Assembly (NCBI RefSeq): GCF_000827125.1
Contig: NZ_CP010311.1
Location: forward strand, 248,001-312,000
Reading direction: 5' to 3'
From: Geoalkalibacter subterraneus
GTDB taxonomy: Bacteria > Desulfobacterota > Desulfuromonadia > Desulfuromonadales > Geoalkalibacteraceae
Length of the DNA stretch: 64,000 bases
Below are positions 1 to 64,000 of the stretch, in pieces. Under the pieces are notes generated by a model. It saw nothing but the letters and a program-made list of their open reading frames with translations. It searched no databases and was not told the DNA's origin. How positions within the stretch are numbered: the stretch's first letter is position 1; every line of letters begins with the position of its first letter. A program made the translations under genes and the position numbers.

Positions 1-579
1 CGGAATGAAGTTTTTCTGGCTGTGCTGGGAGCCCTCGCGCTGCTCGATCTCCAGAAGCCAGCCCTCCAGGGCCAGATAGGCGGCAATTGGGGCAAACCCG
101 TCATACCCATGGTAGGTGCGCGAGACGCCTTGTTTCTTGGTCCCGGAATTATCCTGGGTGAAGACGTCTATATCCACAGGAACGTGGCCGGTGGACACGG
201 CCGAGAATAACGCCCCTGATTTTTGAAGGAACTCGGTGACGCAAAAGTTGGCGATCGTTTGAAAGGTTTCGGCTTGCGCCTCCAGGCGCTGGCGCAGAGT
301 CGGTTCGGAAGGAACGCCCTTAAGCCCGAAAGATTCTTTGAAAAAACGGTCCTGGCGAAATCCGCTGATGGCCTCGAAATCGCTCTTGCCGAGACAAAGC
401 AGGCCGATATAGCTGCGAAGCACATCGGCGTGCGAGATGGCTCCCTTTTTCAGTGGGCCGAGCTGTCCCAGGCGCTTGGTCAGGCTGGTGAAGCGGTTGA
501 GGCACAGCCCCACCAGGGCCAGCCCGGAGTGGGAGCTGTAGAACTCCTCCTCGGATTTCTCGATGATAAAGCGTTTCAT
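1..579 (-). CDS. IS1380-family transposase, N-terminal part (continues off the window)
   Basis: Reading the minus strand from the ATG at 579 gives an open frame to the window edge, 193 residues without a stop, beginning MKRFIIEKSEEEF. The helical N-terminal DNA-binding part is followed by the start of the DDE domain with the IS1380 hallmark VDIDVFTQDNSGTKKQGVSR, then YHGYDGFAPI and REGSQHSQKN. The first catalytic Asp lies in the VDID segment. The remaining catalytic residues and the other end of the element are outside the window, so whether it is intact cannot be judged. Its terminal inverted repeat should lie between 580 and about 690, but one end alone does not let me place it. Confidence 0.88.
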   Translation of the reverse strand, partial: MKRFIIEKSEEEFYSSHSGLALVGLCLNRFTSLTKRLGQLGPLKKGAISHADVLRSYIGLLCLGKSDFEAISGFRQDRFFKESFGLKGVPSEPTLRQRLEAQAETFQTIANFCVTEFLQKSGALFSAVSTGHVPVDIDVFTQDNSGTKKQGVSRTYHGYDGFAPIAAYLALEGWLLEIEQREGSQHSQKNFIP

Positions 580-1210
580 AGAACTCACCCACGGAGTGAA
601 ATTTTTGTGGGCTATAAGATAGCACAAATAACGAAATGTTTCAGCAACTTACATGCATTCGTGGAAAAGTTTTACGATTGTAATCTCACGGAATCAGGAA
701 ACGTTTCAGTATCCGTTTCGCTGATCGGCCTTTCATGCGCCCTATCAATTCCGAATCAGACATTCGCGCAACACGATTCGCAAAGCACTGAAACAGCCTT
801 ACGACGGCTATTCGCAGCGTCAATATCAGCCGTTCCTGGTCCGTTTTCGAACTTCCGTTGACAAGAGGGGAGGCGATTTTGGAAATAGATGGAGCCGAAG
901 TCCTCTCAGATCTTCGACAGCTGCCTGGCCGGCTTGAAGGGGATCTTTCGGACCCGCAGATTTGAGGGCAAAAGCCGGATAAGGGAAAAAGAAGCGAAGC
1001 CTCAAACTTCAACGAGAAGGTGCGAATCGAAACTGTGACTACACTGCGATCCGTTCTCCTTCTGAATAAGAAGTGGAAGTGAGATTCTGGTAAGTTACTG
1101 GATAATCGCTGGTTGTCAAATCCTGCCTTCTTTCCCCTTGTCAAACCTGTCTCCCCATGGCAAATTACCGGTTCCATTGAAATTATAATGAAAAATGAGA
1201 GGGGAGGGGC
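580..1210. other. Intergenic region without an intact gene
   Basis: This 630-base stretch separates the IS1380 transposase from the large gene at 1211. Apart from the IstA-like scrap at about 737-840 I see no gene in it. It presumably holds the end of the IS1380 element and the promoter of the 1211 gene. A long reverse open frame crosses it (686-2521), but that frame is antisense to the 1211 gene and shows no family motif. Confidence 0.5.
737..840 (+). pseudogene. Probable IS21-family IstA transposase scrap
   Basis: In the frame starting at 737 about 35 codons read as a helix-turn-helix recognition segment, SRNTIRKALKQPYDGYSQRQ followed by YQPF. This strongly resembles the 'RNTIRKAL...PYxGY...RQxxPxPVL' segment near the N-terminus of IS21 IstA transposases. 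Neither the start of the protein nor the catalytic core is present, and the frame degenerates after about 840. I infer a decayed insertion sequence next to the IS1380 copy. The match is short, so the call is tentative. Confidence 0.42.
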
Positions 1211-3778
1211 ATGGCAATCAAAGATGTCGATGACCTTTATCTGCGGCGCAGCACTCCGGGCTTTGGCCCTGATGACCACTTCAAAAAAAGCGAACCATTC
1301 TCTGCTCCGGTGGAGGCCGATCCGCCCCCCTGGCGGGGCATTGCCACTGAAACCCTGCCGACCGATATCAAAAAACAACTGCCTTGCCACTACCGCGAAT
1401 GGATCGTCGTCGACCCGGAGCAGGTGCGTCATCGTCGCGTTGGGAATGCGTTTGTCCTCTTCGCCGAGAGCCGGAAAGGATGGCGCGCCATCACCTCTCT
1501 GAGTGAGCTGTGTTTTGCTCAAAGGCACTTCGCGCTGGTGCGCAGGCAGAACCAGAATCACTCCCAATGCGGAGGAGGAATGAGTGGCTCCTTTAAGCGG
1601 TTCCAGGCATCGGAGCACCGCCGCAGCACTCCCCTTGTCTGTGCCGATCCCCCTCCTGGTGTGCGCATCAGCCACCCTCCCCATCGGGCTGCCCTTGCCG
1701 TTGGGGACCAGGGCTGTTTCCGCGGAAACGACATACTGAGGGTCAGCGGCGAAGCCTATGACGCCCATCGGATCCGGATTCAATGGCAGAATTTCAATAC
1801 CGGTCAGCGCGGCTCTACACTGCAGAAGGCCAGCCCCTCTTTTGGCTCCTGCAGGTGGGAGGAGCTGATCGAAGGCTGTCAGCCGGGGCGCTATCAAATC
1901 AGCGTGAGGGCCGAGTCGCCAGGCGGCGTCTGTCATGATCGTGTCGAAGTGCGCATCGTGGAGGAGGTCGTTTCCGTCGCCGAAATCCTCTTCGAGACCC
2001 GCACCAACACCTTTCACCTGCTTCGCACCGAAGACCTTCAATTCTTTCAGGCCGCTGCCCGACCCTATGACGAGGCTGTCGCAGATCTTGAGAATGCCTA
2101 CCAGCGAGGAGATCAAAAGGATATAGAAGCTGCCAAACAGCAGCTTGACCGCACTCTGGCGCCTTTGATCCACAGTGCCGCCGACAGCAGCACCCTCACC
2201 GAAGTCATCGGCTTTCGCGGCGCGCGTTATACCTATCTTGATGCGGGGGATCTCAAGCCCCATTGGCGCCGTCATCGCATCGAGGATATGACCCAGAACA
2301 CCCTGCTCACCGACGGCGAATTCGATCTTGATAAACTCAAAGACGCGTTCGGCGATAAAAAGGCGCAGCTGACCTGGGAACTGGTAGATCCCTGCAGCCG
2401 CACCCTCGCAGACTGGGCGCGGGGCTTCAATGCACGTACCGCCACCATGCTTCTGCCGCCGGACAACCCCAACCGCCGCTTCGATGTCAGCCCCCAGGCC
2501 CAGCTGATGCGCTATACCCATGGCGCCTCCCTCAAAGGAAATATCGACTTTTCAAAACGCCGCTTCGGCTTGACCGGAGAATCGCAGGTGACGCTGTCGC
2601 TGGCCGAAGGGCGAGCCGATTTCAATGCCTATGTGCCGCGCGAAGAAGGGCACGCGCTGCGTTTCGAATATACAGTGGCAAGCGGCCCGCGCCGGGGTGA
2701 GACCAAGAGGTTTGACTGCGGCCACATCCGTGCCAGGCTGCAGTCCGCCCTCAGTGGATTTGCCGGTGCCAGCCTGCAGGCCGGTGTGGGTGTTCATTTT
2801 GATGTCGCGTCGGGCGGCCAGGTTGAGTTGCGCGGGGCCACCCGCAATGACCGGAACGAGGAAGACGCTACTGTGGATATGGGCGGCGAGGCCTTTGCCG
2901 GGCTTAAGCGCGGCTGCGAAGTCAGCGGTGCCGCTGAATGGCGTAACCCGGAGAGTAACCACCAGTGGGGTGTGCTGGCTGAGGTGGGTGTCCAAGGCAC
3001 TGCCGGGGTTGGAGCAGGAGCCAAAGGCGATTTTTTCATCGAGTACGAAAATGGCCGGTTCCTCATTCGCGCCAAGGCATACCTGATCTGGGGAGCCGGC
3101 GGCGGGGGCGGGATTCTGTTTACCGTCAATGGCAAGACCATTGCCGAGTTCTGTCAGTTCATCTATCACCAGCTCAAGAACAATGACTTCAATTTCATGG
3201 ATTTCATGAATGAGGATGCCTTCAGGTATTTCGACACATTGCGAACCTATTTACTGCTGGCAAGCGAGCGACTGGAGACTGTGTACGAAGAAGGTGAAGA
3301 TGCGCTTCGTCGGATGAGAATGACGGTGAAAGAGTTTCTTGAGTCCCTTCAAGTAGAAAACGTAGATCAGAAAAGGGCTGCTCTGCTGGCCGATCGTATT
3401 TTAAATTCCCGGGATCTGGTCTTGTTCCTGCCGCCGGAGGGCAAGGGCAGACTTCTGAAGGCCCTGTGTCACCGCCCCTGGTTTTCCTTCAATACGGAGC
3501 AGGAGCAGGCCATCATCGCCGTGTTACGTACCATCCAGACCTGGAACGAATACAAAGAGGTCATGGAGCACCTGACGGTTGACGGTAGCCGCATTGCGTT
3601 GGGCGAGCACGCCTGGAAACAAGGGGAACAGGTGCTGTGGGATTTTCTGGGACTGGCAAACAGGATGAGGCTGCAGTATGAGCAGCTGAAGCTTCTACTG
3701 CAGACAACGTCCCGCCTGCCGGTGCAGCCGCAAATTCATACCGCAGCTGTGCGCGACAACGGCTTGGGTCTGGCATAG
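1211..3778 (+). CDS. Large unrecognised protein; candidate secreted toxin/effector
   Basis: An 855-residue protein with a strong GGGAGGGG ribosome-binding site just before the ATG. I do not recognise a named family. It has no N-terminal signal peptide. A beta-rich region lies around residues 170-260 (FRGNDILRVSGEA onwards). A Gly/Ala-rich, partly hydrophobic stretch at about 590-645 contains WGAGGGGGILFTVNG, and the C-terminal 200 residues are helical. A cytoplasmic start, a glycine-rich membrane-active-looking segment and two downstream exported SUMF1-fold genes resemble contact-dependent or type VI effector loci with immunity genes. No VgrG, PAAR or Rhs motif is visible and no secretion genes are nearby, so the role is inference. 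The gene lies beside mobile-element debris. Confidence 0.6.
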   Translation: MAIKDVDDLYLRRSTPGFGPDDHFKKSEPFSAPVEADPPPWRGIATETLPTDIKKQLPCHYREWIVVDPEQVRHRRVGNAFVLFAESRKGWRAITSLSELCFAQRHFALVRRQNQNHSQCGGGMSGSFKRFQASEHRRSTPLVCADPPPGVRISHPPHRAALAVGDQGCFRGNDILRVSGEAYDAHRIRIQWQNFNTGQRGSTLQKASPSFGSCRWEELIEGCQPGRYQISVRAESPGGVCHDRVEVRIVEEVVSVAEILFETRTNTFHLLRTEDLQFFQAAARPYDEAVADLENAYQRGDQKDIEAAKQQLDRTLAPLIHSAADSSTLTEVIGFRGARYTYLDAGDLKPHWRRHRIEDMTQNTLLTDGEFDLDKLKDAFGDKKAQLTWELVDPCSRTLADWARGFNARTATMLLPPDNPNRRFDVSPQAQLMRYTHGASLKGNIDFSKRRFGLTGESQVTLSLAEGRADFNAYVPREEGHALRFEYTVASGPRRGETKRFDCGHIRARLQSALSGFAGASLQAGVGVHFDVASGGQVELRGATRNDRNEEDATVDMGGEAFAGLKRGCEVSGAAEWRNPESNHQWGVLAEVGVQGTAGVGAGAKGDFFIEYENGRFLIRAKAYLIWGAGGGGGILFTVNGKTIAEFCQFIYHQLKNNDFNFMDFMNEDAFRYFDTLRTYLLLASERLETVYEEGEDALRRMRMTVKEFLESLQVENVDQKRAALLADRILNSRDLVLFLPPEGKGRLLKALCHRPWFSFNTEQEQAIIAVLRTIQTWNEYKEVMEHLTVDGSRIALGEHAWKQGEQVLWDFLGLANRMRLQYEQLKLLLQTTSRLPVQPQIHTAAVRDNGLGLA

Positions 3779-3796
3779 GAAAAGGAAGGGCGGACA

Positions 3797-4687
3797 ATGA
3801 GATCGTACGTTGTTTTGGTATGTTTATCGGTCGTGATGTTTTTGGGGCAAATGTCTTATGCTGATGACGATCCTTCAAAAGAGGTAGAAACACTCATCGA
3901 GCGCACCCTGAAGAATATGGTTTTCGTAGAAGGGGGTGCGTTCATGATGGGAGATTCCGAAGAGGAAATGATAGCTGCTTTCGGCGATATGGCTTTTTAT
4001 TACTACCTGCCATGCCGTGATAATCGCCCCGCTCACAAAGTCGTTTTGAACGATTATTACCTGAGCAAATATGAAATTACTTTTGGGGGACATGACCTTT
4101 ATTCAGCAATAGCCCAGCTTGAACCGGCCTTGCCCGGTGAAGTGGGTAACCCTTGGCGAGGCGGGCCTGATCACCCAGCGCGAGTGAGTTGGGCGCAAGC
4201 CAATGATTACTGTGCATGGTTAGGCGAGCAGACCGGTCTTCCCTTTGCCCTGCCGACTGAGGCGCAGTGGGAGTTTGCCGCTCGCAGCCGCGGCAAAGTC
4301 GTGCCTTTTGCCACCGATACCGGTTATGTTGAACGAGGGGTGAATTATCCCGAATCCGCCTATTGGCCAGGTCCGGTTGGGCAATTTCCTCCCAATCCGT
4401 TAGGTCTCCATGACATGAGCGGCAATGTGCACGAATGGGTTGCCGATTTTTATGACCCCGACTATTACAGTCGGTCGCCGGTGGATAATCCCCAGGGTCC
4501 GCAATCCGGTGAAAGCAAAGTGTATCGAGGGGGCGGTACGGGTAATTCTCCCGGGGGTAGCAGTACCATAATACGGGGGGAAGGGCGTTATACGGAGGAG
4601 TATTCTCGAGCAGGTTTTCGTTGTGTCATCAACACCAGTGAGCCGTTGCCGATACATGAACTGGCGACAGAAAATAACATCCAATAA
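3797..4687 (+). CDS. Exported SUMF1/formylglycine-generating-enzyme-fold protein, copy 1
   Basis: 296 residues with a cleavable signal peptide (residues 1-22, ending QMSYA), so it acts in the periplasm or outside. The SUMF1/FGE-sulfatase fold is clear: MVFVEGGAFMMGD near residue 40, LPTEAQWEFAARSRG, NPLGLHDMSGNVHEWVADF, YRGG and the C-terminal GFRC. True formylglycine-generating enzymes use a Cys pair spaced by four residues at the end. Here only Cys276 of GFRC is present and the partner is missing, so catalysis of that type is unlikely. The gene starts 18 bases after the 1211 gene and is followed after 7 bases by a paralogue. A binding or immunity role towards the upstream protein is an inference. 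Confidence 0.8.
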   Translation: MRSYVVLVCLSVVMFLGQMSYADDDPSKEVETLIERTLKNMVFVEGGAFMMGDSEEEMIAAFGDMAFYYYLPCRDNRPAHKVVLNDYYLSKYEITFGGHDLYSAIAQLEPALPGEVGNPWRGGPDHPARVSWAQANDYCAWLGEQTGLPFALPTEAQWEFAARSRGKVVPFATDTGYVERGVNYPESAYWPGPVGQFPPNPLGLHDMSGNVHEWVADFYDPDYYSRSPVDNPQGPQSGESKVYRGGGTGNSPGGSSTIIRGEGRYTEEYSRAGFRCVINTSEPLPIHELATENNIQ

Positions 4688-4694
4688 TGGGTGA

Positions 4695-5567
4695 ATGATG
4701 CGATTTGCCGTCATTTGTTTGTCATTCTTCCTGTTCGCTTATCTGATCGCCGGAGGTGCCCCTCGGGCTGACAATGGTCATGCCGAAAACGTGGCGGTAC
4801 TCATCGAGCGCACCCTGAAGAATATGGTTTTTGTAGAAGGGGGTGCGTTCATGATGGGGGATCAGAAAACCACCTTCATAAATGCTTTTGGTGAAGAAGA
4901 ATACGGCTATTATCATCCGGCCTATACCGATGCTCGCCCAGCCCACCAAGTTTTGCTGAACGACTATTACCTGGGAAAATTCGAAGTGACCTTCGGCGAA
5001 CATGATATGTTCACCGCCGCCACCGGGCGGGAGCCGACCGAGGCGGAACAGATGGGCAAGCCCTGGCGTCAGCTCGATACGCCCGCCTATGTCAATTGGC
5101 AGGACGCCCACGCCTATTGCGCGTGGCTCGGCGAACAGACCGGGCTGCCGATCAGCCTGCCGACCGAGGCGCAGTGGGAGTTTGCAGCCCGCAGCCGCGG
5201 CAAAGTCGTACCCTTTGCTACCGATACCGGTTATATCGAACGGGGTGTGAATTATCCCGAATCAATGGATTGGCCTTTACCGCCCGGGCAATTCCCTCCC
5301 AACCCATTGGGGCTCTACGATATGAGCGGCAACATCTCCGAGTGGGTGGCCGACTGGTATGCACCCGATTATTACACCCGCTCGCCGAAGCAAAACCCCC
5401 AGGGGCCACAGAGCGGCGAAAAAAAGGTCTATCGCGGCGGCAGCGTCTTCAACTCCCCCGGAGGCAGCAGCACGGTGATCCGCGGCAAGGCCAAGCCGGA
5501 TCTGCCGTATGCGTCAGGCGGATTTCGTTGCGCCATCAACACCGGGGAGCCGTTGCCGGTAGACTGA
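4695..5567 (+). CDS. Exported SUMF1/formylglycine-generating-enzyme-fold protein, copy 2
   Basis: 290 residues with a signal peptide of about 25 residues. It is a tandem paralogue of the preceding gene, sharing LIERTLKNMVFVEGGAFMMG, LPTEAQWEFAARSRGKVVPF and NPQGPQSGE. The DNA encoding these blocks is almost identical, while intervening loops (the 60-130 region) have diverged. The terminal GFRC Cys (residue 279) is present without the second FGE cysteine. Two adjacent ATG codons begin the frame; 4695 is used. It is probably cotranscribed with the two genes upstream. Duplicated copies behind a large putative effector would suit an immunity gene expansion, but this has not been shown. Confidence 0.8.
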   Translation: MMRFAVICLSFFLFAYLIAGGAPRADNGHAENVAVLIERTLKNMVFVEGGAFMMGDQKTTFINAFGEEEYGYYHPAYTDARPAHQVLLNDYYLGKFEVTFGEHDMFTAATGREPTEAEQMGKPWRQLDTPAYVNWQDAHAYCAWLGEQTGLPISLPTEAQWEFAARSRGKVVPFATDTGYIERGVNYPESMDWPLPPGQFPPNPLGLYDMSGNISEWVADWYAPDYYTRSPKQNPQGPQSGEKKVYRGGSVFNSPGGSSTVIRGKAKPDLPYASGGFRCAINTGEPLPVD

Positions 5568-5634
5568 TGGTGCGAAGGTGGGGGGAGCGTTTTTGGTGGA
5601 CGCCCAACCTGTCTTTCGCAAAAGGCGCTGCCTA

Positions 5635-6291
5635 TCATTTCGCCAACGCCTTGTCGATGTCTTCCGTTTTGCCGATCATGATGAGGACATCACTGTCTTT
5701 GATGACATGGTCCGGCTTGGGCACCACGATAAACTCATCCGTCAAGACATCCTTGATTGCGACGACGTTGATCTGGAATTTGTTTCTCAGGTCCAGGTCT
5801 GTGAGTGATCTGCCGATAAAATGGGAAGGCGGTCCTGCCTCGGAGATCGAATACTCTTCCGCCAGAGGGATGTATTCCATGACGTTTGGGCTGGACAGGG
5901 AATGGGCGATTCTTATCGCCATATCTTTTTCGGGATAGATGACGTCAGTCGCCCCGACGCGCTCGAGAATCCGGCCATGATCTTCGCTGATCGCCTTGAC
6001 CAGGATGCGTGGCACTTTGAGTTCCTTGAGGAAGAGGGTGATCAATGTCGAAAGGTGGGAACGCTCACCGGTCGAGACGATTGCCGCATCCATTTCGCCG
6101 ACTCCCTGGGCGCTCAGAAATTCTTTACTGGAAGCATCGCCGACCAGAGCATAGCTGCAATGGTCCTGAATCTGCTGAATTCGTTCGGAGTCGACATCGA
6201 TGGCGACCACTTCGTGCCCCTCGTCGAAAAGGGTGTCCGCGATGTGGAAACCGAAATTTCCGACCCCAATGACACAAAAGCGTCTTTTCAT
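5635..6291 (-). CDS. ktrA: KtrA/TrkA-type potassium uptake regulatory subunit
   Basis: 218 residues: an N-terminal Rossmann RCK_N domain with the nucleotide-binding GVGNFGFHIA motif and the acidic residue after the second strand (VVAIDVD), then a C-terminal RCK_C domain from about residue 135. Such soluble subunits form octameric rings that bind ATP/ADP or NAD(H) and gate the membrane channel subunit. It lies 21 bases downstream of the KtrB-like gene on the same strand, so the two form an operon. Length is normal for single-copy KtrA, unlike the duplicated enterobacterial TrkA. Confidence 0.93.
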   Translation of the reverse strand: MKRRFCVIGVGNFGFHIADTLFDEGHEVVAIDVDSERIQQIQDHCSYALVGDASSKEFLSAQGVGEMDAAIVSTGERSHLSTLITLFLKELKVPRILVKAISEDHGRILERVGATDVIYPEKDMAIRIAHSLSSPNVMEYIPLAEEYSISEAGPPSHFIGRSLTDLDLRNKFQINVVAIKDVLTDEFIVVPKPDHVIKDSDVLIMIGKTEDIDKALAK

Positions 6292-6312
6292 CTGATCTCT
6301 CCTTTTATTCCT

Positions 6313-7686
6313 TTACCCCACCATGACATTTTCTTCAGAGTAGCGAGGCGCATGCCGGCGTGTTGTCCCCGCAATTGCGAAGGCCACTGTCAGCAGTCCC
6401 ACACGTCCGACAAACATCAGGGCGATAACGATCATCTTGCCTGGTGCCGTCAGCTCACCGGTGGCGCCCATGGATAAACCCACAGTTGCAAAAGCCGAAA
6501 CGGTTTCGAAACTGAGGGAAAGAAATTCCTTGCCGGCCGATTCCATAGGGGCGGTTGTTTCCTGGGCGATGAGCAAACTGAAGAGGGCGATTCCAATCAG
6601 AATGATGGCCAGTATGACCAGTGCCAGTGCTTTGGTGACCGCTTCATTCGGGATCGTGCGTTTAAACACGTTGGTGTAAGGGCTGTGCTTGAGTCGCGAA
6701 TAAAAAATGCAGAAAAATAAAGCGAGGCTGGTGGTTTTCACCCCGCCTCCGGCGGAGCCGGGAGAGGCGCCGATAAACATCAGGAACATGAGTAGAAAAA
6801 GCGTGGGTGCCGCGAAGGCGTTGAGGTCGATGGTATTGAAACCGGCGGTTCGTGCTGTGATCGACTGGAAAAAAGAGGTCCACAGCCCTTCCATGAAAGG
6901 CAGGCCAGCCAGGGCGTTGTCGAATTCAAGGAAACCGATCATGGCAGTGCCGTAAATGATAAGAAAGAATGTGGTTATCAGGACAAGACGGGTGTGCAGG
7001 GACATCCGGGCATTCTTCTTGCGCCGGCCCAGGGCGAATTCAAGAACTTCGTGGATAACCAGAAAACCGATTCCTCCCAGGATGATGAGCGTCATGACGG
7101 TGAGATTGACCAGGGGGTTGGCCCGGTAGCCGACAAGGCTGTCGCTGAACAGCGAGAAGCCGGCATTGCAGAAGGCCGAAATAGAGTGAAACAGGGCGCA
7201 CCATGTGCCGTCGAGCCACCCCTGCTCCGGAACGAACACCGCGCAGAGCAGGGCCGCTCCGACACCCTCGATGATCAGTGTCAGGAAAATCACCCCTTTG
7301 ATCAGCTGTCGCCAGGAGTTTATCGGTGTGTGCAGCAGCGTGTCCTGAATCAGCCTGCGGCCGCGGAGACTGACGCCGACACGCAGATAGATAAAAAGGT
7401 AAACTGAAAACGTCATTATTCCGAGCCCGCCGATCTGTATCAGCGCCAGCACCACCCCTTGACCAAACATACTCAGCCGGGTGCCCGTGTCCACGACGAT
7501 CAGGCCGGTGACGCACTGGGCCGAAGTGGCGGTGAAAAGTGCGTCGAGGAATGAAAGCCGTGGTCCTTGAGTGGCCAGGGGCGTGGAGAGCAGAAGGGTG
7601 CCGAGAAAAATTGCGAGCGCATAGTAAATGATCAGTGATTGAGCGGGGGAGGGGTTTTTGATTTTATAGCTGGATAAAGATTTCAT
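6313..7686 (-). CDS. ktrB: KtrB/TrkH-family potassium channel subunit
   Basis: 457 residues, strongly hydrophobic, with the four-repeat membrane-pore-membrane architecture of the SKT superfamily. The pore loops carry the selectivity-filter glycines: QCVTGL, FCNAGFS, RTAGFNT and FATVGLS. It conducts K+ (often Na+-dependent) across the inner membrane and is gated by the KtrA protein encoded immediately downstream. The frame starts near the N-terminus with MKSLSSYKIKNPSPAQSL, typical of KtrB. The pair probably handles osmotic adjustment, in keeping with the choline/betaine genes further along. Confidence 0.93.
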   Translation of the reverse strand: MKSLSSYKIKNPSPAQSLIIYYALAIFLGTLLLSTPLATQGPRLSFLDALFTATSAQCVTGLIVVDTGTRLSMFGQGVVLALIQIGGLGIMTFSVYLFIYLRVGVSLRGRRLIQDTLLHTPINSWRQLIKGVIFLTLIIEGVGAALLCAVFVPEQGWLDGTWCALFHSISAFCNAGFSLFSDSLVGYRANPLVNLTVMTLIILGGIGFLVIHEVLEFALGRRKKNARMSLHTRLVLITTFFLIIYGTAMIGFLEFDNALAGLPFMEGLWTSFFQSITARTAGFNTIDLNAFAAPTLFLLMFLMFIGASPGSAGGGVKTTSLALFFCIFYSRLKHSPYTNVFKRTIPNEAVTKALALVILAIILIGIALFSLLIAQETTAPMESAGKEFLSLSFETVSAFATVGLSMGATGELTAPGKMIVIALMFVGRVGLLTVAFAIAGTTRRHAPRYSEENVMVG

Positions 7687-8003
7687 GCTCGACGCCTGAA
7701 AAATTGGTTTGTTGAAGGCTATTATGACAGAGGAGAAGACTCTGCAAAGCAGGCCAATTTTTTTATCGCCTCTTTATATCAGTCTGCTGGTGTTGCTAAG
7801 AAGGAAAATTTTGACCTGATTTACGAACACCAGCCATGGGGAGAGACAATTCCAAAGGATTTTCCCGTTTAATGCTTCGGCTGAAGTTTCTCGGTGGAAG
7901 GGATGCAACATCAGGAGAGAAAAATCGAGGGGAAGATTCAAAGCGGTTGTTTTCGGCAACGGAACATGTTAAAAAAATGCCCTGTTGAGCAAGGTTGGCG
8001 GCG
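7687..8003. other. Intergenic region between divergent ktrB and tadA
   Basis: About 315 bases between two divergently transcribed genes. It must hold both promoters. I see no gene, tRNA or strong hairpin in it; the short reading frames here lack ribosome-binding sites and family motifs. Confidence 0.5.
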
Positions 8004-8513
8004 ATGCACGAGGTACCGACAGAGATGGCCGAACAGGAGGCCGACGCATTTTACATGCGCAAGGCCATGGATGAGGCCCACGCCGCTGAAAAATTGGGAG
8101 AGGTGCCCATCGGAGCGGTGATTGTGCACCAGGGGCGGATCATCGGCAGCGGCTTTAATCGCCGCGAGACCAGCAACGATCCGACCACTCACGCCGAAAT
8201 GGTGGCGATCCGTGAAGCGGCCGCGCACCTGGACTCCTGGCGACTGCTCGATACCACCCTGTATGTGACCCTTGAACCCTGCACCATGTGCATGGGGGCG
8301 ATCATCCTGGCGCGCATTCCCCGGCTGGTTTATGCCTGCCGTGATCCACGCGCCGGTGCGGTCGGGTCCATCTACGATTTTTCCCGGGACGAGCGCTTCA
8401 ATCACCGGGTCGCAGTGACCGAAGGGGTGCTGCAGGAAGAGTGCAGCGCACTGCTGAGCGGATTTTTTCGCCAGCTGCGCGAACAGAAGCGAAAACTCAA
8501 GATCGAGAATTGA
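8004..8513 (+). CDS. tadA: tRNA-specific adenosine deaminase TadA
   Basis: Deaminates adenosine-34 of tRNA-Arg(ACG) to inosine so that one tRNA reads CGU, CGC and CGA codons. The zinc-dependent deaminase motifs are intact: HAEM (His ligand and catalytic Glu) and PCTMC (two Cys ligands). I start at the ATG at 8004, 9 bases after an AAGG ribosome-binding site; an in-frame TTG lies 9 bases upstream. Length (169 residues) is normal. The gene lies immediately before tRNA-Ser(CGA). Confidence 0.93.
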   Translation: MHEVPTEMAEQEADAFYMRKAMDEAHAAEKLGEVPIGAVIVHQGRIIGSGFNRRETSNDPTTHAEMVAIREAAAHLDSWRLLDTTLYVTLEPCTMCMGAIILARIPRLVYACRDPRAGAVGSIYDFSRDERFNHRVAVTEGVLQEECSALLSGFFRQLREQKRKLKIEN

Positions 8514-8536
8514 TTTCTTCGAAAATATCCCCTTGC

Positions 8537-8624
8537 GGAGGGGTGTCCGAGAGGTCGAAGGTGACAGACTCGAAATCTGTTGTACCGCAAGGTACCGTGG
8601 GTTCGAATCCCACCCCCTCCGCCA
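8537..8624 (+). tRNA. tRNA-Ser (anticodon CGA)
   Basis: The acceptor stem GGAGGGG pairs with CCCCTCC, followed by G and an encoded CCA. The anticodon loop CTCGAAA between CAGA/TCTG gives anticodon CGA, reading UCG. A long variable arm (GTACCGCAAGGTAC) marks it as a class II Ser tRNA. The T-loop GGTTCGAATCC is standard. Confidence 0.97.
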
Positions 8625-8672
8625 CATTTTTTTCAGGGAGAGTCGAGTCGACTTTCCCTTAAAGGTTCATCA

Positions 8673-8717
8673 ACGAGAAGGCCGCCTTCGCATTGACGAG
8701 GGCGGCCTTCTCGTTGT
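8673..8717 (+). terminator. Hairpin downstream of tRNA-Ser(CGA)
   Basis: A near-perfect inverted repeat (AACGAGAAGGCCGCC and its complement around a short loop) lies 50 bases after the tRNA. It lacks a long T tract, so it could be a transcript-end stabiliser rather than a true intrinsic terminator. A second smaller hairpin (AGTCGA/TCGACT) precedes it. Confidence 0.5.
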
Positions 8718-8857
8718 TGGTACAAACGCCTTGGGGGGTTCTGGAGAAAAAAGAAACGGTTGTTTATCGCAGAAATCGAATTTCATGTTGCGAGGGGCAT
8801 TTCGCTGTGTCTCTGTTACAATAGCCGATAACTCTGGCTGTTAAAAAGGAGACTGAT

Positions 8858-9493
8858 ATGAAAAAAATACTGTTTTTGCTGACTGTGCTGCTGGTTTTTC
8901 CCCTCGTTGTGTCAGCTCAGCAGTTCGAGCCGCGCCCGGGACTGAAGGTTATTCTTCCAAAGGTCTCCGATGACTGGCAGGCAGGCACCGAAGCGCCTGC
9001 GGATCTGCTCGAGCACATGATTGAACATCTGCGGGAAGATGCGGCTCGCAACGGGCAGTCCCCGACCGAGGAGCAGTTGCGCAGGGCGGCGCAGCAACGG
9101 CTGGCGACCAACGAGCTTTTCGTATTCAATCCCGAGACCGGGGCGCACCTCCTGATCAGTTTCAGTGAACTGGAAAAAGACGAAGCGCCACCTTCGATGC
9201 GCGCCATTGAATTGTCGGCCCGGTATGCCGCCGACGGTGTAGTGGATGAAGGATGGGAGAATGTCAAAGTTCGCCAGGACTCTGCTCAGATTGACGGCGC
9301 CCGCAGTGCACAGCGCTTTGAGATCGATTACAGTCACGAAGGGAAAGACAGCCGTTTTGTCGGCGTGGTTGGTTTTGCTGCGCCCTACTGGTTCTGGCTC
9401 TATGCCAACGACCATCTGGCTGACCCGGAAGATCGCCAGGTGATCGAGACGCTGCTGTCCGACATCCGCCTTCAGGTAGAGCGGCCGAACTGA
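8858..9493 (+). CDS. Secreted hypothetical protein
   Basis: 211 residues with a clear Sec signal peptide (MKKILFLLTVLLVFPLVVSA, cut before QQFE) and a good GGAGACTGAT leader before the ATG. The mature part is soluble and mixed alpha/beta, with no membrane segment, no cysteine pairs and no catalytic motif that I recognise. It ends a few bases before the convergent ZIP gene. I cannot assign a function; a periplasmic location is the only supported statement. Confidence 0.75.
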   Translation: MKKILFLLTVLLVFPLVVSAQQFEPRPGLKVILPKVSDDWQAGTEAPADLLEHMIEHLREDAARNGQSPTEEQLRRAAQQRLATNELFVFNPETGAHLLISFSELEKDEAPPSMRAIELSARYAADGVVDEGWENVKVRQDSAQIDGARSAQRFEIDYSHEGKDSRFVGVVGFAAPYWFWLYANDHLADPEDRQVIETLLSDIRLQVERPN

Positions 9494-10312
9494 TTACAGA
9501 AAAAGCAGCAGGCTGACCGCCATCACCACCATGCCGCTCACCAGGCCATAGAGGGCATGGTGGTGGCGGCCGTATTCGTGTGCGCCGGGGAGCAGTTCGT
9601 CGAGAGAGATAAACACCATGATGCCTGCTACCGACGCAAACAAAACCCCGAACAGCACATCGTTCATAAAGGGATAGAGCAGGAAATATCCCAGCATGGC
9701 ACCGGCCGGTTCAGAGAGTCCGGATAGGAACGAAAGCTGAAAAGCACGCAGACGACTGCCGGTGGCATAAAAAACCGGGATCGAGACGGCGATTCCCTCC
9801 GGAATATTGTGCAGTGCGACCGCCACCGCCACCGGCAATCCCAGGGTCGGGTCACGCAGCGCCACGGTAAAAGTCGCCAGCCCTTCGGGGAAGTTGTGAA
9901 TGGCGATGGCCAGCGCTGAGAGCATCCCCATGCGCAGCAGCCGGTCGTCCGCTGGGCCGCTGCCGCCGCGGATTTCTTCCAGACGATGGGCTTCGTGAGG
10001 GTTTTCGTGGCTTGGAACCAACTTGTCGATCAGGCCGATCACCAGCATCCCGCCGAAAAATGCGCCCACCGTGACCCAGGAGCCCGCACGAATTCCGAGG
10101 CTGCCCACCAGCGGTTCTTTCGCTTTGAATAAGATTTCCACAAACGAGACATAGATCATAACTCCGGCGGAGAACCCAAGGGCGATGGCCAGCATGCGGG
10201 TATTGGTTTTTTTCGCCAGAAAGGCTGCCGCACTGCCGATGCCTGTTGCAAGACCCGCAAAAAGGGTCAAGCCGAAAGCCCATAACACATTCTGCTCAAA
10301 CATTGAGATCAT
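9494..10312 (-). CDS. zupT: ZIP-family (ZupT-like) metal transporter
   Basis: About 272 residues with eight predicted membrane segments. The ZIP signature helices are present: [11 protein letters not shown] in TM4 and [13 protein letters not shown] in TM5, whose His, Asn and Glu residues coordinate Zn2+/Fe2+ in the transport path. A His-containing loop (HENPHEAH) lies between TM3 and TM4. It probably imports divalent metal, mainly zinc, across the inner membrane. The start is set at the ATG giving MISMFEQN; a second ATG lies three codons later and the choice is uncertain. The longer in-frame extension to 10387 is unlikely. Confidence 0.9.
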
Positions 10313-10555
10313 AGCCTCGCTTTTTTTGACTGATATTGCACTGATTGTCCTTTCCCTGTCCCCCGGTGAGGATTCGATGCAACCCACTGGAAAATCTGTG
10401 CGGTTGCGCTATTATTAACCGCATTGTCAGTGGATTGCAAAAGGTGTCTTTCCACAAGCCATGATGCCAGGATTCCGGCCGGAAAGGGGGTGGCGTCTGT
10501 ACTGTTTGACCGGGAGGGCGTTTTTAAGACGATTGATATCAACCAGGGAGGTTTC

Positions 10556-12070
10556 ATGATGCATTGGGGGAAATTTTTCTGTTTTGTTTTTATGAGCACA
10601 CTGTTTTTAACAGGTTCCTCATCCGATACCTGGGGGGCGCCGGCCAAGCCGAGCCAGGCCACCGAAACCTGCCTGGCCTGCCATCGCGCGGTGACACCGG
10701 GGATCGTTTCCGACTGGGAGAACAGCTACCATTCCACGAGTACACCGGCTGCGGCATTGGAGAAGGCCAAGCGTGAGCGGCGCATGTCGGCTGCGCAGGT
10801 TTCTGATGAAGTTTCCGGCCATGTGGTCGGTTGTGCCGAATGCCACACCGCAAATCCTGACGCCCACCCGGATACCTTCGATCATAACGGTTTCAAGGTG
10901 CACACCGTGGTGACTCCGGCCGACTGTGCGGTCTGTCATCCTACCGAGGTCGACCAATACAGCCATAACATCATGGCCCAGGCTTATGGCAATCTTAACC
11001 ACAATCCGGTCTATCACGACCTGGTGGAGATGAGCATCGGCACGCAGAAGTTTGCCAATGGCGAATTGTCGGTGGATCCTCCCAATATCGACACTGAGAG
11101 CGACGCCTGCAATTACTGCCACGGCACGGTGGTAGAATTCCAGGGGCTGGAGGAACGTTCGACCGGCATGGGGACCATGTCTCTGCCGAAGTATTCCGGC
11201 TGGCCCAACCAGGGTGTCGGGCGCATCAACCCTGACGGAACCAAAGGCAGCTGTGCCGCCTGCCATACGCGTCACAATTTCTCCATCGAAATGGCGCGTA
11301 AGCCTTATACCTGCGGTGAATGCCATAAAGGGCCGGACGTGCCCGCCTATAAAGTGTATATGGTCAGCAAGCACGGCAACATTTACAATTCCCATTGGAA
11401 GGATTGGGATTTCAAGGCCGTACCCTGGGTCGCCGGTGAAGATTTCACGGCACCGACCTGCGCGACCTGTCATGCCTCACTGGTTGTGACGCCGACAGGA
11501 GAGGTGATCAGCGAGCGCACCCATCAATTCAACGACCGCTCCGCGTGGCGTATTTTCGGCCTGCCTTACGCTCATGCCCATCCGAAAGATGCGGATACCA
11601 CTAAAATCAAGAACAGTGACGGGTTACCGCTCCCGACTTCGCTCGACGGCACCCCTGCAACGGAATATCTGATCGATGAGAACGAGCAGAATAAGAGGCG
11701 CGCGACCATGAAACGTGTCTGCTCTGCCTGTCACAGCGAAGGTTGGACAAACGGGCATTTCGAGCGCTTTGAAAACACAATACAGATCATGAACGAGAAG
11801 ACGCTGACCTCCACCGGCATTCTGCTGGAGGCCTACAACAGCGGAGTAGCCAACGGGCTGGCTGACGGCGACAGCCTGTTCAATGAAGCTCTTGAGAAAA
11901 AATGGGTAGAAACCTGGCTGTTCTACGCCAATTCCACCCGCTTCAGCTCGGCCATGGCCGGTGCCGACTACGGCGTGTTCGCCAACGGCCGCTGGTATAT
12001 GAACAAGACGATCGCCGAGATGGCCGACTGGCTGGAGATGCTCAAGAAAATTCACGATGACGAGGATTGA
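10556..12070 (+). CDS. Octahaem cytochrome c of the hydroxylamine oxidoreductase (HAO) family
   Basis: 504 residues, exported by an N-terminal signal peptide (residues 1-27, ending TWG|APA). Eight CXXCH haem sites lie at about residues 39, 93, 124, 185, 233, 253, 302 and 389. HAO-like context motifs follow: GPDVPAY...SKHGNIY after haem 6 and CATCHASLV...ERTHQFNDRSAW after haem 7, then a haem-free C-terminus. Family members oxidise hydroxylamine or hydrazine, or in anaerobes reduce nitrite or hydroxylamine in the periplasm. The direction and substrate cannot be read from sequence. A strong AGGGAGG precedes the chosen ATG; a longer upstream start is rejected. No partner quinol oxidase gene is adjacent. 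Confidence 0.82.
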   Translation: MMHWGKFFCFVFMSTLFLTGSSSDTWGAPAKPSQATETCLACHRAVTPGIVSDWENSYHSTSTPAAALEKAKRERRMSAAQVSDEVSGHVVGCAECHTANPDAHPDTFDHNGFKVHTVVTPADCAVCHPTEVDQYSHNIMAQAYGNLNHNPVYHDLVEMSIGTQKFANGELSVDPPNIDTESDACNYCHGTVVEFQGLEERSTGMGTMSLPKYSGWPNQGVGRINPDGTKGSCAACHTRHNFSIEMARKPYTCGECHKGPDVPAYKVYMVSKHGNIYNSHWKDWDFKAVPWVAGEDFTAPTCATCHASLVVTPTGEVISERTHQFNDRSAWRIFGLPYAHAHPKDADTTKIKNSDGLPLPTSLDGTPATEYLIDENEQNKRRATMKRVCSACHSEGWTNGHFERFENTIQIMNEKTLTSTGILLEAYNSGVANGLADGDSLFNEALEKKWVETWLFYANSTRFSSAMAGADYGVFANGRWYMNKTIAEMADWLEMLKKIHDDED

Positions 12071-12105
12071 AAGCGGAACGGAAATTCATTGAATCCGTAG
12101 GTTGT

Positions 12106-12147
12106 TAAAAAGCCCGGCCGCCGAAGAAGGTGGCCGGGCTCTTTAAT
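12106..12147 (+). terminator. Rho-independent terminator of the octahaem cytochrome gene
   Basis: AGCCCGGCC and GGCCGGGCT form a GC-rich stem around a 12-base loop, followed by CTTTAATTTT. It lies about 35 bases after the stop codon of the cytochrome gene. Confidence 0.85.
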
Positions 12148-12157
12148 TTTGGCGACT

Positions 12158-12481
12158 TCATGGATGGGGAAACTGTCTGCTGTATTGCTCCTCCTGCTCG
12201 GGGCTGCCGATCAGAATCAGTTTCATCCCGTGGGCAAGGCGGGTTTCGGGCGGTGGAACGACGAGGGGCTCTTGCCCGCTTTCAGTTTCGAGCGCGACGA
12301 TGGAGCAGCCGGTGCGCGGGCGGATGCGTGATTCTGTGATGGTCATACCGGCTAATTGCGCTGGCAGCGGGCGGCGAAAGACATTGATGCCTTCAGTCAG
12401 GAATGCGGAGACTTTCGACTCTATGATGTTGAACAGGATGTTGGCACCGACCGATGGGGCGTCCTCTGTTTCATTGGGAAG
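12158..12481 (-). pseudogene. Remnant of a TrkA-C (RCK_C) ion-channel/transporter regulatory domain
   Basis: On the minus strand an in-frame segment from 12481 down to the stop at 12158 reads GANILFNIIESKVSAFLTEG, then INVFRRPLPAQLAGMTITES and RPRTGCSIVALETESG. This matches the end of the RCK_N domain and the RCK_C domain of Kch-type potassium channels and Trk/Nha-like transporters. A stop codon precedes the segment and there is no start codon for a full protein. The N-terminal membrane part is absent. I read it as the surviving tail of a deleted channel gene. It is unrelated in position to the intact ktrAB pair. Confidence 0.62.
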
Positions 12482-12545
12482 TCATGGGGACGGGAAACTA
12501 TGCCGGAGCGATCTGCGGGCGTCAACCTTTGTGGAGTGAAATCAG

Positions 12546-12573
12546 TTGACTCGGCAGCAGATTGCGCTAACCT
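12546..12573 (+). promoter_or_regulatory. Probable sigma-70 promoter of the Cys-rich small gene
   Basis: TTGACT at 12546 and TAACCT at 12568 are separated by 16 bases, about 33 bases before the ATG at 12607. The -10 is weak, so the call is moderate. Confidence 0.45.
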
Positions 12574-12606
12574 GAAAGCAAAAATACAAGAAAGGGAGTT
12601 AAGTCT

Positions 12607-12786
12607 ATGGCTGAAAATGATTGCACCAATCCGGAAGAACACTGTGAATTGCATGCCTGCCAGTTGCAGTTCAAGGACAGAAATCCCGAAATCGACAAGA
12701 TCTTTGAAGATCCGCGCTATGCCTGCGCCAACTGTGGGGTAAAAGTGCATAACGCTGATAATGTCTGCATCCCCAAGCCGCTCTAA
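12607..12786 (+). CDS. Small Cys-rich, probable metal-binding protein (59 residues)
   Basis: A 59-residue frame with a good AGGGAG ribosome-binding site 8 bases upstream. It begins MAENDCTNPEEHCELHACQL and ends with YACANCGVKVHNADNVCIPK. Six cysteines (residues about 6, 13, 18, 43, 46 and 55) plus histidines, including a CANC knuckle, suggest a small zinc-ribbon-like or metal-binding protein. No signal peptide. It has its own likely promoter and a terminator 35 bases downstream, so it looks like a real single-gene unit. I do not recognise a named family. Confidence 0.75.
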   Translation: MAENDCTNPEEHCELHACQLQFKDRNPEIDKIFEDPRYACANCGVKVHNADNVCIPKPL

Positions 12787-12821
12787 ATTCTCCTACGACT
12801 CTCCTCTGGCAACACTCACTA

Positions 12822-12856
12822 CGGGGCGCTCTGCATGACAGGGCGCCCCGTTTTTT
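12822..12856 (+). terminator. Rho-independent terminator after the Cys-rich small gene
   Basis: CGGGGCGC and GCGCCCCG pair around a short loop and are followed directly by TTTTTT. Confidence 0.9.
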
Positions 12857-12892
12857 CGTGCAATCCGCTGAATAAACATTCGCCCCCCCCCC

Positions 12893-12921
12893 TTGACACC
12901 AGGGGTGAATTCAGATAGGTA
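12893..12921 (+). promoter_or_regulatory. Promoter of the FadR-type regulator / choline module
   Basis: A consensus TTGACA at 12893 with a 17-base spacer to TAGGTA at 12916. A run of ten C residues (12883-12892) directly abuts the -35 hexamer. The palindromic operator begins at the end of the -10 element. Confidence 0.6.
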
Positions 12922-12935
12922 TTGGTCCGACCAAA
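12921..12935. promoter_or_regulatory. PdhR/FadR-like operator
   Basis: ATTGGTCCGACCAAA contains the perfect palindrome TTGGT-N3-ACCAA, which matches the known PdhR-subfamily GntR operator pattern ATTGGTNNNACCAAT. It sits over the expected transcription start of the promoter at 12893, where a bound dimer would block polymerase. The adjacent GntR gene is the obvious candidate ligand, implying autorepression. Confidence 0.7.
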
Positions 12936-13020
12936 GACGGGGGCTGAGGCAGAGGTTTAGCCAAAATTCAGCTAAAAAGCATCTTGTGTTATTTTTTATC
13001 ACGACAAAGGTACGACCTTT

Positions 13021-13818
13021 ATGGAAGAAAAACAGGAAAAAAAAGATATGCGCAAGCATACTCTTCGGTTCTCTCCGGCCAAGGTAGGGCGTGCCGGCGA
13101 AGATGTGGCGCTGCAGATTGAGGCTGCCATAATCGGCGGCCAGATCGCCCCCGGAGAGGGGCTGCCCAGCGAGCGCGAGCTGCAGAATCAGTTCTGCACG
13201 GGGCGCGGGGTGATTCGCGAAGCACTGCGGGCTTTGAAGCAGAAAGGGTTGATCGAGATCCGCAAAGGGGCGCACGGCGGTGCCTATGTCAAGCAGATCG
13301 AGGTGGGCCAGGTCAGTGAATCCCTGGCACTGTTTCTCAAGCAGAACCATATCAGCCCCGAGCACCTGATCGAGTTTCGCGAGAGCATTGATCGCACCAT
13401 TACCACCCTGGCCATTGCCCGCGCCACACCGGAAGAGAAAACCGCACTGGTAGAGGGGGCGGCGCGTCTGCGGCAGTTTCTCGATGTAGACGAGCCCGAT
13501 ATGGATGCTTTGAGTGAAATGGACCGCGAGTTGAACATTCGCCTGGCACGCATGACGGGCAACCCCATTTTCGAATGGGTGATGCAGGCGATTCAGCTGG
13601 GCTTCAGCTCCAATGACTACGCCCTGTACCAGAATCGTGATTACCGGGAAAAAACCATTGCCAATTGGAATGACACGGCACGGGAAATCGCCGCAGGCGA
13701 GCCGCTGCGCGCCCTGTCGTTCATCGGCAACCATTATGTTCTTCTGCAGCGCTGCGTGCAGGAGCAGAGAGAATCACGCAAGGGTGAGATAGAGCCCAAA
13801 GACGACGGGCTGGAATAA
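13021..13818 (+). CDS. FadR-subfamily GntR transcriptional regulator
   Basis: 265 residues. The N-terminal winged helix (about residues 20-90) includes LPSERELQNQF and the recognition helix GRGVIREALRALKQKGLI, then a wing with GAHGGAYV. The C-terminal FCD effector domain (about 100-235) has the usual helical bundle. FadR/PdhR-type regulators bind small acids or similar metabolites. Its position at the head of betA-betB-substrate-binding protein-porin, behind a PdhR-like operator, suggests it controls choline uptake and oxidation. In proteobacteria this role is usually taken by the TetR-type BetI, which is absent here. The effector is unknown. Confidence 0.88.
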   Translation: MEEKQEKKDMRKHTLRFSPAKVGRAGEDVALQIEAAIIGGQIAPGEGLPSERELQNQFCTGRGVIREALRALKQKGLIEIRKGAHGGAYVKQIEVGQVSESLALFLKQNHISPEHLIEFRESIDRTITTLAIARATPEEKTALVEGAARLRQFLDVDEPDMDALSEMDRELNIRLARMTGNPIFEWVMQAIQLGFSSNDYALYQNRDYREKTIANWNDTAREIAAGEPLRALSFIGNHYVLLQRCVQEQRESRKGEIEPKDDGLE

Positions 13819-13856
13819 AGAGCGTCTGAAACCGAGTGAACAGAGGAGAGTACATT

Positions 13857-15524
13857 ATGGCGACACAACAATATGACTACATCATCGTGGGCGGCGGTTC
13901 CGCCGGCAGCGTTCTGGCCAATCGCCTCAGCGTCAACCCGGATAACAAGGTGCTGGTGCTGGAAGCCGGTCCCCCCGATTACAAGCTGGATTTCCGCATT
14001 CACATGCCGGCGGCTCTGACCTACCCGCTGCAGGGCAAAACCTACAACTGGTGGTATGAGTCCGATCCCGAACCCCATATGCACAACCGCCGCATTTACC
14101 AGCCGCGCGGCAAGGTGCTGGGCGGCTCGAGCTGCATCAACGGTATGATCTACATTCGCGGCAACGCCATGGATTATGAAAAGTGGGGGAAAAACGAAGG
14201 GCTCGAAAAGTGGGATTACGCCCATTGCCTTCCCTATTTCCGCAAGTTCGAAACCCGTCTCAAGGGGGCTGATGAGTACCACGGTTCCAACGGACCTCTC
14301 TATCTGACCACGCCCCGTTGTGAAAATCCCCTGTTTGACGCCTTTTTTAAAGCCTCCGAGCAGGCAGGCCACCCCCTGGTAGCGGATGTCAACGGCTATC
14401 AGCAGGAGGGGATGAGCCCCTTCGATGCAACGATCTATCGCGGGCGTCGCTGGAATGCGGCCCGGGCCTATGTGCACCCGGTAAAAAACCGCGAAAATCT
14501 CACCATCCACTGCCGCAGCCTGGCGACCCGTATCCTGTTCGAAGGCAACAAGGCGGTGGGGGTAGCCTATACCAGGGGCGGCAAGAACGAGAAGGCCTAC
14601 GGCGGCGAGATCATCTGCTGCGGCGGTGCGATCAATTCCCCGCAGTTGCTGCAGCTCTCCGGCATCGGCAACGGCGCGGAGCTGAAAAAACTCGGCATCG
14701 ACGTGGTGCAGGATCTGCCGGGGGTCGGCGAAAACCTGCAGGATCACCTCGAACTCTACGTACAGTATGCCTGCCGCCAGCCGGTCAGCATGTACCCGGC
14801 GCTCAAATGGTACAACCAGCCCAAGATCGGCTTCGACTGGCTGTTCAAGCGCAAAGGCGCTGCGGCGACCAATCATTTCGAGGCCGGCGGATTTATCCGC
14901 GGCAATGACAGGGTCGAGTATCCCAACCTGCAGTTCCATTTCCTGCCGATCGCGATTCGCTACGACGGTTCGGCACCCAAGCAGGGGCATGGTTTCCAGC
15001 TGCATGTGGGACCGATGAACTCGGATGTGCGCGGTCGCGTCAAGATCAAATCCGCCGATCCCAAGCAGTATCCCAGCATCCTGTTCAATTATCTCTCCAC
15101 CGAGCAGGAGCGTCGCGAATGGGTCGAGGCGATCCGCTGCTCGCGCAACATCATCGAGCAACCGGCCTTCGACGCGCTGCGCGGGGCCGAGCTGGCGCCG
15201 GGCAAAGAGGCGCAGACGGACGAGGAGATCCTTGATTTCGTGGCACGCGAAGGGGAGAGCGCCTACCACCCCAGCTGTACCTGCAAGATGGGTTACGACA
15301 AGCAGGCGGTGGTTGATGCAGACCTCAGGGTGCATGGCGTGGAAAACCTGCGGGTGGTGGATGCCTCGGTCATGCCGAGTATCACCAACGGCAATATCTA
15401 CGCACCGGTCATGATGATTGCGGAAAAAGCCGCCGACACGATTCTCGGCAATACGTTGGAAGAACCGTCCAGAGCAGGATTCTATCGGTATGACCGCAAA
15501 AAATCAGGAGCCACTAAAAAGTGA
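13857..15524 (+). CDS. betA: Choline dehydrogenase (GMC oxidoreductase)
   Basis: 555 residues. FAD-binding GGGSAGSVLANRLS at the N-terminus, GMC signature around GKVLGGSSCINGMIYIRG, and the C-terminal active-site segments SAYHPSCTCKMG (catalytic His) and GNIYAPVMMIAEKAAD. It oxidises choline to betaine aldehyde and passes electrons to the respiratory chain at the membrane. The start is the ATG after GAGGAGAG; it overlaps betB by 4 bases, so translation is coupled. Length and motifs match BetA rather than alcohol oxidases, although close GMC relatives cannot be excluded by eye. Confidence 0.92.
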   Translation: MATQQYDYIIVGGGSAGSVLANRLSVNPDNKVLVLEAGPPDYKLDFRIHMPAALTYPLQGKTYNWWYESDPEPHMHNRRIYQPRGKVLGGSSCINGMIYIRGNAMDYEKWGKNEGLEKWDYAHCLPYFRKFETRLKGADEYHGSNGPLYLTTPRCENPLFDAFFKASEQAGHPLVADVNGYQQEGMSPFDATIYRGRRWNAARAYVHPVKNRENLTIHCRSLATRILFEGNKAVGVAYTRGGKNEKAYGGEIICCGGAINSPQLLQLSGIGNGAELKKLGIDVVQDLPGVGENLQDHLELYVQYACRQPVSMYPALKWYNQPKIGFDWLFKRKGAAATNHFEAGGFIRGNDRVEYPNLQFHFLPIAIRYDGSAPKQGHGFQLHVGPMNSDVRGRVKIKSADPKQYPSILFNYLSTEQERREWVEAIRCSRNIIEQPAFDALRGAELAPGKEAQTDEEILDFVAREGESAYHPSCTCKMGYDKQAVVDADLRVHGVENLRVVDASVMPSITNGNIYAPVMMIAEKAADTILGNTLEEPSRAGFYRYDRKKSGATKK

Positions 15525-16996
15525 TTGAAAAACGTATGTATGTCGATGGGCAATGGGTGGATGCACGCTCGGGGAAAACCCGCTCCATCATCAACCCTGC
15601 CAATCAGGAAGTGATTGCCGAAGTGGCGGAAGGGGGGCGCGAGGATTCCCGCGTCGCCATTGCCGCCGCCCGTCGCGCCTTTGATCAGGGCGACTGGCCG
15701 CGCACACCTGCCAACGAACGTGGCGCGCTGGTGTATCGCCTCGGCGAACTGGTGGCGCGCGAACGCGAGGAGCTGGCGCGCCTTGAAACCCTTGATACCG
15801 GCAAGACCCTTGAAGAGAGCCGCTGGGATATGGACGATATCGCCGGCATCTTCAAATATTACGGCGGCCTGGCTGACAAGGACGGCGGCGAGAGCATCGC
15901 TTCGCCGGTGCCCGATTCCTCCAGCACCCTGGTGCGTGAGCCGGTGGGGGTCTGCGGCCAGATCTCCCCATGGAACTACCCGCTGCTGCAGGCGTCGTGG
16001 AAGATGGCACCGGCGCTGGCTGCCGGCTGCACTATCGTTATGAAACCGAGCGAGATCACCCCGCTGACGACGATCAGAATCACCGAACTGGCTCAGGAGG
16101 CGGGTTTCCCCGCCGGCGTGGTCAACACGGTGCTGGGCGAAGGCGCAGAAGTGGGGGCCGAGCTGGCGGAAAGCCCCCAGGTTGACCTGATCAGCTTTAC
16201 GGGAGGCATCACAACCGGCAAGCAGGTCATGCGCGCCGCTTCCGGCAACGTGAAAAAAGTAGCGCTGGAGCTGGGGGGCAAGAATCCCAATATCATCTTT
16301 GCCGATGCGGATTTCGATACCGCCCTTGATTACGTGCTCAACGGTGTCTTCTTCCACGCAGGGCAGATCTGCTCCGCCGGCGCACGCGTGATGGTGGAAG
16401 AGCCGCTGCACGACCGCCTGGTGGAGGCCCTGGCGCAGCGCATAAAGCGCATCGTCGTGGGGGATGGTTTCAACCCCGACAGCCGCATGGGGCCGCTGAT
16501 TTCCGCCGAGCATCGTGACAAGGTTGAACGCTATGTCGAGGTCGCACAGCGGGAAGGGGCGAATCTGGTGCTCGGCGGCCGTCGCCCCGAGGCGGATCAT
16601 CTGCAGGACGGCTTCTATTATGAACCGACCCTGTTCACCGGCTGCAGCAACGACATGAAGATCGTGCAGGAAGAGGTGTTCGGGCCGGTCATCACCATCG
16701 AGAAATTCTCGACTGAGGATGAAGCGGTGGCGCGCGCCAACAGCACCATCTACGGTCTGTCGGCCGGCTTCTGGACCCGCGACCCGGACCGCATTCAGCG
16801 CATGAGCCGGGCGCTGCGCTTCGGTACCGTGTGGGTCAACGATTTCAACGTCTATTTCACACAGGCCCCCTGGGGGGGCTACAAACAATCCGGCCTCGGC
16901 CGGGAACTGGGGAAGATGGGCCTCGAGGAGTACACCGAGGTCAAGCACGTCTACCAGAATTTTAACGCGAAACCCTTGAACTGGTTCGGCGCCTGA
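15521..16996 (+). CDS. betB: Betaine aldehyde dehydrogenase
   Basis: 491 residues of the NAD(P)+-dependent aldehyde dehydrogenase family. Catalytic Cys in FFHAGQICSAGARVMVEE, general-base Glu in LELGGKNPN, and the SFTGGITTGK Rossmann segment. It converts betaine aldehyde to glycine betaine, the compatible solute. The GTG start overlaps the betA stop; an in-frame ATG five codons later (MYVDGQW) is possible. The overlap with betA supports the specific BetB assignment. Confidence 0.92.
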   Translation: MIEKRMYVDGQWVDARSGKTRSIINPANQEVIAEVAEGGREDSRVAIAAARRAFDQGDWPRTPANERGALVYRLGELVAREREELARLETLDTGKTLEESRWDMDDIAGIFKYYGGLADKDGGESIASPVPDSSSTLVREPVGVCGQISPWNYPLLQASWKMAPALAAGCTIVMKPSEITPLTTIRITELAQEAGFPAGVVNTVLGEGAEVGAELAESPQVDLISFTGGITTGKQVMRAASGNVKKVALELGGKNPNIIFADADFDTALDYVLNGVFFHAGQICSAGARVMVEEPLHDRLVEALAQRIKRIVVGDGFNPDSRMGPLISAEHRDKVERYVEVAQREGANLVLGGRRPEADHLQDGFYYEPTLFTGCSNDMKIVQEEVFGPVITIEKFSTEDEAVARANSTIYGLSAGFWTRDPDRIQRMSRALRFGTVWVNDFNVYFTQAPWGGYKQSGLGRELGKMGLEEYTEVKHVYQNFNAKPLNWFGA

Positions 16997-17076
16997 GCAG
17001 GCTTGCGCCCCGGGTTTTCCCCACCCGACGGCCGCGCTGCGACAGGCTCTCGAACATGAATTGGTAAGGAGTACCG

Positions 17077-18042
17077 ATGAAGAATTGTTTTTCTCGCAGA
17101 ATGTTTGTTGTTTTTGCCCTTGTCTTGAGCCTGGCAGCCGGCCCCGCTGCGGCTGCCGATGAGGTGCGCTTTGTCAGCGTCAGCTGGACCGGCGTCACCG
17201 TCAAGACCGAGATCGGCGTGCGTATCATGCAGGCGCTGGGCTACGAATCCTCCAACACCATGGTGTCGGTTCCGATTGCCTACAAGGCCATGGAGATGAA
17301 CGACGCCGATATCTTTCTCGGTAACTGGATGCCGTCCATGGCCACGGTCGCCAACAAGTTTTTCGAACGCGGCACGGTGGTCAAATATGTCGCCAATATG
17401 CCGGGTGCCAAATACACCCTGGCGGCGCCGTCCTATGTGGTCGACGGCGGACTGAAGGACTTCTCCGACATCGCCCGCTATGCCGACAAGCTTAATCACA
17501 AGATTTACGGTATTGAGGAAGGCAACGACGGCAACAAGGTGATCGAAGAAATGATCGAACAGGATATGTTCGACCTCGGCGACTTCGAGCTGATCCCTTC
17601 CAGCGAAGCGGGGATGCTGGCTCAGGTGAAGGCCTTTACCCAGCAGGATAAATGGGTCGTCTTTCTGGGGTGGGCGCCGCATTACATGAATGAAATCATC
17701 GACATGAAATACCTCACCGGCAGCACCGCGGAAACCTTCGGCGACAATGACGGCACCGCGACCGTCTATACCAATATCCGCAAAGGGTTCGACAAGGAAA
17801 CCCCCAACGTTGCCAATTTCCTGCAGCAGTTCATCTTTCCGATCCCGATGATGAACGAGATCATGGCCACGCTGCATGAAAACGATGGTCTCAAGCCCTA
17901 TCAGGCCGGCATGCACTGGGTCGCCCAGCATCCCGAAATCTATCGCGGCTGGCTTGAAGGGATAAAAACACTGGACGGCGAACCGGCGCTGCCCGCTTTC
18001 GAGCGCTATCTCGAAGAAGAGGGCCCGTTCGCAGAGCTGTAA
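17077..18042 (+). CDS. Choline/glycine betaine-binding periplasmic protein (ChoX/OpuAC type)
   Basis: 321 residues with a signal peptide (ending GPAAAADE). The OpuAC domain has tryptophans suited to a quaternary-ammonium cage: SVSWTGVT, GNWMPSM and LGWAPHYM. It is preceded by AAGGAG. It captures choline or betaine in the periplasm for an ABC importer, yet no permease or ATPase gene follows; a porin does. It therefore either partners with a transporter encoded elsewhere or feeds choline to a different importer. Placement right after betAB favours choline as ligand. Confidence 0.88.
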   Translation: MKNCFSRRMFVVFALVLSLAAGPAAAADEVRFVSVSWTGVTVKTEIGVRIMQALGYESSNTMVSVPIAYKAMEMNDADIFLGNWMPSMATVANKFFERGTVVKYVANMPGAKYTLAAPSYVVDGGLKDFSDIARYADKLNHKIYGIEEGNDGNKVIEEMIEQDMFDLGDFELIPSSEAGMLAQVKAFTQQDKWVVFLGWAPHYMNEIIDMKYLTGSTAETFGDNDGTATVYTNIRKGFDKETPNVANFLQQFIFPIPMMNEIMATLHENDGLKPYQAGMHWVAQHPEIYRGWLEGIKTLDGEPALPAFERYLEEEGPFAEL

Positions 18043-18126
18043 GATCACAGAATAGGGGACCGGCTCTTAATCCCCAGGTTTTGAATTGTCTTTGAATTTT
18101 TTTTTGAAAGCAGCAGGAGAATTGTG

Positions 18127-19473
18127 ATGCTTAACAACGTAATGCGTTCTTTGATGATCTTTTTCACGGCCCTGACCGTTTTTCTCACACCCGCCCTTGC
18201 GATGGCCGATATCAATCTGTATGAGCGCAGCGGCGCTTCTCTCGATTTCGGCCTCAACCTCGGTGCCGGTGTGTTCAGCGCTGACAGCACCGGGTTCGGC
18301 GGCCGTCCGGACGAGGACAATACCGGCTGGTCAGAGTATTATGTGATGCCGATTCTCAAAGGTTCTTATGACACAGGTGAGTTCGGCATGTTCTATGGTG
18401 AGCTGGCCTATGCCGGTGCCCGCACCCTGGGGGACGGCGATCTCGCTGATCCTTTCCCGGGGGGCAGTCCTGAGGTTGGTTTCACCGACGGCGATTCCAA
18501 GGGCTGGGAGTCCGAGCGGGCCTATGTCGGTTGGCGCTCAGGCAGCCTGTTTCAATCCCTGGGCGAAGACGCCATCGATATCTCCGTCGGCGAGCAGGAT
18601 TTCTCTATCGGTGACGGCTTTCTGATCATGGACGGTCAGTTCGATTACAAGGATGGCGCCTACTGGCTGGCACCGCACAGTTCCTTCGACCAGGCGGCGG
18701 TGATCAACATCAACACTCAGCCGGTGCGCGGCGACCTGTTCTATCTCAAATCCGATGCGGATCAGGGCGATACTGAACTCTACGGTGTCAACGTCGAGCA
18801 TATCAACGAGACCCTGGGGACCGTAGGCGCAAGTTATTTCAAAATCACCGACTCAGACTACAGCAACCGTGATGGGATGGATGTCTACAGCGTGCGCGGG
18901 CAGGGGACGCCTTTTGCCAACCTGGGCGCCGAAGACCTTTTTCTGGCCGGCGAGTATGTCTACCAGGGCGGCGGTGACGATCTGGATGTCGATGCTCATG
19001 GCTGGTACGGTGAGGCAGGCTACACCTTCTCTAACTGCCCCTGGAACCCGACCCTGAGCTACCGTTATGCTTTCTTCAGCGGGGATGATGAGGATAGCAG
19101 CGATTATGAAGCCTTCGATCCGCTCTTCTACGGCTTCAGCCGCGGCTGGGGCACCCATTACATGGGTGAGATCGTCGGTGAATACTACCTGTTCAACAGC
19201 AACCAGCAAGTTCACATGGTGCATCTCAATGCGCTGCCTACGGAGAAGCTCTCTACCGGTGTGCTCTATTATGACTTCACCCTCGATGAGAAAACCGAGG
19301 GCCGCAATGACCATTTTGCCCAGGAAGTAAACCTGTACGCCGACTATACCGTCAATGACCACCTCTATCTCTCGGCAGTTTTCGCATATGCGACCCCGGA
19401 AGATGCCGCCGAGGAATTGTACGGCAGCGACGACATGAAGTTGTTCCAGGTCGCTGCATTCGTCACATTCTAA
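18127..19473 (+). CDS. Outer-membrane porin-like beta-barrel protein
   Basis: About 448 residues with a signal peptide (ending ALAMA|D) and an alternating pattern of short amphipathic strands rich in Tyr, Gly, Asp and Phe to a terminal aromatic residue (AAFVTF), as in 16-18 strand porins of the alginate-export/long-porin type. A GGAG precedes the ATG, and the strong terminator after it closes the choline module. It probably lets choline or betaine, or other osmolytes, cross the outer membrane. Substrate specificity is inferred only from location. Confidence 0.75.
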   Translation: MLNNVMRSLMIFFTALTVFLTPALAMADINLYERSGASLDFGLNLGAGVFSADSTGFGGRPDEDNTGWSEYYVMPILKGSYDTGEFGMFYGELAYAGARTLGDGDLADPFPGGSPEVGFTDGDSKGWESERAYVGWRSGSLFQSLGEDAIDISVGEQDFSIGDGFLIMDGQFDYKDGAYWLAPHSSFDQAAVININTQPVRGDLFYLKSDADQGDTELYGVNVEHINETLGTVGASYFKITDSDYSNRDGMDVYSVRGQGTPFANLGAEDLFLAGEYVYQGGGDDLDVDAHGWYGEAGYTFSNCPWNPTLSYRYAFFSGDDEDSSDYEAFDPLFYGFSRGWGTHYMGEIVGEYYLFNSNQQVHMVHLNALPTEKLSTGVLYYDFTLDEKTEGRNDHFAQEVNLYADYTVNDHLYLSAVFAYATPEDAAEELYGSDDMKLFQVAAFVTF

Positions 19474-19500
19474 AAAGAAATACCGTAACGGCGATTATAA

Positions 19501-19548
19501 AAAAGGGGACAGGCTGCTTTATCCAAAAGCAGCCTGTCCCCTTTTTTT
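19501..19548 (+). terminator. Rho-independent terminator of the choline module
   Basis: AAAAGGGGACAGGCTGCTTT pairs with its complement AAAGCAGCCTGTCCCCTTTT, giving a nearly perfect 20-base stem with a T tract. The following CTGTCCCCTTTTTTT is a partial echo of the downstream arm. Confidence 0.93.
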
Positions 19549-19676
19549 CTGTCCCCTTTTTTTCGAGTGAGGAGTGAGGGGTAGAATCGTGATCGAAATC
19601 AGTTTTTTACGCTTTTTCTCTTCACTCTTTACGCCTCACCCCTCACCCCTCACGGATTCAGGTTGTTACGCAGTGA

Positions 19677-21032
19677 TCAGAGAGTGTTTTTGCTTGCCGC
19701 ACCCTGGCTGCCGCGCCGACTGCGCTGGCGGCGGTTGACGCCGGTGGGTTGCGCACCGGCGGGGCGACCGGCCTGATCGGCCTGCTGGCGCCGAGTCGTA
19801 TTGGCAGAAGCAGGGGAGCTTTTTCTGCCGTTTCCTGCGGCGGCAGCCTTGCGGGGCCGGTTCGGTTGGCGCGGCGGACGGGCGAATTCGCGATCTTTCT
19901 GGGGCGCCGGGCTGTTGTAGTCAAAGCTGTCAAGCTTGTGTCGCTCGACGCTTTTGCCGAGTGTGCGCTCGATGGCTTTGACCATCGCCCCGTCATCGCC
20001 GGTCACCAGGGTGAAGGCGTCGCCGCTGCGCGCGGCGCGCCCGGTGCGGCCGATCCGGTGAATGTAGGCTTCCGGGGTGTCGGGAATGTCGTAGTTGATT
20101 ACATGCGAAACCTGGCTGACGTCGATGCCGCGAGCGGCAATGTCGGTGGCCACCAGAATCTGGAAGCTGCCGTCGCGAAACCCTTCAAGAGCGGCCTGGC
20201 GCTTGTTCTGCGAAAGGTTGCCCTGCAGGGATGCGGCGCGGTAGCCGGCCTTGTCCAGCTTTTCGCCGAGGCGTTTGGCGCGATGCTTGGTGCGGGTAAA
20301 GATCAGAACCGAGCCCGTATTGGCCTTCTGTAGCAGTTCAAGCAGCAGAGGGGTCTTGAGGTGCTGCGAAACCGGATAGAGGGCGTGACTCACCGTGGTG
20401 GCCGGGGCGACGGTGCCGACCTGAACGGTCACCGGATCGCTCAGGACTTCCTGCGCCAGATGCTTGATTTCATCGGGCATAGTCGCCGAAAAAAGGAGCG
20501 TCTGCCGTTGCCGGGGCAGATGCTTGAGAATGCGGCGAATCGCCGGGAAAAAGCCCATGTCGAACATCTGATCGGCTTCGTCGAGGACCAGCACATCGAG
20601 ATTGGAGAGGTCGATGGTGCCCTGTTCGATATGATCGAGCAGGCGTCCCGGGCAGGCGACCACGATTTCAGTGCCCTGCTTGAGCTTTTTGATCTGCGGG
20701 TTGATGCCTACGCCGCCATATACCGTCGCGCTGCGCAGGCGGGTCTCACGGCCCAGCGTAATGAAGTTGTCGTTGATCTGCTCGGCCAACTCGCGTGTCG
20801 GTGCAATGACCAGGGCGCGCACGCAGTTGCGCTTGCCCTTTGTCAGACGATCGAGGATAGGCAGTGCGAAGGCGGCGGTTTTGCCAGTGCCGGTCTGGGC
20901 AAGCCCCATAACGTCCCGTCCGTCAAGCACCTTGGGGATGGCCTGCTCCTGAATGGGAGTCGGGGTGTCGTAGCCTGCGGCCTTGATGCCGGCAGAAACC
21001 TGGGGTTGGAATGCGAATGCGGAAAAACTCAT
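19677..21032 (-). CDS. rhlE: DEAD-box ATP-dependent RNA helicase RhlE
   Basis: 451 residues. All helicase motifs are present: Q motif (GYDTPTPIQEQAIP), AQTGTGKT, PTRELA, GG, CPGRLLDH in place of the common TPGR, DEAD, SAT, ARGID and HRIGRTGR. The C-terminus from about residue 375 is a basic, Arg/Pro/Gln-rich tail typical of RhlE, which adds non-specific RNA binding. It remodels RNA in ribosome assembly and mRNA decay. It is a single gene with convergent neighbours. Confidence 0.93.
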   Translation of the reverse strand: MSFSAFAFQPQVSAGIKAAGYDTPTPIQEQAIPKVLDGRDVMGLAQTGTGKTAAFALPILDRLTKGKRNCVRALVIAPTRELAEQINDNFITLGRETRLRSATVYGGVGINPQIKKLKQGTEIVVACPGRLLDHIEQGTIDLSNLDVLVLDEADQMFDMGFFPAIRRILKHLPRQRQTLLFSATMPDEIKHLAQEVLSDPVTVQVGTVAPATTVSHALYPVSQHLKTPLLLELLQKANTGSVLIFTRTKHRAKRLGEKLDKAGYRAASLQGNLSQNKRQAALEGFRDGSFQILVATDIAARGIDVSQVSHVINYDIPDTPEAYIHRIGRTGRAARSGDAFTLVTGDDGAMVKAIERTLGKSVERHKLDSFDYNSPAPQKDREFARPPRQPNRPRKAAAAGNGRKSSPASANTTRRQQADQAGRPAGAQPTGVNRRQRSRRGSQGAASKNTL

Positions 21033-21189
21033 GATGTATCTTGATCCTTATATTCAACGTCGAACTTCAGCGTCATATCGGCCGTGCCGCGGCTGTCGCC
21101 GGCGGAGTGAGGTGGCCCCAGGTGTGTTGCGTCCTGGCCTGTTCCCTTGAAGGGCTGAAAATCGAGGGTGATGAGAGAGGTGTCGCACA

Positions 21190-21219
21190 ATAAAAAAGCC
21201 CCGGAGGATTCCGGGGCTG
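21190..21219 (-). terminator. Rho-independent terminator of the diguanylate cyclase gene
   Basis: On the minus strand AGCCCCGG and CCGGGGCT form a stem around a 6-base loop, followed by TTTTTTA. It lies about 125 bases beyond the GGDEF gene stop. Confidence 0.85.
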
Positions 21220-21344
21220 ACGATTGTGATTCGTTTTTTTCCGGGAACAGCATGTTTACCTGGCGAAGAGTATCAGTTCTCCTGTTGGAATGTCAAGTTT
21301 CATCGCATTTATGGTCTGTTGGCAATGCGTGAAATTGATAGGCG

Positions 21345-22337
21345 TCAGGAGGTCATGCGGGTGGTGGGCGCATCGAGAGGCAGCCCTTTTTCGGTGGCGC
21401 GGGAGAAATCCTCACGGCTGTCGAGGTGGAAGATTTCCGTGCGGTTGCGGCCGTTGCGCTTTGCAGCATAGAGAGCACAGTCCGCCTGTTCGATAAGCAG
21501 GTGCGGATCCCGCAGGTCGCCCGAGGCGCAGCTGATGCCGACGCTGACGGTCAGCGGCTGGCGGAAATGACTGTAGCTGCGCGCCAACTCGGCGATCTCG
21601 CCATGTACGCGTTCGGCCAGGATACGGGCGCTGGGAATGGGCGTATCGGGCAGCACCAGTGCAAACTCCTCCCCGCCGTAGCGAAAGGCCATGTCGGATT
21701 TCCGCACCGTCTGCCGCAGCACGCGGGCGATCGCCTGCAGCACCGTATCGCCGAGCTGGTGCCCGTAGGTGTCATTGATCCATTTGAAATGGTCGACGTC
21801 GATCAGCAGCAGCGAGAAGGGCGTATCGGTGCGGGTGCTGCGCGCCGCCTCCGATTCAAGGGTTACGTCGAAAAAGGCGCGGTTGCACAAACCGGTAAGG
21901 CTGTCGGTCAGGGCCATGCGTGCCAGGTCTGCGCGAGCCTTGCGCAGATTTCTCAGCGAAGTTCTTGTCTTGAGGCGGGCCCGGATGCGGGCTTCGATCT
22001 CGCGGCGCGGTACGCGGAAGCTCAGGGCGTCGTCAGCGCCAAGCTCAAGGGCGGCCACGCGGTTATCCACATCATACTCTTCAGTAAAGACCATGACCTG
22101 GATGTCTTTCCAGGCATCGCGTTTAGACAGGTCCTTGAGCCAGAGCAGGTCGCCTTCATGGTCACGACGCGCGCTGCTGAAGATAATGTCGACGCCTTTT
22201 TCCTCCAGCGCAGCCATCAGCTCCTGTTCATTGCGGCAGCGCAGAACCGATTCGAACTGGCCGGTGCAGGCGGACATTGCAGCAAGGGCGTCAAGGTGAT
22301 CGGTCGAATGAGCGAAAATGAGTGCCTGAGGCTTCAT
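21345..22337 (-). CDS. Diguanylate cyclase with degenerate receiver domain
   Basis: 330 residues. Residues 1-120 fold like a response-regulator receiver, but the phospho-acceptor Asp position reads DIIFSSARRD, so it probably cannot be phosphorylated. A helical linker (ARLKTRTSLRNLRKARADL) leads to a GGDEF domain (about 145-305) with active site RYGGEEFALVLP and the DVDHFKWINDTYGHQLGD substrate segment. It makes cyclic di-GMP in the cytoplasm. The GGEEF signature is catalytically competent. No RxxD inhibitory site stands out upstream of GGEEF. Confidence 0.9.
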   Translation of the reverse strand: MKPQALIFAHSTDHLDALAAMSACTGQFESVLRCRNEQELMAALEEKGVDIIFSSARRDHEGDLLWLKDLSKRDAWKDIQVMVFTEEYDVDNRVAALELGADDALSFRVPRREIEARIRARLKTRTSLRNLRKARADLARMALTDSLTGLCNRAFFDVTLESEAARSTRTDTPFSLLLIDVDHFKWINDTYGHQLGDTVLQAIARVLRQTVRKSDMAFRYGGEEFALVLPDTPIPSARILAERVHGEIAELARSYSHFRQPLTVSVGISCASGDLRDPHLLIEQADCALYAAKRNGRNRTEIFHLDSREDFSRATEKGLPLDAPTTRMTS

Positions 22338-22507
22338 AGGGCTCCGTCCTTTGGCGGCTTGCGTTCAAGCCGTGAAGCAAGTTGGTTTGCGGCATTGCGG
22401 TCTTCAATATACGTATCGACAGGACTGTCTATAAAAATTAGCGAAATCTCAGATTTTATGTATGATTTTTGTTCGTCCCATTATAGGGAAATCGACGGAA
22501 AAATCAT

Positions 22508-22535
22508 TAAAGAATCGACCTGCCCGTGTCGATAA
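22508..22535 (+). promoter_or_regulatory. FliA (sigma-28)-like promoter ahead of fliK
   Basis: TAAAGAAT at 22508 and GTCGATAA at 22528, 12 bases apart, closely resemble the flagellar sigma-28 pattern TAAAGTTT-N11-GCCGATAA. The predicted start of transcription falls at about 22541-22543, on the fliK ATG. Confidence 0.45.
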
Positions 22536-22542
22536 GTCTGGC

Positions 22543-24093
22543 ATGAATATTGTGCCTCCCGTTTCATTGCCTCAGATCGTGGTTCATCCCGCTTCGCAGC
22601 CGGCTCATCTCAGTGGTGAGGAGCGGCGCAACGATCTGCTCATGCATCAGATGATCCGTGCCACCGTGCAGGAAGGGGGGCAGGAAAAAGCACTGCTGCA
22701 ATTCGGCGACCGTACACTCTGGGTGCAGAGCAAGGTGGTTTTGCGTGCCGGGGAGCAGCTTAATCTGCAGGTGGTGGAAACTCACCCGGAATTAAAGCTG
22801 AGAATTCTTGATTCGGGACTGCTCGAACGACTGGGGCGTTCTCTCTACCTGCTGAGCGATAAACCCGACATGGCAGCGCTGACGCGGGATCTGGCCGCGC
22901 GATCAGGATCTTCGCCCGAGGCTCGCACCGCCAATTTGCAGGGACTGCTCAGTTCCCTGACCCGTTCTCCCGAGATGGTCGCTTCCGGCGGCGCCGGATC
23001 GACCCCGCAGCTTTCCGAGGACCTGTCTCTGCTTGCCCGCCGCCTTGGGCTGGGCTATGAAAGGCAGATTCTTTCCGGACAGGCGGACCAGGCCGCTGCA
23101 TCCCTGAAAAACGCGGTGCTGGAACACCTTGGCCGGCTGGATCAGTCCATGCGAACCGTCGAACAGGGAGTTCGCCCCCTGCAGCAGGCCTTGACCCAGC
23201 TGCCCCAACTGATGTCGGAATCCCCGGATGCCGCCACCCGCCTTGCTGCGTTGCCGCAGGGAGTCAAAGCGGTGCTGGAGCCGTTGTTGGCGCTTGCACA
23301 GGCCAACCCGTCGGGGTTTGGACGTGAGCAGGCTGCACCCCTGTTGACCGCTTTCGGCCAGGCACTGCAGGCCTGGATTTCTGAAGAGACTGTCGGCAGC
23401 GGCGCCATCGAGCAGAAGCTGAGGGGCCTGGCCGATTCCTTTGCGGCGGCCGTATCGAACGGCACCACATTTGAGGCGCGAACGCTCCCTTTGGATGGCG
23501 GTCTGCGCGATCTGTTGACCACACTGCTGAGGCTGGTGAGAGGATCTCCCCGGCAACTGGCCGGGGCGGAAGGGGAAGAGATCGCCCGCCGCCTGCAATT
23601 ATTTATCGGGCGGGAAGTTGCATCGTCCGTGGCCACTGCTCTCGAACAGACGCAAGACGCCTTGCGCCACATCGAGCTGTGGCAGATGTGCCGCGCGCGC
23701 CTGGCGGAAATCGGCGTTGATTTCCTGCCGCTGCCGCTGTCTTTCCTGGAGCGCGGCTATCTGCTGGCCAGGCGGCATCCGGAGCAGGATGGGGGCAGCG
23801 GCAAAGCCGGGTCGGGACAGAGTCATTCCCTGTCGCTTTTCCTGGAACTCGAAGGGCTTGGCCGGCTGCAGATCGATTGTCTGTATCAGAATCAGGGTTT
23901 GTACCTGCGATTTGCCTGTCGGGACCAGGAGGTGGCCTCATTTCTCGGAGCCGCCCAAGATGAGTTGCGTCAGAACCTTGGGGAGACTGCACTTCTGGGC
24001 GCGTCCTTCTCCTCGGGCGCCGAGGACCCGGCACAGGCTCTGATCCAGCGCCTGATACCTGCTGAAACCCATCTGCTTGACGCCCGCGCCTGA
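22543..24093 (+). CDS. fliK: Flagellar hook-length control protein FliK-like
   Basis: 516 residues from the ATG at 22543. A long, low-complexity helical N-terminal and central part rich in Leu, Gln and Ala is followed by a C-terminal domain (about 400-500) with the FliK_C pattern: SLFLELEGLGRLQIDCLYQN, LYLRFACRDQEVASFL and LGASFSSGA. FliK measures hook length and switches export specificity through FlhB. The 15-base gap to an FlhB-C-terminal-like gene downstream supports this. No ribosome-binding site precedes the ATG; an earlier ATG at 22462 has none either. Confidence 0.78.
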   Translation: MNIVPPVSLPQIVVHPASQPAHLSGEERRNDLLMHQMIRATVQEGGQEKALLQFGDRTLWVQSKVVLRAGEQLNLQVVETHPELKLRILDSGLLERLGRSLYLLSDKPDMAALTRDLAARSGSSPEARTANLQGLLSSLTRSPEMVASGGAGSTPQLSEDLSLLARRLGLGYERQILSGQADQAAASLKNAVLEHLGRLDQSMRTVEQGVRPLQQALTQLPQLMSESPDAATRLAALPQGVKAVLEPLLALAQANPSGFGREQAAPLLTAFGQALQAWISEETVGSGAIEQKLRGLADSFAAAVSNGTTFEARTLPLDGGLRDLLTTLLRLVRGSPRQLAGAEGEEIARRLQLFIGREVASSVATALEQTQDALRHIELWQMCRARLAEIGVDFLPLPLSFLERGYLLARRHPEQDGGSGKAGSGQSHSLSLFLELEGLGRLQIDCLYQNQGLYLRFACRDQEVASFLGAAQDELRQNLGETALLGASFSSGAEDPAQALIQRLIPAETHLLDARA

Positions 24094-24108
24094 GCGGGGA
24101 GGTCTTCA

Positions 24109-24405
24109 ATGAAACAGGAAGGAAGCCGCAAAGCCGTGGCCTTGAAATACGATCCCCAGCAGGCGGGGGCGCCCCAAGTCATTGCCGGCGGCCGCGGCGA
24201 GGTCGCAGCGCGCATCATCGAACTGGCGCAGGAAGCGGGGGTGGAGGTTGTCGAAGATCGCGACCTGATCGAGATCCTTGCACAGGTGCCTATCGGCGAG
24301 GAAATCCCCGAAGATCTGTATGTCGCCGTCGCGGAAATTCTCGCCTTTGTCTATCGCATGAACGGCCGCTACCGCAAAGATCCTGAGCAGGGCCCGTTGC
24401 GCTGA
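24109..24405 (+). CDS. FlhB C-terminal-domain homologue (FlhX/EscU-like small protein)
   Basis: 98 residues matching the cytoplasmic end of FlhB/Esc[41 protein letters not shown] and the terminal [12 protein letters not shown]. It lacks the NPTH autocleavage motif and all membrane segments of full FlhB. In many bacteria such a stand-alone protein follows fliK and can replace the cleaved FlhB C-terminal fragment in the flagellar export gate. A GGGGAGG ribosome-binding site precedes the ATG. Confidence 0.88.
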
Positions 24406-24465
24406 TGGCGGAGCGGGAAAAACTCTTTACAACACCGCCGGGTTCATGTATCTTTTCCCCCCTGC

Positions 24466-24748
<283 letters not shown>

Positions 24749-24814
24749 TCCATTTTTCTCGTTCTCCGCCTCTCTCTTTAACTCTGCGTCTCTGCGTTAA
24801 TAAATTGCCGATAG

Positions 24815-24924
24815 AAGTGACAGCCGGGTCCCGTGCAACGGACGGTCGCCAACCCCGTCAGGCCCGGAAGGGAGCAGCGGTAACGACTGGTTCCGTGTGC
24901 CGCGGGGGTGCCTGGCTGTCACTT
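24815..24924 (+). ncRNA. ffs: Signal recognition particle RNA (4.5S type)
   Basis: The complementary ends AAGTGACAGCC and GGCTGTCACTT close a single long hairpin. The conserved domain IV bulges appear as GTCAGGCCCGGAAGGGAGCA followed by GCGGTAACGA, the binding site of Ffh. It pairs with Ffh and FtsY to target membrane proteins. It lies directly upstream of dnaX, as in many bacteria. Confidence 0.95.
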
Positions 24925-24986
24925 GTGCCGGCAATTCTTTTATCGGGACGCTGACGTCCGACCCTTCTACGGAGTCACAGCACCGC

Positions 24987-26759
24987 ATGTCCTACCTGGT
25001 ACTGGCCCGCAAATGGCGACCGCAGACGTTCTCCGACCTGATCGGGCAGGAGCACGTCAGTCGCACCCTCGGCAATGCCATCCGCACCGACCGGGTGCAC
25101 CACGCTTTTCTGTTTACCGGCGCGCGCGGCGTCGGCAAAACCTCTGCTGCGCGCATTTTCGCCAAAGCCCTTAACTGCGAACAGGGCCTCAGCGATACGC
25201 CCTGCAACCAGTGCCCCACCTGCGTAGAAATCACCAACGGTCACAGCGTCGATGTCCTTGAGATCGACGGCGCCTCCAATACCGGCGTCGATGACGTGCG
25301 CGAGTTGCGCGAAAGCATCCGCTATCTGCCTTCGCGGGCGCGCTACAAGATCTTCATCATCGACGAAGTCCATATGCTCTCCAACAGCGCCTTCAACGCC
25401 TTGTTGAAGACCCTCGAAGAGCCGCCGCCGCACGCCAAATTTGTCTTTGCCACCACCGAGCCGCACAAGATTCCCGCCACCATTCTGTCGCGCTGTCAAC
25501 GGTTCGACTTCCGCAAGATCGCCCTGCCGCACGTTGCCGAGCGGTTGCGCTACATCGTCGACCAGGAGGGCATCCGCGTCTCCGATCATGCACTGGCACT
25601 GATTGCGCGGCGCGGCGAGGGGAGCATGCGTGACGCACTCTCGGCGCTTGATCAGGTGATCGCTTTCTGCGGCGAGGAGGTCCGGGATGAGGATATCCTG
25701 ACTCTTTTCGGACAGGTCGAACGGCGCATTCTTCTCAATGCCATCGAGGCGATTCTGCGCCGAGACCCCCGGCGTGCCCTTGATGTGGTGCGCCGTGTCG
25801 ACGATCAGGGCCAGGCCCTGCGCCCGTTCTGCGGGCAGCTGGTGGAGTCCTTTCGCACCCTGGTGCTGCTCAAGGTGGCGGATGATGCCTGCGACCTTGT
25901 GGATGCGACTCCTGAAGAGCTTGAAGAATTTCGGGTCCTGATTGAGATGGTCTCTCTTGAGGATCTGCAGCGCATTCTCACTCTCCTTATGAAAGTGGTC
26001 GGCGAGTTGCCCGCTTCGTCCTTTCCGCGCTTGACGCTGGAAATGGCGCTGGTTCGGTTGACGGCTCTGCCGCCCGCCCGGGAGGTGGGCGCGCTGATTC
26101 GCAAGATGGAGGATTTCGAGCGGCGCCTGGGGGGGGGCGAGGCGCTTCGAAGCAGTACGCCTTCCACATCCGGGGGCACGCCCCCTCTGCCGGACCCGCC
26201 GTCCGATCCTGTTCGCCGTTCCGCTCCGTCAGAGAGGGAGTCTTCGGCTGTGCCCGTACCGCCGCCGGTAGAACCCTCTTCCGCACCGTCGCCTTCGTCG
26301 CCCCGGCAGCAGTCGCCGCCCGACCGCGCTGGGGCCAAGGGCCGCAATTGGCAGGGGCTGGTGGACAAAATCCGCAAGGTCAAACCGCTGCTTGCCAGCT
26401 TTCTCGAGCATGGCAGCCTGGTTTCCTCCGAGCTTCCGCATCTTGAGATTGCTTTTCCCGCCGGTTCTTTTTATCTTGAACAGCTCAAGGATGCCGAAAA
26501 ACTGGCCCAGCTCGAAAAGCTGGCTACCCAGTATTTCGAACAGGCCGTGAAGTTGAAAGTATCCATCCTTGACGGCAACGGGGCGGCCCCGCCGCCGCTG
26601 GTGGAGGAGCGTCGTGCCCGGCAGGAATCCCGGCGTGACCAGTTGCGCAGGGAGGCGCTCGATCATCCGAAAATCAGGACGGTGCTGGAGATTTTCGGTG
26701 GTGACGTCAAAGAAGTCAAGCCACTGGCCCCTACTCAGGGTGAGCCGTCTTCGGAGTAG
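24987..26759 (+). CDS. dnaX: DNA polymerase III subunits tau/gamma
   Basis: 590 residues. Clamp-loader AAA+ ATPase: Walker A GARGVGKTSAARIFAKALNC, zinc-binding CNQCPTC region, DEVHML Walker B, sensor 1 ATTEPHKIPATILSRCQRF. Domain III ends near residue 375. It is followed by a Pro/Ser-rich linker (about 385-445) and a tau-type C-terminal domain. The start is the ATG giving MSYLVLARKWRP; an upstream in-frame start at 24897 lies inside the SRP RNA and is rejected. A run of nine G at 26129-26137 falls exactly at the domain III/linker junction and could allow a short gamma-like product by slippage. Confidence 0.95.
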   Translation: MSYLVLARKWRPQTFSDLIGQEHVSRTLGNAIRTDRVHHAFLFTGARGVGKTSAARIFAKALNCEQGLSDTPCNQCPTCVEITNGHSVDVLEIDGASNTGVDDVRELRESIRYLPSRARYKIFIIDEVHMLSNSAFNALLKTLEEPPPHAKFVFATTEPHKIPATILSRCQRFDFRKIALPHVAERLRYIVDQEGIRVSDHALALIARRGEGSMRDALSALDQVIAFCGEEVRDEDILTLFGQVERRILLNAIEAILRRDPRRALDVVRRVDDQGQALRPFCGQLVESFRTLVLLKVADDACDLVDATPEELEEFRVLIEMVSLEDLQRILTLLMKVVGELPASSFPRLTLEMALVRLTALPPAREVGALIRKMEDFERRLGGGEALRSSTPSTSGGTPPLPDPPSDPVRRSAPSERESSAVPVPPPVEPSSAPSPSSPRQQSPPDRAGAKGRNWQGLVDKIRKVKPLLASFLEHGSLVSSELPHLEIAFPAGSFYLEQLKDAEKLAQLEKLATQYFEQAVKLKVSILDGNGAAPPPLVEERRARQESRRDQLRREALDHPKIRTVLEIFGGDVKEVKPLAPTQGEPSSE

Positions 26760-26814
26760 AGGCCATCAATAGATTGAGGTCGGTACCGCCGACCGTTTCA
26801 GGAGGAAGAAAAGC

Positions 26815-27129
26815 ATGGCAAAAGGTTTAGGCAATATCATGAAGCAGGCCCAGATGATGCAGCAGAAGATGGCCAAGCTGCAGGAAGAGTTGGCGGAACG
26901 AACCATCGAGGCGACTGCCGGCGGCGGCATGGTGACCGCTGTGGCCAATGGCAAGCAGCAGATCGTGTCGCTGAAGATTGAGAAGGAAGTGGTCGATCCC
27001 GATGATATTGAGATGCTGCAGGACCTGGTGATGGCCGCTGCCAACGAGGCGTTGAAAAAAAGCCAGGAGATGATGCAGGAAGAGATGGGCAAGATCACCG
27101 GCGGCTTTAACCTGCCCGGCATGTTCTGA
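26815..27129 (+). CDS. ybaB: YbaB/EbfC nucleoid-associated protein
   Basis: 104 residues with the family layout: helical N-terminus ([20 protein letters not shown]), a central strand segment with [20 protein letters not shown], and a helical C-terminus ending GGFNLPGMF. It forms a tweezer-like dimer that binds DNA. AGGAGGAA precedes the ATG. It is between dnaX and recR, the standard dnaX-ybaB-recR arrangement, although a terminator here separates it from recR. Confidence 0.95.
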
Positions 27130-27149
27130 GAAATGCAACCAAATTCGGC

Positions 27150-27194
27150 CGAAAAAGGCCGCCCTCGGCCAAGGCCGGCGGCGGCCTTTTTCTT
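27150..27194 (+). terminator. Rho-independent terminator after ybaB
   Basis: AAAAAGGCCGCC and GGCGGCCTTTTT form the stem, with internal GGCC repeats in the loop, followed by TTTTTC. It ends the dnaX-ybaB transcript before an AT-rich region that must supply a new promoter for recR. Confidence 0.85.
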
Positions 27195-27380
27195 TAACAC
27201 AGGTAAAGATAAAATTTAGTTTCAGTAAAATAGAGACCTTCCGCAAAAATTCTGATAGACTAGCTTTTCGGTAGGGATTTTGCTCAACAAAGTATTTAAA
27301 TTTTTAGCATCACAAAAAAAATTTCGCCCCTTTAAAAAAATAAAACGGCATTTTAAAATGTTTGGATTTTTATCGCGCTC

Positions 27381-27980
27381 ATGTTAGACTCCATCCCGTC
27401 ATTTTCAAGGCTGGTGGCCGAGATGTCGAAACTGCCCGGGATTGGCCGCAAAACAGCGGCACGGCTTGTGTTTCACATGCTGAAACAGCCTGTTTCCGAA
27501 GCAGAGGCCCTGGCCGCGGCCATTGTCGAACTCAAGCAGCGCGTTGTCCTGTGCTCACGCTGTTTCGGCTTGACCGAGGACGACCCCTGCGAGCTTTGCC
27601 GTGATCCGTCCCGCGATGAGCATCTTCTGTGTATCGTTGAGCAGCCGGGTGATATGATCGCCATTGAACGTAGTCGCTCTTTTCGCGGACGCTACCATGT
27701 GCTTCACGGCGCCTTGTCGCCTCTTGACGGCGTGGGCCCGGAAGATCTCAAAGTAGCTCAGCTTGAAAAGCGGTTGGAAAACGAACCGATCCGCGAAGTG
27801 GTGGTGGCGACCAATTTTTCGGTTGAAGGCGAGGCGACGGCTCATTTTCTCGCCGACCTGATCAAGGCGCACGGGATTCGGGTGACGCGCCTGGCCTATG
27901 GAATCCCCATGGGCAGCGATCTTGAGTTCGTAGACGAGGCGACCGTCAACAGGGCCGTTTCCGGCCGTCGTGACCTGTAA
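27381..27980 (+). CDS. recR: Recombination mediator protein RecR
   Basis: 199 residues: helix-hairpin-helix with LPGIGRKTAARLVFHML, zinc finger CSRCFGLTEDDPCELC, a Toprim domain (LLCIVEQPGDMIAIERS, GPEDLKV) and the C-terminal Walker-B-like LAYGIPMGSDLEFVDE. It works with RecO (and RecF) to load RecA at gaps. No clear ribosome-binding site precedes the ATG. The upstream 180 bases are unusually AT-rich. Confidence 0.97.
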   Translation: MLDSIPSFSRLVAEMSKLPGIGRKTAARLVFHMLKQPVSEAEALAAAIVELKQRVVLCSRCFGLTEDDPCELCRDPSRDEHLLCIVEQPGDMIAIERSRSFRGRYHVLHGALSPLDGVGPEDLKVAQLEKRLENEPIREVVVATNFSVEGEATAHFLADLIKAHGIRVTRLAYGIPMGSDLEFVDEATVNRAVSGRRDL

Positions 27981-28229
27981 TTTCCTGAAAAATCAAAAAG
28001 TCCGGAAATGCCTCGAGCATGATTGTTTTTTGGGCTTTTTTTCGTATACTTTGAATCTTTCGACACATTGCCCCGCGAATTTCTTTTGGGCGCGGTCCGG
28101 TGTATTTATCCGGTTCTTAAAACCTTGTTGCAACCTCTCGCATGGACGTACGTTATTCTGTGTTCGCCGCGAATTGTGCGCGGCACGACCGTTTCAGCAG
28201 GATAGAGATGACACAAAGGAGGAGTTTCG

Positions 28230-31817
<3,588 letters not shown>

Positions 31818-31842
31818 TTCTTGCTTCAATCGGCATAACCTG

Positions 31843-31881
31843 AAAAAAGCCTCCGGCCCATAATGAGTCGGAGGCTTTTTT
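31843..31881 (+). terminator. Rho-independent terminator of nifJ
   Basis: AAAAAAGCCTCCG and CGGAGGCTTTTTT pair around a 13-base loop, 26 bases after the nifJ stop codon. Confidence 0.93.
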
Positions 31882-31941
31882 GCGTCCAGAATTATTAAGG
31901 TTCACATTTTGCACAGATAAAAGTGCTGAAGTTAAAATTTC

Positions 31942-31971
31942 TTGATACCTCCCGTCGCCGGGTGCTATAAC
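31942..31971 (+). promoter_or_regulatory. Sigma-70 promoter of the mglB-mglA operon
   Basis: TTGATA at 31942 and TATAAC at 31966 with an 18-base spacer, about 40 bases before the mglB ATG. Confidence 0.65.
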
Positions 31972-32010
31972 GATGGCTGGCGCATCCACCCTAATCAGGA
32001 GTGAGAACAC

Positions 32011-32508
32011 ATGTTTGGTCACCAGTCTCCTTTCGTGATGTATGACGAGGAGCTTCACAAGATAAACGCTGTCATCGAGAAACTGCTGCGCGAGTCCAAC
32101 GCCAAAGTTGTCTTTCTGGTGGACAAAAATGGTCAGCTCATCTCGGCGGTCGGCGAAACGAGCGATCTCGATACCACCAGTCTTGCCTCGTTGACCGCAG
32201 GCAATATTGCTGCGACCGGCGGCTTGGCCAAGCTTATCGGCGAGAAAGAATTTTCCATCCTGTTTCACGAAGGGGAAAAAGACAACCTGCATATCTCCAT
32301 CGTGGGTGGGCGTGTTATCCTGGTGGTGATTTTCGATCAGCGCAGCTCCCTCGGCCTGGTTCGGTTGCGCGTCAAAAAGGCCAGTCGGGAACTTGACGCG
32401 ATCTTCGACCGACTGGCGGCCAAAACTGCCGAGGTGGAGCGCACTGGCGGCATGGAAAGCCCCTTTGCAGAGATCACCGACGACGACATCGATAATCTCT
32501 TTCGTTGA
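32011..32508 (+). CDS. mglB: MglB-like Roadblock/LC7 GTPase-activating protein
   Basis: 165 residues with a Roadblock/LC7 fold at about 10-120 (VVFLVDKNGQLISAVGET, LASLTAGNIAATGGLAKLIG) and a longer helical C-terminal tail. MglB dimers stimulate GTP hydrolysis by MglA and help set cell polarity, most studied in Myxococcus. The gene ends 12 bases before mglA. The extended tail after residue 130 is acidic and may be a regulatory segment. Confidence 0.9.
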   Translation: MFGHQSPFVMYDEELHKINAVIEKLLRESNAKVVFLVDKNGQLISAVGETSDLDTTSLASLTAGNIAATGGLAKLIGEKEFSILFHEGEKDNLHISIVGGRVILVVIFDQRSSLGLVRLRVKKASRELDAIFDRLAAKTAEVERTGGMESPFAEITDDDIDNLFR

Positions 32509-32520
32509 GGCCAGTGACGC

Positions 32521-33111
32521 ATGTCCTTCATTAATTACGCTTCACGCGAGATCAATTGTAAAATCGTCTATTACGGGCCGGGGTTGTGCGGCAAGACCAC
32601 CAACCTGCAGTACGTCTACCAAAAGACCGCACCCGAGGCCAAAGGCAAGATGATCAGCCTGGCGACCGAGACCGAGCGCACGCTCTTTTTCGATTTCCTG
32701 CCGTTGGCCCTTGGTGAGATTCGCGGCTTTAAGGTTCGTTTCCACCTCTACACCGTGCCGGGACAGGTTTTCTACGACGCCTCGCGCAAACTGATCCTTA
32801 AAGGGGTAGACGGCGTGGTGTTTGTCGCAGACTCCCAGGAAGAGCGTCTCGACGCCAATATCGAGAGCCTGGAAAATCTCAAGTACAACCTGGAAGAGCA
32901 GGGAATGCAGCTCGAAAAGCTCCCTTTCGTGATCCAGTACAATAAGCGCGACCTGCCTAATATCAGCTCCGTTGAAGAGCTCAGCGAGCTGCTCAACCCG
33001 GATCGCGTCCCCGAATTCGAAGCCTGCGCCATGACCGGAGAAGGGATATTCGAGACCCTCAAAGCGGTCGCCAAGCTGATTCTGGTTGACCTGCAGAAAG
33101 GGCGGCGCTGA
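32521..33111 (+). CDS. mglA: MglA-like small Ras-family GTPase
   Basis: 196 residues. P-loop [15 protein letters not shown], switch I/PM1 region around [12 protein letters not shown], switch [15 protein letters not shown] in place of the Ras DTAGQ, and the nucleotide-base motif NKRDLP. This is the bacterial MglA pattern with Pro in PM3. It acts as a polarity switch for motility or pili at the cell poles with MglB. Adjacent location to mglB supports the pair. Confidence 0.93.
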
Positions 33112-33149
33112 TCTGAGGAAAGAGAGCGCCCCGCCGCTGGAGTCCTGAC

Positions 33150-33386
33150 ATGGCAAGAGCGAAACTGATCACAGCCCTCGTACTGGTTATCGTAGGACTC
33201 ATCGTTGTTCTCCAGAACACTCAACTCGTCGAGATCAAGTTCCTTCTCATGGCGGCGACCATGCCGCTAGCCGCTCTTCTGGCCCTCACCATGATCATCG
33301 GGATCGCCGTTGGAATGCTGATCGCGCTTGGACTGTCCGCCAGGAAACCCAGAAAGACTGAAAAGGCACACCGTGCAGGGCACTGA
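33150..33386 (+). CDS. LapA/DUF1049-type small membrane protein
   Basis: 78 residues with two membrane helices: ITALVLVIVGLIVVLQNTQ and LAALLALTMIIGIAVGMLIA. The VVLQNTQ-V-E-I-KFL link between them is the DUF1049 (LapA) hallmark. E. coli LapA helps regulate LPS synthesis, but in other lineages the role is unknown. It follows mglA closely and is probably cotranscribed. Confidence 0.85.
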   Translation: MARAKLITALVLVIVGLIVVLQNTQLVEIKFLLMAATMPLAALLALTMIIGIAVGMLIALGLSARKPRKTEKAHRAGH

Positions 33387-33474
33387 CCACTGCATCCCTC
33401 TCCGTCGGCCGCAATTTTCGCATATCTTCGCCGTGTACGCACGACCCGAATGCCTCTCACTCTGAGGGTGAAAA

Positions 33475-34575
33475 TCATGCCTTTGACGCTGCAAGGCAAC
33501 TATCGATGGCTGAACAAAGCTCCTTGAGCTGCACCGGTTTTGTCAGGACCTTATCCATGCCCGCCGTCAGGCACTCCTCGATGATCTCGCTACGGGTATG
33601 ACCGGTCAGGCCGAGGATGCAGATTTTTTTACCCTCTTCAGCCTCACGGATTTGCCGAGTGGCTTCCAGGCCATTCATCTCAGGCATCTGCAGATCCATC
33701 AGGATTAGATCGAAATTGCCTTCTTTCCACTTCTGAACTGTTTCGCTGCCGGTCCCGGCGGTTTCTGATCGCCAGCCGTAGTGGGTCAAAATCGTCTTGA
33801 TCATATTCCGGATTATCGGTTCGTCCTCGGCCAGCAGGATGCACGGGCTAGAAAGCGGGGCGGCTTTTTTTTCACCGTGGTCCACGGGCAAAGAGGACCT
33901 GTCGGTCGTTGCAGTTTTGAGCGGAAGGGTGAAGAAAAAGACGCTCCCACCCCCTGGCCGTGCTCTTAATCCAATTCGACTTCCCCCCATAAGATCGATC
34001 AACCTCTGGGACATGGTCAGCCCCAGGCCGAGGCCGCCATGCCTGCGCGTAAACGATCCATCGGCCTGGCTGAAGTGATGGAAGATTGTCTCCCTTTTTT
34101 CTTCAGGGACGCCGATGCCGGTATCACTCACGGAAAACTCCACAAAGTCGCTACAGGATCGTACGGAAACACGCACATCTCCTTCAGCGGTGAATTTGAT
34201 GGCATTATCGATCAGATTGACGAGAACCTTTTCCAGCCGGTCAGGATCGCCGACAAACGATGCGGGGGGCGTTGAGCAGATCTCCATGATCAGTTGAAGA
34301 TTTTTCTCTTGAGCCTCGGCGCTTATCCTCTGAAGGGCGTTCTGTACACAGCCCTGAAGATCGAAAGGCTCCCCTTCGATTTTAATTCCCTGCGTCTCTG
34401 GATGCGCAAACATGGTATCCGCAGCCAATAAAAATAGAACTCTGTTCACCTCAAAAGTCTCAACGTGATCCGTCAGATGCGACAGTAATGTCATATATGA
34501 CGGATGCGACGGGCGGACTTTCTTTATTCCCCCTGCAAAACTTCTCTTTTTCCCAGCAAAGACAATATCTTGCAC
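33475..34575 (-). CDS. Hybrid histidine kinase/response regulator lacking the H-box (possibly truncated)
   Basis: A 366-codon frame. An HATPase domain is complete: LVNLIDNAIKFT, VSDTGIGVP and GLGLTMSQRLIDLMGG. It is followed by a full receiver domain with DLILMDLQMPEMNG. Upstream, where a dimerisation/phospho-acceptor helix with HExRTP should lie, there is only about 60 residues without any such motif, then an opposing gene. Without the His it cannot autophosphorylate in the usual way. It may be a degraded gene or a protein that acts through another kinase. The start is uncertain; an internal ATG at 34494 is also possible. Confidence 0.75.
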   Translation of the reverse strand: MQDIVFAGKKRSFAGGIKKVRPSHPSYMTLLSHLTDHVETFEVNRVLFLLAADTMFAHPETQGIKIEGEPFDLQGCVQNALQRISAEAQEKNLQLIMEICSTPPASFVGDPDRLEKVLVNLIDNAIKFTAEGDVRVSVRSCSDFVEFSVSDTGIGVPEEKRETIFHHFSQADGSFTRRHGGLGLGLTMSQRLIDLMGGSRIGLRARPGGGSVFFFTLPLKTATTDRSSLPVDHGEKKAAPLSSPCILLAEDEPIIRNMIKTILTHYGWRSETAGTGSETVQKWKEGNFDLILMDLQMPEMNGLEATRQIREAEEGKKICILGLTGHTRSEIIEECLTAGMDKVLTKPVQLKELCSAIDSCLAASKA

Positions 34576-34712
34576 CCACCTTGTCTGGCCCTCCTCTCTG
34601 GCATGTTAGTTGCGTTTATACTGATTAACGAAGAAGCCGGAACCATCCTGCGTCTGAGCGAGTTACCGCAGGCCGGAAAAGATCCATCGCCTTTTTGGAA
34701 AGGAACACAGCC

Positions 34713-35351
34713 TTGAAACTTGAATTTCGACTTTTCTACTCTTTCCGCACCCTGGTTTTCGTCTTTATCTTTGTTTTTCTGAGCGGTTGCGCGATGACCG
34801 GAAGGGAGCGGGCCACAGAAACCACCAGCTCGATGCGAGCCGTGGAAAAAGATTACCAGCAGGCCCTTGTGCAGATTGATGCGACCAACGCCTCCTTGGA
34901 GGATCTTCTCAGCCCGCAGCAGGACGATCTGAAAAAGTCCTTTGACGTCTACAGTAAAAATGTCAGCAGAATGGAGAAGCTGGGCAAACAACTGGCCATG
35001 CATACCGAAAAGATGACGACCCAGGGCGATGACTACCTGGAGGAATGGGAAAATTCGTACACAAATCCCGAAATCCAGGCGCTCAGCGAACAACGGCGCG
35101 TCGAGGTGAGGGAAGTCTACGCAAAAATACCCGCAGCCAGTGTAGGGGTTAAAGGCGCTCTACAGTCCTATTTGACGGATATCAAGGAAATTCAGATGTA
35201 TCTCGCCAACGACCTTACGCCTCGGGGGATCGATGCCATCAGACCGGTCGCCCGGAAAGCCGTGGTGGATGGCGACAACCTGAAGGAAACCATCAGGCCC
35301 GTGCTCAGCGCTTTTGCCAGGATCAGGGCCGCGACTGCCGCGAACGAGTAA
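34713..35351 (+). CDS. DUF2959-type outer-membrane or periplasmic lipoprotein
   Basis: 212 residues with a lipoprotein signal peptide ending in the lipobox LSGC, so the mature protein begins at a lipidated Cys. The rest is almost entirely helical and likely coiled coil (RAVEKDYQQALVQIDATNAS onwards), matching DUF2959 proteins of unknown function. The TTG start at 34713 is chosen because AAAGGA lies 8 bases upstream; a TTG at 34695 is in frame but has no such site. Confidence 0.8.
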   Translation: MKLEFRLFYSFRTLVFVFIFVFLSGCAMTGRERATETTSSMRAVEKDYQQALVQIDATNASLEDLLSPQQDDLKKSFDVYSKNVSRMEKLGKQLAMHTEKMTTQGDDYLEEWENSYTNPEIQALSEQRRVEVREVYAKIPAASVGVKGALQSYLTDIKEIQMYLANDLTPRGIDAIRPVARKAVVDGDNLKETIRPVLSAFARIRAATAANE

Positions 35352-35414
35352 TAAGTCATCACCGCAAGCTTTGCGCCCGGCGGTAGTCGAACGAGAAAAT
35401 CAGGGGAGGAAAGC

Positions 35415-35627
35415 ATGACAGTGCAAAAAGCTAACAAGGCATCCCACCTTACAGGTTTGTCTAATATTGAAACTCTTTTAAATATGCTAGCTCATGCTGA
35501 CGGATTCCCTTCTCCTTTATCTCGTTTTTCGTCTTCACATGTCACATCGAACACTCATATCCACCTCGCGGGCAGGTTTTGGAAGGCAGGGTCGTTGCGA
35601 CTCAACTTGCTGGAAATAATCATTTAA
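35415..35627 (+). CDS. Doubtful small open reading frame (70 residues)
   Basis: A good GGGGAGG lies 6 bases before the ATG, but the 70-residue product shows no motif, no signal peptide and irregular composition. It may be the decayed end of another gene or chance. The surrounding 450 bases (35352-35801) otherwise hold nothing that I can identify. Confidence 0.25.
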   Translation: MTVQKANKASHLTGLSNIETLLNMLAHADGFPSPLSRFSSSHVTSNTHIHLAGRFWKAGSLRLNLLEIII

Positions 35628-35801
35628 CAAAAAGGAAAAAGGGCCATGCTCGGATCGTTCTGCCGCTGTCCGTATTTCCCCTCTGGTCTCACAGTCGCCA
35701 ATGAGCCTTGGCCTGGCGGATGTGGTTGGGTTGTTTGGTTCCGTTTGCCGGAACGCATAGCAGAGGGTCTTTGAAAGCGCATTATACCAAGGGTGGAATT
35801 C

Positions 35802-36173
35802 ATGATTGACGCCACGATCAAGATGACCGTGCCTGCTGACAAGCGCATTGAGGTTTTACAAACCATCAAATCCCTGCTTGGCCCAATCCGAAAAGAACAG
35901 GGTTGTTTGAGTTGTTACTGCTGTCTGGATTCGGAATTGGAACATATCATTATCTTAAGGCAGGAGTGGAACACCGATAAGGACCTGACCGCCTATCTCA
36001 AGTCCGGCCACTTCAATATCCTGCTCGGGGCGATGAAGCTGCTTCTCGTCGAGCCGGAGGTCAGATTCAATACCATTGCCTCCACGGCAGGAAAAGAGGT
36101 CATAACAGCAGTACGATCGCCAAACGCGGCTCGAGGAACCGCCGATAAGGAAACCATAAAGGTCATGAAATGA
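35802..36173 (+). CDS. ABM (antibiotic biosynthesis monooxygenase)-fold protein
   Basis: About 123 residues. The first 85 form an alpha/beta ferredoxin-like ABM domain (TVPADKRIEVLQTIKSLLGP, REQGCLSCYCCLDSE, RQEWNTDKDLTAYLKSGHF), dimeric in relatives. The tail is probably disordered. Relatives act as small oxygenases or as stress-linked quinol/AI-2 processing proteins; no substrate can be named. It overlaps the next gene by 4 bases (ATGA), so it is translationally coupled to a histidine kinase. That suggests a role in the signal sensed. Confidence 0.75.
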   Translation: MIDATIKMTVPADKRIEVLQTIKSLLGPIRKEQGCLSCYCCLDSELEHIIILRQEWNTDKDLTAYLKSGHFNILLGAMKLLLVEPEVRFNTIASTAGKEVITAVRSPNAARGTADKETIKVMK

Positions 36174-37447
36174 AAAATGATAGGAGATCAGTTGAACCGG
36201 GCGAGCTGCGCCGCCGCGCGGAAGAAGCTCTGCGCGGTGAAACGCCTGCTCGCCTACCTCGGACCGAAGATGATCCGGTGAGGCTTTTGCACGAACTGCA
36301 GGTTCACCAGATCGAGCTGGAGATACAGAACGAGGAGCTGCGTCACGCCAGGAACGAGATGGAGGCGGCGCTGGAGATGTACACCGATCTGTACGATTTC
36401 GCCCCTGTCGGTTACGCTACCCTCGATGATGCCGGGATCATCCGCGGTATCAACCTGACCGGCGCCTCCCTCCTGGAAGTGGAACGATCCCGATTGATGG
36501 GCCGCCCCTTCGCGCATTTTCTCGCCGCCGAGAACCGCTCTGCCTTCCATGCTTTTCTCGGGCGGGTTATGGCGAGCCAGGTAAAAGACGTATGCGAAGC
36601 GCCGCTGGTCGGCAACGGCAAGGAGCCGCGCATTATCCAGATGGAGGCGGTAGCCTGCACGTCGGGGCAGGAGTGCCGGGTGGCGATCCTTGATGTCACC
36701 GAGCGCAAAAGCAGCGAGGAGGAAGTCCGAAAGCTGCACGCAGATCTGGAGCGCCACGCCAATGATCTCGAAATCGCCAACATGGAGCTTGAGGCTTTCA
36801 GCCATACCGTCTCCCATGACCTGCGCAATCCCTTGGCGGTCATCGACGGCTATTGCCAGTTGATCGTGCATCTATGCGGCGACAGCCTGGATGAGCAGTG
36901 CAGGGGATATCTGCACCAGGTCGACCAGGGAGTCAAGAACATGGGCGAGCTGATCGATACCCTGTTGAATTTTTCGCGTTTGACGCACAGCAAACTTTGC
37001 CCGGAAACGGTCGATCTCAGCGAAATGGCCCGGTCGATCGCCGCTGACCTCAATAAGGGGCACCCCGACCGCCGGGCGGCTTTCCGCATTGAGCCAGGGG
37101 TGAGAGTTCAAGGCGATCCAAAACTGTTGCGGGTCGTTCTGGATAATCTTCTTGGCAACGCCTGGAAGTACACCGGCAAGAAGGAAGATCCGGTCATCGA
37201 ATTCGGCGCAACAGAAGCGGCGGGGAAGGGCCGGGCCTGTTTCATTCGGGACAACGGACCCGGGTTTGACATCGCGCACGCCGACCTGTTGTTCAAACCG
37301 TTCGAGCGTCTTCCCGGCAGCCATGAGTTTCAAGGGTTCGGTCTCGGCCTGGCGACAGTAAAGCGGATCATTCAGGTTCATGGCGGTCGGGTATGGGCAG
37401 AGGGGGAGTTGGGTAAGGGCGCCACCTTTTACTTTACGTTGGACTGA
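36170..37447 (+). CDS. PAS-domain sensor histidine kinase
   Basis: 425 residues, soluble. An N-terminal coiled-coil region (LLHELQVHQIELEIQNEELR), a PAS domain (about 75-180, ending VTERK), then HisKA with FSHTVSHDLRNPLAVIDGY (phospho-acceptor His), N-box LDNLLGNAWKYT, G1 DNGPGF and G2 GFGLGLATVKRI. It autophosphorylates and passes phosphate to an unlinked response regulator; none is encoded next to it. The start overlaps the ABM gene. Confidence 0.92.
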   Translation: MKNDRRSVEPGELRRRAEEALRGETPARLPRTEDDPVRLLHELQVHQIELEIQNEELRHARNEMEAALEMYTDLYDFAPVGYATLDDAGIIRGINLTGASLLEVERSRLMGRPFAHFLAAENRSAFHAFLGRVMASQVKDVCEAPLVGNGKEPRIIQMEAVACTSGQECRVAILDVTERKSSEEEVRKLHADLERHANDLEIANMELEAFSHTVSHDLRNPLAVIDGYCQLIVHLCGDSLDEQCRGYLHQVDQGVKNMGELIDTLLNFSRLTHSKLCPETVDLSEMARSIAADLNKGHPDRRAAFRIEPGVRVQGDPKLLRVVLDNLLGNAWKYTGKKEDPVIEFGATEAAGKGRACFIRDNGPGFDIAHADLLFKPFERLPGSHEFQGFGLGLATVKRIIQVHGGRVWAEGELGKGATFYFTLD

Positions 37448-37585
37448 TTTCCATATCTTTTCCACAAAAGCTGGTAACAGGAAACGATCGGTGCTACACG
37501 CAAACTTGTCCGTCCTCCCCAGGCCTGCAGATGCGTAACCAGTGTTCCGTCGCTTTTGCGGTTGGTCATTTCTTGGCATTTCCTC

Positions 37586-37614
37586 TTGACATCCAATTAG
37601 CGGTCCTGTATAAA
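37586..37614 (+). promoter_or_regulatory. Sigma-70 promoter of tRNA-Asn
   Basis: Consensus TTGACA at 37586 and TATAAA at 37609 with an ideal 17-base spacer. The predicted start is about 80 bases before the tRNA, leaving a 5' leader to be processed. Confidence 0.85.
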
Positions 37615-37701
37615 TTTCGCCTGTGTCCGAGATTTTCCCGGACATACCCGTTGGACGCTGTACGGACAGGCAGAAAAAACTACGTAGAATCAAATAGTTG
37701 T

Positions 37702-37777
37702 TCCCCGGTAGCTCAGTTGGTAGAGCAGGTGGCTGTTAACCACCCTGTCGCTGGTTCGAGTCCGGCCCGGGGAGCCA
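37702..37777 (+). tRNA. tRNA-Asn (anticodon GTT)
   Basis: Acceptor stem TCCCCGG pairs with CCGGGGA, then G and encoded CCA. D-loop GCTCAGTTGGTAGAGC, anticodon loop CTGTTAA giving GTT, and T-loop GGTTCGAGTCC are all standard. Confidence 0.97.
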
Positions 37778-37785
37778 GAATAGAA

Positions 37786-37825
37786 GCGGCCGATTTCCAT
37801 CGTGGGATCGGCCGTTTGCATTTTT
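37786..37825 (+). terminator. Terminator after tRNA-Asn
   Basis: CGGCCGAT and ATCGGCCG form the stem, followed by TTTGCATTTTT, 10 bases past the tRNA. Confidence 0.8.
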
Positions 37826-37885
37826 CAGCTTTGATCGACCTCCGACTCTTTCCCTGTAAACCCCAGCAAAAAAAATTAGTTGAAA

Positions 37886-37898
37886 GTTCGAGTCCGGC
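37886..37898 (+). repeat. Short copy of the tRNA-Asn T-arm
   Basis: GTTCGAGTCCGGC repeats 13 bases of the tRNA-Asn 3' region about 130 bases downstream, followed by CTTGCCTCCA. It could be a scar of an element that used the tRNA as attachment site, but it is very short. Confidence 0.35.
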
Positions 37899-38019
37899 TT
37901 GCCTCCATTAGAGGGAGAAGAGGGCGGTGAAGCTATAGCCATCTTTGGTCTGCTGGTCGATCTGGGAGGGGAGTGTGCCGGCGCGGTCGGCCTGATTGCC
38001 TTCTGCCTCTCTTCGTTTA

Positions 38020-39228
38020 TCAGCTTTTTGGCTGTTTTCCCATGACACGCCTGGCGACCGACCGCCCGATGGCCAGCGAAGCGGTGGCAGCGGGGGAGGG
38101 GGCGTTGAGGACATGGACCGCTCTCTCCTCCTCGACGATGTGAAAGTCATCAAGGAGTCTGCCTTCAGCATCCACCGCCTGGGCGCGCACGCCGGCTCCG
38201 CCGGTCGTGATATCTTCGCTGGCCAGCATTGGCAGGAGGCTCTGCAGATCTTTCAGAAAGCGATGTTTACTGAAGGAGCGCAGATACTCATCCAGGGCGA
38301 GGCGCCAATAGCGGCGTCCGAGCTGCCAGAAACCCTTATACAGAAAGATCTCCGCGACGTCGCGCAGTGAAAAGCTCAGCCGGTTGTAGCCCTCGCGCTT
38401 CAGGGCGAGTACGGCATTCGGACCGGCTTCAATCCCACCATGGATCATGCGGGTGAAATGAACGCCAAGGAAGGGCAGGTTGGGATCGGGGACCGGATAA
38501 ATCAGATTATTGACCAGACCCTCCCGCTCCTTGCACAGATCATAATATTCGCCTCGGAAAGGGATAATGTGCACCTGTGGATCAGCGCCGCACATCCGAG
38601 CCACCCGATCGCTGTGCAGCCCGGCGCAGTTGACCAGAAAACTGCAGAACACTTCGCCCGATGTTGTTTCGAGGCGCAGGCCCTCTTTTCCCTTGTGCAC
38701 CCGACGCACCTCGGAATCGACGCGGATCGCGCCGCCAGCACCTTCGACCCGCTTTGCCATAGCCTGTGCAGCCTGGGGAAAATCCACGATTCCGGTCTGC
38801 GGGACATAAAGACCGGCGATGCCCACCACGTGCGGCTCGTATTCACGCAATGACGTCCTGTCGAGACGCTGCAAACCTTCCAGCCCGTTTTCCCGGCCGC
38901 GACGCTCGAGTTCTTCGAGGCGCGGGACTTCTTCCTCGCGGGTGGCGACCACGACCTTTCCGCAGCGCTCGCAGGGGATGTTCTCTTCACGGCAGAAGCG
39001 GTAGAGTTCTTCGCGCCCCTCGGTACAGGTGCGGGTTTTCCGGGAGCCAGGACGGTAATAGAGGCCGGAATGGATCACGCCGCTGTTGTTTCCGGTCTGG
39101 TGCCGCGCAAGGCCGGCCTCTTTTTCCAGAACGACGATTTTCCCCGCCATCTCACGGCTCAGAGCCAGAGCTGTGGCCAGGCCGACGATGCCGCCGCCGA
39201 CCACCGCGATGTCAAATGAAGATTGCAT
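38020..39228 (-). CDS. lhgO: L-2-hydroxyglutarate oxidase/dehydrogenase LhgO-like
   Basis: 402 residues, FAD-dependent. N-terminal GGGIVGLATALALSRE dinucleotide motif with ARHQTGNNSGVIHSGLYYRP, the family hallmark, then VNCAGLHSDRVARMCG and IIPFRGEYYDL. C-terminal segment GGAGVRAQAVD...FHIVEE. It oxidises L-2-hydroxyglutarate to 2-oxoglutarate at the membrane and feeds electrons to quinone. Preceded by a small helix-turn-helix gene 13 bases upstream. Related glycerol-3-phosphate-type oxidases are the main alternative. Confidence 0.85.
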   Translation of the reverse strand: MQSSFDIAVVGGGIVGLATALALSREMAGKIVVLEKEAGLARHQTGNNSGVIHSGLYYRPGSRKTRTCTEGREELYRFCREENIPCERCGKVVVATREEEVPRLEELERRGRENGLEGLQRLDRTSLREYEPHVVGIAGLYVPQTGIVDFPQAAQAMAKRVEGAGGAIRVDSEVRRVHKGKEGLRLETTSGEVFCSFLVNCAGLHSDRVARMCGADPQVHIIPFRGEYYDLCKEREGLVNNLIYPVPDPNLPFLGVHFTRMIHGGIEAGPNAVLALKREGYNRLSFSLRDVAEIFLYKGFWQLGRRYWRLALDEYLRSFSKHRFLKDLQSLLPMLASEDITTGGAGVRAQAVDAEGRLLDDFHIVEEERAVHVLNAPSPAATASLAIGRSVARRVMGKQPKS

Positions 39229-39241
39229 GACCTGCTCCTGC

Positions 39242-39442
39242 TCAGCGGCTTTCTTTCTCCGGGCGGGAGTAGTTCATTAACTGCAGCTTCACGTCATCTG
39301 CTTTGACCCTGACCACCTCGCCGTTCTCGCCTTCCTCACTGCGCACCAGCCCCCCGCGAACCAATTCGAGAATCTCTTCACGCGTCAGGCCATATTTGGC
39401 TGCAGCCTTATCCACTTCGTACCAGGTTTTGACCAACGACAT
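39242..39442 (-). CDS. Small helix-turn-helix (excisionase/MerR-like) protein
   Basis: 66 residues: WYEVDKAAAKYGLTREEILE looks like the recognition helix region of a MerR/Xis-type winged helix, followed by VRGGLVRSEEGENGEVVRVK as a wing and a short tail. GGAGGCAC precedes the ATG on the minus strand. It is probably in one transcript with lhgO, and may regulate it. Function unproven. Confidence 0.65.
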   Translation of the reverse strand: MSLVKTWYEVDKAAAKYGLTREEILELVRGGLVRSEEGENGEVVRVKADDVKLQLMNYSRPEKESR

Positions 39443-39601
39443 AAGTGCCTCCTTTTCGTTGTCGCTATCATGTTGAAAGTATAACGCAGATCACCACAAT
39501 TACCCTCAGGGCACCCCCATATTTACCAAGAGACTCTGAATGTTTAAGGCTTGGATGAACGCTAATACTGAAACGGGTACTCACGATGGGAAGCGCCATT
39601 T

Positions 39602-39820
39602 TCATCTTCTCTTGCGGTTTGAGGTTTGTGAAATTCGTTTGTCGATCAGCCCATCAATACCATTTTCGTGATAGCGATCGATGTAGCGACGGAAGGTCCG
39701 ATCAGTGACCCCCAGCAGGCGGGCCGCCTCTTCCTGCGTGAGTCGCTTTTCGGTCCAGATGGTCAATACCTCTTCGAAATGCATTTTCCGGGTCTCCTGT
39801 AGCAACTGCGTCCGTGTCAT
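39602..39820 (-). pseudogene. ISNCY-family transposase, N-terminal remnant
   Basis: 72 residues from the ATG with GGAGG upstream: MTRTQLLQETRKMHFEEVLT, then KRLTQEEAARLLGVTDRTFR and GIDGLIDKRISQTSNRKRR. This is the helix-turn-helix start of ISNCY-type transposases, which are normally about 400 residues. The frame stops after the DNA-binding part and the catalytic domain is absent. The remnant lies directly upstream of cbiD. Confidence 0.85.
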
Positions 39821-39854
39821 GGTTATCCTCCCTGGTTCCCTGGTTAACCATGAA

Positions 39855-39882
39855 CCGGACAAACCTTGTGCTACAAGTCCGG
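39855..39882. repeat. Hairpin at the presumed end of the ISNCY remnant
   Basis: CCGGA...CTTGT-GCT-ACAAG-TCCGG forms an imperfect stem-loop 35 bases outside the transposase start. It could be the terminal inverted repeat of the element or a terminator shielding cbiD from outside transcription. Confidence 0.45.
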
Positions 39883-39957
39883 ACAGTTTACTTGCTGGTG
39901 ACAGTCACAATGCAAAAAGCTTGACAGTCGCCCCCTTTCATCAGACCATCATTTCCC

Positions 39958-40959
39958 ATGCGAAAAGGATTTACGACCGGAACAGCGGCGGCTGCGGCCG
40001 CCAAAGCCCATGCCCGGTTCATGACTCATCAGTTGAACGGCGATTATGTCGACGTCATGCTCCCTGACGGAAAGACGCTGGGTATTCCCGTTGTCTGCGG
40101 ACTTCATGGCGCCATGGTGACCAAGGACGCCGGTGACGATCCCGATGTCACTCACGGCGCAGCGGTTTGGGCGCGGGTGGCGCTGAGTGAGGACGACACT
40201 GGCATCCATATCGTCGGTGGCGAAGGGGTCGGCGTGGTCACGCGCCCAGGTTTGCAGGTTTCCGTTGGGCAGGCCGCCATCAATCCGGTTCCCCGCGCCA
40301 TGATCGAAACCAACGTGCGGACGGAGATCGGTCCAGATCGCGGCGCTGTCGTGACCGTCTCTGTGCCTGACGGCAAGCGGCTTGCGGAGCGGACCTTCAA
40401 TGCGCGCCTGGGCATCGAAGGGGGGATATCTATCATCGGGACCACAGGAATCGTCGAACCCATGAGCGTTCAGGCGCTGGTAGACACCATCCGTTGTGAA
40501 ATTGACGTGCAACTGGCCGAAGGCCATCCCATCACCCTGGTACCCGGCAAGATCGGTGAAAAGTATCTGCAGGCGCTGCGCCCTGAAACGCAGGCCATTC
40601 TGGTAAGCAACGCTTTTGACGAAGCTCTGGCTTATCTGCGGCAGCGACAAGTTGAAAAACTGACCATCGCCGGGCATCCCGGTAAGCTGGCCAAGCTGGC
40701 CATGGGCTGCTATAACACCCATTCCAATGCCTCCCCACAGGCCCAGGATTTTGTCGCCGGTACTCTGGGACTGATCGAGACCTTCAACACCGTCGAGGAA
40801 ATTTGTCAGAGTTATCCGGCGGCTTTTATCCTGGTGGCGGTGCGCATTGCTGAACGGGTGCAGGCTGACTACGGTTTTGCTCGGGTAGAAGTGTTGCTGT
40901 TTGATATGCAGGGAGTGCTTTTGGCAAGTTATCCCCCAACAAATTCAGGTGATCTGTGA
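39958..40959 (+). CDS. cbiD: Cobalt-precorrin-5B C1-methyltransferase
   Basis: 333 residues beginning MRKGFTTGTAAAAAAKAHAR, the CbiD hallmark. Other conserved segments: GGEGVGVVTRPGL, INPVPRAMI, GGISIIGTTGIVEPMS and NAFDEALAYLRQ. It methylates C-1 of cobalt-precorrin-5B in the anaerobic B12 pathway. It heads a tightly packed cbiDEFGHJ operon and overlaps cbiE by 4 bases. No riboswitch is visible in the 70 bases between it and the ISNCY remnant, and its ribosome-binding site is poor. Confidence 0.97.
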   Translation: MRKGFTTGTAAAAAAKAHARFMTHQLNGDYVDVMLPDGKTLGIPVVCGLHGAMVTKDAGDDPDVTHGAAVWARVALSEDDTGIHIVGGEGVGVVTRPGLQVSVGQAAINPVPRAMIETNVRTEIGPDRGAVVTVSVPDGKRLAERTFNARLGIEGGISIIGTTGIVEPMSVQALVDTIRCEIDVQLAEGHPITLVPGKIGEKYLQALRPETQAILVSNAFDEALAYLRQRQVEKLTIAGHPGKLAKLAMGCYNTHSNASPQAQDFVAGTLGLIETFNTVEEICQSYPAAFILVAVRIAERVQADYGFARVEVLLFDMQGVLLASYPPTNSGDL

Positions 40960-41594
40960 ATCAGCCCCGCATCTCCATAATCTCCATGGGGCCCGGCAGC
41001 CCCGGCTTGCTGACAGCGCGCGCCCGTCGGGCGCTGGAAACAATCGACCTGGCCGTCGGCGCGCCACGCCTGACCCAGGGGCTCACGGTTCCCTGCTATT
41101 CGCCGGAGCCGCTAATCAGCGGGACGATCGAGTATATCCGCAGTCATCCGGATAAACTCATCGGTGTTCTGGTCAGCGGCGATGCCGGGTTCTACAGCCT
41201 CAGCCGGGCTATCGTTGCAGCCTTTGGGCGCAAGTCGGTTACCGTCATCCCCGGTGTCAGCGTGGTGCAGGCCGCCTTTGCTGCCATCGCCGAACCCTGG
41301 CAGGAGGCCCGTTTCTTTTCCGTCCATGGACGAGAAGCGGTGTTGAACATTCCGGCCATCATGGCAAGCGAGCGCTTTTTGGTTCTCTGTGACGGTAGCC
41401 ACAACCCCCGCGCTATTCTGGAGCGCTACCCCCGACTGCTTGAGTACTTTGACCTGTGGTCCATGAGCAACCTCAGCCTTGACAATGAAATGATCGTCCC
41501 CGTGACCAGGGAAACCGTCATTCCTGAAGATCCCCTGAGTTGTGTGGTGGGAATAAAAAAAGAGAAGGAAAATCATATTGATGGAGAACAGTGA
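40956..41594 (+). CDS. cbiE: Cobalt-precorrin-7 C5-methyltransferase
   Basis: 212 residues, SAM-dependent tetrapyrrole methylase fold: SMGPGSPGLLTARARRAL, VLVSGDAGFYSLSR, VIPGVSVVQAAFA and WSMSNLSLDNE. It methylates C-5 of cobalt-precorrin-7. Starts at GTG overlapping the cbiD stop. CbiE is normally paired with or fused to CbiT, which methylates C-15 and decarboxylates C-12; here the next gene is cbiF and no CbiT domain follows. Confidence 0.9.
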   Translation: MNQPRISIISMGPGSPGLLTARARRALETIDLAVGAPRLTQGLTVPCYSPEPLISGTIEYIRSHPDKLIGVLVSGDAGFYSLSRAIVAAFGRKSVTVIPGVSVVQAAFAAIAEPWQEARFFSVHGREAVLNIPAIMASERFLVLCDGSHNPRAILERYPRLLEYFDLWSMSNLSLDNEMIVPVTRETVIPEDPLSCVVGIKKEKENHIDGEQ

Positions 41595-42348
41595 AAGATC
41601 TTGCGTTTATTTCATCGGCGCCGGTCCCGGCGATCCGGAGCTGATCACTCTGAAGGGGATCAATGCGATCAAGCGCTGCCGGACGGTCATCTACGCCGGC
41701 AGTCTGGTGGCCCCGGAAATTCTCGATCACTGTGCTGCCGGTGCCGATATCTACAGCTCCGCCTCCATGAATCTGGAGCAGATTATCGCCGTCATGGTGG
41801 AGGCGATCGGCCGGGGTCACAGCGTGGCGCGCCTGCATACCGGTGACCCCTCTATTTACGGCGCCATTCAGGAGCAGATGGCCGAGCTGGACAAGCACGG
41901 CATTGCCTACTGCGTTATCCCCGGTGTCACGGCGGTGTTTGCGGCGGCAGCCGCCCTGCGCACCGAGCTGACCGCGCCGGAGCAGTCCCAGACCCTGGTT
42001 ATCAGCCGTATTGCCGGTCGCACTCCTGTGCCCGAGGATGAAGAGGTGGCGCGTTTGGCCTCCCATGGCGGCACCTTCTGTTTCTACCTTTCGGTGGACC
42101 GTTTCAGCGACATTGCCCGGCAGTTTTTCGAGCAGGGATGGAGCCCGCAAACCCCCGTGGCGATGGTTTATCGTGCCAGCTGGCCCGATGAACTGATCAG
42201 GCGTGGCACCCTGGCGGACATGGCCGGGCAGATTACAGACAGTGGCGTCAACAAGCACGCTGTGGTGATCGTTGGTAAGCCTCTGGGAGCCATCGGCGCC
42301 TACTCAAAACTGTATGACCGGGAGTTCAGCCATGGCACCCGCCCCTGA
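41581..42348 (+). CDS. cbiF: Cobalt-precorrin-4 C11-methyltransferase
   Basis: 255 residues. SAM-binding FIGAGPGDPELITLKG, AGSLVAPEIL, RLHTGDPSIYGAIQEQMAEL and VIPGVTAVFAAAAAL, all typical of CbiF/CobM. It methylates C-11 after ring contraction. The ATG at 41581 is used; a TTG one codon earlier is closer to the GAGAAGGA site. It overlaps both neighbours. Confidence 0.96.
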   Translation: MENSERSCVYFIGAGPGDPELITLKGINAIKRCRTVIYAGSLVAPEILDHCAAGADIYSSASMNLEQIIAVMVEAIGRGHSVARLHTGDPSIYGAIQEQMAELDKHGIAYCVIPGVTAVFAAAAALRTELTAPEQSQTLVISRIAGRTPVPEDEEVARLASHGGTFCFYLSVDRFSDIARQFFEQGWSPQTPVAMVYRASWPDELIRRGTLADMAGQITDSGVNKHAVVIVGKPLGAIGAYSKLYDREFSHGTRP

Positions 42349-43123
42349 TCTTGCGGTCATCGCTGTGACCGGGGCCGGAGCACGTCTGGCGGCCGGAATC
42401 AGCGCCGAGCTGGGCGGCAGTCTCCATCTGTCAGGCAGTATGGCTACGGAATATGACGCCACCCCCTACGATTCCCTCGCTGACCAGTTCGCTCGACTGA
42501 TGGACGGCAGCAAGCGTGGTATTGTCGCGGTCATGGCCCAGGGGATCGTCACCCGCATGATCGCCCCGCACCTGCAGTCTAAATACCAAGACCCCGCCGT
42601 AGTTACCTGTGACGAGGTGGGGCGTTTCGCCATCAGCACTGTTTCCGGCCACGAAGGGGGGGCCAATCAGCTGGCCCACGCCGTGGCGTCGATCACCGGC
42701 GCAACCCCCGTTATCACCACCGCCACCGAGGCCAACCGCTGCCATGTGCTGGGTATCGGCTGTCGTCGTGGCACCTCCAAAGGGGCCATTCTTCACGCCA
42801 TCCGTAGCGGCTGCGAACAGGCGGGCATTACTCCTGTTCGGCTGCGGCTGGTGGCCTCGGCCTGGGTCAAGAAGGATGAGCTAGGGCTTATTGCCGCAGT
42901 CGAAGAGCTAGGGCTTTATCTGCGTTTTCTCCCCCGCAGCGCCTATGAGAATCCGCTGTATAATTTCACGGCTTACGACGGCCCTATGCGCCATTTGGGG
43001 ATTCCCGGCGTGGCCGAACCCTCGGCCCTGCTGGCAGCCGTCGACCCGCGTCTGCTGTTGCCCCGCACTGTTATCGACTCCGTCACCATCGCCATCGCTC
43101 AGGAAGGACTTATCCATGCCTGA
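42332..43123 (+). CDS. cbiG: Cobalt-precorrin-5A hydrolase
   Basis: 263 residues. Both CbiG halves are present: the N-terminal VTCDEVGRFAISTVSGHEGG ANQLAH segment and the C-terminal CbiG_C domain with LGIGCRRGTSKGAI, ASAWVKKDELGL and GIPGVAEPSALLAA. It opens the delta-lactone and releases acetaldehyde. It is shorter than the roughly 350-residue CbiG of Salmonella, so the linker region is reduced. It overlaps cbiF by 17 bases and cbiH by 8. Confidence 0.93.
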   Translation: MAPAPDLAVIAVTGAGARLAAGISAELGGSLHLSGSMATEYDATPYDSLADQFARLMDGSKRGIVAVMAQGIVTRMIAPHLQSKYQDPAVVTCDEVGRFAISTVSGHEGGANQLAHAVASITGATPVITTATEANRCHVLGIGCRRGTSKGAILHAIRSGCEQAGITPVRLRLVASAWVKKDELGLIAAVEELGLYLRFLPRSAYENPLYNFTAYDGPMRHLGIPGVAEPSALLAAVDPRLLLPRTVIDSVTIAIAQEGLIHA

Positions 43124-43862
43124 TGGAATTCTCTTTGTGGTCGGAACCGGCCCCGGAACGGAGGACTTCATGGCCCCCGCCGCTGGTCACGCCATCGCCG
43201 GTGCCGATTATGTCTGTGGATATAAACCCTATCTGGAACAGATAGAACATTTGATTCCCACAACGGCCCAGGTCTTCAGCAACGGCATGACCGGTGAGAA
43301 GGAACGGGTGGAGAAAGCCCTGGCAGCCATGGAGCAGGGGCAGCGCGTTGCCCTTGTCTGTGGCGGTGACGCTTCGCTGTACTCCCTGGCCTCGCTGGTT
43401 TTCGAGTTGGCCGGCGATACCGATGCTATTGAAGTTATCCCCGGCATCACCGCCGCCCTGGCCGCCTCGGCTCGTCTCGGCGCTCCCGTCGCCGACGATC
43501 TGGCGATCATCTCCATGTCTGACCTGCTCACCCCCTGGGAACTGATCCAAAAGCGCATCGAGGCGGTCAATAGCGGCGATTTCGTCTGCGCCATCTACAA
43601 CCCGCGCAGCACCAAACGCACCACCCAGCTCGCCTATACGGTGCAGCGCTTCATGGCGGAGCGCGGTGACCTTGCCTGCGGCTTCGTGCGCCACTGCTAC
43701 CGGGAGGGAGAAAGCATCTGGACCGGCTATTTGAGTCAGCTTGATCTGGAAAACATCGACATGAGTACCCTCCTCATGGTCGGCAACACCCGCACCATCC
43801 TCAAAAACGGCAAACTGGTCACGCCGCGCGGCTACACTGCCAAATACGGGGCGCGTCCATGA
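43116..43862 (+). CDS. cbiH: Cobalt-factor III C17-methyltransferase
   Basis: 248 residues from the ATG that follows AGGAAGGA (MPDGILFVVGTGPGTEDFMA). Other motifs: YVCGYKPYLEQIE, VCGGDASLYSLASL, VIPGITAALAASARLGAP, DLLTPWELIQKR and YNPRSTKRTTQL. CbiH methylates C-17 with ring contraction. A longer upstream start at 42945 would overlap cbiG heavily and is rejected. Confidence 0.96.
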   Translation: MPDGILFVVGTGPGTEDFMAPAAGHAIAGADYVCGYKPYLEQIEHLIPTTAQVFSNGMTGEKERVEKALAAMEQGQRVALVCGGDASLYSLASLVFELAGDTDAIEVIPGITAALAASARLGAPVADDLAIISMSDLLTPWELIQKRIEAVNSGDFVCAIYNPRSTKRTTQLAYTVQRFMAERGDLACGFVRHCYREGESIWTGYLSQLDLENIDMSTLLMVGNTRTILKNGKLVTPRGYTAKYGARP

Positions 43863-44545
43863 TCCTCGTATTGGGCGGCACTTCCACGACCCATCAGGTG
43901 ATGACTGAACTTGAGGAAGCGGGTGAGCGGCTCCTGCTCATCAGTGTCGCCACCGATTATGGTCTGCAGGAGTTCGCCGCCCGTTATCCAGGACGGGTCA
44001 TCCACACGCGCTTCAATCCGGAGAGTCTGGCGCACTTTATCGCCGAACGAGCCATTACCCGCATTATCGACACCACCCATCCGCACGCCAGAGAAATCAG
44101 CGCCATCGCCCAACAGGTTGCCGAAGAGTGTGCAATCACCTACGAAAGCTGGGTGCGGCCTGTCGCGGAACTCGAAGCAGAGCCGGGAATCGTGATCTGC
44201 GCTGGCGCGGATGAAGCCTCCGCCTACCTGCAAAATTCTCCCCATCAGGGCATTCTCTTCACCACCGGCAGCAATAGCATCGAACGCTTCGCGCCCCTTG
44301 CCAAGCGAAGCTACGCCCGTGTTCTCCCCTTTGAAGATTCCATCGCTAAATGCGTGGCTGCCGGATTTGACCGCTCCCGCATCATCGCTCTGCAAGGGCC
44401 GTTTTCCACGGCATTCAACGCGGCACTTTGTCGCGAGTACCGCATCGACTGCATGGTGACCAAGAACAGCGGAGAGGGGAGTGGCTTTGAGGAGAAGCGG
44501 GAGGCATGCCGGGAGTTGGGGATAGAGCTGGTGGTGATCGGGTAG
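43859..44545 (+). CDS. cbiJ: Cobalt-precorrin-6A reductase
   Basis: 228 residues: N-terminal ILVLGGTSTTHQ nucleotide-binding segment, DTTHPHAREISAIAQQ, and C-terminal ALQGPFSTAFNAAL and MVTKNSGEGSGFEEK, which match CbiJ/CobK. It reduces cobalt-precorrin-6A with NAD(P)H. It overlaps cbiH by 4 bases and is the last gene of the forward cluster; cbiC converges on it with a 4-base gap. Confidence 0.94.
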   Translation: MILVLGGTSTTHQVMTELEEAGERLLLISVATDYGLQEFAARYPGRVIHTRFNPESLAHFIAERAITRIIDTTHPHAREISAIAQQVAEECAITYESWVRPVAELEAEPGIVICAGADEASAYLQNSPHQGILFTTGSNSIERFAPLAKRSYARVLPFEDSIAKCVAAGFDRSRIIALQGPFSTAFNAALCREYRIDCMVTKNSGEGSGFEEKREACRELGIELVVIG

Positions 44546-44549
44546 CCAG

Positions 44550-45170
44550 TCATCTCCCTTGCCCAAGCACCACCAGCAGCCCGTTGATCACCGTGGCGGC
44601 GCAGGGGCTACCCCCCTTGGGACCACGGTTGGTGACGTGCGGAATGGTGGTTTGGCGCAGCAGATTCTTGGATTCTTCGGCTTTGACGAAGCCTACGGGC
44701 AGTCCGGCGACGAAGGCGGGGTGCATTCTTCCGGCGGCGGTGAGTTCCAACAGTTTCAGCAGGGCAGTGGGGGCGTTGCCGATGGCATAGATGGCTTCGG
44801 GGTAACGTTCGGCGGCGTAGAGCATGGCGGTTTCGGCCCGGGTGAGATTTTCGGCACTGGCGCGGGTCAGCACGTCCGGTTCGCTGATAAAGCAGTGCAC
44901 CTGATTGCCGTATTGTTGCAGGTAGCGGCTGGTAATCCCGACTCGCACCATTTCCACATCACAGATGATGGGTACACCACGACGCAGGGCCGCCACACCT
45001 GCGGCAACGGCACCGGGCAGAATACAGGTCAGCTCGGCGAACTCCATGTCTCCCGTGGTGTGGATGAGCTTGCGGGCGATGATCTGCTCATCTTCGCTGA
45101 AGCGGCTGAGGTCGGCACCGGCGTTAATGATGGCGAAGCTGTCCTGTTCTATCTGCAGGCCTTTGTTCAT
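44550..45170 (-). CDS. cbiC: Cobalt-precorrin-8 methylmutase
   Basis: 206 residues. ARKLIHTTGDMEFAEL contains the conserved catalytic His. CDVEMVRVGITSRY, AIGNAPTALLKLLEL, GLPVGFVKAEESK and TNRGPKGGSP follow. It moves a methyl group from C-11 to C-12 to give cobyrinate. The start is the ATG following AAGGAGAA; the upstream extension is rejected. Directly downstream of cbiA. Confidence 0.96.
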   Translation of the reverse strand: MNKGLQIEQDSFAIINAGADLSRFSEDEQIIARKLIHTTGDMEFAELTCILPGAVAAGVAALRRGVPIICDVEMVRVGITSRYLQQYGNQVHCFISEPDVLTRASAENLTRAETAMLYAAERYPEAIYAIGNAPTALLKLLELTAAGRMHPAFVAGLPVGFVKAEESKNLLRQTTIPHVTNRGPKGGSPCAATVINGLLVVLGQGR

Positions 45171-45196
45171 AAAATTCTCCTTCGATATGTTCTTTC

Positions 45197-46501
45197 TCAC
45201 TTCAGCAACCAATCCAGCAGCGAGGGCTGGGAGCTGAAATGAAAGTGGACATAGCCCGCCAGGGTCTTGCTCTTGATGAAGCCGTCCCGGCTGCGCGCTC
45301 CATTGGTCACTTTCTCCAGCGTAAAGACGTAGGGTTCATTGACGTCCTCCAGAGTGGAGTAACGAAATTCGTGCCCTACCAGCCCTGTCAGGGAGATCGG
45401 CTCCTGCACCTGCACATAGCCCAGGGCCTGCCGTTTGCCGGTCATGCGGCAGCGGGCAGCAAAGATACCGGTCATGGGGTGGTGTCGGCCTTCACCGTCA
45501 ACAATGCCTTTTGTCAGCAGCATCATGCCGCCGCATTCGGCCAGCAGGGGACGGCTGGCGGCACTGTGTTGGAGCAACCATTGGTGCAGCTCCTGACGGG
45601 TGGACAGGGTTTCGGCGTACAGTTCGGGATAGCCGCCACCGATGTAGATGAAATCGGCCTCGGGCACGGTTTCCCCCGCCAGGGGCGAAAAGAAACGCAA
45701 GGCGTAACCTCGGCGCTCTATCTCCCGCAAATTGGCCTCGTAGTAAAAATTAAAGGCATGGTCGCGAGCTACGGCACAGATGCGCGTGGTTTTCGGGATG
45801 CCTTGCTCCTGCCACTGGAGCTCACTGGTCAGGTCGATGGCACTCAGCGCGTCCAGGTTGACATGCTGCTGCACCAAATCAGCGCAAGCATCGAAGTAGT
45901 TTTCTTCCATTTCCGCTGCCGTGGTGATACCCAGGTGGCGGCTGGGTGCCAGGGGATTGGTCTGGCGGGGCACACTGCCGAGCACCGGAATATCAGTGTG
46001 CTGCTCCAGAGCGCTGCGGATCAGCCGTTCGTGGTTGCTTGACGCCAGTTGATTGACGATCACTCCCACCAAAGGTGTCGACCGGCAGAGGCTCTGTAAC
46101 CCCCGCAGCAGAGCGGCGATGGTGTAGGAGCAGGAGGCGGCGTTCAGTACTACTACCACGGGAAGCCCCAGTTGCACCGCCACATCATAGGAGCTGCCAC
46201 CGAAACGGCGCGGCTCAATGCCGTCAAAAAGGCCCATCACTCCTTCTACCAGAGCCAGGTCACGACCTTGGCAGCCCTGCGCGAAGATCTGACGCAGAGT
46301 CGTTTTGTCAAGCATGACGGAATCCAGATTTTCCACCGGGTTACCGGCGGCTCGGGCCAAATGGCGGCTGTCGATGTAATCGGGACCGCACTTGAAGGGT
46401 GCCACCTTCCGACCCTGACGACTCAGGGCGCGGGCAATACCGGTGGTGATGGTGGTTTTGCCGGAGCCACTGCGCTCGGCGGCGATCAACACACCTTTCA
46501 T
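45197..46501 (-). CDS. cbiA: Cobyrinate a,c-diamide synthase
   Basis: 434 residues. P-loop AAERSGSGKTTITTGIARAL, VEGVMGLFDG, and a C-terminal class I glutamine amidotransferase-like domain (IGGGYPELYAETL, LLAECGGMMLL with the nucleophile Cys, VGHEFRYS). Amidates the a and c side chains with glutamine and ATP. Its ATG overlaps the stop of the Met8-like fragment at 46498-46620. Confidence 0.96.
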   Translation of the reverse strand: MKGVLIAAERSGSGKTTITTGIARALSRQGRKVAPFKCGPDYIDSRHLARAAGNPVENLDSVMLDKTTLRQIFAQGCQGRDLALVEGVMGLFDGIEPRRFGGSSYDVAVQLGLPVVVVLNAASCSYTIAALLRGLQSLCRSTPLVGVIVNQLASSNHERLIRSALEQHTDIPVLGSVPRQTNPLAPSRHLGITTAAEMEENYFDACADLVQQHVNLDALSAIDLTSELQWQEQGIPKTTRICAVARDHAFNFYYEANLREIERRGYALRFFSPLAGETVPEADFIYIGGGYPELYAETLSTRQELHQWLLQHSAASRPLLAECGGMMLLTKGIVDGEGRHHPMTGIFAARCRMTGKRQALGYVQVQEPISLTGLVGHEFRYSTLEDVNEPYVFTLEKVTNGARSRDGFIKSKTLAGYVHFHFSSQPSLLDWLLK

Positions 46502-46620
46502 GATAAGTCCCCTTTGTGCAGGAGATCGCCAATGTATTTCCGCAGTCGTCGCGCCATTTGTCCGCCGCCGACAAAGAGTAGCCGTTTGGCGCTGATATGG
46601 ATCAGAAAGGGATAGTAGCC
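46498..46620 (-). pseudogene. Fragment of a precorrin-2 dehydrogenase (Met8/CysG N-terminal type)
   Basis: Between cbiP and cbiA, in a frame different from both, the minus strand reads GYYPFLIHISAKRLLFVGGG, then QMARRLRKYIG, and stops at the cbiA start. This fits the opening of Met8/CysG-N proteins (YYP...L.VGGG..A.RK), which bind NAD+ and oxidise precorrin-2 to sirohydrochlorin. No start codon is found for the fragment, and the rest of the roughly 200-residue domain is missing. I infer a deletion remnant. Confidence 0.6.
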
Positions 46621-48089
46621 GAATCTAACAGCAGCCCCTCCAGCATGGCGTCGATGTCGCAGTGTTCTTCCAGGGTTTTGGCCAGAAGATCCAGTTGACG
46701 CTCTTTTTCACCCCGATAATCCACGACAGGCAGGGACAGTTGCAACAGATCGGACAGAGCCTGCAGATTGGCAGCACTGTCAAAGAGTCCGTGCAGGTAG
46801 GTTCCGAAAATGCGCCTACGACCATCCCACAGGCACAGGCCATTGGTACTGAGCTGTTCCACGCCGCTGCCGACACAGGAACGCCCCACGTGCATTTCGT
46901 AACCGCTGAGATTTTGCCCTTCCCAGCGGCCCACGCCCGCCCAGTTTCCCTTGTGCAGGGTTTTCTCCTGCGCCATGGTCGTGGTCAAAGGCAGTAGTCC
47001 CAGTCCCTGGGCCGTCCCCGGCTCCCCCTCCACGCCATGGGGGTCTTCCAGTCGTTCCCCCAGCATCTGTAAGCCGCCGCAGATACCCATGATGGGGATG
47101 CGTCCTGTCAGCTCGTGCAGAGCGGCGGCAAAACCGGAGTGGTGGAGGAATTTCAGATCGTGGAGGCTGTGCTTGCTGCCGGGCAGGATGACCAAATCGC
47201 AATCTGAAAGTTCTGCGGGGTTGTGAAGATAGGCAAGACGAACTTCTTCCATCGCTTTTAACGGGGTGAAGTCGGAGAAGTTGCTGATGTGGGGCAGGCG
47301 TACGACGCCAACGCGCAATCGGGCATTCACTTTGCTGAAATCTGAAGCCAGATCCTGAGAATCCTCCTCCTCCAGGCTCAGACGCAGCCAGGGGAGAACT
47401 CCGTGCACCGGCACCGGCACCAGGTCGGCAAACATCTCGATACCCGGCTGCAGCAGGCTGACATCACCCCGGAATTTATTGATGATAAAGCCGGCAATGA
47501 GGGTTCTGGTTTTGTCGGGTACCAGGTCGTAGGTGCCCTTAAGCCAGGCAAAAACACCGCCCCGGTCGATGTCTCCCACCACGAACACCCGCGACCCAGC
47601 GTATTGTGCCATACGCATGTTGACGATATCGGTGCCTTGCAGGTTGATTTCCGCTGGACTGCCCGCCCCTTCCAGAACGATGAAGTCGTATTCGCTGCAC
47701 AGGGAGTCGTAGGCGGCGCTTGCGATAGCGAGATTTTCGCGGGAAAGGCTATAGTATTCGCGGGCGCTGTATGCTCCCACCACACGTCCCATGCGCACCA
47801 GTTGGGAACAGGATTGTCCCTGTGGCTTCAGAAGAATCGGGTTCATACGCACATCGGGAGCCAGGCCCGCTGCTTCAGCCTGCAGAATCTGGGCGCGGCC
47901 CATTTCCAGACCATGAGCGGTCACGCCTGCGTTGAGAGCCATGTTCTGGGATTTGAAAGGCGCAACCCGCACCCCGCGTTGATGCAGCAGACGGCAGAAC
48001 CCGGCGGTGATCAAACTCTTGCCCACGCCGGAACCGGTGCCCTGGAACATGATGGATGGCACTTTGACTCTGTTTGGGGTATTCTGCAA
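46602..48089 (-). CDS. cbiP: Cobyric acid synthase
   Basis: About 495 residues. P-loop-like MFQGTGSGVGKSLITAGFCR, then LHQRGVRVAPFKSQNMALNA, EGAGSPAEINL and GDIDRGGVFA, with an amidotransferase domain holding GICGGLQMLGE (Cys nucleophile) and a C-terminal YLHGLFD. It amidates b, d, e and g positions of the corrin ring. The start is uncertain: TTG 48089 lies 11 bases after AGGAG, while GTG 48062 and ATG 48113 are alternatives. It is divergent from cbiL. Confidence 0.94.
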   Translation of the reverse strand: MQNTPNRVKVPSIMFQGTGSGVGKSLITAGFCRLLHQRGVRVAPFKSQNMALNAGVTAHGLEMGRAQILQAEAAGLAPDVRMNPILLKPQGQSCSQLVRMGRVVGAYSAREYYSLSRENLAIASAAYDSLCSEYDFIVLEGAGSPAEINLQGTDIVNMRMAQYAGSRVFVVGDIDRGGVFAWLKGTYDLVPDKTRTLIAGFIINKFRGDVSLLQPGIEMFADLVPVPVHGVLPWLRLSLEEEDSQDLASDFSKVNARLRVGVVRLPHISNFSDFTPLKAMEEVRLAYLHNPAELSDCDLVILPGSKHSLHDLKFLHHSGFAAALHELTGRIPIMGICGGLQMLGERLEDPHGVEGEPGTAQGLGLLPLTTTMAQEKTLHKGNWAGVGRWEGQNLSGYEMHVGRSCVGSGVEQLSTNGLCLWDGRRRIFGTYLHGLFDSAANLQALSDLLQLSLPVVDYRGEKERQLDLLAKTLEEHCDIDAMLEGLLLDSATIPF

Positions 48090-48126
48090 AACCTTTTTCA
48101 CTCCTATTTGCATGAGGTGCCATATA

Positions 48127-48834
48127 ATGACATCAAAAATGATCTGCGGTATCGGACTGGGTCCCGGTGACCCGGAATTGGTCACCATCAAGGCGGTACG
48201 CGCCATGGAACGGGCCGAGGTAGTGGTGGTGCCCCAGTCCGATGTGACCGGGCGCAGTATCGCCGCCGACATCGTCGCCCACTACGTTCCCGCCGAAAAA
48301 ATCCACATGTATCACTTTCCCATGACCGGCAACAAGGTTGATCTGGATTCCCGTTACAGCGCACTGGCCGCTGACATGGCTGTCTGGGCCAACGACGGAA
48401 AGCGTATCTGCTACGTGACCATTGGCGACACACCGGTTTACAGCACCTTCAACTATCTACGTGAAAAGCTGCTGGAGCGCGGGATTGTCACGGAGATGGT
48501 GCCGGGAATTTCGGCCTTTTCGGCGGCCGCCAACGCCCAGAGCCTGCCGCTGTGTGAAAAGGACGGCTCATTCTGCGTGATCGAAATGCCTGAATCAATG
48601 GCGGAGCTATCTTCCCTGTTGGAGCGTTTCACCTCGGTTGTTCTGATGAAGGTGCATAAACGACTCCCCGCCCTGTGCGAGTTTGTGCGCCAGGCCGATC
48701 TGGCACAGGCCTGGTTGTTCCAGCGGGTGACTCTTGCGGATGAACAGGTGTATGATCTGTTGACCCAGCTTCCGCCGGAATCCGCCGGTTATCTGTCGAC
48801 CGCCATTGTGCAAGGGAAGCCGAAAGAAAGTTGA
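48127..48834 (+). CDS. cbiL: Cobalt-factor II C20-methyltransferase
   Basis: 235 residues. GIGLGPGDPELVTIKAVRAM, VPQSDVTGRSIAADIV, VTIGDTPVYSTFNYL and MVPGISAFSAAANA, matching CbiL/CobI. It adds the C-20 methyl group, the first step after cobalt insertion. It stands alone on the forward strand between reverse-strand cbiP and cbiR, with only about 37 bases to the divergent cbiP start. Confidence 0.94.
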   Translation: MTSKMICGIGLGPGDPELVTIKAVRAMERAEVVVVPQSDVTGRSIAADIVAHYVPAEKIHMYHFPMTGNKVDLDSRYSALAADMAVWANDGKRICYVTIGDTPVYSTFNYLREKLLERGIVTEMVPGISAFSAAANAQSLPLCEKDGSFCVIEMPESMAELSSLLERFTSVVLMKVHKRLPALCEFVRQADLAQAWLFQRVTLADEQVYDLLTQLPPESAGYLSTAIVQGKPKES

Positions 48835-48849
48835 CGACCTTTTTCTCCA

Positions 48850-49518
48850 TCAGAGGTCGCGCAACAGGCCGATTGATTCGCGCAGCGCCTCTTCCTGAAA
48901 AATCTCCAGACAGATTGTCAGCTCTCTTTCCAGAGCAAACTGTTTGACGGTACGCAGCAGGCCGGGATCGATCCACTTGAGACTACGGTGATCGCGCCGG
49001 CCGTCGCTGCCGTGCAAATGAAGCAGGATGATCCGTTCCTGGTGCCTGGTCAGAACGGCTTCCACATCGCGCCGAAAATGAATCATGTGCCCGACATCGA
49101 CACAAAAATCGACGGGCAATGCCGCTGCTTCGTCAAACAGATGGGCATTATCCCCGCCGTTTTCGACACTGATGATCCCTTTATTTGTGCCGGCAAAAGC
49201 CTCCAACTGACAAAAAAAATCGCGCTGTGGCTGCAGGTGAAGCGTATGTGTCTGTGCCTTCAGCGGGCACAGGGAATCGACGAATTTTTGCAGCATCGGC
49301 CATGTCGCAGTGAGTGTTCCATCACGGTCGTAAGGGAGATGAACATTGTAGCGCATCGGCTCCAGCGCCAGCTGGACGACTTCGTGCTCGTCGGGCAAGT
49401 CTTGCGGCTGCCGGCTGCAGAAATAGAGCAGCTCGATTTCCTCCACCAGACCGCGCAAATATTGCACGTTATCCAGACGCTCTGCCGGAATGATAAAGGA
49501 AGGGGCCGCTATGCGCAT
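48850..49518 (-). CDS. cbiR: CbiR-like cobamide-remodelling hydrolase (AP endonuclease 2/xylose isomerase-fold)
   Basis: 222 residues beginning MRIAAPSFIIPAERLDNVQY, then a TIM-barrel with likely metal ligands at H60 (NVHLPYD), E119 (ISVENGG), D141 and H144 (CVDVGHM), H169/D172 (LHLHGSD), H177 and E205 (ICLEIF). This is the AP-endonuclease-2 superfamily pattern. Known CbiR proteins (Akkermansia) hydrolyse the nucleotide loop of cobamides so that the lower ligand can be swapped. The gene overlaps cbiB by 10 bases at the end of a B12 operon, which strongly favours CbiR over a sugar isomerase. Activity is not shown. Confidence 0.78.
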   Translation of the reverse strand: MRIAAPSFIIPAERLDNVQYLRGLVEEIELLYFCSRQPQDLPDEHEVVQLALEPMRYNVHLPYDRDGTLTATWPMLQKFVDSLCPLKAQTHTLHLQPQRDFFCQLEAFAGTNKGIISVENGGDNAHLFDEAAALPVDFCVDVGHMIHFRRDVEAVLTRHQERIILLHLHGSDGRRDHRSLKWIDPGLLRTVKQFALERELTICLEIFQEEALRESIGLLRDL

Positions 49519-50483
49519 GCATATCTCGTTGCTATGTGCAGGATGAGGTAAAAAACTGCAGCAAACAGAGTCAGCAAGGCGGTTGCACTGCTGAATAGTC
49601 CAGTCGCACCGGTAATCAGCATCGCTTCATTAATCCGGGTTCCGTTACCGATATAGGGTTTGTCCTTGCGGATGCCGAAATAGGTCGCTGTGCCGCCGAG
49701 GCGGGTATTGAGGGCGCCGGCAAAAGCGGCCATGCTATGCGCCGAGTTGGGGCTGGCGTGGGCATGACGGAAATGTCGTCCAACGCGCCAGGCATTGCCA
49801 GCGTTCAGGCGACAGCAGAACGCCGCGACGGAAATCAGCACCAGGGACAGCCGCGCCGGAATAAAGTTAAGGACGTCATCCGTTCGTGCGGCAAATTTGC
49901 CGAACCGCTCGTAGCGTTCGTTGCGGTAACCGATCATCGAATCCAAGGTACTGACGGCCTTGAACAGCATCGCTCCGGCCGCACCACCGAAGGCGGCGTA
50001 CATACTCGGTGACAGCACGCCATCGGTAAAGTTTTCCGCCACCGATTCGACGGTCGAACGAATCAACATCTCCTGATCCATCCCCGCCGTATCACGGCTG
50101 ACGATCATTGCCAGCGCCTGTCGGGCACCCTCAAGATCACCGGCAACCAGAGGTGCGTGAACTGCCAACGCATGTTGCACCATGGAGCGGGCACTGACGG
50201 AGAAAAAGATGATCAGGGTGTTGACGGCAAGATAAACGACAACATGGATACTCGCCGCCATCCACAGCAGAAGCAGGGTCGAACTGACCGCAACTGTCGT
50301 CGACAGCAGGGTCAGTAGAGCGCCGCCGGTGAAGCCGAGGGAATATAACCAATTCTCAAGCCGACGGTTCAGGCGCCCCAGCAGACAGATGGGGTGCCAC
50401 CCAGTGCGCGGATCGCCGAGGAAATGATCGAGCAGCAAAGCAACGATCACGCACAGCAGGTTGAGGGCGATGAAAGCTGTCAT
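49509..50483 (-). CDS. cbiB: Adenosylcobinamide-phosphate synthase
   Basis: 324 residues, an integral membrane protein with several helices. The hallmark segments are LLDHFLGDPRTGWHPICLLG, VSRDTAGMDQEMLIRSTVES, ENFTDGVLSPSMYAAFGG and TLDSMIGYRNERYERFGKFA. It joins adenosylcobyric acid to aminopropanol phosphate. Overlaps cobD by 4 bases, the gene that makes its aminopropanol phosphate. Confidence 0.96.
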   Translation of the reverse strand: MTAFIALNLLCVIVALLLDHFLGDPRTGWHPICLLGRLNRRLENWLYSLGFTGGALLTLLSTTVAVSSTLLLLWMAASIHVVVYLAVNTLIIFFSVSARSMVQHALAVHAPLVAGDLEGARQALAMIVSRDTAGMDQEMLIRSTVESVAENFTDGVLSPSMYAAFGGAAGAMLFKAVSTLDSMIGYRNERYERFGKFAARTDDVLNFIPARLSLVLISVAAFCCRLNAGNAWRVGRHFRHAHASPNSAHSMAAFAGALNTRLGGTATYFGIRKDKPYIGNGTRINEAMLITGATGLFSSATALLTLFAAVFYLILHIATRYACA

Positions 50484-51517
50484 GACAGCTCCCGGAACGT
50501 GCCCAGCAGCGGGGTCATGTCGTTTTTGATGCTGAAACGGATGTGCTCGCCGACAAGTCCGCCAAAGTTGCCGCAGTCACGGATCAGCACCCGGCGCGAC
50601 AGGCAATGCTGGAACAATTCCGCCGCCCGTCGCTCCAGCAACCGACAAAGGATGAAATTCACTGTTGACGGCAGAGCCTGCAGCCAGGGGAAGCTATCAA
50701 GCTCAGCGAGCAGCCGTCGCCGCTGCGCGGCAACACGTTGCGCGATCGGTCGGCAGTCGATGTCGATCAACCGCAGGCCGAGTTCCTGGGCTAGACAGTT
50801 GACGTTCCAAGGGGAAGAGCGCTGCTCCAGTTCCGTCGTTAATTTTCTATTGCAACTCAGAGTGAACCCCAGCCGCAGTCCCGGTAAGCCGTGAATTTTG
50901 GAGAAGGAGCGCAGCACCACCAAATTGTCGCTGAGATGCGACGTCAACGTGAGTGATTCTTCTTCAAGGTGGAACGGCAGGTAGGATTCATCGACGACAA
51001 AAAGGGTGGCGGGATGCCGTGCTATAAGCGCGACAAGCTCAGCGCGCAGCACGACTCCGCCGGTGGGGTTGTTGGGGTGGCACAGGAAGCAGAGTTCGCT
51101 GTCGATGCGCGCATCGCCCAAGGTAAAAGCATAATCGGGAGTGGGCGCGACAATCGTTGCGATCTCAAGGGCCGCGGCCCGGGCGTAATGTCCATAATCA
51201 CCGTAGGTCGGCGCGAAAATAGTGACCCGCTTGCCGGTAAAAAGTGCGCAGATCCGTTCGATGGCCTCAGTGGTGCCGGCGCTAACGCAGATGTTTTCCG
51301 GAGCTACCCGGTAGTGATCAGCCAGGGCCGCCCGCAGTGTGTGGCTATGCGGTTCCGGCAGGTGGGCGAGGAGACGCGGAAGGTCGAGCCCGTCCAGCAC
51401 TGCAGGCTGGATGTCGGCGACATTCGAGCTGTAATCGCGGATGTCGTCGGGACGGCAACCTAGAATGGTCGCGGCCCGGTAGATGTTTCCACCATGATTT
51501 TCCTGGGGTACGATCAT
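50480..51517 (-). CDS. cobD: L-threonine-O-3-phosphate decarboxylase (PLP-dependent)
   Basis: 345 residues of fold type I aminotransferase. HGGNIYRAATILG, a PLP phosphate site near SAGTTEAI, FLCHPNNPTGG, VVDESYLPF and RSFSKIHGLPGLRLGF (Lys binds PLP). It decarboxylates threonine phosphate to (R)-1-amino-2-propanol phosphate for CbiB. Sequence resembles histidinol-phosphate aminotransferase, but the operon context settles CobD. Confidence 0.92.
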   Translation of the reverse strand: MIVPQENHGGNIYRAATILGCRPDDIRDYSSNVADIQPAVLDGLDLPRLLAHLPEPHSHTLRAALADHYRVAPENICVSAGTTEAIERICALFTGKRVTIFAPTYGDYGHYARAAALEIATIVAPTPDYAFTLGDARIDSELCFLCHPNNPTGGVVLRAELVALIARHPATLFVVDESYLPFHLEEESLTLTSHLSDNLVVLRSFSKIHGLPGLRLGFTLSCNRKLTTELEQRSSPWNVNCLAQELGLRLIDIDCRPIAQRVAAQRRRLLAELDSFPWLQALPSTVNFILCRLLERRAAELFQHCLSRRVLIRDCGNFGGLVGEHIRFSIKNDMTPLLGTFRELS

Positions 51518-52222
51518 TTACCCTCCAAGCGCAACCGCCGCCAGCAACAACACCGCCTCGCACACTTCGCAGAGCGCGCCGAGCATGTCGCCGGTGACGC
51601 CGCCGATCATCCGCCGATACCACCACAGAATGAGGGCTAGAAACGTCAGATAAACACCGAGGATGCCGATAAAAAGCCCGAAGGGCAGCGCAAAAAAAGC
51701 CAGCGCCAGCAATATCACGCCAGGGATGACCAGCCCGGGGCGCTCACTGGCGAAGAAGGGTCTGGCCAGCCCTTCCGGACGAGCGTAGGGCAGACGTTGC
51801 ATGGCAACGACCATGGCGAAGCGGGACAGCGCCGGAACCAGTACCAGCACAGCGATCGTGTTGATATGGGCAAAAGCCACCCCCTTGGCCCCGAGCACGA
51901 TGACAATCGCCACCACCCCCATGGTTCCCGCATGGACATCCCTCATGATGGCCAGTTTTTTTTCTCGGTCACGGTGGGAGAAGAGGGCATCGGCACTGTC
52001 GCACAGGCCATCCAGATGCAGGGCGCCACTGATCACCACCAGATAGAGGACCATGACCAAGGGGCTAATGGTCGCAGGGGTTAGCCAGTGCAGCAGCGCC
52101 AGCCCCGCACCGATCAACAGCCCGACCCAGGCGAATGCGGCGGTTGCTCTGGCGCCGTCGAAGGTGGCGGGGCCCAGGCGGATAAGGGTCAGAAAATTCA
52201 GTGCGCTGAGAAATCCCCTCAT
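51518..52222 (-). CDS. cobS: Cobalamin 5'-phosphate synthase
   Basis: 234 residues, membrane-bound with about six helices. LDGLCDSADALFSHRDREKK and MRDVHAGTMGVVAI contain the conserved Asp and Gly residues. It joins AdoGDP-cobinamide and alpha-ribazole (phosphate). It overlaps cobU by 4 bases and abuts cobD. Confidence 0.95.
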   Translation of the reverse strand: MRGFLSALNFLTLIRLGPATFDGARATAAFAWVGLLIGAGLALLHWLTPATISPLVMVLYLVVISGALHLDGLCDSADALFSHRDREKKLAIMRDVHAGTMGVVAIVIVLGAKGVAFAHINTIAVLVLVPALSRFAMVVAMQRLPYARPEGLARPFFASERPGLVIPGVILLALAFFALPFGLFIGILGVYLTFLALILWWYRRMIGGVTGDMLGALCEVCEAVLLLAAVALGG

Positions 52223-52740
52223 CGGTGCACCTTGACGGGGACGGCAATGCCGCTGACCATCAGCACCACCTCATCGGCCAGTGTGGCGACGCCGCGGTTG
52301 ATTCGTGCCAGCAGAGCACAGTAGCGGCGGGTCATGGGATCGGCCGGAATCACCCCCAGGGACACTTCGTTAGTGACGATGATGGTGCGCCGCGTCGAGG
52401 TGGCGAGCCGCGACAGAAATTTATTCAGAGGTTCGTCCTCTGCTGTTTCGGTGAAAATCAGATTGCTTGCCCAGAGAGTCAAACAGTCGATAAGAATTGT
52501 GTCGCAGGCAAGATCCAGGGCGCGCTGATAGGCGTCGGCAAGCTGCAGTTGTTCCTCGAGGGTGGTGTAGGAGGCATCCCGCTCCCCCTGATGGACACGG
52601 ATTTTGCGATCCATTTCCGCATCCAGGCTGGTCGGCGCGGTGGCGATGTACGCCTTGCGTGAAGACGGAGCGGCCAGGTTAAGGGCATGATGGGTTTTAC
52701 CGCTGCCGACGCCGCCGGTGATGAGAGTTGTGTATGACAT
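52219..52740 (-). CDS. cobU: Adenosylcobinamide kinase/guanylyltransferase
   Basis: 173 residues. P-loop ITGGVGSGKTHHAL, the catalytic HQGERDASYTTLEE (His accepts GMP), DCLTLWASNL and VTNEVSLGVIPADPMTRRY. It phosphorylates and guanylylates adenosylcobinamide. Short but complete. Confidence 0.95.
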   Translation of the reverse strand: MSYTTLITGGVGSGKTHHALNLAAPSSRKAYIATAPTSLDAEMDRKIRVHQGERDASYTTLEEQLQLADAYQRALDLACDTILIDCLTLWASNLIFTETAEDEPLNKFLSRLATSTRRTIIVTNEVSLGVIPADPMTRRYCALLARINRGVATLADEVVLMVSGIAVPVKVHR

Positions 52741-52769
52741 CTTTGCGCTCCTTGTGGGGGACTCCGCCG

Positions 52770-53291
52770 CTACTTCTCTATTCCCTTTCGCGCGGCGATG
52801 CCCTGTTGAAAATAGTGCTTAACCTCGCACATTTCCGTCACCAGGTCGGCTTTCTCCACCAGTTCGGTTGGGGCGTTGCGTCCGGTCAGCACCAGTTCTG
52901 TTTGCCGTGGGCGCAGACGCAGTAGATCAACGATGTCTTCACGGGTTACCAATCCTTTGGTCAGGGCGCCGAGCAGTTCATCCAGCACGATCAGGTCGTA
53001 GTCGCCGGATGTCAATGCCTCTATCGCTTCCGCCATGCCGGTGCGGGCAAGCTGCCGATCTTCAACTGAGGGCTCGCTACGTATGAATTTACCGGTACCG
53101 AAAGCACGATGGATGATGCGATCGTTTAGAGGCTGCAGAGCGGTCCATTCCGATGAATCCCCCTTTTTCAGAAACTGACAAAAGAAGACTTTTCCTCCGG
53201 CTCCGGCGCAGCGCACCGCCAGCCCTACCGCGGCCGTGGTCTTGCCTTTACCGCTACCGGTGTAGATCTGCACATAACCCTGGCCAGGCAT
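52770..53291 (-). CDS. cobO: Corrinoid adenosyltransferase (CobO/BtuR type)
   Basis: 173 residues. Begins GYVQIYTGSGKGKTTAAVGL with a P-loop, then CQFLKKGDSSEW, VLDELLGALTKGLV and VLTGRNAPTELVEKADLVTE. It transfers the adenosyl group of ATP to cob(I)alamin-type corrinoids. Its stop abuts the cobA start. Confidence 0.96.
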   Translation of the reverse strand: MPGQGYVQIYTGSGKGKTTAAVGLAVRCAGAGGKVFFCQFLKKGDSSEWTALQPLNDRIIHRAFGTGKFIRSEPSVEDRQLARTGMAEAIEALTSGDYDLIVLDELLGALTKGLVTREDIVDLLRLRPRQTELVLTGRNAPTELVEKADLVTEMCEVKHYFQQGIAARKGIEK

Positions 53292-54011
53292 CTAAACCTC
53301 CGAGAGCATCGCGACTTCACCGATGACGATAGTGGCCGGATGGCTGATCTGTCGGTCGGCGACACAGGACAAGACCTCCTCCAGGGTGGTAGAGAAAATC
53401 CGTTCCTGCTCGGTTTCCAGATTCTGGCCGATCAGCACCGGCGTGGTGGCCGCCATGCCGTGTTTGAGCAACTGATTTCGGATGACCGGCATGTTTCTGA
53501 CTCCCATGTAGATGACGAGGGTAAAGCCGAGGTTTACCAGCGCGTCCCAGCGGTAACTGGTTTCCAGATTGTCAGCCTTGGTGTGGCCGGTGATGAAGAC
53601 CACTCCTGCCGCAGAGCGGCGATCAGTCAGGGCACTCTGGACCCGGGCGACCAGGGATGAGGCCGAGGTGACGCCGGGGATGATGGTGACGCGGGCTCCG
53701 CTGGCGCGGCCTGCTTCCACTTCCTCCACGGTGCGGGCAAAGACCGAGGTGTCACCCCCTTTGAGACGGACGACGCGCTTGCCCCGTTGCAGTTGCTCGA
53801 TAATTAACTCATTGATCTGGGCCTGGGTCCGGCAATGGGCGTCGTAGGGGCGCTTGCCGACATCCACGACTTCACAGCGGATATGCTCCCGGATGGCGGG
53901 ATGAATCAGGCGGTCGTAGAGAACGACTTCGGCACGGCGGATCGCTTCGATCCCCGCGAGGGTAATGGATTGCGCGCCCAGACCAGCGCCGACGATAATA
54001 AGTTCGCTCAT
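53292..54011 (-). CDS. cobA: Uroporphyrinogen-III C-methyltransferase
   Basis: 239 residues. Tetrapyrrole methylase with VGAGLGAQSITLAGIEAIRR, VVLYDRLIHP, VRLKGGDTSVFART, IIPGVTSAS and YMGVRNMP. The first loop lacks the usual Asp-Pro of GPGDPELLT. It makes precorrin-2, the branch point to B12 and sirohaem. There is no fused CysG N-terminal domain. Confidence 0.95.
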   Translation of the reverse strand: MSELIIVGAGLGAQSITLAGIEAIRRAEVVLYDRLIHPAIREHIRCEVVDVGKRPYDAHCRTQAQINELIIEQLQRGKRVVRLKGGDTSVFARTVEEVEAGRASGARVTIIPGVTSASSLVARVQSALTDRRSAAGVVFITGHTKADNLETSYRWDALVNLGFTLVIYMGVRNMPVIRNQLLKHGMAATTPVLIGQNLETEQERIFSTTLEEVLSCVADRQISHPATIVIGEVAMLSEV

Positions 54012-54017
54012 GTTATC

Positions 54018-54914
54018 TCACAAATCGATTGCCGCCTGTTGCGCGGCCTGTTCCAGCAGATCAAGAAAAATCGCCCGCACGGCGGGGTTCTGTCCCAGCC
54101 CTTCGAGGATGGGTGTCACCTGATATCCATCGTTCTCAAGCAGGGTCAGCCACGAGTCCTCTTCGTCCCCAGCCATGTCATTGCAGGCATGATCCCCGGC
54201 CACGTACATCAGCGGTTTTATCAGCACCTTGCGGGTTCCAGCATTGGCCAGTTTTTCTCGTACGGTTTCGAAGTCGGGCAGTCCTTCCACCAGTCCGATG
54301 CAAACCGGGATGTTGTATTCACGCCGTAGCAGGATTTCCAGTTCGTAATAAGCGCCCTGGGCCATGTGTTCATTACCGTGGCCCATGTAGATCAGGGTGG
54401 CATCAGCGGCACGGGCGTCGTCGATATCGGGTTTCAGAGCCCGCACCAGGGCGCCGAGCTGTTCGCGATGGCCAAAAGAGCCCAGCAGGGGTTTGCCGAT
54501 CGCGACCTTCTCGAAAGGCTGCCATTGAGGTTTGTGGGTTCTGATAGCACCCAGCGCTTGGACATACACAGCCAGATCACGGTACTCTTCGCCGTCAACG
54601 ATCAGGACCGGTTGCACCACGATCCGGCGATAGCCCTCATTCTGCAGGTCGGCCATGACTCCCAGTATGTTTTTGACAGTGTATATCTGCTCGGGAATAG
54701 CTGGATGTTCACGGAGATAGTTGACATCGGTGGCACGCGCATGCCACTTGCGCCGAATGATGTTGGAAGTGAAGGCCAGGCGGACAGGGACGTCGGGATA
54801 ACGCTCTTCCACCTCGTGCAGCATGGCCAGAATCGGTTCCAGGGTTGCTGGATAGGTGGTGCCGAAGGCCGCCAGGACGATAGCCGCGGGAGATTTCTGT
54901 TCGCGCTGCTTCAT
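54018..54914 (-). CDS. cbiK: Sirohydrochlorin cobaltochelatase
   Basis: 298 residues. IVLAAFGTTYPATLEPILAM, FTSNIIRRKW, IYMGHGNEHMAQGAYYELE (catalytic His) and PLMYVAGDHACNDMAGDEED (second metal His), all CbiK features. It inserts Co2+ into sirohydrochlorin. No signal peptide, so it is the cytoplasmic type, unlike the periplasmic CbiKp of Desulfovibrio. It overlaps cobT by 4 bases. Confidence 0.95.
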   Translation of the reverse strand: MKQREQKSPAAIVLAAFGTTYPATLEPILAMLHEVEERYPDVPVRLAFTSNIIRRKWHARATDVNYLREHPAIPEQIYTVKNILGVMADLQNEGYRRIVVQPVLIVDGEEYRDLAVYVQALGAIRTHKPQWQPFEKVAIGKPLLGSFGHREQLGALVRALKPDIDDARAADATLIYMGHGNEHMAQGAYYELEILLRREYNIPVCIGLVEGLPDFETVREKLANAGTRKVLIKPLMYVAGDHACNDMAGDEEDSWLTLLENDGYQVTPILEGLGQNPAVRAIFLDLLEQAAQQAAIDL

Positions 54915-55990
54915 GTTCGTATATCCACCAGATAGTCGCGATTGATCATCGCTTCGTCGAAGGTTGCCATACCGTTTAACACGCCGATCGCAGCATCGAT
55001 AATACCGAAAGCCAACGGGCAACCGCTGCCTTCACCCAACCGCATGTTCAGGTGCAGCATCGGTTCCAGACCAAGTTCGCGCATGATGTGAACATAGCCG
55101 GGTTCCGCCGACAGATGAGAGGGGATCATGTACTCCCGGACCAGCGGGTTGAGGCGGCATGCGATCAGCGCAGCTGCAGCGGAGATAAAACCATCGATGA
55201 CGATCGGTACTTTGCAATGAGCGGCACCCAGAAAGCAACCGGCCATGCCCGCAACGTCCAGGCCACCGACTTTGGCCAGGACATCCAGTGGATCGTTCGG
55301 GTCGGGCTGATGGAGCGCCAGTGCAGCGCTGATGATCTGTTTCTTACGTATCAGGGTTTCGTCGCTGATGCCACCGCCTTTGCCGACGGCGTCATCGGCA
55401 TCGGCTCCGGTAAAGGCCATGTACACGGCGCTGCTGCAACTGGTGTTGCCGATTCCCATTTCGCCGGTGCCGATCAGGTTATAGCCCTCGTCGACCAGAT
55501 TTTTGACCATCTCGATGCCGATCAGCAGAGCCTGTTCCGCTTCGCAGCGATCCATGGCTGGTTCCTTGGCGAAATTGGCGGTGCCGGGGCGGATTTTGCG
55601 TTTGATCAGGCCCGGATGAGAGAGGGTCGGTTTGATGCCGATGTCAACCACGCGCAAGTCAGCGCCGTTGGCGGCGCTGATGACGCAGATGCCGGTGATG
55701 TTCTTGAGCATATTGATGGACTGGATGGCGGTCACTTCCTGGGGGGCGCAGGCAATACCCTCTTCGACGACACCGTGATCGGCGGCCATGACGATGGTGC
55801 ATTTCTTCCGGGCTGCGGGGGTGATGGTACCGCTGATGGCGGCCACCTGCGCGGCGATTTCTTCCAGTTTCCCCAGACTGCCCGGGGGCTTGACAAGACT
55901 GTCGATGCGTGCCTGGGCGGCGGCGCGGATTTCGGCACTTACGGGTTCGATGGCGTTTATAAAGGTTTGTAGCTTGGAGGTTTGCAGCAT
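54911..55990 (-). CDS. cobT: Nicotinate-nucleotide:dimethylbenzimidazole phosphoribosyltransferase
   Basis: 359 residues. VKPPGSLGKLEEIA, MAADHGVVEEGIACAPQEVT, LIGTGEMGIGNTSCSSAVYM, IVIDGFISAAAALIAC and LGEGSGCPLAFGIIDAAI, covering the binding and catalytic Glu near the end. It activates the lower-ligand base to alpha-ribazole phosphate. Follows cbiO after 39 bases. Confidence 0.97.
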   Translation of the reverse strand: MLQTSKLQTFINAIEPVSAEIRAAAQARIDSLVKPPGSLGKLEEIAAQVAAISGTITPAARKKCTIVMAADHGVVEEGIACAPQEVTAIQSINMLKNITGICVISAANGADLRVVDIGIKPTLSHPGLIKRKIRPGTANFAKEPAMDRCEAEQALLIGIEMVKNLVDEGYNLIGTGEMGIGNTSCSSAVYMAFTGADADDAVGKGGGISDETLIRKKQIISAALALHQPDPNDPLDVLAKVGGLDVAGMAGCFLGAAHCKVPIVIDGFISAAAALIACRLNPLVREYMIPSHLSAEPGYVHIMRELGLEPMLHLNMRLGEGSGCPLAFGIIDAAIGVLNGMATFDEAMINRDYLVDIRT

Positions 55991-56029
55991 GAAAGCTCCT
56001 TTATCGAAAAGTTTTTTCTCGCGAATGTC

Positions 56030-56854
56030 TTAATTTCGTTCCGTTATGTAACGACACAGTTCCTCGACGGTACGCGGCGGGGTACTCCGGGGAGAGCCCA
56101 GCGCATTCCACACCTGCACCACGAAAGGAAGGCCGAGTCCGAAGCGGGTCAGTACCTCCTGCTGTGCAGACAGTGCGTCAGTCGGAATGCGCGCCACGCA
56201 CTTGCCGGCATCCATGATGACCATCGTGTTACTCCACTGATAGGCAAAATCCAGATCATGGGTCGCCAGCACAACACTGAGTCCGCTCGCGTGGAGTTCG
56301 TTGAGCAGATTCAGCAGTTCGTCTTGCATAGCGGGGTCGAGTCCAGCCATGGGTTCATCCAGAATCAGAACTCTGGGATGCATGGCCAGTACTCCGGCGA
56401 GACAGACCCGTTTTTTCTGCCCGAAACTCAGGTGCTGCACCGGCTTATGGGCGCAATCGTTGAGGTGTACAGCAGCAAGTGCCCGATCAACTCTGTGCTG
56501 GACTTCTTCCGCTGCCAGCCCAAGATTGAGCGGCCCGAAGGCAACGTCTTCGCGCACACTGGCGGAAAAAAGCTGACTGTCGGGGTTCTGGAATACCATG
56601 CCGATATCGGTACGCAGGCGGACGAGTTCAGCGCGGCGGTAGTTCAGGAGCCGCTCATCATAGAGCACCTCTCCCTGCTGGGGCTGCAGCAGACCGTTGG
56701 TATGCAGGAGCAGAGTGGTTTTGCCAGCGCCATTGGCACCGAGGACGGCGGTGCGTTCCCCTTCTGCAATCATGAAGGTGCAGTCATCAAGGCCTCTGCT
56801 GCCGTCGGGGTAGCTGTAGTGTACCGCCTGAAATTCGAGAATGGCGCGTGTCAT
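56030..56854 (-). CDS. cbiO: Cobalt ECF transporter ATPase
   Basis: 274 residues. Walker A GANGAGKTTLLLHTNG, Q-loop VFQNPDSQLF, signature LSFGQKKRVCLAGVLAM, Walker B VLILDEPMAGLDP and H-loop ATHDLDF. It energises the CbiMNQO cobalt importer. Overlaps cbiQ by 4 bases. Confidence 0.95.
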   Translation of the reverse strand: MTRAILEFQAVHYSYPDGSRGLDDCTFMIAEGERTAVLGANGAGKTTLLLHTNGLLQPQQGEVLYDERLLNYRRAELVRLRTDIGMVFQNPDSQLFSASVREDVAFGPLNLGLAAEEVQHRVDRALAAVHLNDCAHKPVQHLSFGQKKRVCLAGVLAMHPRVLILDEPMAGLDPAMQDELLNLLNELHASGLSVVLATHDLDFAYQWSNTMVIMDAGKCVARIPTDALSAQQEVLTRFGLGLPFVVQVWNALGSPRSTPPRTVEELCRYITERN

Positions 56855-57615
56855 CCGGCGATCACCATGGCAATATTCAGGCCCGATCCCGCCAGCAGGG
56901 CAATCAGGCTGTCGCGCCCGGCGTGGGGAAAGGTCTGATCGGCAAAGCGCAAAGGACCCTCTCCTGATCGCGCTTGAGCAGCGGCATGCAATTGTCCCGC
57001 CCGTTGCCAGAGTTGCAGCGTGGTATGGGCGATCAGCATTCCCAACGAGCGCAGGGAGCGGTGGGCGCTGATATATCCCAGGCGCGCCATTTGTGCCGTG
57101 CGAGTATCACTTACGACCTGCGCGAAAACAAAAAGCGAACGGTAACCCAGCACCATGATATCGATCAGCAACTCAGGAGTCCGCAAGCGCCGCAACAACG
57201 CCATCATATCTCCTAAAGGGGTCGTCAACGCCAGAAACAGCAGGGCGCAAAGGCAGGCGAGAGAGCGGGTGCACACCAACATCGCCTGCTCGAGCTGTTG
57301 CGGTGGGAAAGAAAACGAAACATCATGCCATGAGTCCCCCCAGGAGAGTGAAAGAGCGATGGAAAACGCACTCAACGCCAGAAAAAACAGCGCCGGGGCA
57401 AGAATGAGCAGATAAGAGCGCCAGGCGACCCGTGCTACGCCCAGTGTCAGAAGTGCAAATACCAGCGTCACGGCAGCGGCAGCCGGCACAGTAGCCGCCA
57501 GAAAAGCCGCGCTCAAACCGCTCAGGGTAAAAATCCCCTTGGCGCTCGGCGCAACATGTCGCCAGGCACCGTAATGACTGAAACGCTCTATGTACATGGC
57601 TGCCCGTTCTGCCAT
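56851..57615 (-). CDS. cbiQ: Cobalt ECF transporter transmembrane protein
   Basis: About 254 residues with several membrane helices and the coupling-helix segments RTAQMARLGY and QLHAAAQARSGEG near the end (Ala-Arg-Gly type). It couples CbiO to the substrate-binding CbiM. An ATG at 57597 ([10 protein letters not shown]) is an equally plausible start. It overlaps the cbiN end. Confidence 0.9.
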   Translation of the reverse strand: MAERAAMYIERFSHYGAWRHVAPSAKGIFTLSGLSAAFLAATVPAAAAVTLVFALLTLGVARVAWRSYLLILAPALFFLALSAFSIALSLSWGDSWHDVSFSFPPQQLEQAMLVCTRSLACLCALLFLALTTPLGDMMALLRRLRTPELLIDIMVLGYRSLFVFAQVVSDTRTAQMARLGYISAHRSLRSLGMLIAHTTLQLWQRAGQLHAAAQARSGEGPLRFADQTFPHAGRDSLIALLAGSGLNIAMVIAG

Positions 57616-57908
57616 GCACGCCGCATCCGCACGCGGGTGATGGAGACGCCAAGATAATAGCCGATGAAGCCGCCGCCAAGAGCGGCCTGAAATGCAAACA
57701 GAAGGGATTCAATCTCTGCGCTGGGGGGCTCCCATAACGGGCCGAACCAGGGCTCGTAGTCCGGCGCAATTTCGATAATAGCATCCATTGCCTCGCCGTC
57801 CGCGCCGGAAAATATCTCTTTATCCGCCACCGGTTGCACCACCCACAGGGGTAGCAGCGCCAGCAGAAAGACTGCCAGTATCAGCAGCAGGTTCTGGTGC
57901 TTTTTCAT
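57588..57908 (-). CDS. cbiN: Cobalt transporter accessory protein
   Basis: 106 residues. Two membrane segments flank a periplasmic loop with [32 protein letters not shown] and a final [11 protein letters not shown], the CbiN pattern. It assists metal loading into CbiM. Overlaps cbiM by 4 bases. Confidence 0.95.
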
Positions 57909-58582
57909 GGCTGTACCTCGCGTGGTTGCAGCAGCTTCATTTTCCTGAGTTCCTGAGGGTTGAAGCGTTTCAGTGCATTAAAAATCAACACCGACAGCAA
58001 CCCTTCGATGAAGGCCAGCGGGAGCTGTGTCAAGGCAAAAATGGAAGCAAACTTGGCGAAAGAAGCGACGAAGCCACCCACCGGATCGGGAAAGGCCAGT
58101 GCCAGTTGCGCCGACGTCGTGAGATAGGTCATCAGGTTAGCGCTGAAGGTGGCAAGAAATACGGCCATTCCAAACGGTAAACGGAATATGCGCGCCAACC
58201 GGAATACGCTGTAGGCCACAAACGGCCCGACAATCGCCATGGAAAAAATGTTGGCCCCCAGCGTTGTGATGCCACCATGGGCCAGCAAAAGCGCCTGAAA
58301 AAGCAGGACCACCAAACCAACGGGCGCCATGGCCGTTGGCCCGAACAGGAGAGCGCCAAATCCCGTCCCGGTAGGGTGGGAGCAACTCCCGGTGACCGAC
58401 GGAATTTTCAGTGCGGAAAGGATAAAGGTAAAGGCGGCCGCAACGCCGAGGAGCATACGATACTCCGGGTGCTTTCGGACTTTTTGGCCGAGGGAATAGA
58501 CTCCGTAAGCGACAACGGGAGCCGACGCCAAGCTCCAGCCGATTGCGTGATCAGCTGGGAGAAATCCTTCCATGATGTGCAT
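57905..58582 (-). CDS. cbiM: Cobalt ECF transporter substrate-binding subunit
   Basis: 225 residues beginning [16 protein letters not shown]; the N-terminal Met-His-Ile loop binds the metal ion. [17 protein letters not shown] and [19 protein letters not shown] are conserved. The AGGAGGG in front of the ATG at 58582 sets the start; the longer frame to 58696 would run through the riboswitch terminator. It is the first gene of the thirteen-gene operon. Confidence 0.96.
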
Positions 58583-58625
58583 CTTTTCCCTCCTGTGTTC
58601 CCATTTGGCAGCGTGAGGGGCGCGA

Positions 58626-58663
58626 TAAAAAACCCGCCTCCTGAAAAGACAGGGGCGGGTTTC
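58626..58663 (-). terminator. Riboswitch-controlled terminator upstream of cbiM
   Basis: On the minus strand AAACCCGCCCCTGTC and its complement GACAGGAGGCGGGTTTTTT (one mismatch) form a stem with a T tract, about 45 bases before cbiM. It is the likely off-state switch of the cobalamin riboswitch. Confidence 0.92.
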
Positions 58664-58719
58664 CGAATTTAAAGCCGCGCGTGCCCACGCTCCCATACCC
58701 GGGGAGATAAAAGTGGATG

Positions 58720-58922
58720 TTTCGACGGCAGGTCTTCTGACTTACGAGTTTCCGTTAACAACCGGAACCTGTGGCAGCCTTCCCGATTAAAAAAATTAAC
58801 CAGTGGCATCATTGCCCGAGGTTTAACTCGCTTACAGCGGCGGGTCCGTGGAGGATTTACACCTCACTTCCCGTTGTCGTTATACCCAGCGTAGAGCGAC
58901 AAGCCTTGCGGCACCGGCGAAA
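58720..58922 (-). promoter_or_regulatory. Cobalamin (AdoCbl) riboswitch
   Basis: On the minus strand the conserved elements appear in order: GGGAAGTGAGGTGTAAATCC, CCGCCGCTGTAAGCG, then the B12-box-like ATGCCACTGG, then GGGAAGGC, and at the 3' end GTCAGAAGACCTGCC. These are the core of the cobalamin riboswitch. Binding of adenosylcobalamin should favour the terminator at 58626-58663 and reduce expression of cbiM through cbiR. Confidence 0.96.
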
Positions 58923-59059
58923 CTTTTCAAATTGTTGATCGTTTATAGGAATTCTTGTGGCCTGGTGTCAAGGTTTAATTTGTCACCCACAGGCGGGGTT
59001 CCAAAGTCTGGCAACCAAGGAATTACAACCATCCAACTCTGTTTTGCCTCAGCCGGAAA

Positions 59060-59581
59060 TGGGCTCACATCAACAGCATCGATTACGACCCGAATGATGA
59101 CTCTATCATCCTCTCCTTGCGTCATCAGGGCGTGATCAAGGTTGGTCGGGACAAAGAGGTCAAATGGATCCTTGCTCCCAACGTCGGCTGGACCAAGGAC
59201 ATGGCCGCCAAGGTGCTGACCCCCGTTGACGGCAAGGGCAGAAAACTCGACTGCGTAGGTGCCAAATGCAACAACACGGAGTTTGACTGGAGCTTTACCC
59301 AGCATACGGCTTGGCTCAGTGAGCGTGGCGAGAACAACGAGCGCTACACGACCATGAGTGTTTTCGACAATGGTGACGGCCGTGAGCTTGAACAGCCGGC
59401 TCTTTCCCAGGACAAGTGGTCCCGCGCCGCCGAGTACAGGATCGATGAGAAGAACCTGACGGTCCAGCAGACCTGGCAGTTCGGCAAGGAGCGCGGCTGG
59501 GACTGGTACAGTGCCGTGACCTCGAACGTCAAGTACGATCCTGAAATGAAGACCTATTTCTTGTCAGCCCATACCAGATAA
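59060..59581 (+). pseudogene. C-terminal fragment of an arylsulfate sulfotransferase (ASST)
   Basis: The frame from 59060 reads WAHINSIDYDPNDDSIILSL, then RHQGVIKVGRDKEVKWILAP, TPVDGKGRK, WSFTQHTAW, FDNGDGRELEQPAL and YRIDEKNLTVQQTW, which is the end of a six-bladed arylsulfotransferase. About 174 residues remain of a roughly 600-residue secreted enzyme. The N-terminal two thirds and signal peptide are missing and the junction lies right after the riboswitch. It is probably not expressed. Confidence 0.85.
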
Positions 59582-59624
59582 AGGGGATAGTCGTGATATG
59601 TTAACCGGTCGGATCCTGAACCAG

Positions 59625-60401
59625 CTAACAATTCTTCCATTCAGGGGCGCGTTTTGCCAGAAAGGCGCTGACGCCTTCAACCGCATCCTCCGTGGAGCTG
59701 AGAGTCGCAAACAGATCATCCATCAGGTCCAGCCCCTGGTGATAAGGGATATCCTGCAGCCGGTTGATTCCCTCCTTGCCGATCTGCAGGGCGAGCGGGC
59801 TTTTGGCGGCCAGTTTTTCCGCCAGGCTGCTGGCGGCTTCCTGCAGTTGGGCTTCGGGCACCACCCGGTTGACCAGCCCCAGTCTCTGCGCCTCCTGCGC
59901 CTTGATCGTGTCTCCCGTCAAAACCATCTCCAGCGTTTTCTTGCGGCCGATTAATCGGATCATCGGTGCCGCCGGTCCCAGGCAGATCAAGCCGACATTG
60001 ATGGCGGTGGTTCCGAATACTGCTGTGTCGGCAGCCAGGGTCAGATCGCAGCCGAAGGCCAGACCGGCGCCGTTGGCCACGGCATAGCCGTGCACGGCGG
60101 CAATTGTCACCGTTTTCATCCGCGCAAGAGTGTGGTAGAAAACATCAATCTGATAAAGGAACTCACGCGCTTCACGCTGGGTGCGGGAGGGAAACTGGTC
60201 GAGCGATATGCCCGTGCAGAAATTCTTGCCAGCTCCGTTGATCACGACAACCCGGATGTCCGGATCATTTTCCATGTCCCAGAGGGCGGCATCAAGTTGC
60301 TGGGCAAAGGGGATGGTGAACGTATTCATCGCCTCGGGGCGGTTCAATGTGATCCGCCCAATGGCGCCTTCTTTGCTGCTGACAATCAGGTCTTGAGACA
60401 T
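59625..60401 (-). CDS. Enoyl-CoA hydratase/isomerase-family protein
   Basis: 258 residues of crotonase fold: [40 protein letters not shown] and [20 protein letters not shown] (oxyanion hole). The usual PGAGGTQRL-type catalytic segment reads [16 protein letters not shown], so the catalytic acids of classical hydratases are altered. The family has many reactions and I cannot name the substrate. AGGGAGGAC precedes the ATG. Confidence 0.8.
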
Positions 60402-60505
60402 ATGTCCTCCCTGCAGGTGAATTGGCGATATCGGAAAAGGGTCTTATTGTTTTTTTAACATCCCTGCGGGGCAGTGCAAGAGCTTCATTTGGAGAGGAGG
60501 AAAAG

Positions 60506-61132
60506 ATGGCGGTTTTTGAGGTCAAACATCCGCTGGTCAAGCATAAACTGGGTTTGATGCGACACAAGAGCATCAGCACCAAGGATTTCCGGGAACTTGC
60601 CTCCGAAGTGGCGCGCATGCTGACCTATGAGGCCACCCGCGATCTGGAAACAGAGCCGCATAACACCCATGGCTGGGCCGGGCCTGTCGAGGTGGAAAGG
60701 ATCAAGGGGAAGAAGATTACCATTGTTCCCATCCTGCGGGCAGGGCTGGGGATGATGGACGGGGTGCTCGATTTGATCCCCAGCGTCAAGGTCAGCGTGG
60801 TTGGCCTCTATCGCGATGAGACAACGCTTGAACCGGTCACTTATTTCAGCAAACTAGCCGGCAATATGGCCAGCCGCACCGCGCTGATCCTCGATCCGAT
60901 GCTGGCGACCGGTGGCAGCCTGGTGGCGACCGTGGATATGCTCAAGGAGGTCGGATGCACCAGTATCCGTGGTATCTTCCTGGTGGCGGCGCCTGAAGGG
61001 ATTGAGCGCCTGCAGCATAAACACCCCGATGTCGACCTCTACGTTGCGGCCATCGATGAGCGACTGGATGAAAACGGTTATATCCTGCCTGGTCTTGGCG
61101 ATGCCGGGGACAAGATTTTCGGCACCCGATAA
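60506..61132 (+). CDS. upp: Uracil phosphoribosyltransferase
   Basis: 208 residues. [20 protein letters not shown] at the start, [18 protein letters not shown], the PRPP loop [16 protein letters not shown] and [11 protein letters not shown] at the end. It salvages uracil to UMP in the cytoplasm. GGAGAGGAGG precedes the ATG. Confidence 0.97.
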
Positions 61133-61175
61133 CACCGCCAGGCTTTTCAGGACAAATATTGGAGAAGGTTTTTAT

Positions 61176-61600
61176 ATGCTCCCTGCACAGTGCGTCGTTC
61201 TTGACCTCGAAACCACAGGCACCAGCCCCCAGTATGACCGCATCATCGAGATCGGGCTCTGCGAAATCGAGCAGGGCCGCGTGGTGGGAGAGTGGTCATC
61301 GCTGGTCAACCCCGAAGTGCGCCTGTCGCCTTTTATCGTTCAGTACACCGGCATCAGCGACGCGCTGGTGGCCGAGGCGCCGCCTTTACCCCCAGTATCG
61401 GCGCCATGGGCTCGATGCGCTGATTGAGCGGCACGGGCTGCGGGCTGAGGCACGCCACCGCGCCCTGGGTGATGTGCGTATGACCTGGGAGTTCGTCTGC
61501 CGGGCGCTGGAGGAAAACCCGCCTGAAACCGTATCGCATGCCTTGGACAAGATCCTTGGCCCTCTCGCTGCCCAGTCCGGTCACCAAAGCTCCTCCCAAA
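61176..61600 (+). pseudogene. DnaQ/PolIII-epsilon-type 3'-5' exonuclease, internally deleted and frameshifted
   Basis: The first frame (MLPAQCVVLDLETTGTSPQY, RIIEIGLCEIEQG, FIVQYTGISDALVAEAP) holds Exo I. It then jumps to a second frame: YRRHGLDALIERHGLRAEAR followed by HRALGDVRMTWEFV, which is Exo III. The roughly 75-80 residues that should lie between, including Exo II (VAHNAxFDxxFL), are absent. The first frame alone stops at 61427. No stop is found before the catalase terminator for the second frame. A good GGAGAAGG precedes the ATG. It is clearly broken. Confidence 0.82.
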
Positions 61601-61632
61601 AAAAAGAGAGCGGCACAGCAGGCCGCTCTCTT
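61598..61632 (-). terminator. Rho-independent terminator of katA
   Basis: On the minus strand AAGAGAGCGGC and GCCGCTCTCTT pair around a 6-base loop, followed by TTTTTTTT. Confidence 0.93.
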
Positions 61633-61664
61633 CGAGGTGTAGTAAGCGATAATCCGGGGCAGGG

Positions 61665-63119
61665 TCAGCTCCCCTTGACTCCCTTGGCGATGCGGCTGCC
61701 GACCTCTTTGTCGATATTGCTCCAGTATTCGAGGGCGCGCTTCAGAACCGGTTCCGAGACGCCGCCTTTGAGATGGCCGACCACGTTGGACACCAGCCGG
61801 TCGCGTTGGGCGTCGTTCATGACCTCGCGCACCAGGGCGCCGGGCTGGCTGAAGTCGTCATCATCCTTGCGCAGGGTATAGGCCGTGCGCATGAACTCCC
61901 CGCTGGCACTCCAGACCGCGGACTCGGGGTAGCGCTCCGGGTCGGCTTGCGGGCCGCCCTTGGAGTTCGGGACATACACCGGATCGGAGACATTGTCGAT
62001 CCGCATTGCGCCGCCTTTGCTGTAGCTGTGCACCGGGCATTTCGGCCGGTTGACCGGAATCTGCCTGTAGTTGACGCCCAGGCGTGCGCGGTGGGCATCG
62101 GCATAGGAAATCAGGCGGGCAAGCAGCATGCGGTCGGGGCTTGGGCCGATGCCGGGAACGAAGTTGTTCGGCTCGAAAGCGGCCTGTTCGATCTCGGTGT
62201 GGAAGTCGCTCGGGTTGCGATTCAACGTCAATCGGCCGACCTCGTGCAGGGGATAATCCTCGTGCGGCCAGACCTTGGTCAGGTCGAAGGGATTGAAGCG
62301 ATAGTTGGCTGCCTCCTCGAAGGGCATGATCTGCACCTTCAGCGTCCAGCTAGGGCAATCGCCTTTCTTGATCGCGTTGAACAGGTCGCGGCGATGGCAG
62401 TCGGCGTCTTCGCCGGCGATGCGGTCGGCCTCCTCCTGGGGGAGGGTCTCGATCCCCTGGTCGGTCTTGAAGTGGTATTTGACCCAGAAGCGCTCACCCT
62501 TGGCATTGACCCACATATAGGTATGACTGGTATAGCCGTTCATGTGGCGATAGCTCCTGGGAACGCCGCGGTCACTCATCAGGATGGTGACCTGGTGGGC
62601 GGTCTCGGGCGACAGGGTCCAGAAATCCCACTGCATGTCGTTGTCGCGCAGGCCGCTGTCGGCGCGGCGTTTCTGCGAGTGGATGAAATGCTGGAATTTC
62701 ATCGGATCGCGCACGAAGAACACCGGCGTGTTGTTGCCGACCATGTCGTAGTTGCCCTCGGAAGTGTAGAACTTGAGGGCAAAACCGCGCACATCCCGCC
62801 AGGTGTCGGGGCTGCCGCCCTCGCCGGCGACTGTCGAAAAACGGGCCAGCACATCGGTCTTGGTCCCGGGCTGGAACAGCGCGGCCTTGGTGTAGGCGCT
62901 GACATCCTGGGTGACTTCAAAGTGCCCAAAGGCCCCCGAGCCCTTCGCGTGGGGCTGGCGGTCGGGAATCATCTCCCGGTTGAAGCTGGCCATCTGTTCC
63001 ATGAGATAGTGATCATGCAGCAGGATAGGACCGTCGGGGCCGACGGTCAGGGAAAATTCATCGCTGGAGACCGGGGCTCCCGCGTCGGTGGTGGTGAATT
63101 TTGGATCGTCTTTTTTCAT
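61665..63119 (-). CDS. katA: Monofunctional haem catalase (clade 3 type)
   Basis: 484 residues, the small-subunit length. Includes the distal-His region [17 protein letters not shown]..., [38 protein letters not shown] and the proximal Tyr segment [17 protein letters not shown]. It disproportionates H2O2 in the cytoplasm. AAGGAGACAG precedes the ATG. It is separately transcribed and ends in a strong terminator. Useful to a strict or tolerant anaerobe exposed to air. Confidence 0.97.
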
Positions 63120-63392
63120 GTGGTCTGTCTCCTTTTCGGCAGAAAATCATTTTGTCGAGACGTGATGCTGTGACAACAAAGAGTAGCAAAAAAAAATTAA
63201 ATTGCAGGACTGCAGGATAAATATTTCTGCCATTTTTCGTCAGTTAGGCAGATGCCGAATAGCTCGTGTTCTGCCGAACAATAGATCGCGCTTGATTGCG
63301 GTGTGTCCCGGCGCTAGGATTGCCCTTCGTGCTTTGGTCACGATGTAGGCGATATTCCAGGGCTGTACGTCGGCTCTTTAAGGAGGCTTTTT

Positions 63393-63872
63393 ATGGAAAA
63401 ACAGGAAAAGAATACTGAAGTCTGTCCCCCGGTTGATCTGAGCGGCGAGGCGGGTTGGACGCCTTTTGATGCGCCTTCTCTGGTGGGGGCCTCGCTGCGT
63501 TTTGTGTCCGGAGAGCCGGATGGCAACCGCTACCGGGTGCGCTATTACAAGGATGACGCCGAGCAGCTGCGGGCACGCATCTGGTTCGGACCTGAAACGG
63601 AAGGCCCCCCGGGGCACGCCCATGGCGGCGCCATGGCGGCGGTGCTGGACGAAGTGCTGGGGTTGGCGGCCTGGGCGGCAGGCCACTCCATCGTGGTCGG
63701 CAATCTCAATGTCAGCTTCCGCAATCTTCTGCCGCTTGAACAGGTGGTGACGGTGGAGAGCGAGGTCGTTTCCGCCCAGGGACGCAAGGTGATGGTACAT
63801 GGGCGGATCTGCTTGGGAGAAACTGTTTTCGCCGAAGCCGAGTGCCTCTGCATCACCATTCGCGATAAATAA
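63393..63872 (+). CDS. PaaI-like hotdog-fold thioesterase
   Basis: 159 residues. HGGAMAAVLDEVLGLAAWAA is the hotdog helix with the conserved Gly-Gly and acidic catalytic residue, followed by the VGNLNVSFRNLLPLEQVV strand. Such enzymes hydrolyse acyl- or aryl-CoA esters; the substrate is unknown. AAGGAGG precedes the ATG. The first 40 residues are not conserved in shorter relatives. Confidence 0.85.
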   Translation: MEKQEKNTEVCPPVDLSGEAGWTPFDAPSLVGASLRFVSGEPDGNRYRVRYYKDDAEQLRARIWFGPETEGPPGHAHGGAMAAVLDEVLGLAAWAAGHSIVVGNLNVSFRNLLPLEQVVTVESEVVSAQGRKVMVHGRICLGETVFAEAECLCITIRDK

Positions 63873-63920
63873 AATTACAAAATCCCTTTCGTTCTAATGC
63901 TCCCGGCTGTCACCGCCGAC

Positions 63921-63957
63921 AAGAAAAGCAGAAATCTATCTTTGTAGATCTTTTCTT
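63921..63957. terminator. Possible AT-rich hairpin downstream of the thioesterase gene
   Basis: AAGAAAA and TTTTCTT enclose ATCTA/TAGAT, giving a symmetric stem-loop with T-rich end about 50 bases after the stop codon. It could terminate transcription in either direction. The rest of the window to 64000 shows no gene. Confidence 0.45.
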
Positions 63958-64000
63958 GATGCCGGACACTGTTTCAACACCTGTCCGCGGTGGAGGTTTC

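Follow-up and report, generated by a model that had tools for sequence, protein, structure and literature searches.

A CbiR-family gene in a riboswitch-led cobamide cluster that appears to have replaced most of the resident B12 pathway of Geoalkalibacter subterraneus

In Geoalkalibacter subterraneus, a gene of the CbiR family closes a riboswitch-led run of cobamide genes, and the cluster to which it belongs appears, from comparison of sequences, to derive from another bacterial family and to have replaced most of the resident one. The window analysed here is a stretch of 64,000 nucleotides (contig NZ_CP010311.1, positions 248,001 to 312,000); coordinates without a prefix refer to it. The enzyme family is known, as is the presence of CbiR alongside de novo synthesis, and it is the apparent displacement of a resident cluster that provides a new context. 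The enzyme itself is ordinary; the interest lies in its history. It is highly probable, in our judgement, that the protein is a CbiR orthologue that works on cobamides fed by an importer, that CobU and CobS rebuild its product, and that its gene came as cargo of the displacing cluster.

The gene is the following.

48850..49518, minus strand: cbiR, 222 aa with an ATG start, cobamide phosphodiesterase family, over the NF041277 cut-off

The open reading frame described in the earlier note is real, and its assignment to CbiR is well supported at the sequence level. The NCBIfam equivalog model for CbiR, NF041277, matches the protein with 167.9 bits (cut-off 105, E = 2.7e-49), and the next-best NCBIfam family reaches 17.9 bits. 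Residues 1-220 align to positions 1-248 of the 249 in the model, the protein having 27 positions fewer; most CbiRs of the phylum score far above it (up to 284.7 bits). It misses the gathering score of Pfam AP_endonuc_2 (PF01261; 21.4 vs 31.1 bits).

The earlier note had also seen a complete set of candidate metal ligands, and this is borne out: H60, H94, E119, D141, H144, H167, H177 and E205 are the same in 51/51 other CbiRs. The same eight residues are invariant in 16 sub-threshold relatives as well, that is, in all 67 aligned proteins, and therefore mark the superfamily site and not CbiR specifically. Their role as ligands is likely by analogy with Mok 2020 (PMC7733943) and with the superfamily. 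CbiR is marked, as far as sequence goes, by F207, which is found in 50 of the 51 other CbiRs and is replaced by His in all 16 sub-threshold relatives, and by the N-terminal motif S7, P11 and N17, which is present in the window protein.

The phylogeny proposed as a check groups the protein with CbiR. In a FastTree tree that has a single distant outgroup and no Akkermansia sequence, all 52 CbiRs, including the window's, form one clade with moderate support (0.793), and the 16 sub-threshold proteins are set apart from it (support 0.841). Within the clade, the window protein forms a trio with those of Pelovirga terrestris and the MAG KA08 (support 1.0). Leaving aside the own and Pelovirga-type genomes, 64 matches exceeded the cut-off; 49 of these entered the tree and the residue counts, together with two more and with 16 of 27 sub-threshold loci. 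The link to the characterised enzyme of A. muciniphila runs via NCBI's model.

The predicted structure is poor (mean pLDDT 60.4). Its top PDB match with Foldseek is TTHB071 (E 6.5e-4), and VIA-align superposes it on UlaE with Z 11.6 and rmsd 3.7 over 202 aligned residues. Most of the best fold matches are members of the AP-endonuclease-2/xylose-isomerase superfamily; since de novo designed barrels score almost as high, such matches indicate the type of fold at most. A sequence search of the PDB for a solved close relative gave none at E 1. The protein could in principle be some other enzyme of this superfamily, a sugar isomerase or epimerase that merely resembles CbiR, given that the fold matches are mostly to sugar isomerases and epimerases and that the metal-ligand residues occur also in sub-threshold proteins without an assigned function. 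We regard this as extremely improbable, as the CbiR model is far ahead of any other (167.9 vs 17.9 bits) and both tree position and gene context agree with CbiR. Identity as a sugar isomerase or AP endonuclease was rejected on the family score and the tree position.

CbiR occurs in a sixth of the phylum sample (over cut-off in 66 of 395 genomes of an even draw) and is rare in the organism's class, where a match passes the cut-off in three of 277 genomes: the organism's own, G087 (KA08) and G088 (Pelovirga terrestris). Searches by tblastn with the window proteins found a cobamide gene other than cbiR or cbiO at 22 of 38 loci, a count that is insensitive (some listed CbiRs were missed, e.g. L077) and unusable as a frequency.

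In another 232 of the class's 277 genomes there are CbiR-like matches, all of them below the threshold. For proteins of this kind from L012, L017, L007, L016, L032 and L030, the CbiR model gives 83-96 bits and no other NCBIfam model exceeds 35. In six of eight loci inspected, the gene directly follows and overlaps one whose product has the look of a K+ channel with two helices and an RCK domain. These proteins look like a sister family of CbiR that has yet to be named, and the partner gene is unexpected.

The run that ends with cbiR consists of 13 minus-strand genes in the order cbiM-cbiN-cbiQ-cbiO-cobT-cbiK-cobA-cobO-cobU-cobS-cobD-cbiB-cbiR, which are presumably co-transcribed. Upstream of cbiR its features are as follows.

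58710-58933, minus strand: cobalamin riboswitch upstream of the run (RF00174 91.4 bits, gathering 31.5)
58653-58633, minus strand: terminator-like hairpin after the riboswitch
57905..58696, minus strand: cbiM (TIGR00123 272.5 bits vs 184.15, alignment from residue 39)
57594..57908, minus strand: cbiN candidate, by synteny (82% identity over 105 columns to the Pelovirga ORF between cbiM and cbiQ)
56851..57615, minus strand: cbiQ (PF02361 106.9 bits vs 25)
56030..56854, minus strand: cbiO, cobalt importer ATPase (ABC_tran 113 bits; syntenic in Pelovirga)
54911..55990, minus strand: cobT (TIGR03160 438.1 bits vs 319.3)
54018..55022, minus strand: cbiK, cobalt chelatase (PF06180 225.3 bits vs 26.2)
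53292..54011, minus strand: cobA/cysG-type uroporphyrinogen-III methyltransferase (TIGR01469 217.4 bits vs 185)
52770..53291, minus strand: cobO/cobA-type corrinoid adenosyltransferase (NF004637 177.6 bits, below cut-off 185)
52219..52740, minus strand: cobU (sole NCBIfam match NF004469, 137 bits, below cut-off 161)
51518..52222, minus strand: cobS (TIGR00317 114.1 bits vs 110)
50480..51517, minus strand: cobD, threonine-phosphate decarboxylase type (TIGR01140 256.9 bits, below cut-off 290.55)
49509..50483, minus strand: cbiB (TIGR00380 228 bits vs 165.9)

Terminator-like sites are about as frequent in this region as in shuffles (12 found, 10.2 expected), and the true start of cbiM is probably near 58582. 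The stop codon TAG of cbiB lies inside the start of cbiR, giving the 10-base overlap that had been noticed before. The neighbouring cbiL is convergent with cbiR, which makes cbiR the final gene of the run, as had likewise been proposed. The rest of the cluster lies on the far side of cbiR.

48007..48834, plus strand: cbiL, convergent with cbiR (TIGR01467 205.5 bits vs 163.25, from residue 45)
44550..48158, minus strand: cbiP, cbiA and cbiC; cbiP and cbiA over their cut-offs
39958..44545, plus strand: cbiD, cbiE (no T domain), cbiF, cbiG, cbiH and cbiJ; cbiD, E, F, H and J over cut-off

The match of cbiC to NF004620 (183.9 bits) is below the cut-off of 264, and that of cbiG to NF005441 (204.9 bits) is likewise under cut-off. 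For cobD, cobU, cobO, cbiC and cbiG, whose best family falls below the strict cut-off, the names are backed by synteny with Pelovirga. The earlier description of a full B12 biosynthesis operon needs qualifying, as the run behind the riboswitch does not comprise the whole pathway: cbiPAC is a separate minus-strand group, the plus strand carries cbiL and cbiDEFGHJ, and cbiT is absent from the window. Genome-wide, a single CbiT match exceeds the cut-off, a distant CbiET fusion at 2.937 Mb, which can supply the missing CbiT. Foreign base composition of the cluster was looked for via GC content and not seen (58.8%, vs 56.8% and 58.0% in the flanks).

How CbiR acts has been described for A. muciniphila. 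In Mok 2020 (PMC7733943), the enzyme splits AdoCbl and MeCbl into alpha-ribazole and the corresponding forms of cobinamide-phosphate in an anaerobic reaction that requires DTT and is inhibited by EDTA, and it is not selective for the lower ligand. The product of the characterised enzyme is cobinamide-phosphate, where the earlier note had cobinamide. According to the same source, cobamide biosynthesis genes adjoin 80% of 282 CbiR homologs, and CbiR is present in 26 strains of A. muciniphila that have the de novo pathway. Its co-occurrence with de novo synthesis is hence already in print, and the contrast once drawn between salvaging organisms and this de novo producer is weakened. A text search of PMC9426567 gave no mention of CbiR by name.

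We infer the catalytic activity, substrates and products of the window CbiR from the named families, and the proposed mechanism is as follows. When cobamide is scarce, the riboswitch would permit transcription of the cbiM-cbiR run. A riboswitch-led, Btu-type importer would probably deliver substrate cobamides. CbiR, a predicted metal-dependent TIM-barrel phosphodiesterase, would cut the nucleotide loop, releasing cobinamide-phosphate and an alpha-ribazole-type nucleoside, and CobU and CobS would then use the cobinamide-phosphate to assemble a new cobamide with any base that CobT activates. The run contains cobT, cobU and cobS, so this rebuilding route is present. The importer genes form a second riboswitch-led locus in the same genome.

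G000:C1 27856-28035: second cobalamin riboswitch, 106.3 bits
G000:C1 27856-33351: btuB-btuF-btuC-btuD-like genes, riboswitch included

The names in this locus denote best or good matches and not passes of equivalog cut-offs: the TonB receptor has the B12 receptor family as its best match (253 bits, under the strict cut-off) and is followed by a BtuF-like binding protein, a BtuC-like permease and a corrinoid-type ATPase. Remodelling of scavenged cobamides, as first suggested, is thus plausible, with the activity itself predicted from homology; probably CbiR starts the remodelling of imported cobamides and perhaps also serves in recovery of the lower ligand.

Instead of acting on imported cobamides, CbiR might remove wrongly made or damaged cobamides of the cell's own making. 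Its gene points the same way as de novo genes and lies behind their riboswitch, so that its expression would be expected when cobamide is scarce and synthesis is running. However, ample cobamide would repress the run through the riboswitch just as surplus wrong product builds up, and the known enzyme is non-selective for the lower ligand (Mok 2020, PMC7733943). Such an editing role seems to us very unlikely.

The supply of the lower ligand bears on a further possibility, namely that the organism makes its own corrin and no benzimidazole, and cuts imported cobamides mainly for their alpha-ribazole. The uptake genes just described would serve it. No protein in the organism's own genome passes the BluB cut-off (best 41.9 bits vs 150), although BluB passes in both G087 (254.2 bits) and G088 (253.4 bits), where bluB lies beside cbiC in the same cluster.

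L140 18580-19287 (G088): bluB, beside cbiC

At the corresponding junction in the window bluB is absent, and cbiC and cbiJ abut (44545/44550). The genome encodes one ThiC-family protein, which is over the cut-off of ThiC models, its best matches, and below the BzaB model; its gene adjoins one or more thi genes, the neighbour being presumably of thiE/thiD type. With no BluB over cut-off and only this one ThiC, the genome gives no sign of a known benzimidazole route. Against this, CobT may activate adenine or imported free bases, benzimidazole routes yet to be discovered may exist, and missing ligand genes are common: 42% of predicted cobamide producers are without genes for benzimidazole synthesis and phenolic attachment, according to Shelton 2018 (PMC6461909). 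We hold it rather unlikely that ligand recovery is the main role, and prefer remodelling followed by rebuilding with CobU and CobS.

Two genomes of the organism's own family, G044 (L146 8398-9789) and G042, encode a second ThiC-family protein that is 46-48% identical to ThiC, over the ThiC cut-off and under that of BzaB. It is a candidate benzimidazole synthase.

The history of the cluster is indicated by its relatives. Twenty-two cluster genes of the window are 80-92% identical to those of Pelovirga terrestris (G088), which is from another family of the same order, and 27-53% identical to those of three genomes of the own family (G041, G042 and G044). ThiC, a yardstick of one gene and not a genome average, has the reverse pattern, with 89-91% identity to the own family and 78-79% to Pelovirga. 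In the three own-family genomes, one long cobamide cluster lies by a gene that we take to be engB and includes cbiET, cbiB and nearly all other genes; none of the three has a gene over the CbiR cut-off. What is left of this resident cluster in the organism's own genome is the following.

G000:C1 2936109-2939208 (L042 16109-19208): engB-cbiET-cbiB, remnant of the resident cobamide cluster

The remnant resembles the own family (cbiET 76-77%, second cbiB 70-71% and engB 70-73% identity), and a gene with a counterpart in G041 (62%) flanks the slot on its other side. That the genome might hold a second complete pathway was considered and rejected: the 2.94-Mb locus has only cbiET and the second cbiB, and there is a single cbiD genome-wide.

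In G087 and G088 the engB neighbourhood holds only cbiET, 62% identical to that of the window organism, and a gene that is presumably cobC-like. This histidine phosphatase gene lies beside cbiET at L154 8346-8951 and L155 11422-12027, both in Pelovirga-type genomes; between engB and cbiET of the window's genome there is none.

The simplest reading is that a CbiR-bearing cluster without cbiT took over in both lineages, each of which kept its own cbiET. In G. subterraneus, cbiR would have arrived as cargo of the complete cobamide cluster shared with Pelovirga, which would have displaced most of the resident genes. We infer the direction of transfer. Our searches of the literature on CbiR, cobamide remodelling and Pelovirga cobalamin found nothing on transfer of the cluster, a statement that extends to these searches alone. 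A further step, unlikely in our view, would be that in addition to such a displacement in two families with cbiET kept, CbiR has become the lower-ligand source of the window organism, which shows no known benzimidazole synthesis, and strips imported cobamides to complete corrins that the cell makes de novo.

The presence of a remodelling enzyme in a cobamide cluster that is both transferable and under riboswitch control ties remodelling to the spread of whole B12 pathways between bacteria. The cbiET kept in two lineages offers a clear test case for a hybrid pathway from two sources. What is added here is evidence of a resident B12 pathway displaced by a CbiR-bearing cluster that relies on a left-over resident gene.

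Four known systems can be compared with the window. The A. muciniphila CbiR (Amuc_1679) belongs to the same curated family, has the same ligand types and probably the same superfamily fold, and likewise lies beside cbiB, cobS, cobU and cobT. In contrast, the window cbiR stands behind a cobalamin riboswitch and clusters with almost every ring-synthesis gene, and its product, whose activity is predicted only, is about 27 positions shorter than the family model. The de novo strains of A. muciniphila resemble the window organism in having CbiR and de novo synthesis in one genome, whereas the window's CbiR is within one contiguous cluster common to two bacterial families. CbiZ also begins cobamide remodelling, which has been noted in cobamide producers (Shelton 2018, PMC6461909); however, it is an amidohydrolase of another family that cuts another bond, and a search for it (PF01955) found none at E 0.001 in eight genomes, that of the window organism included. 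The cluster of Pelovirga terrestris (L002, G088) has the same genes in the same order and a CbiR that is 84% identical; unlike in the window, its cbiC and cbiJ are separated by bluB and roughly 6 kb of additional genes.
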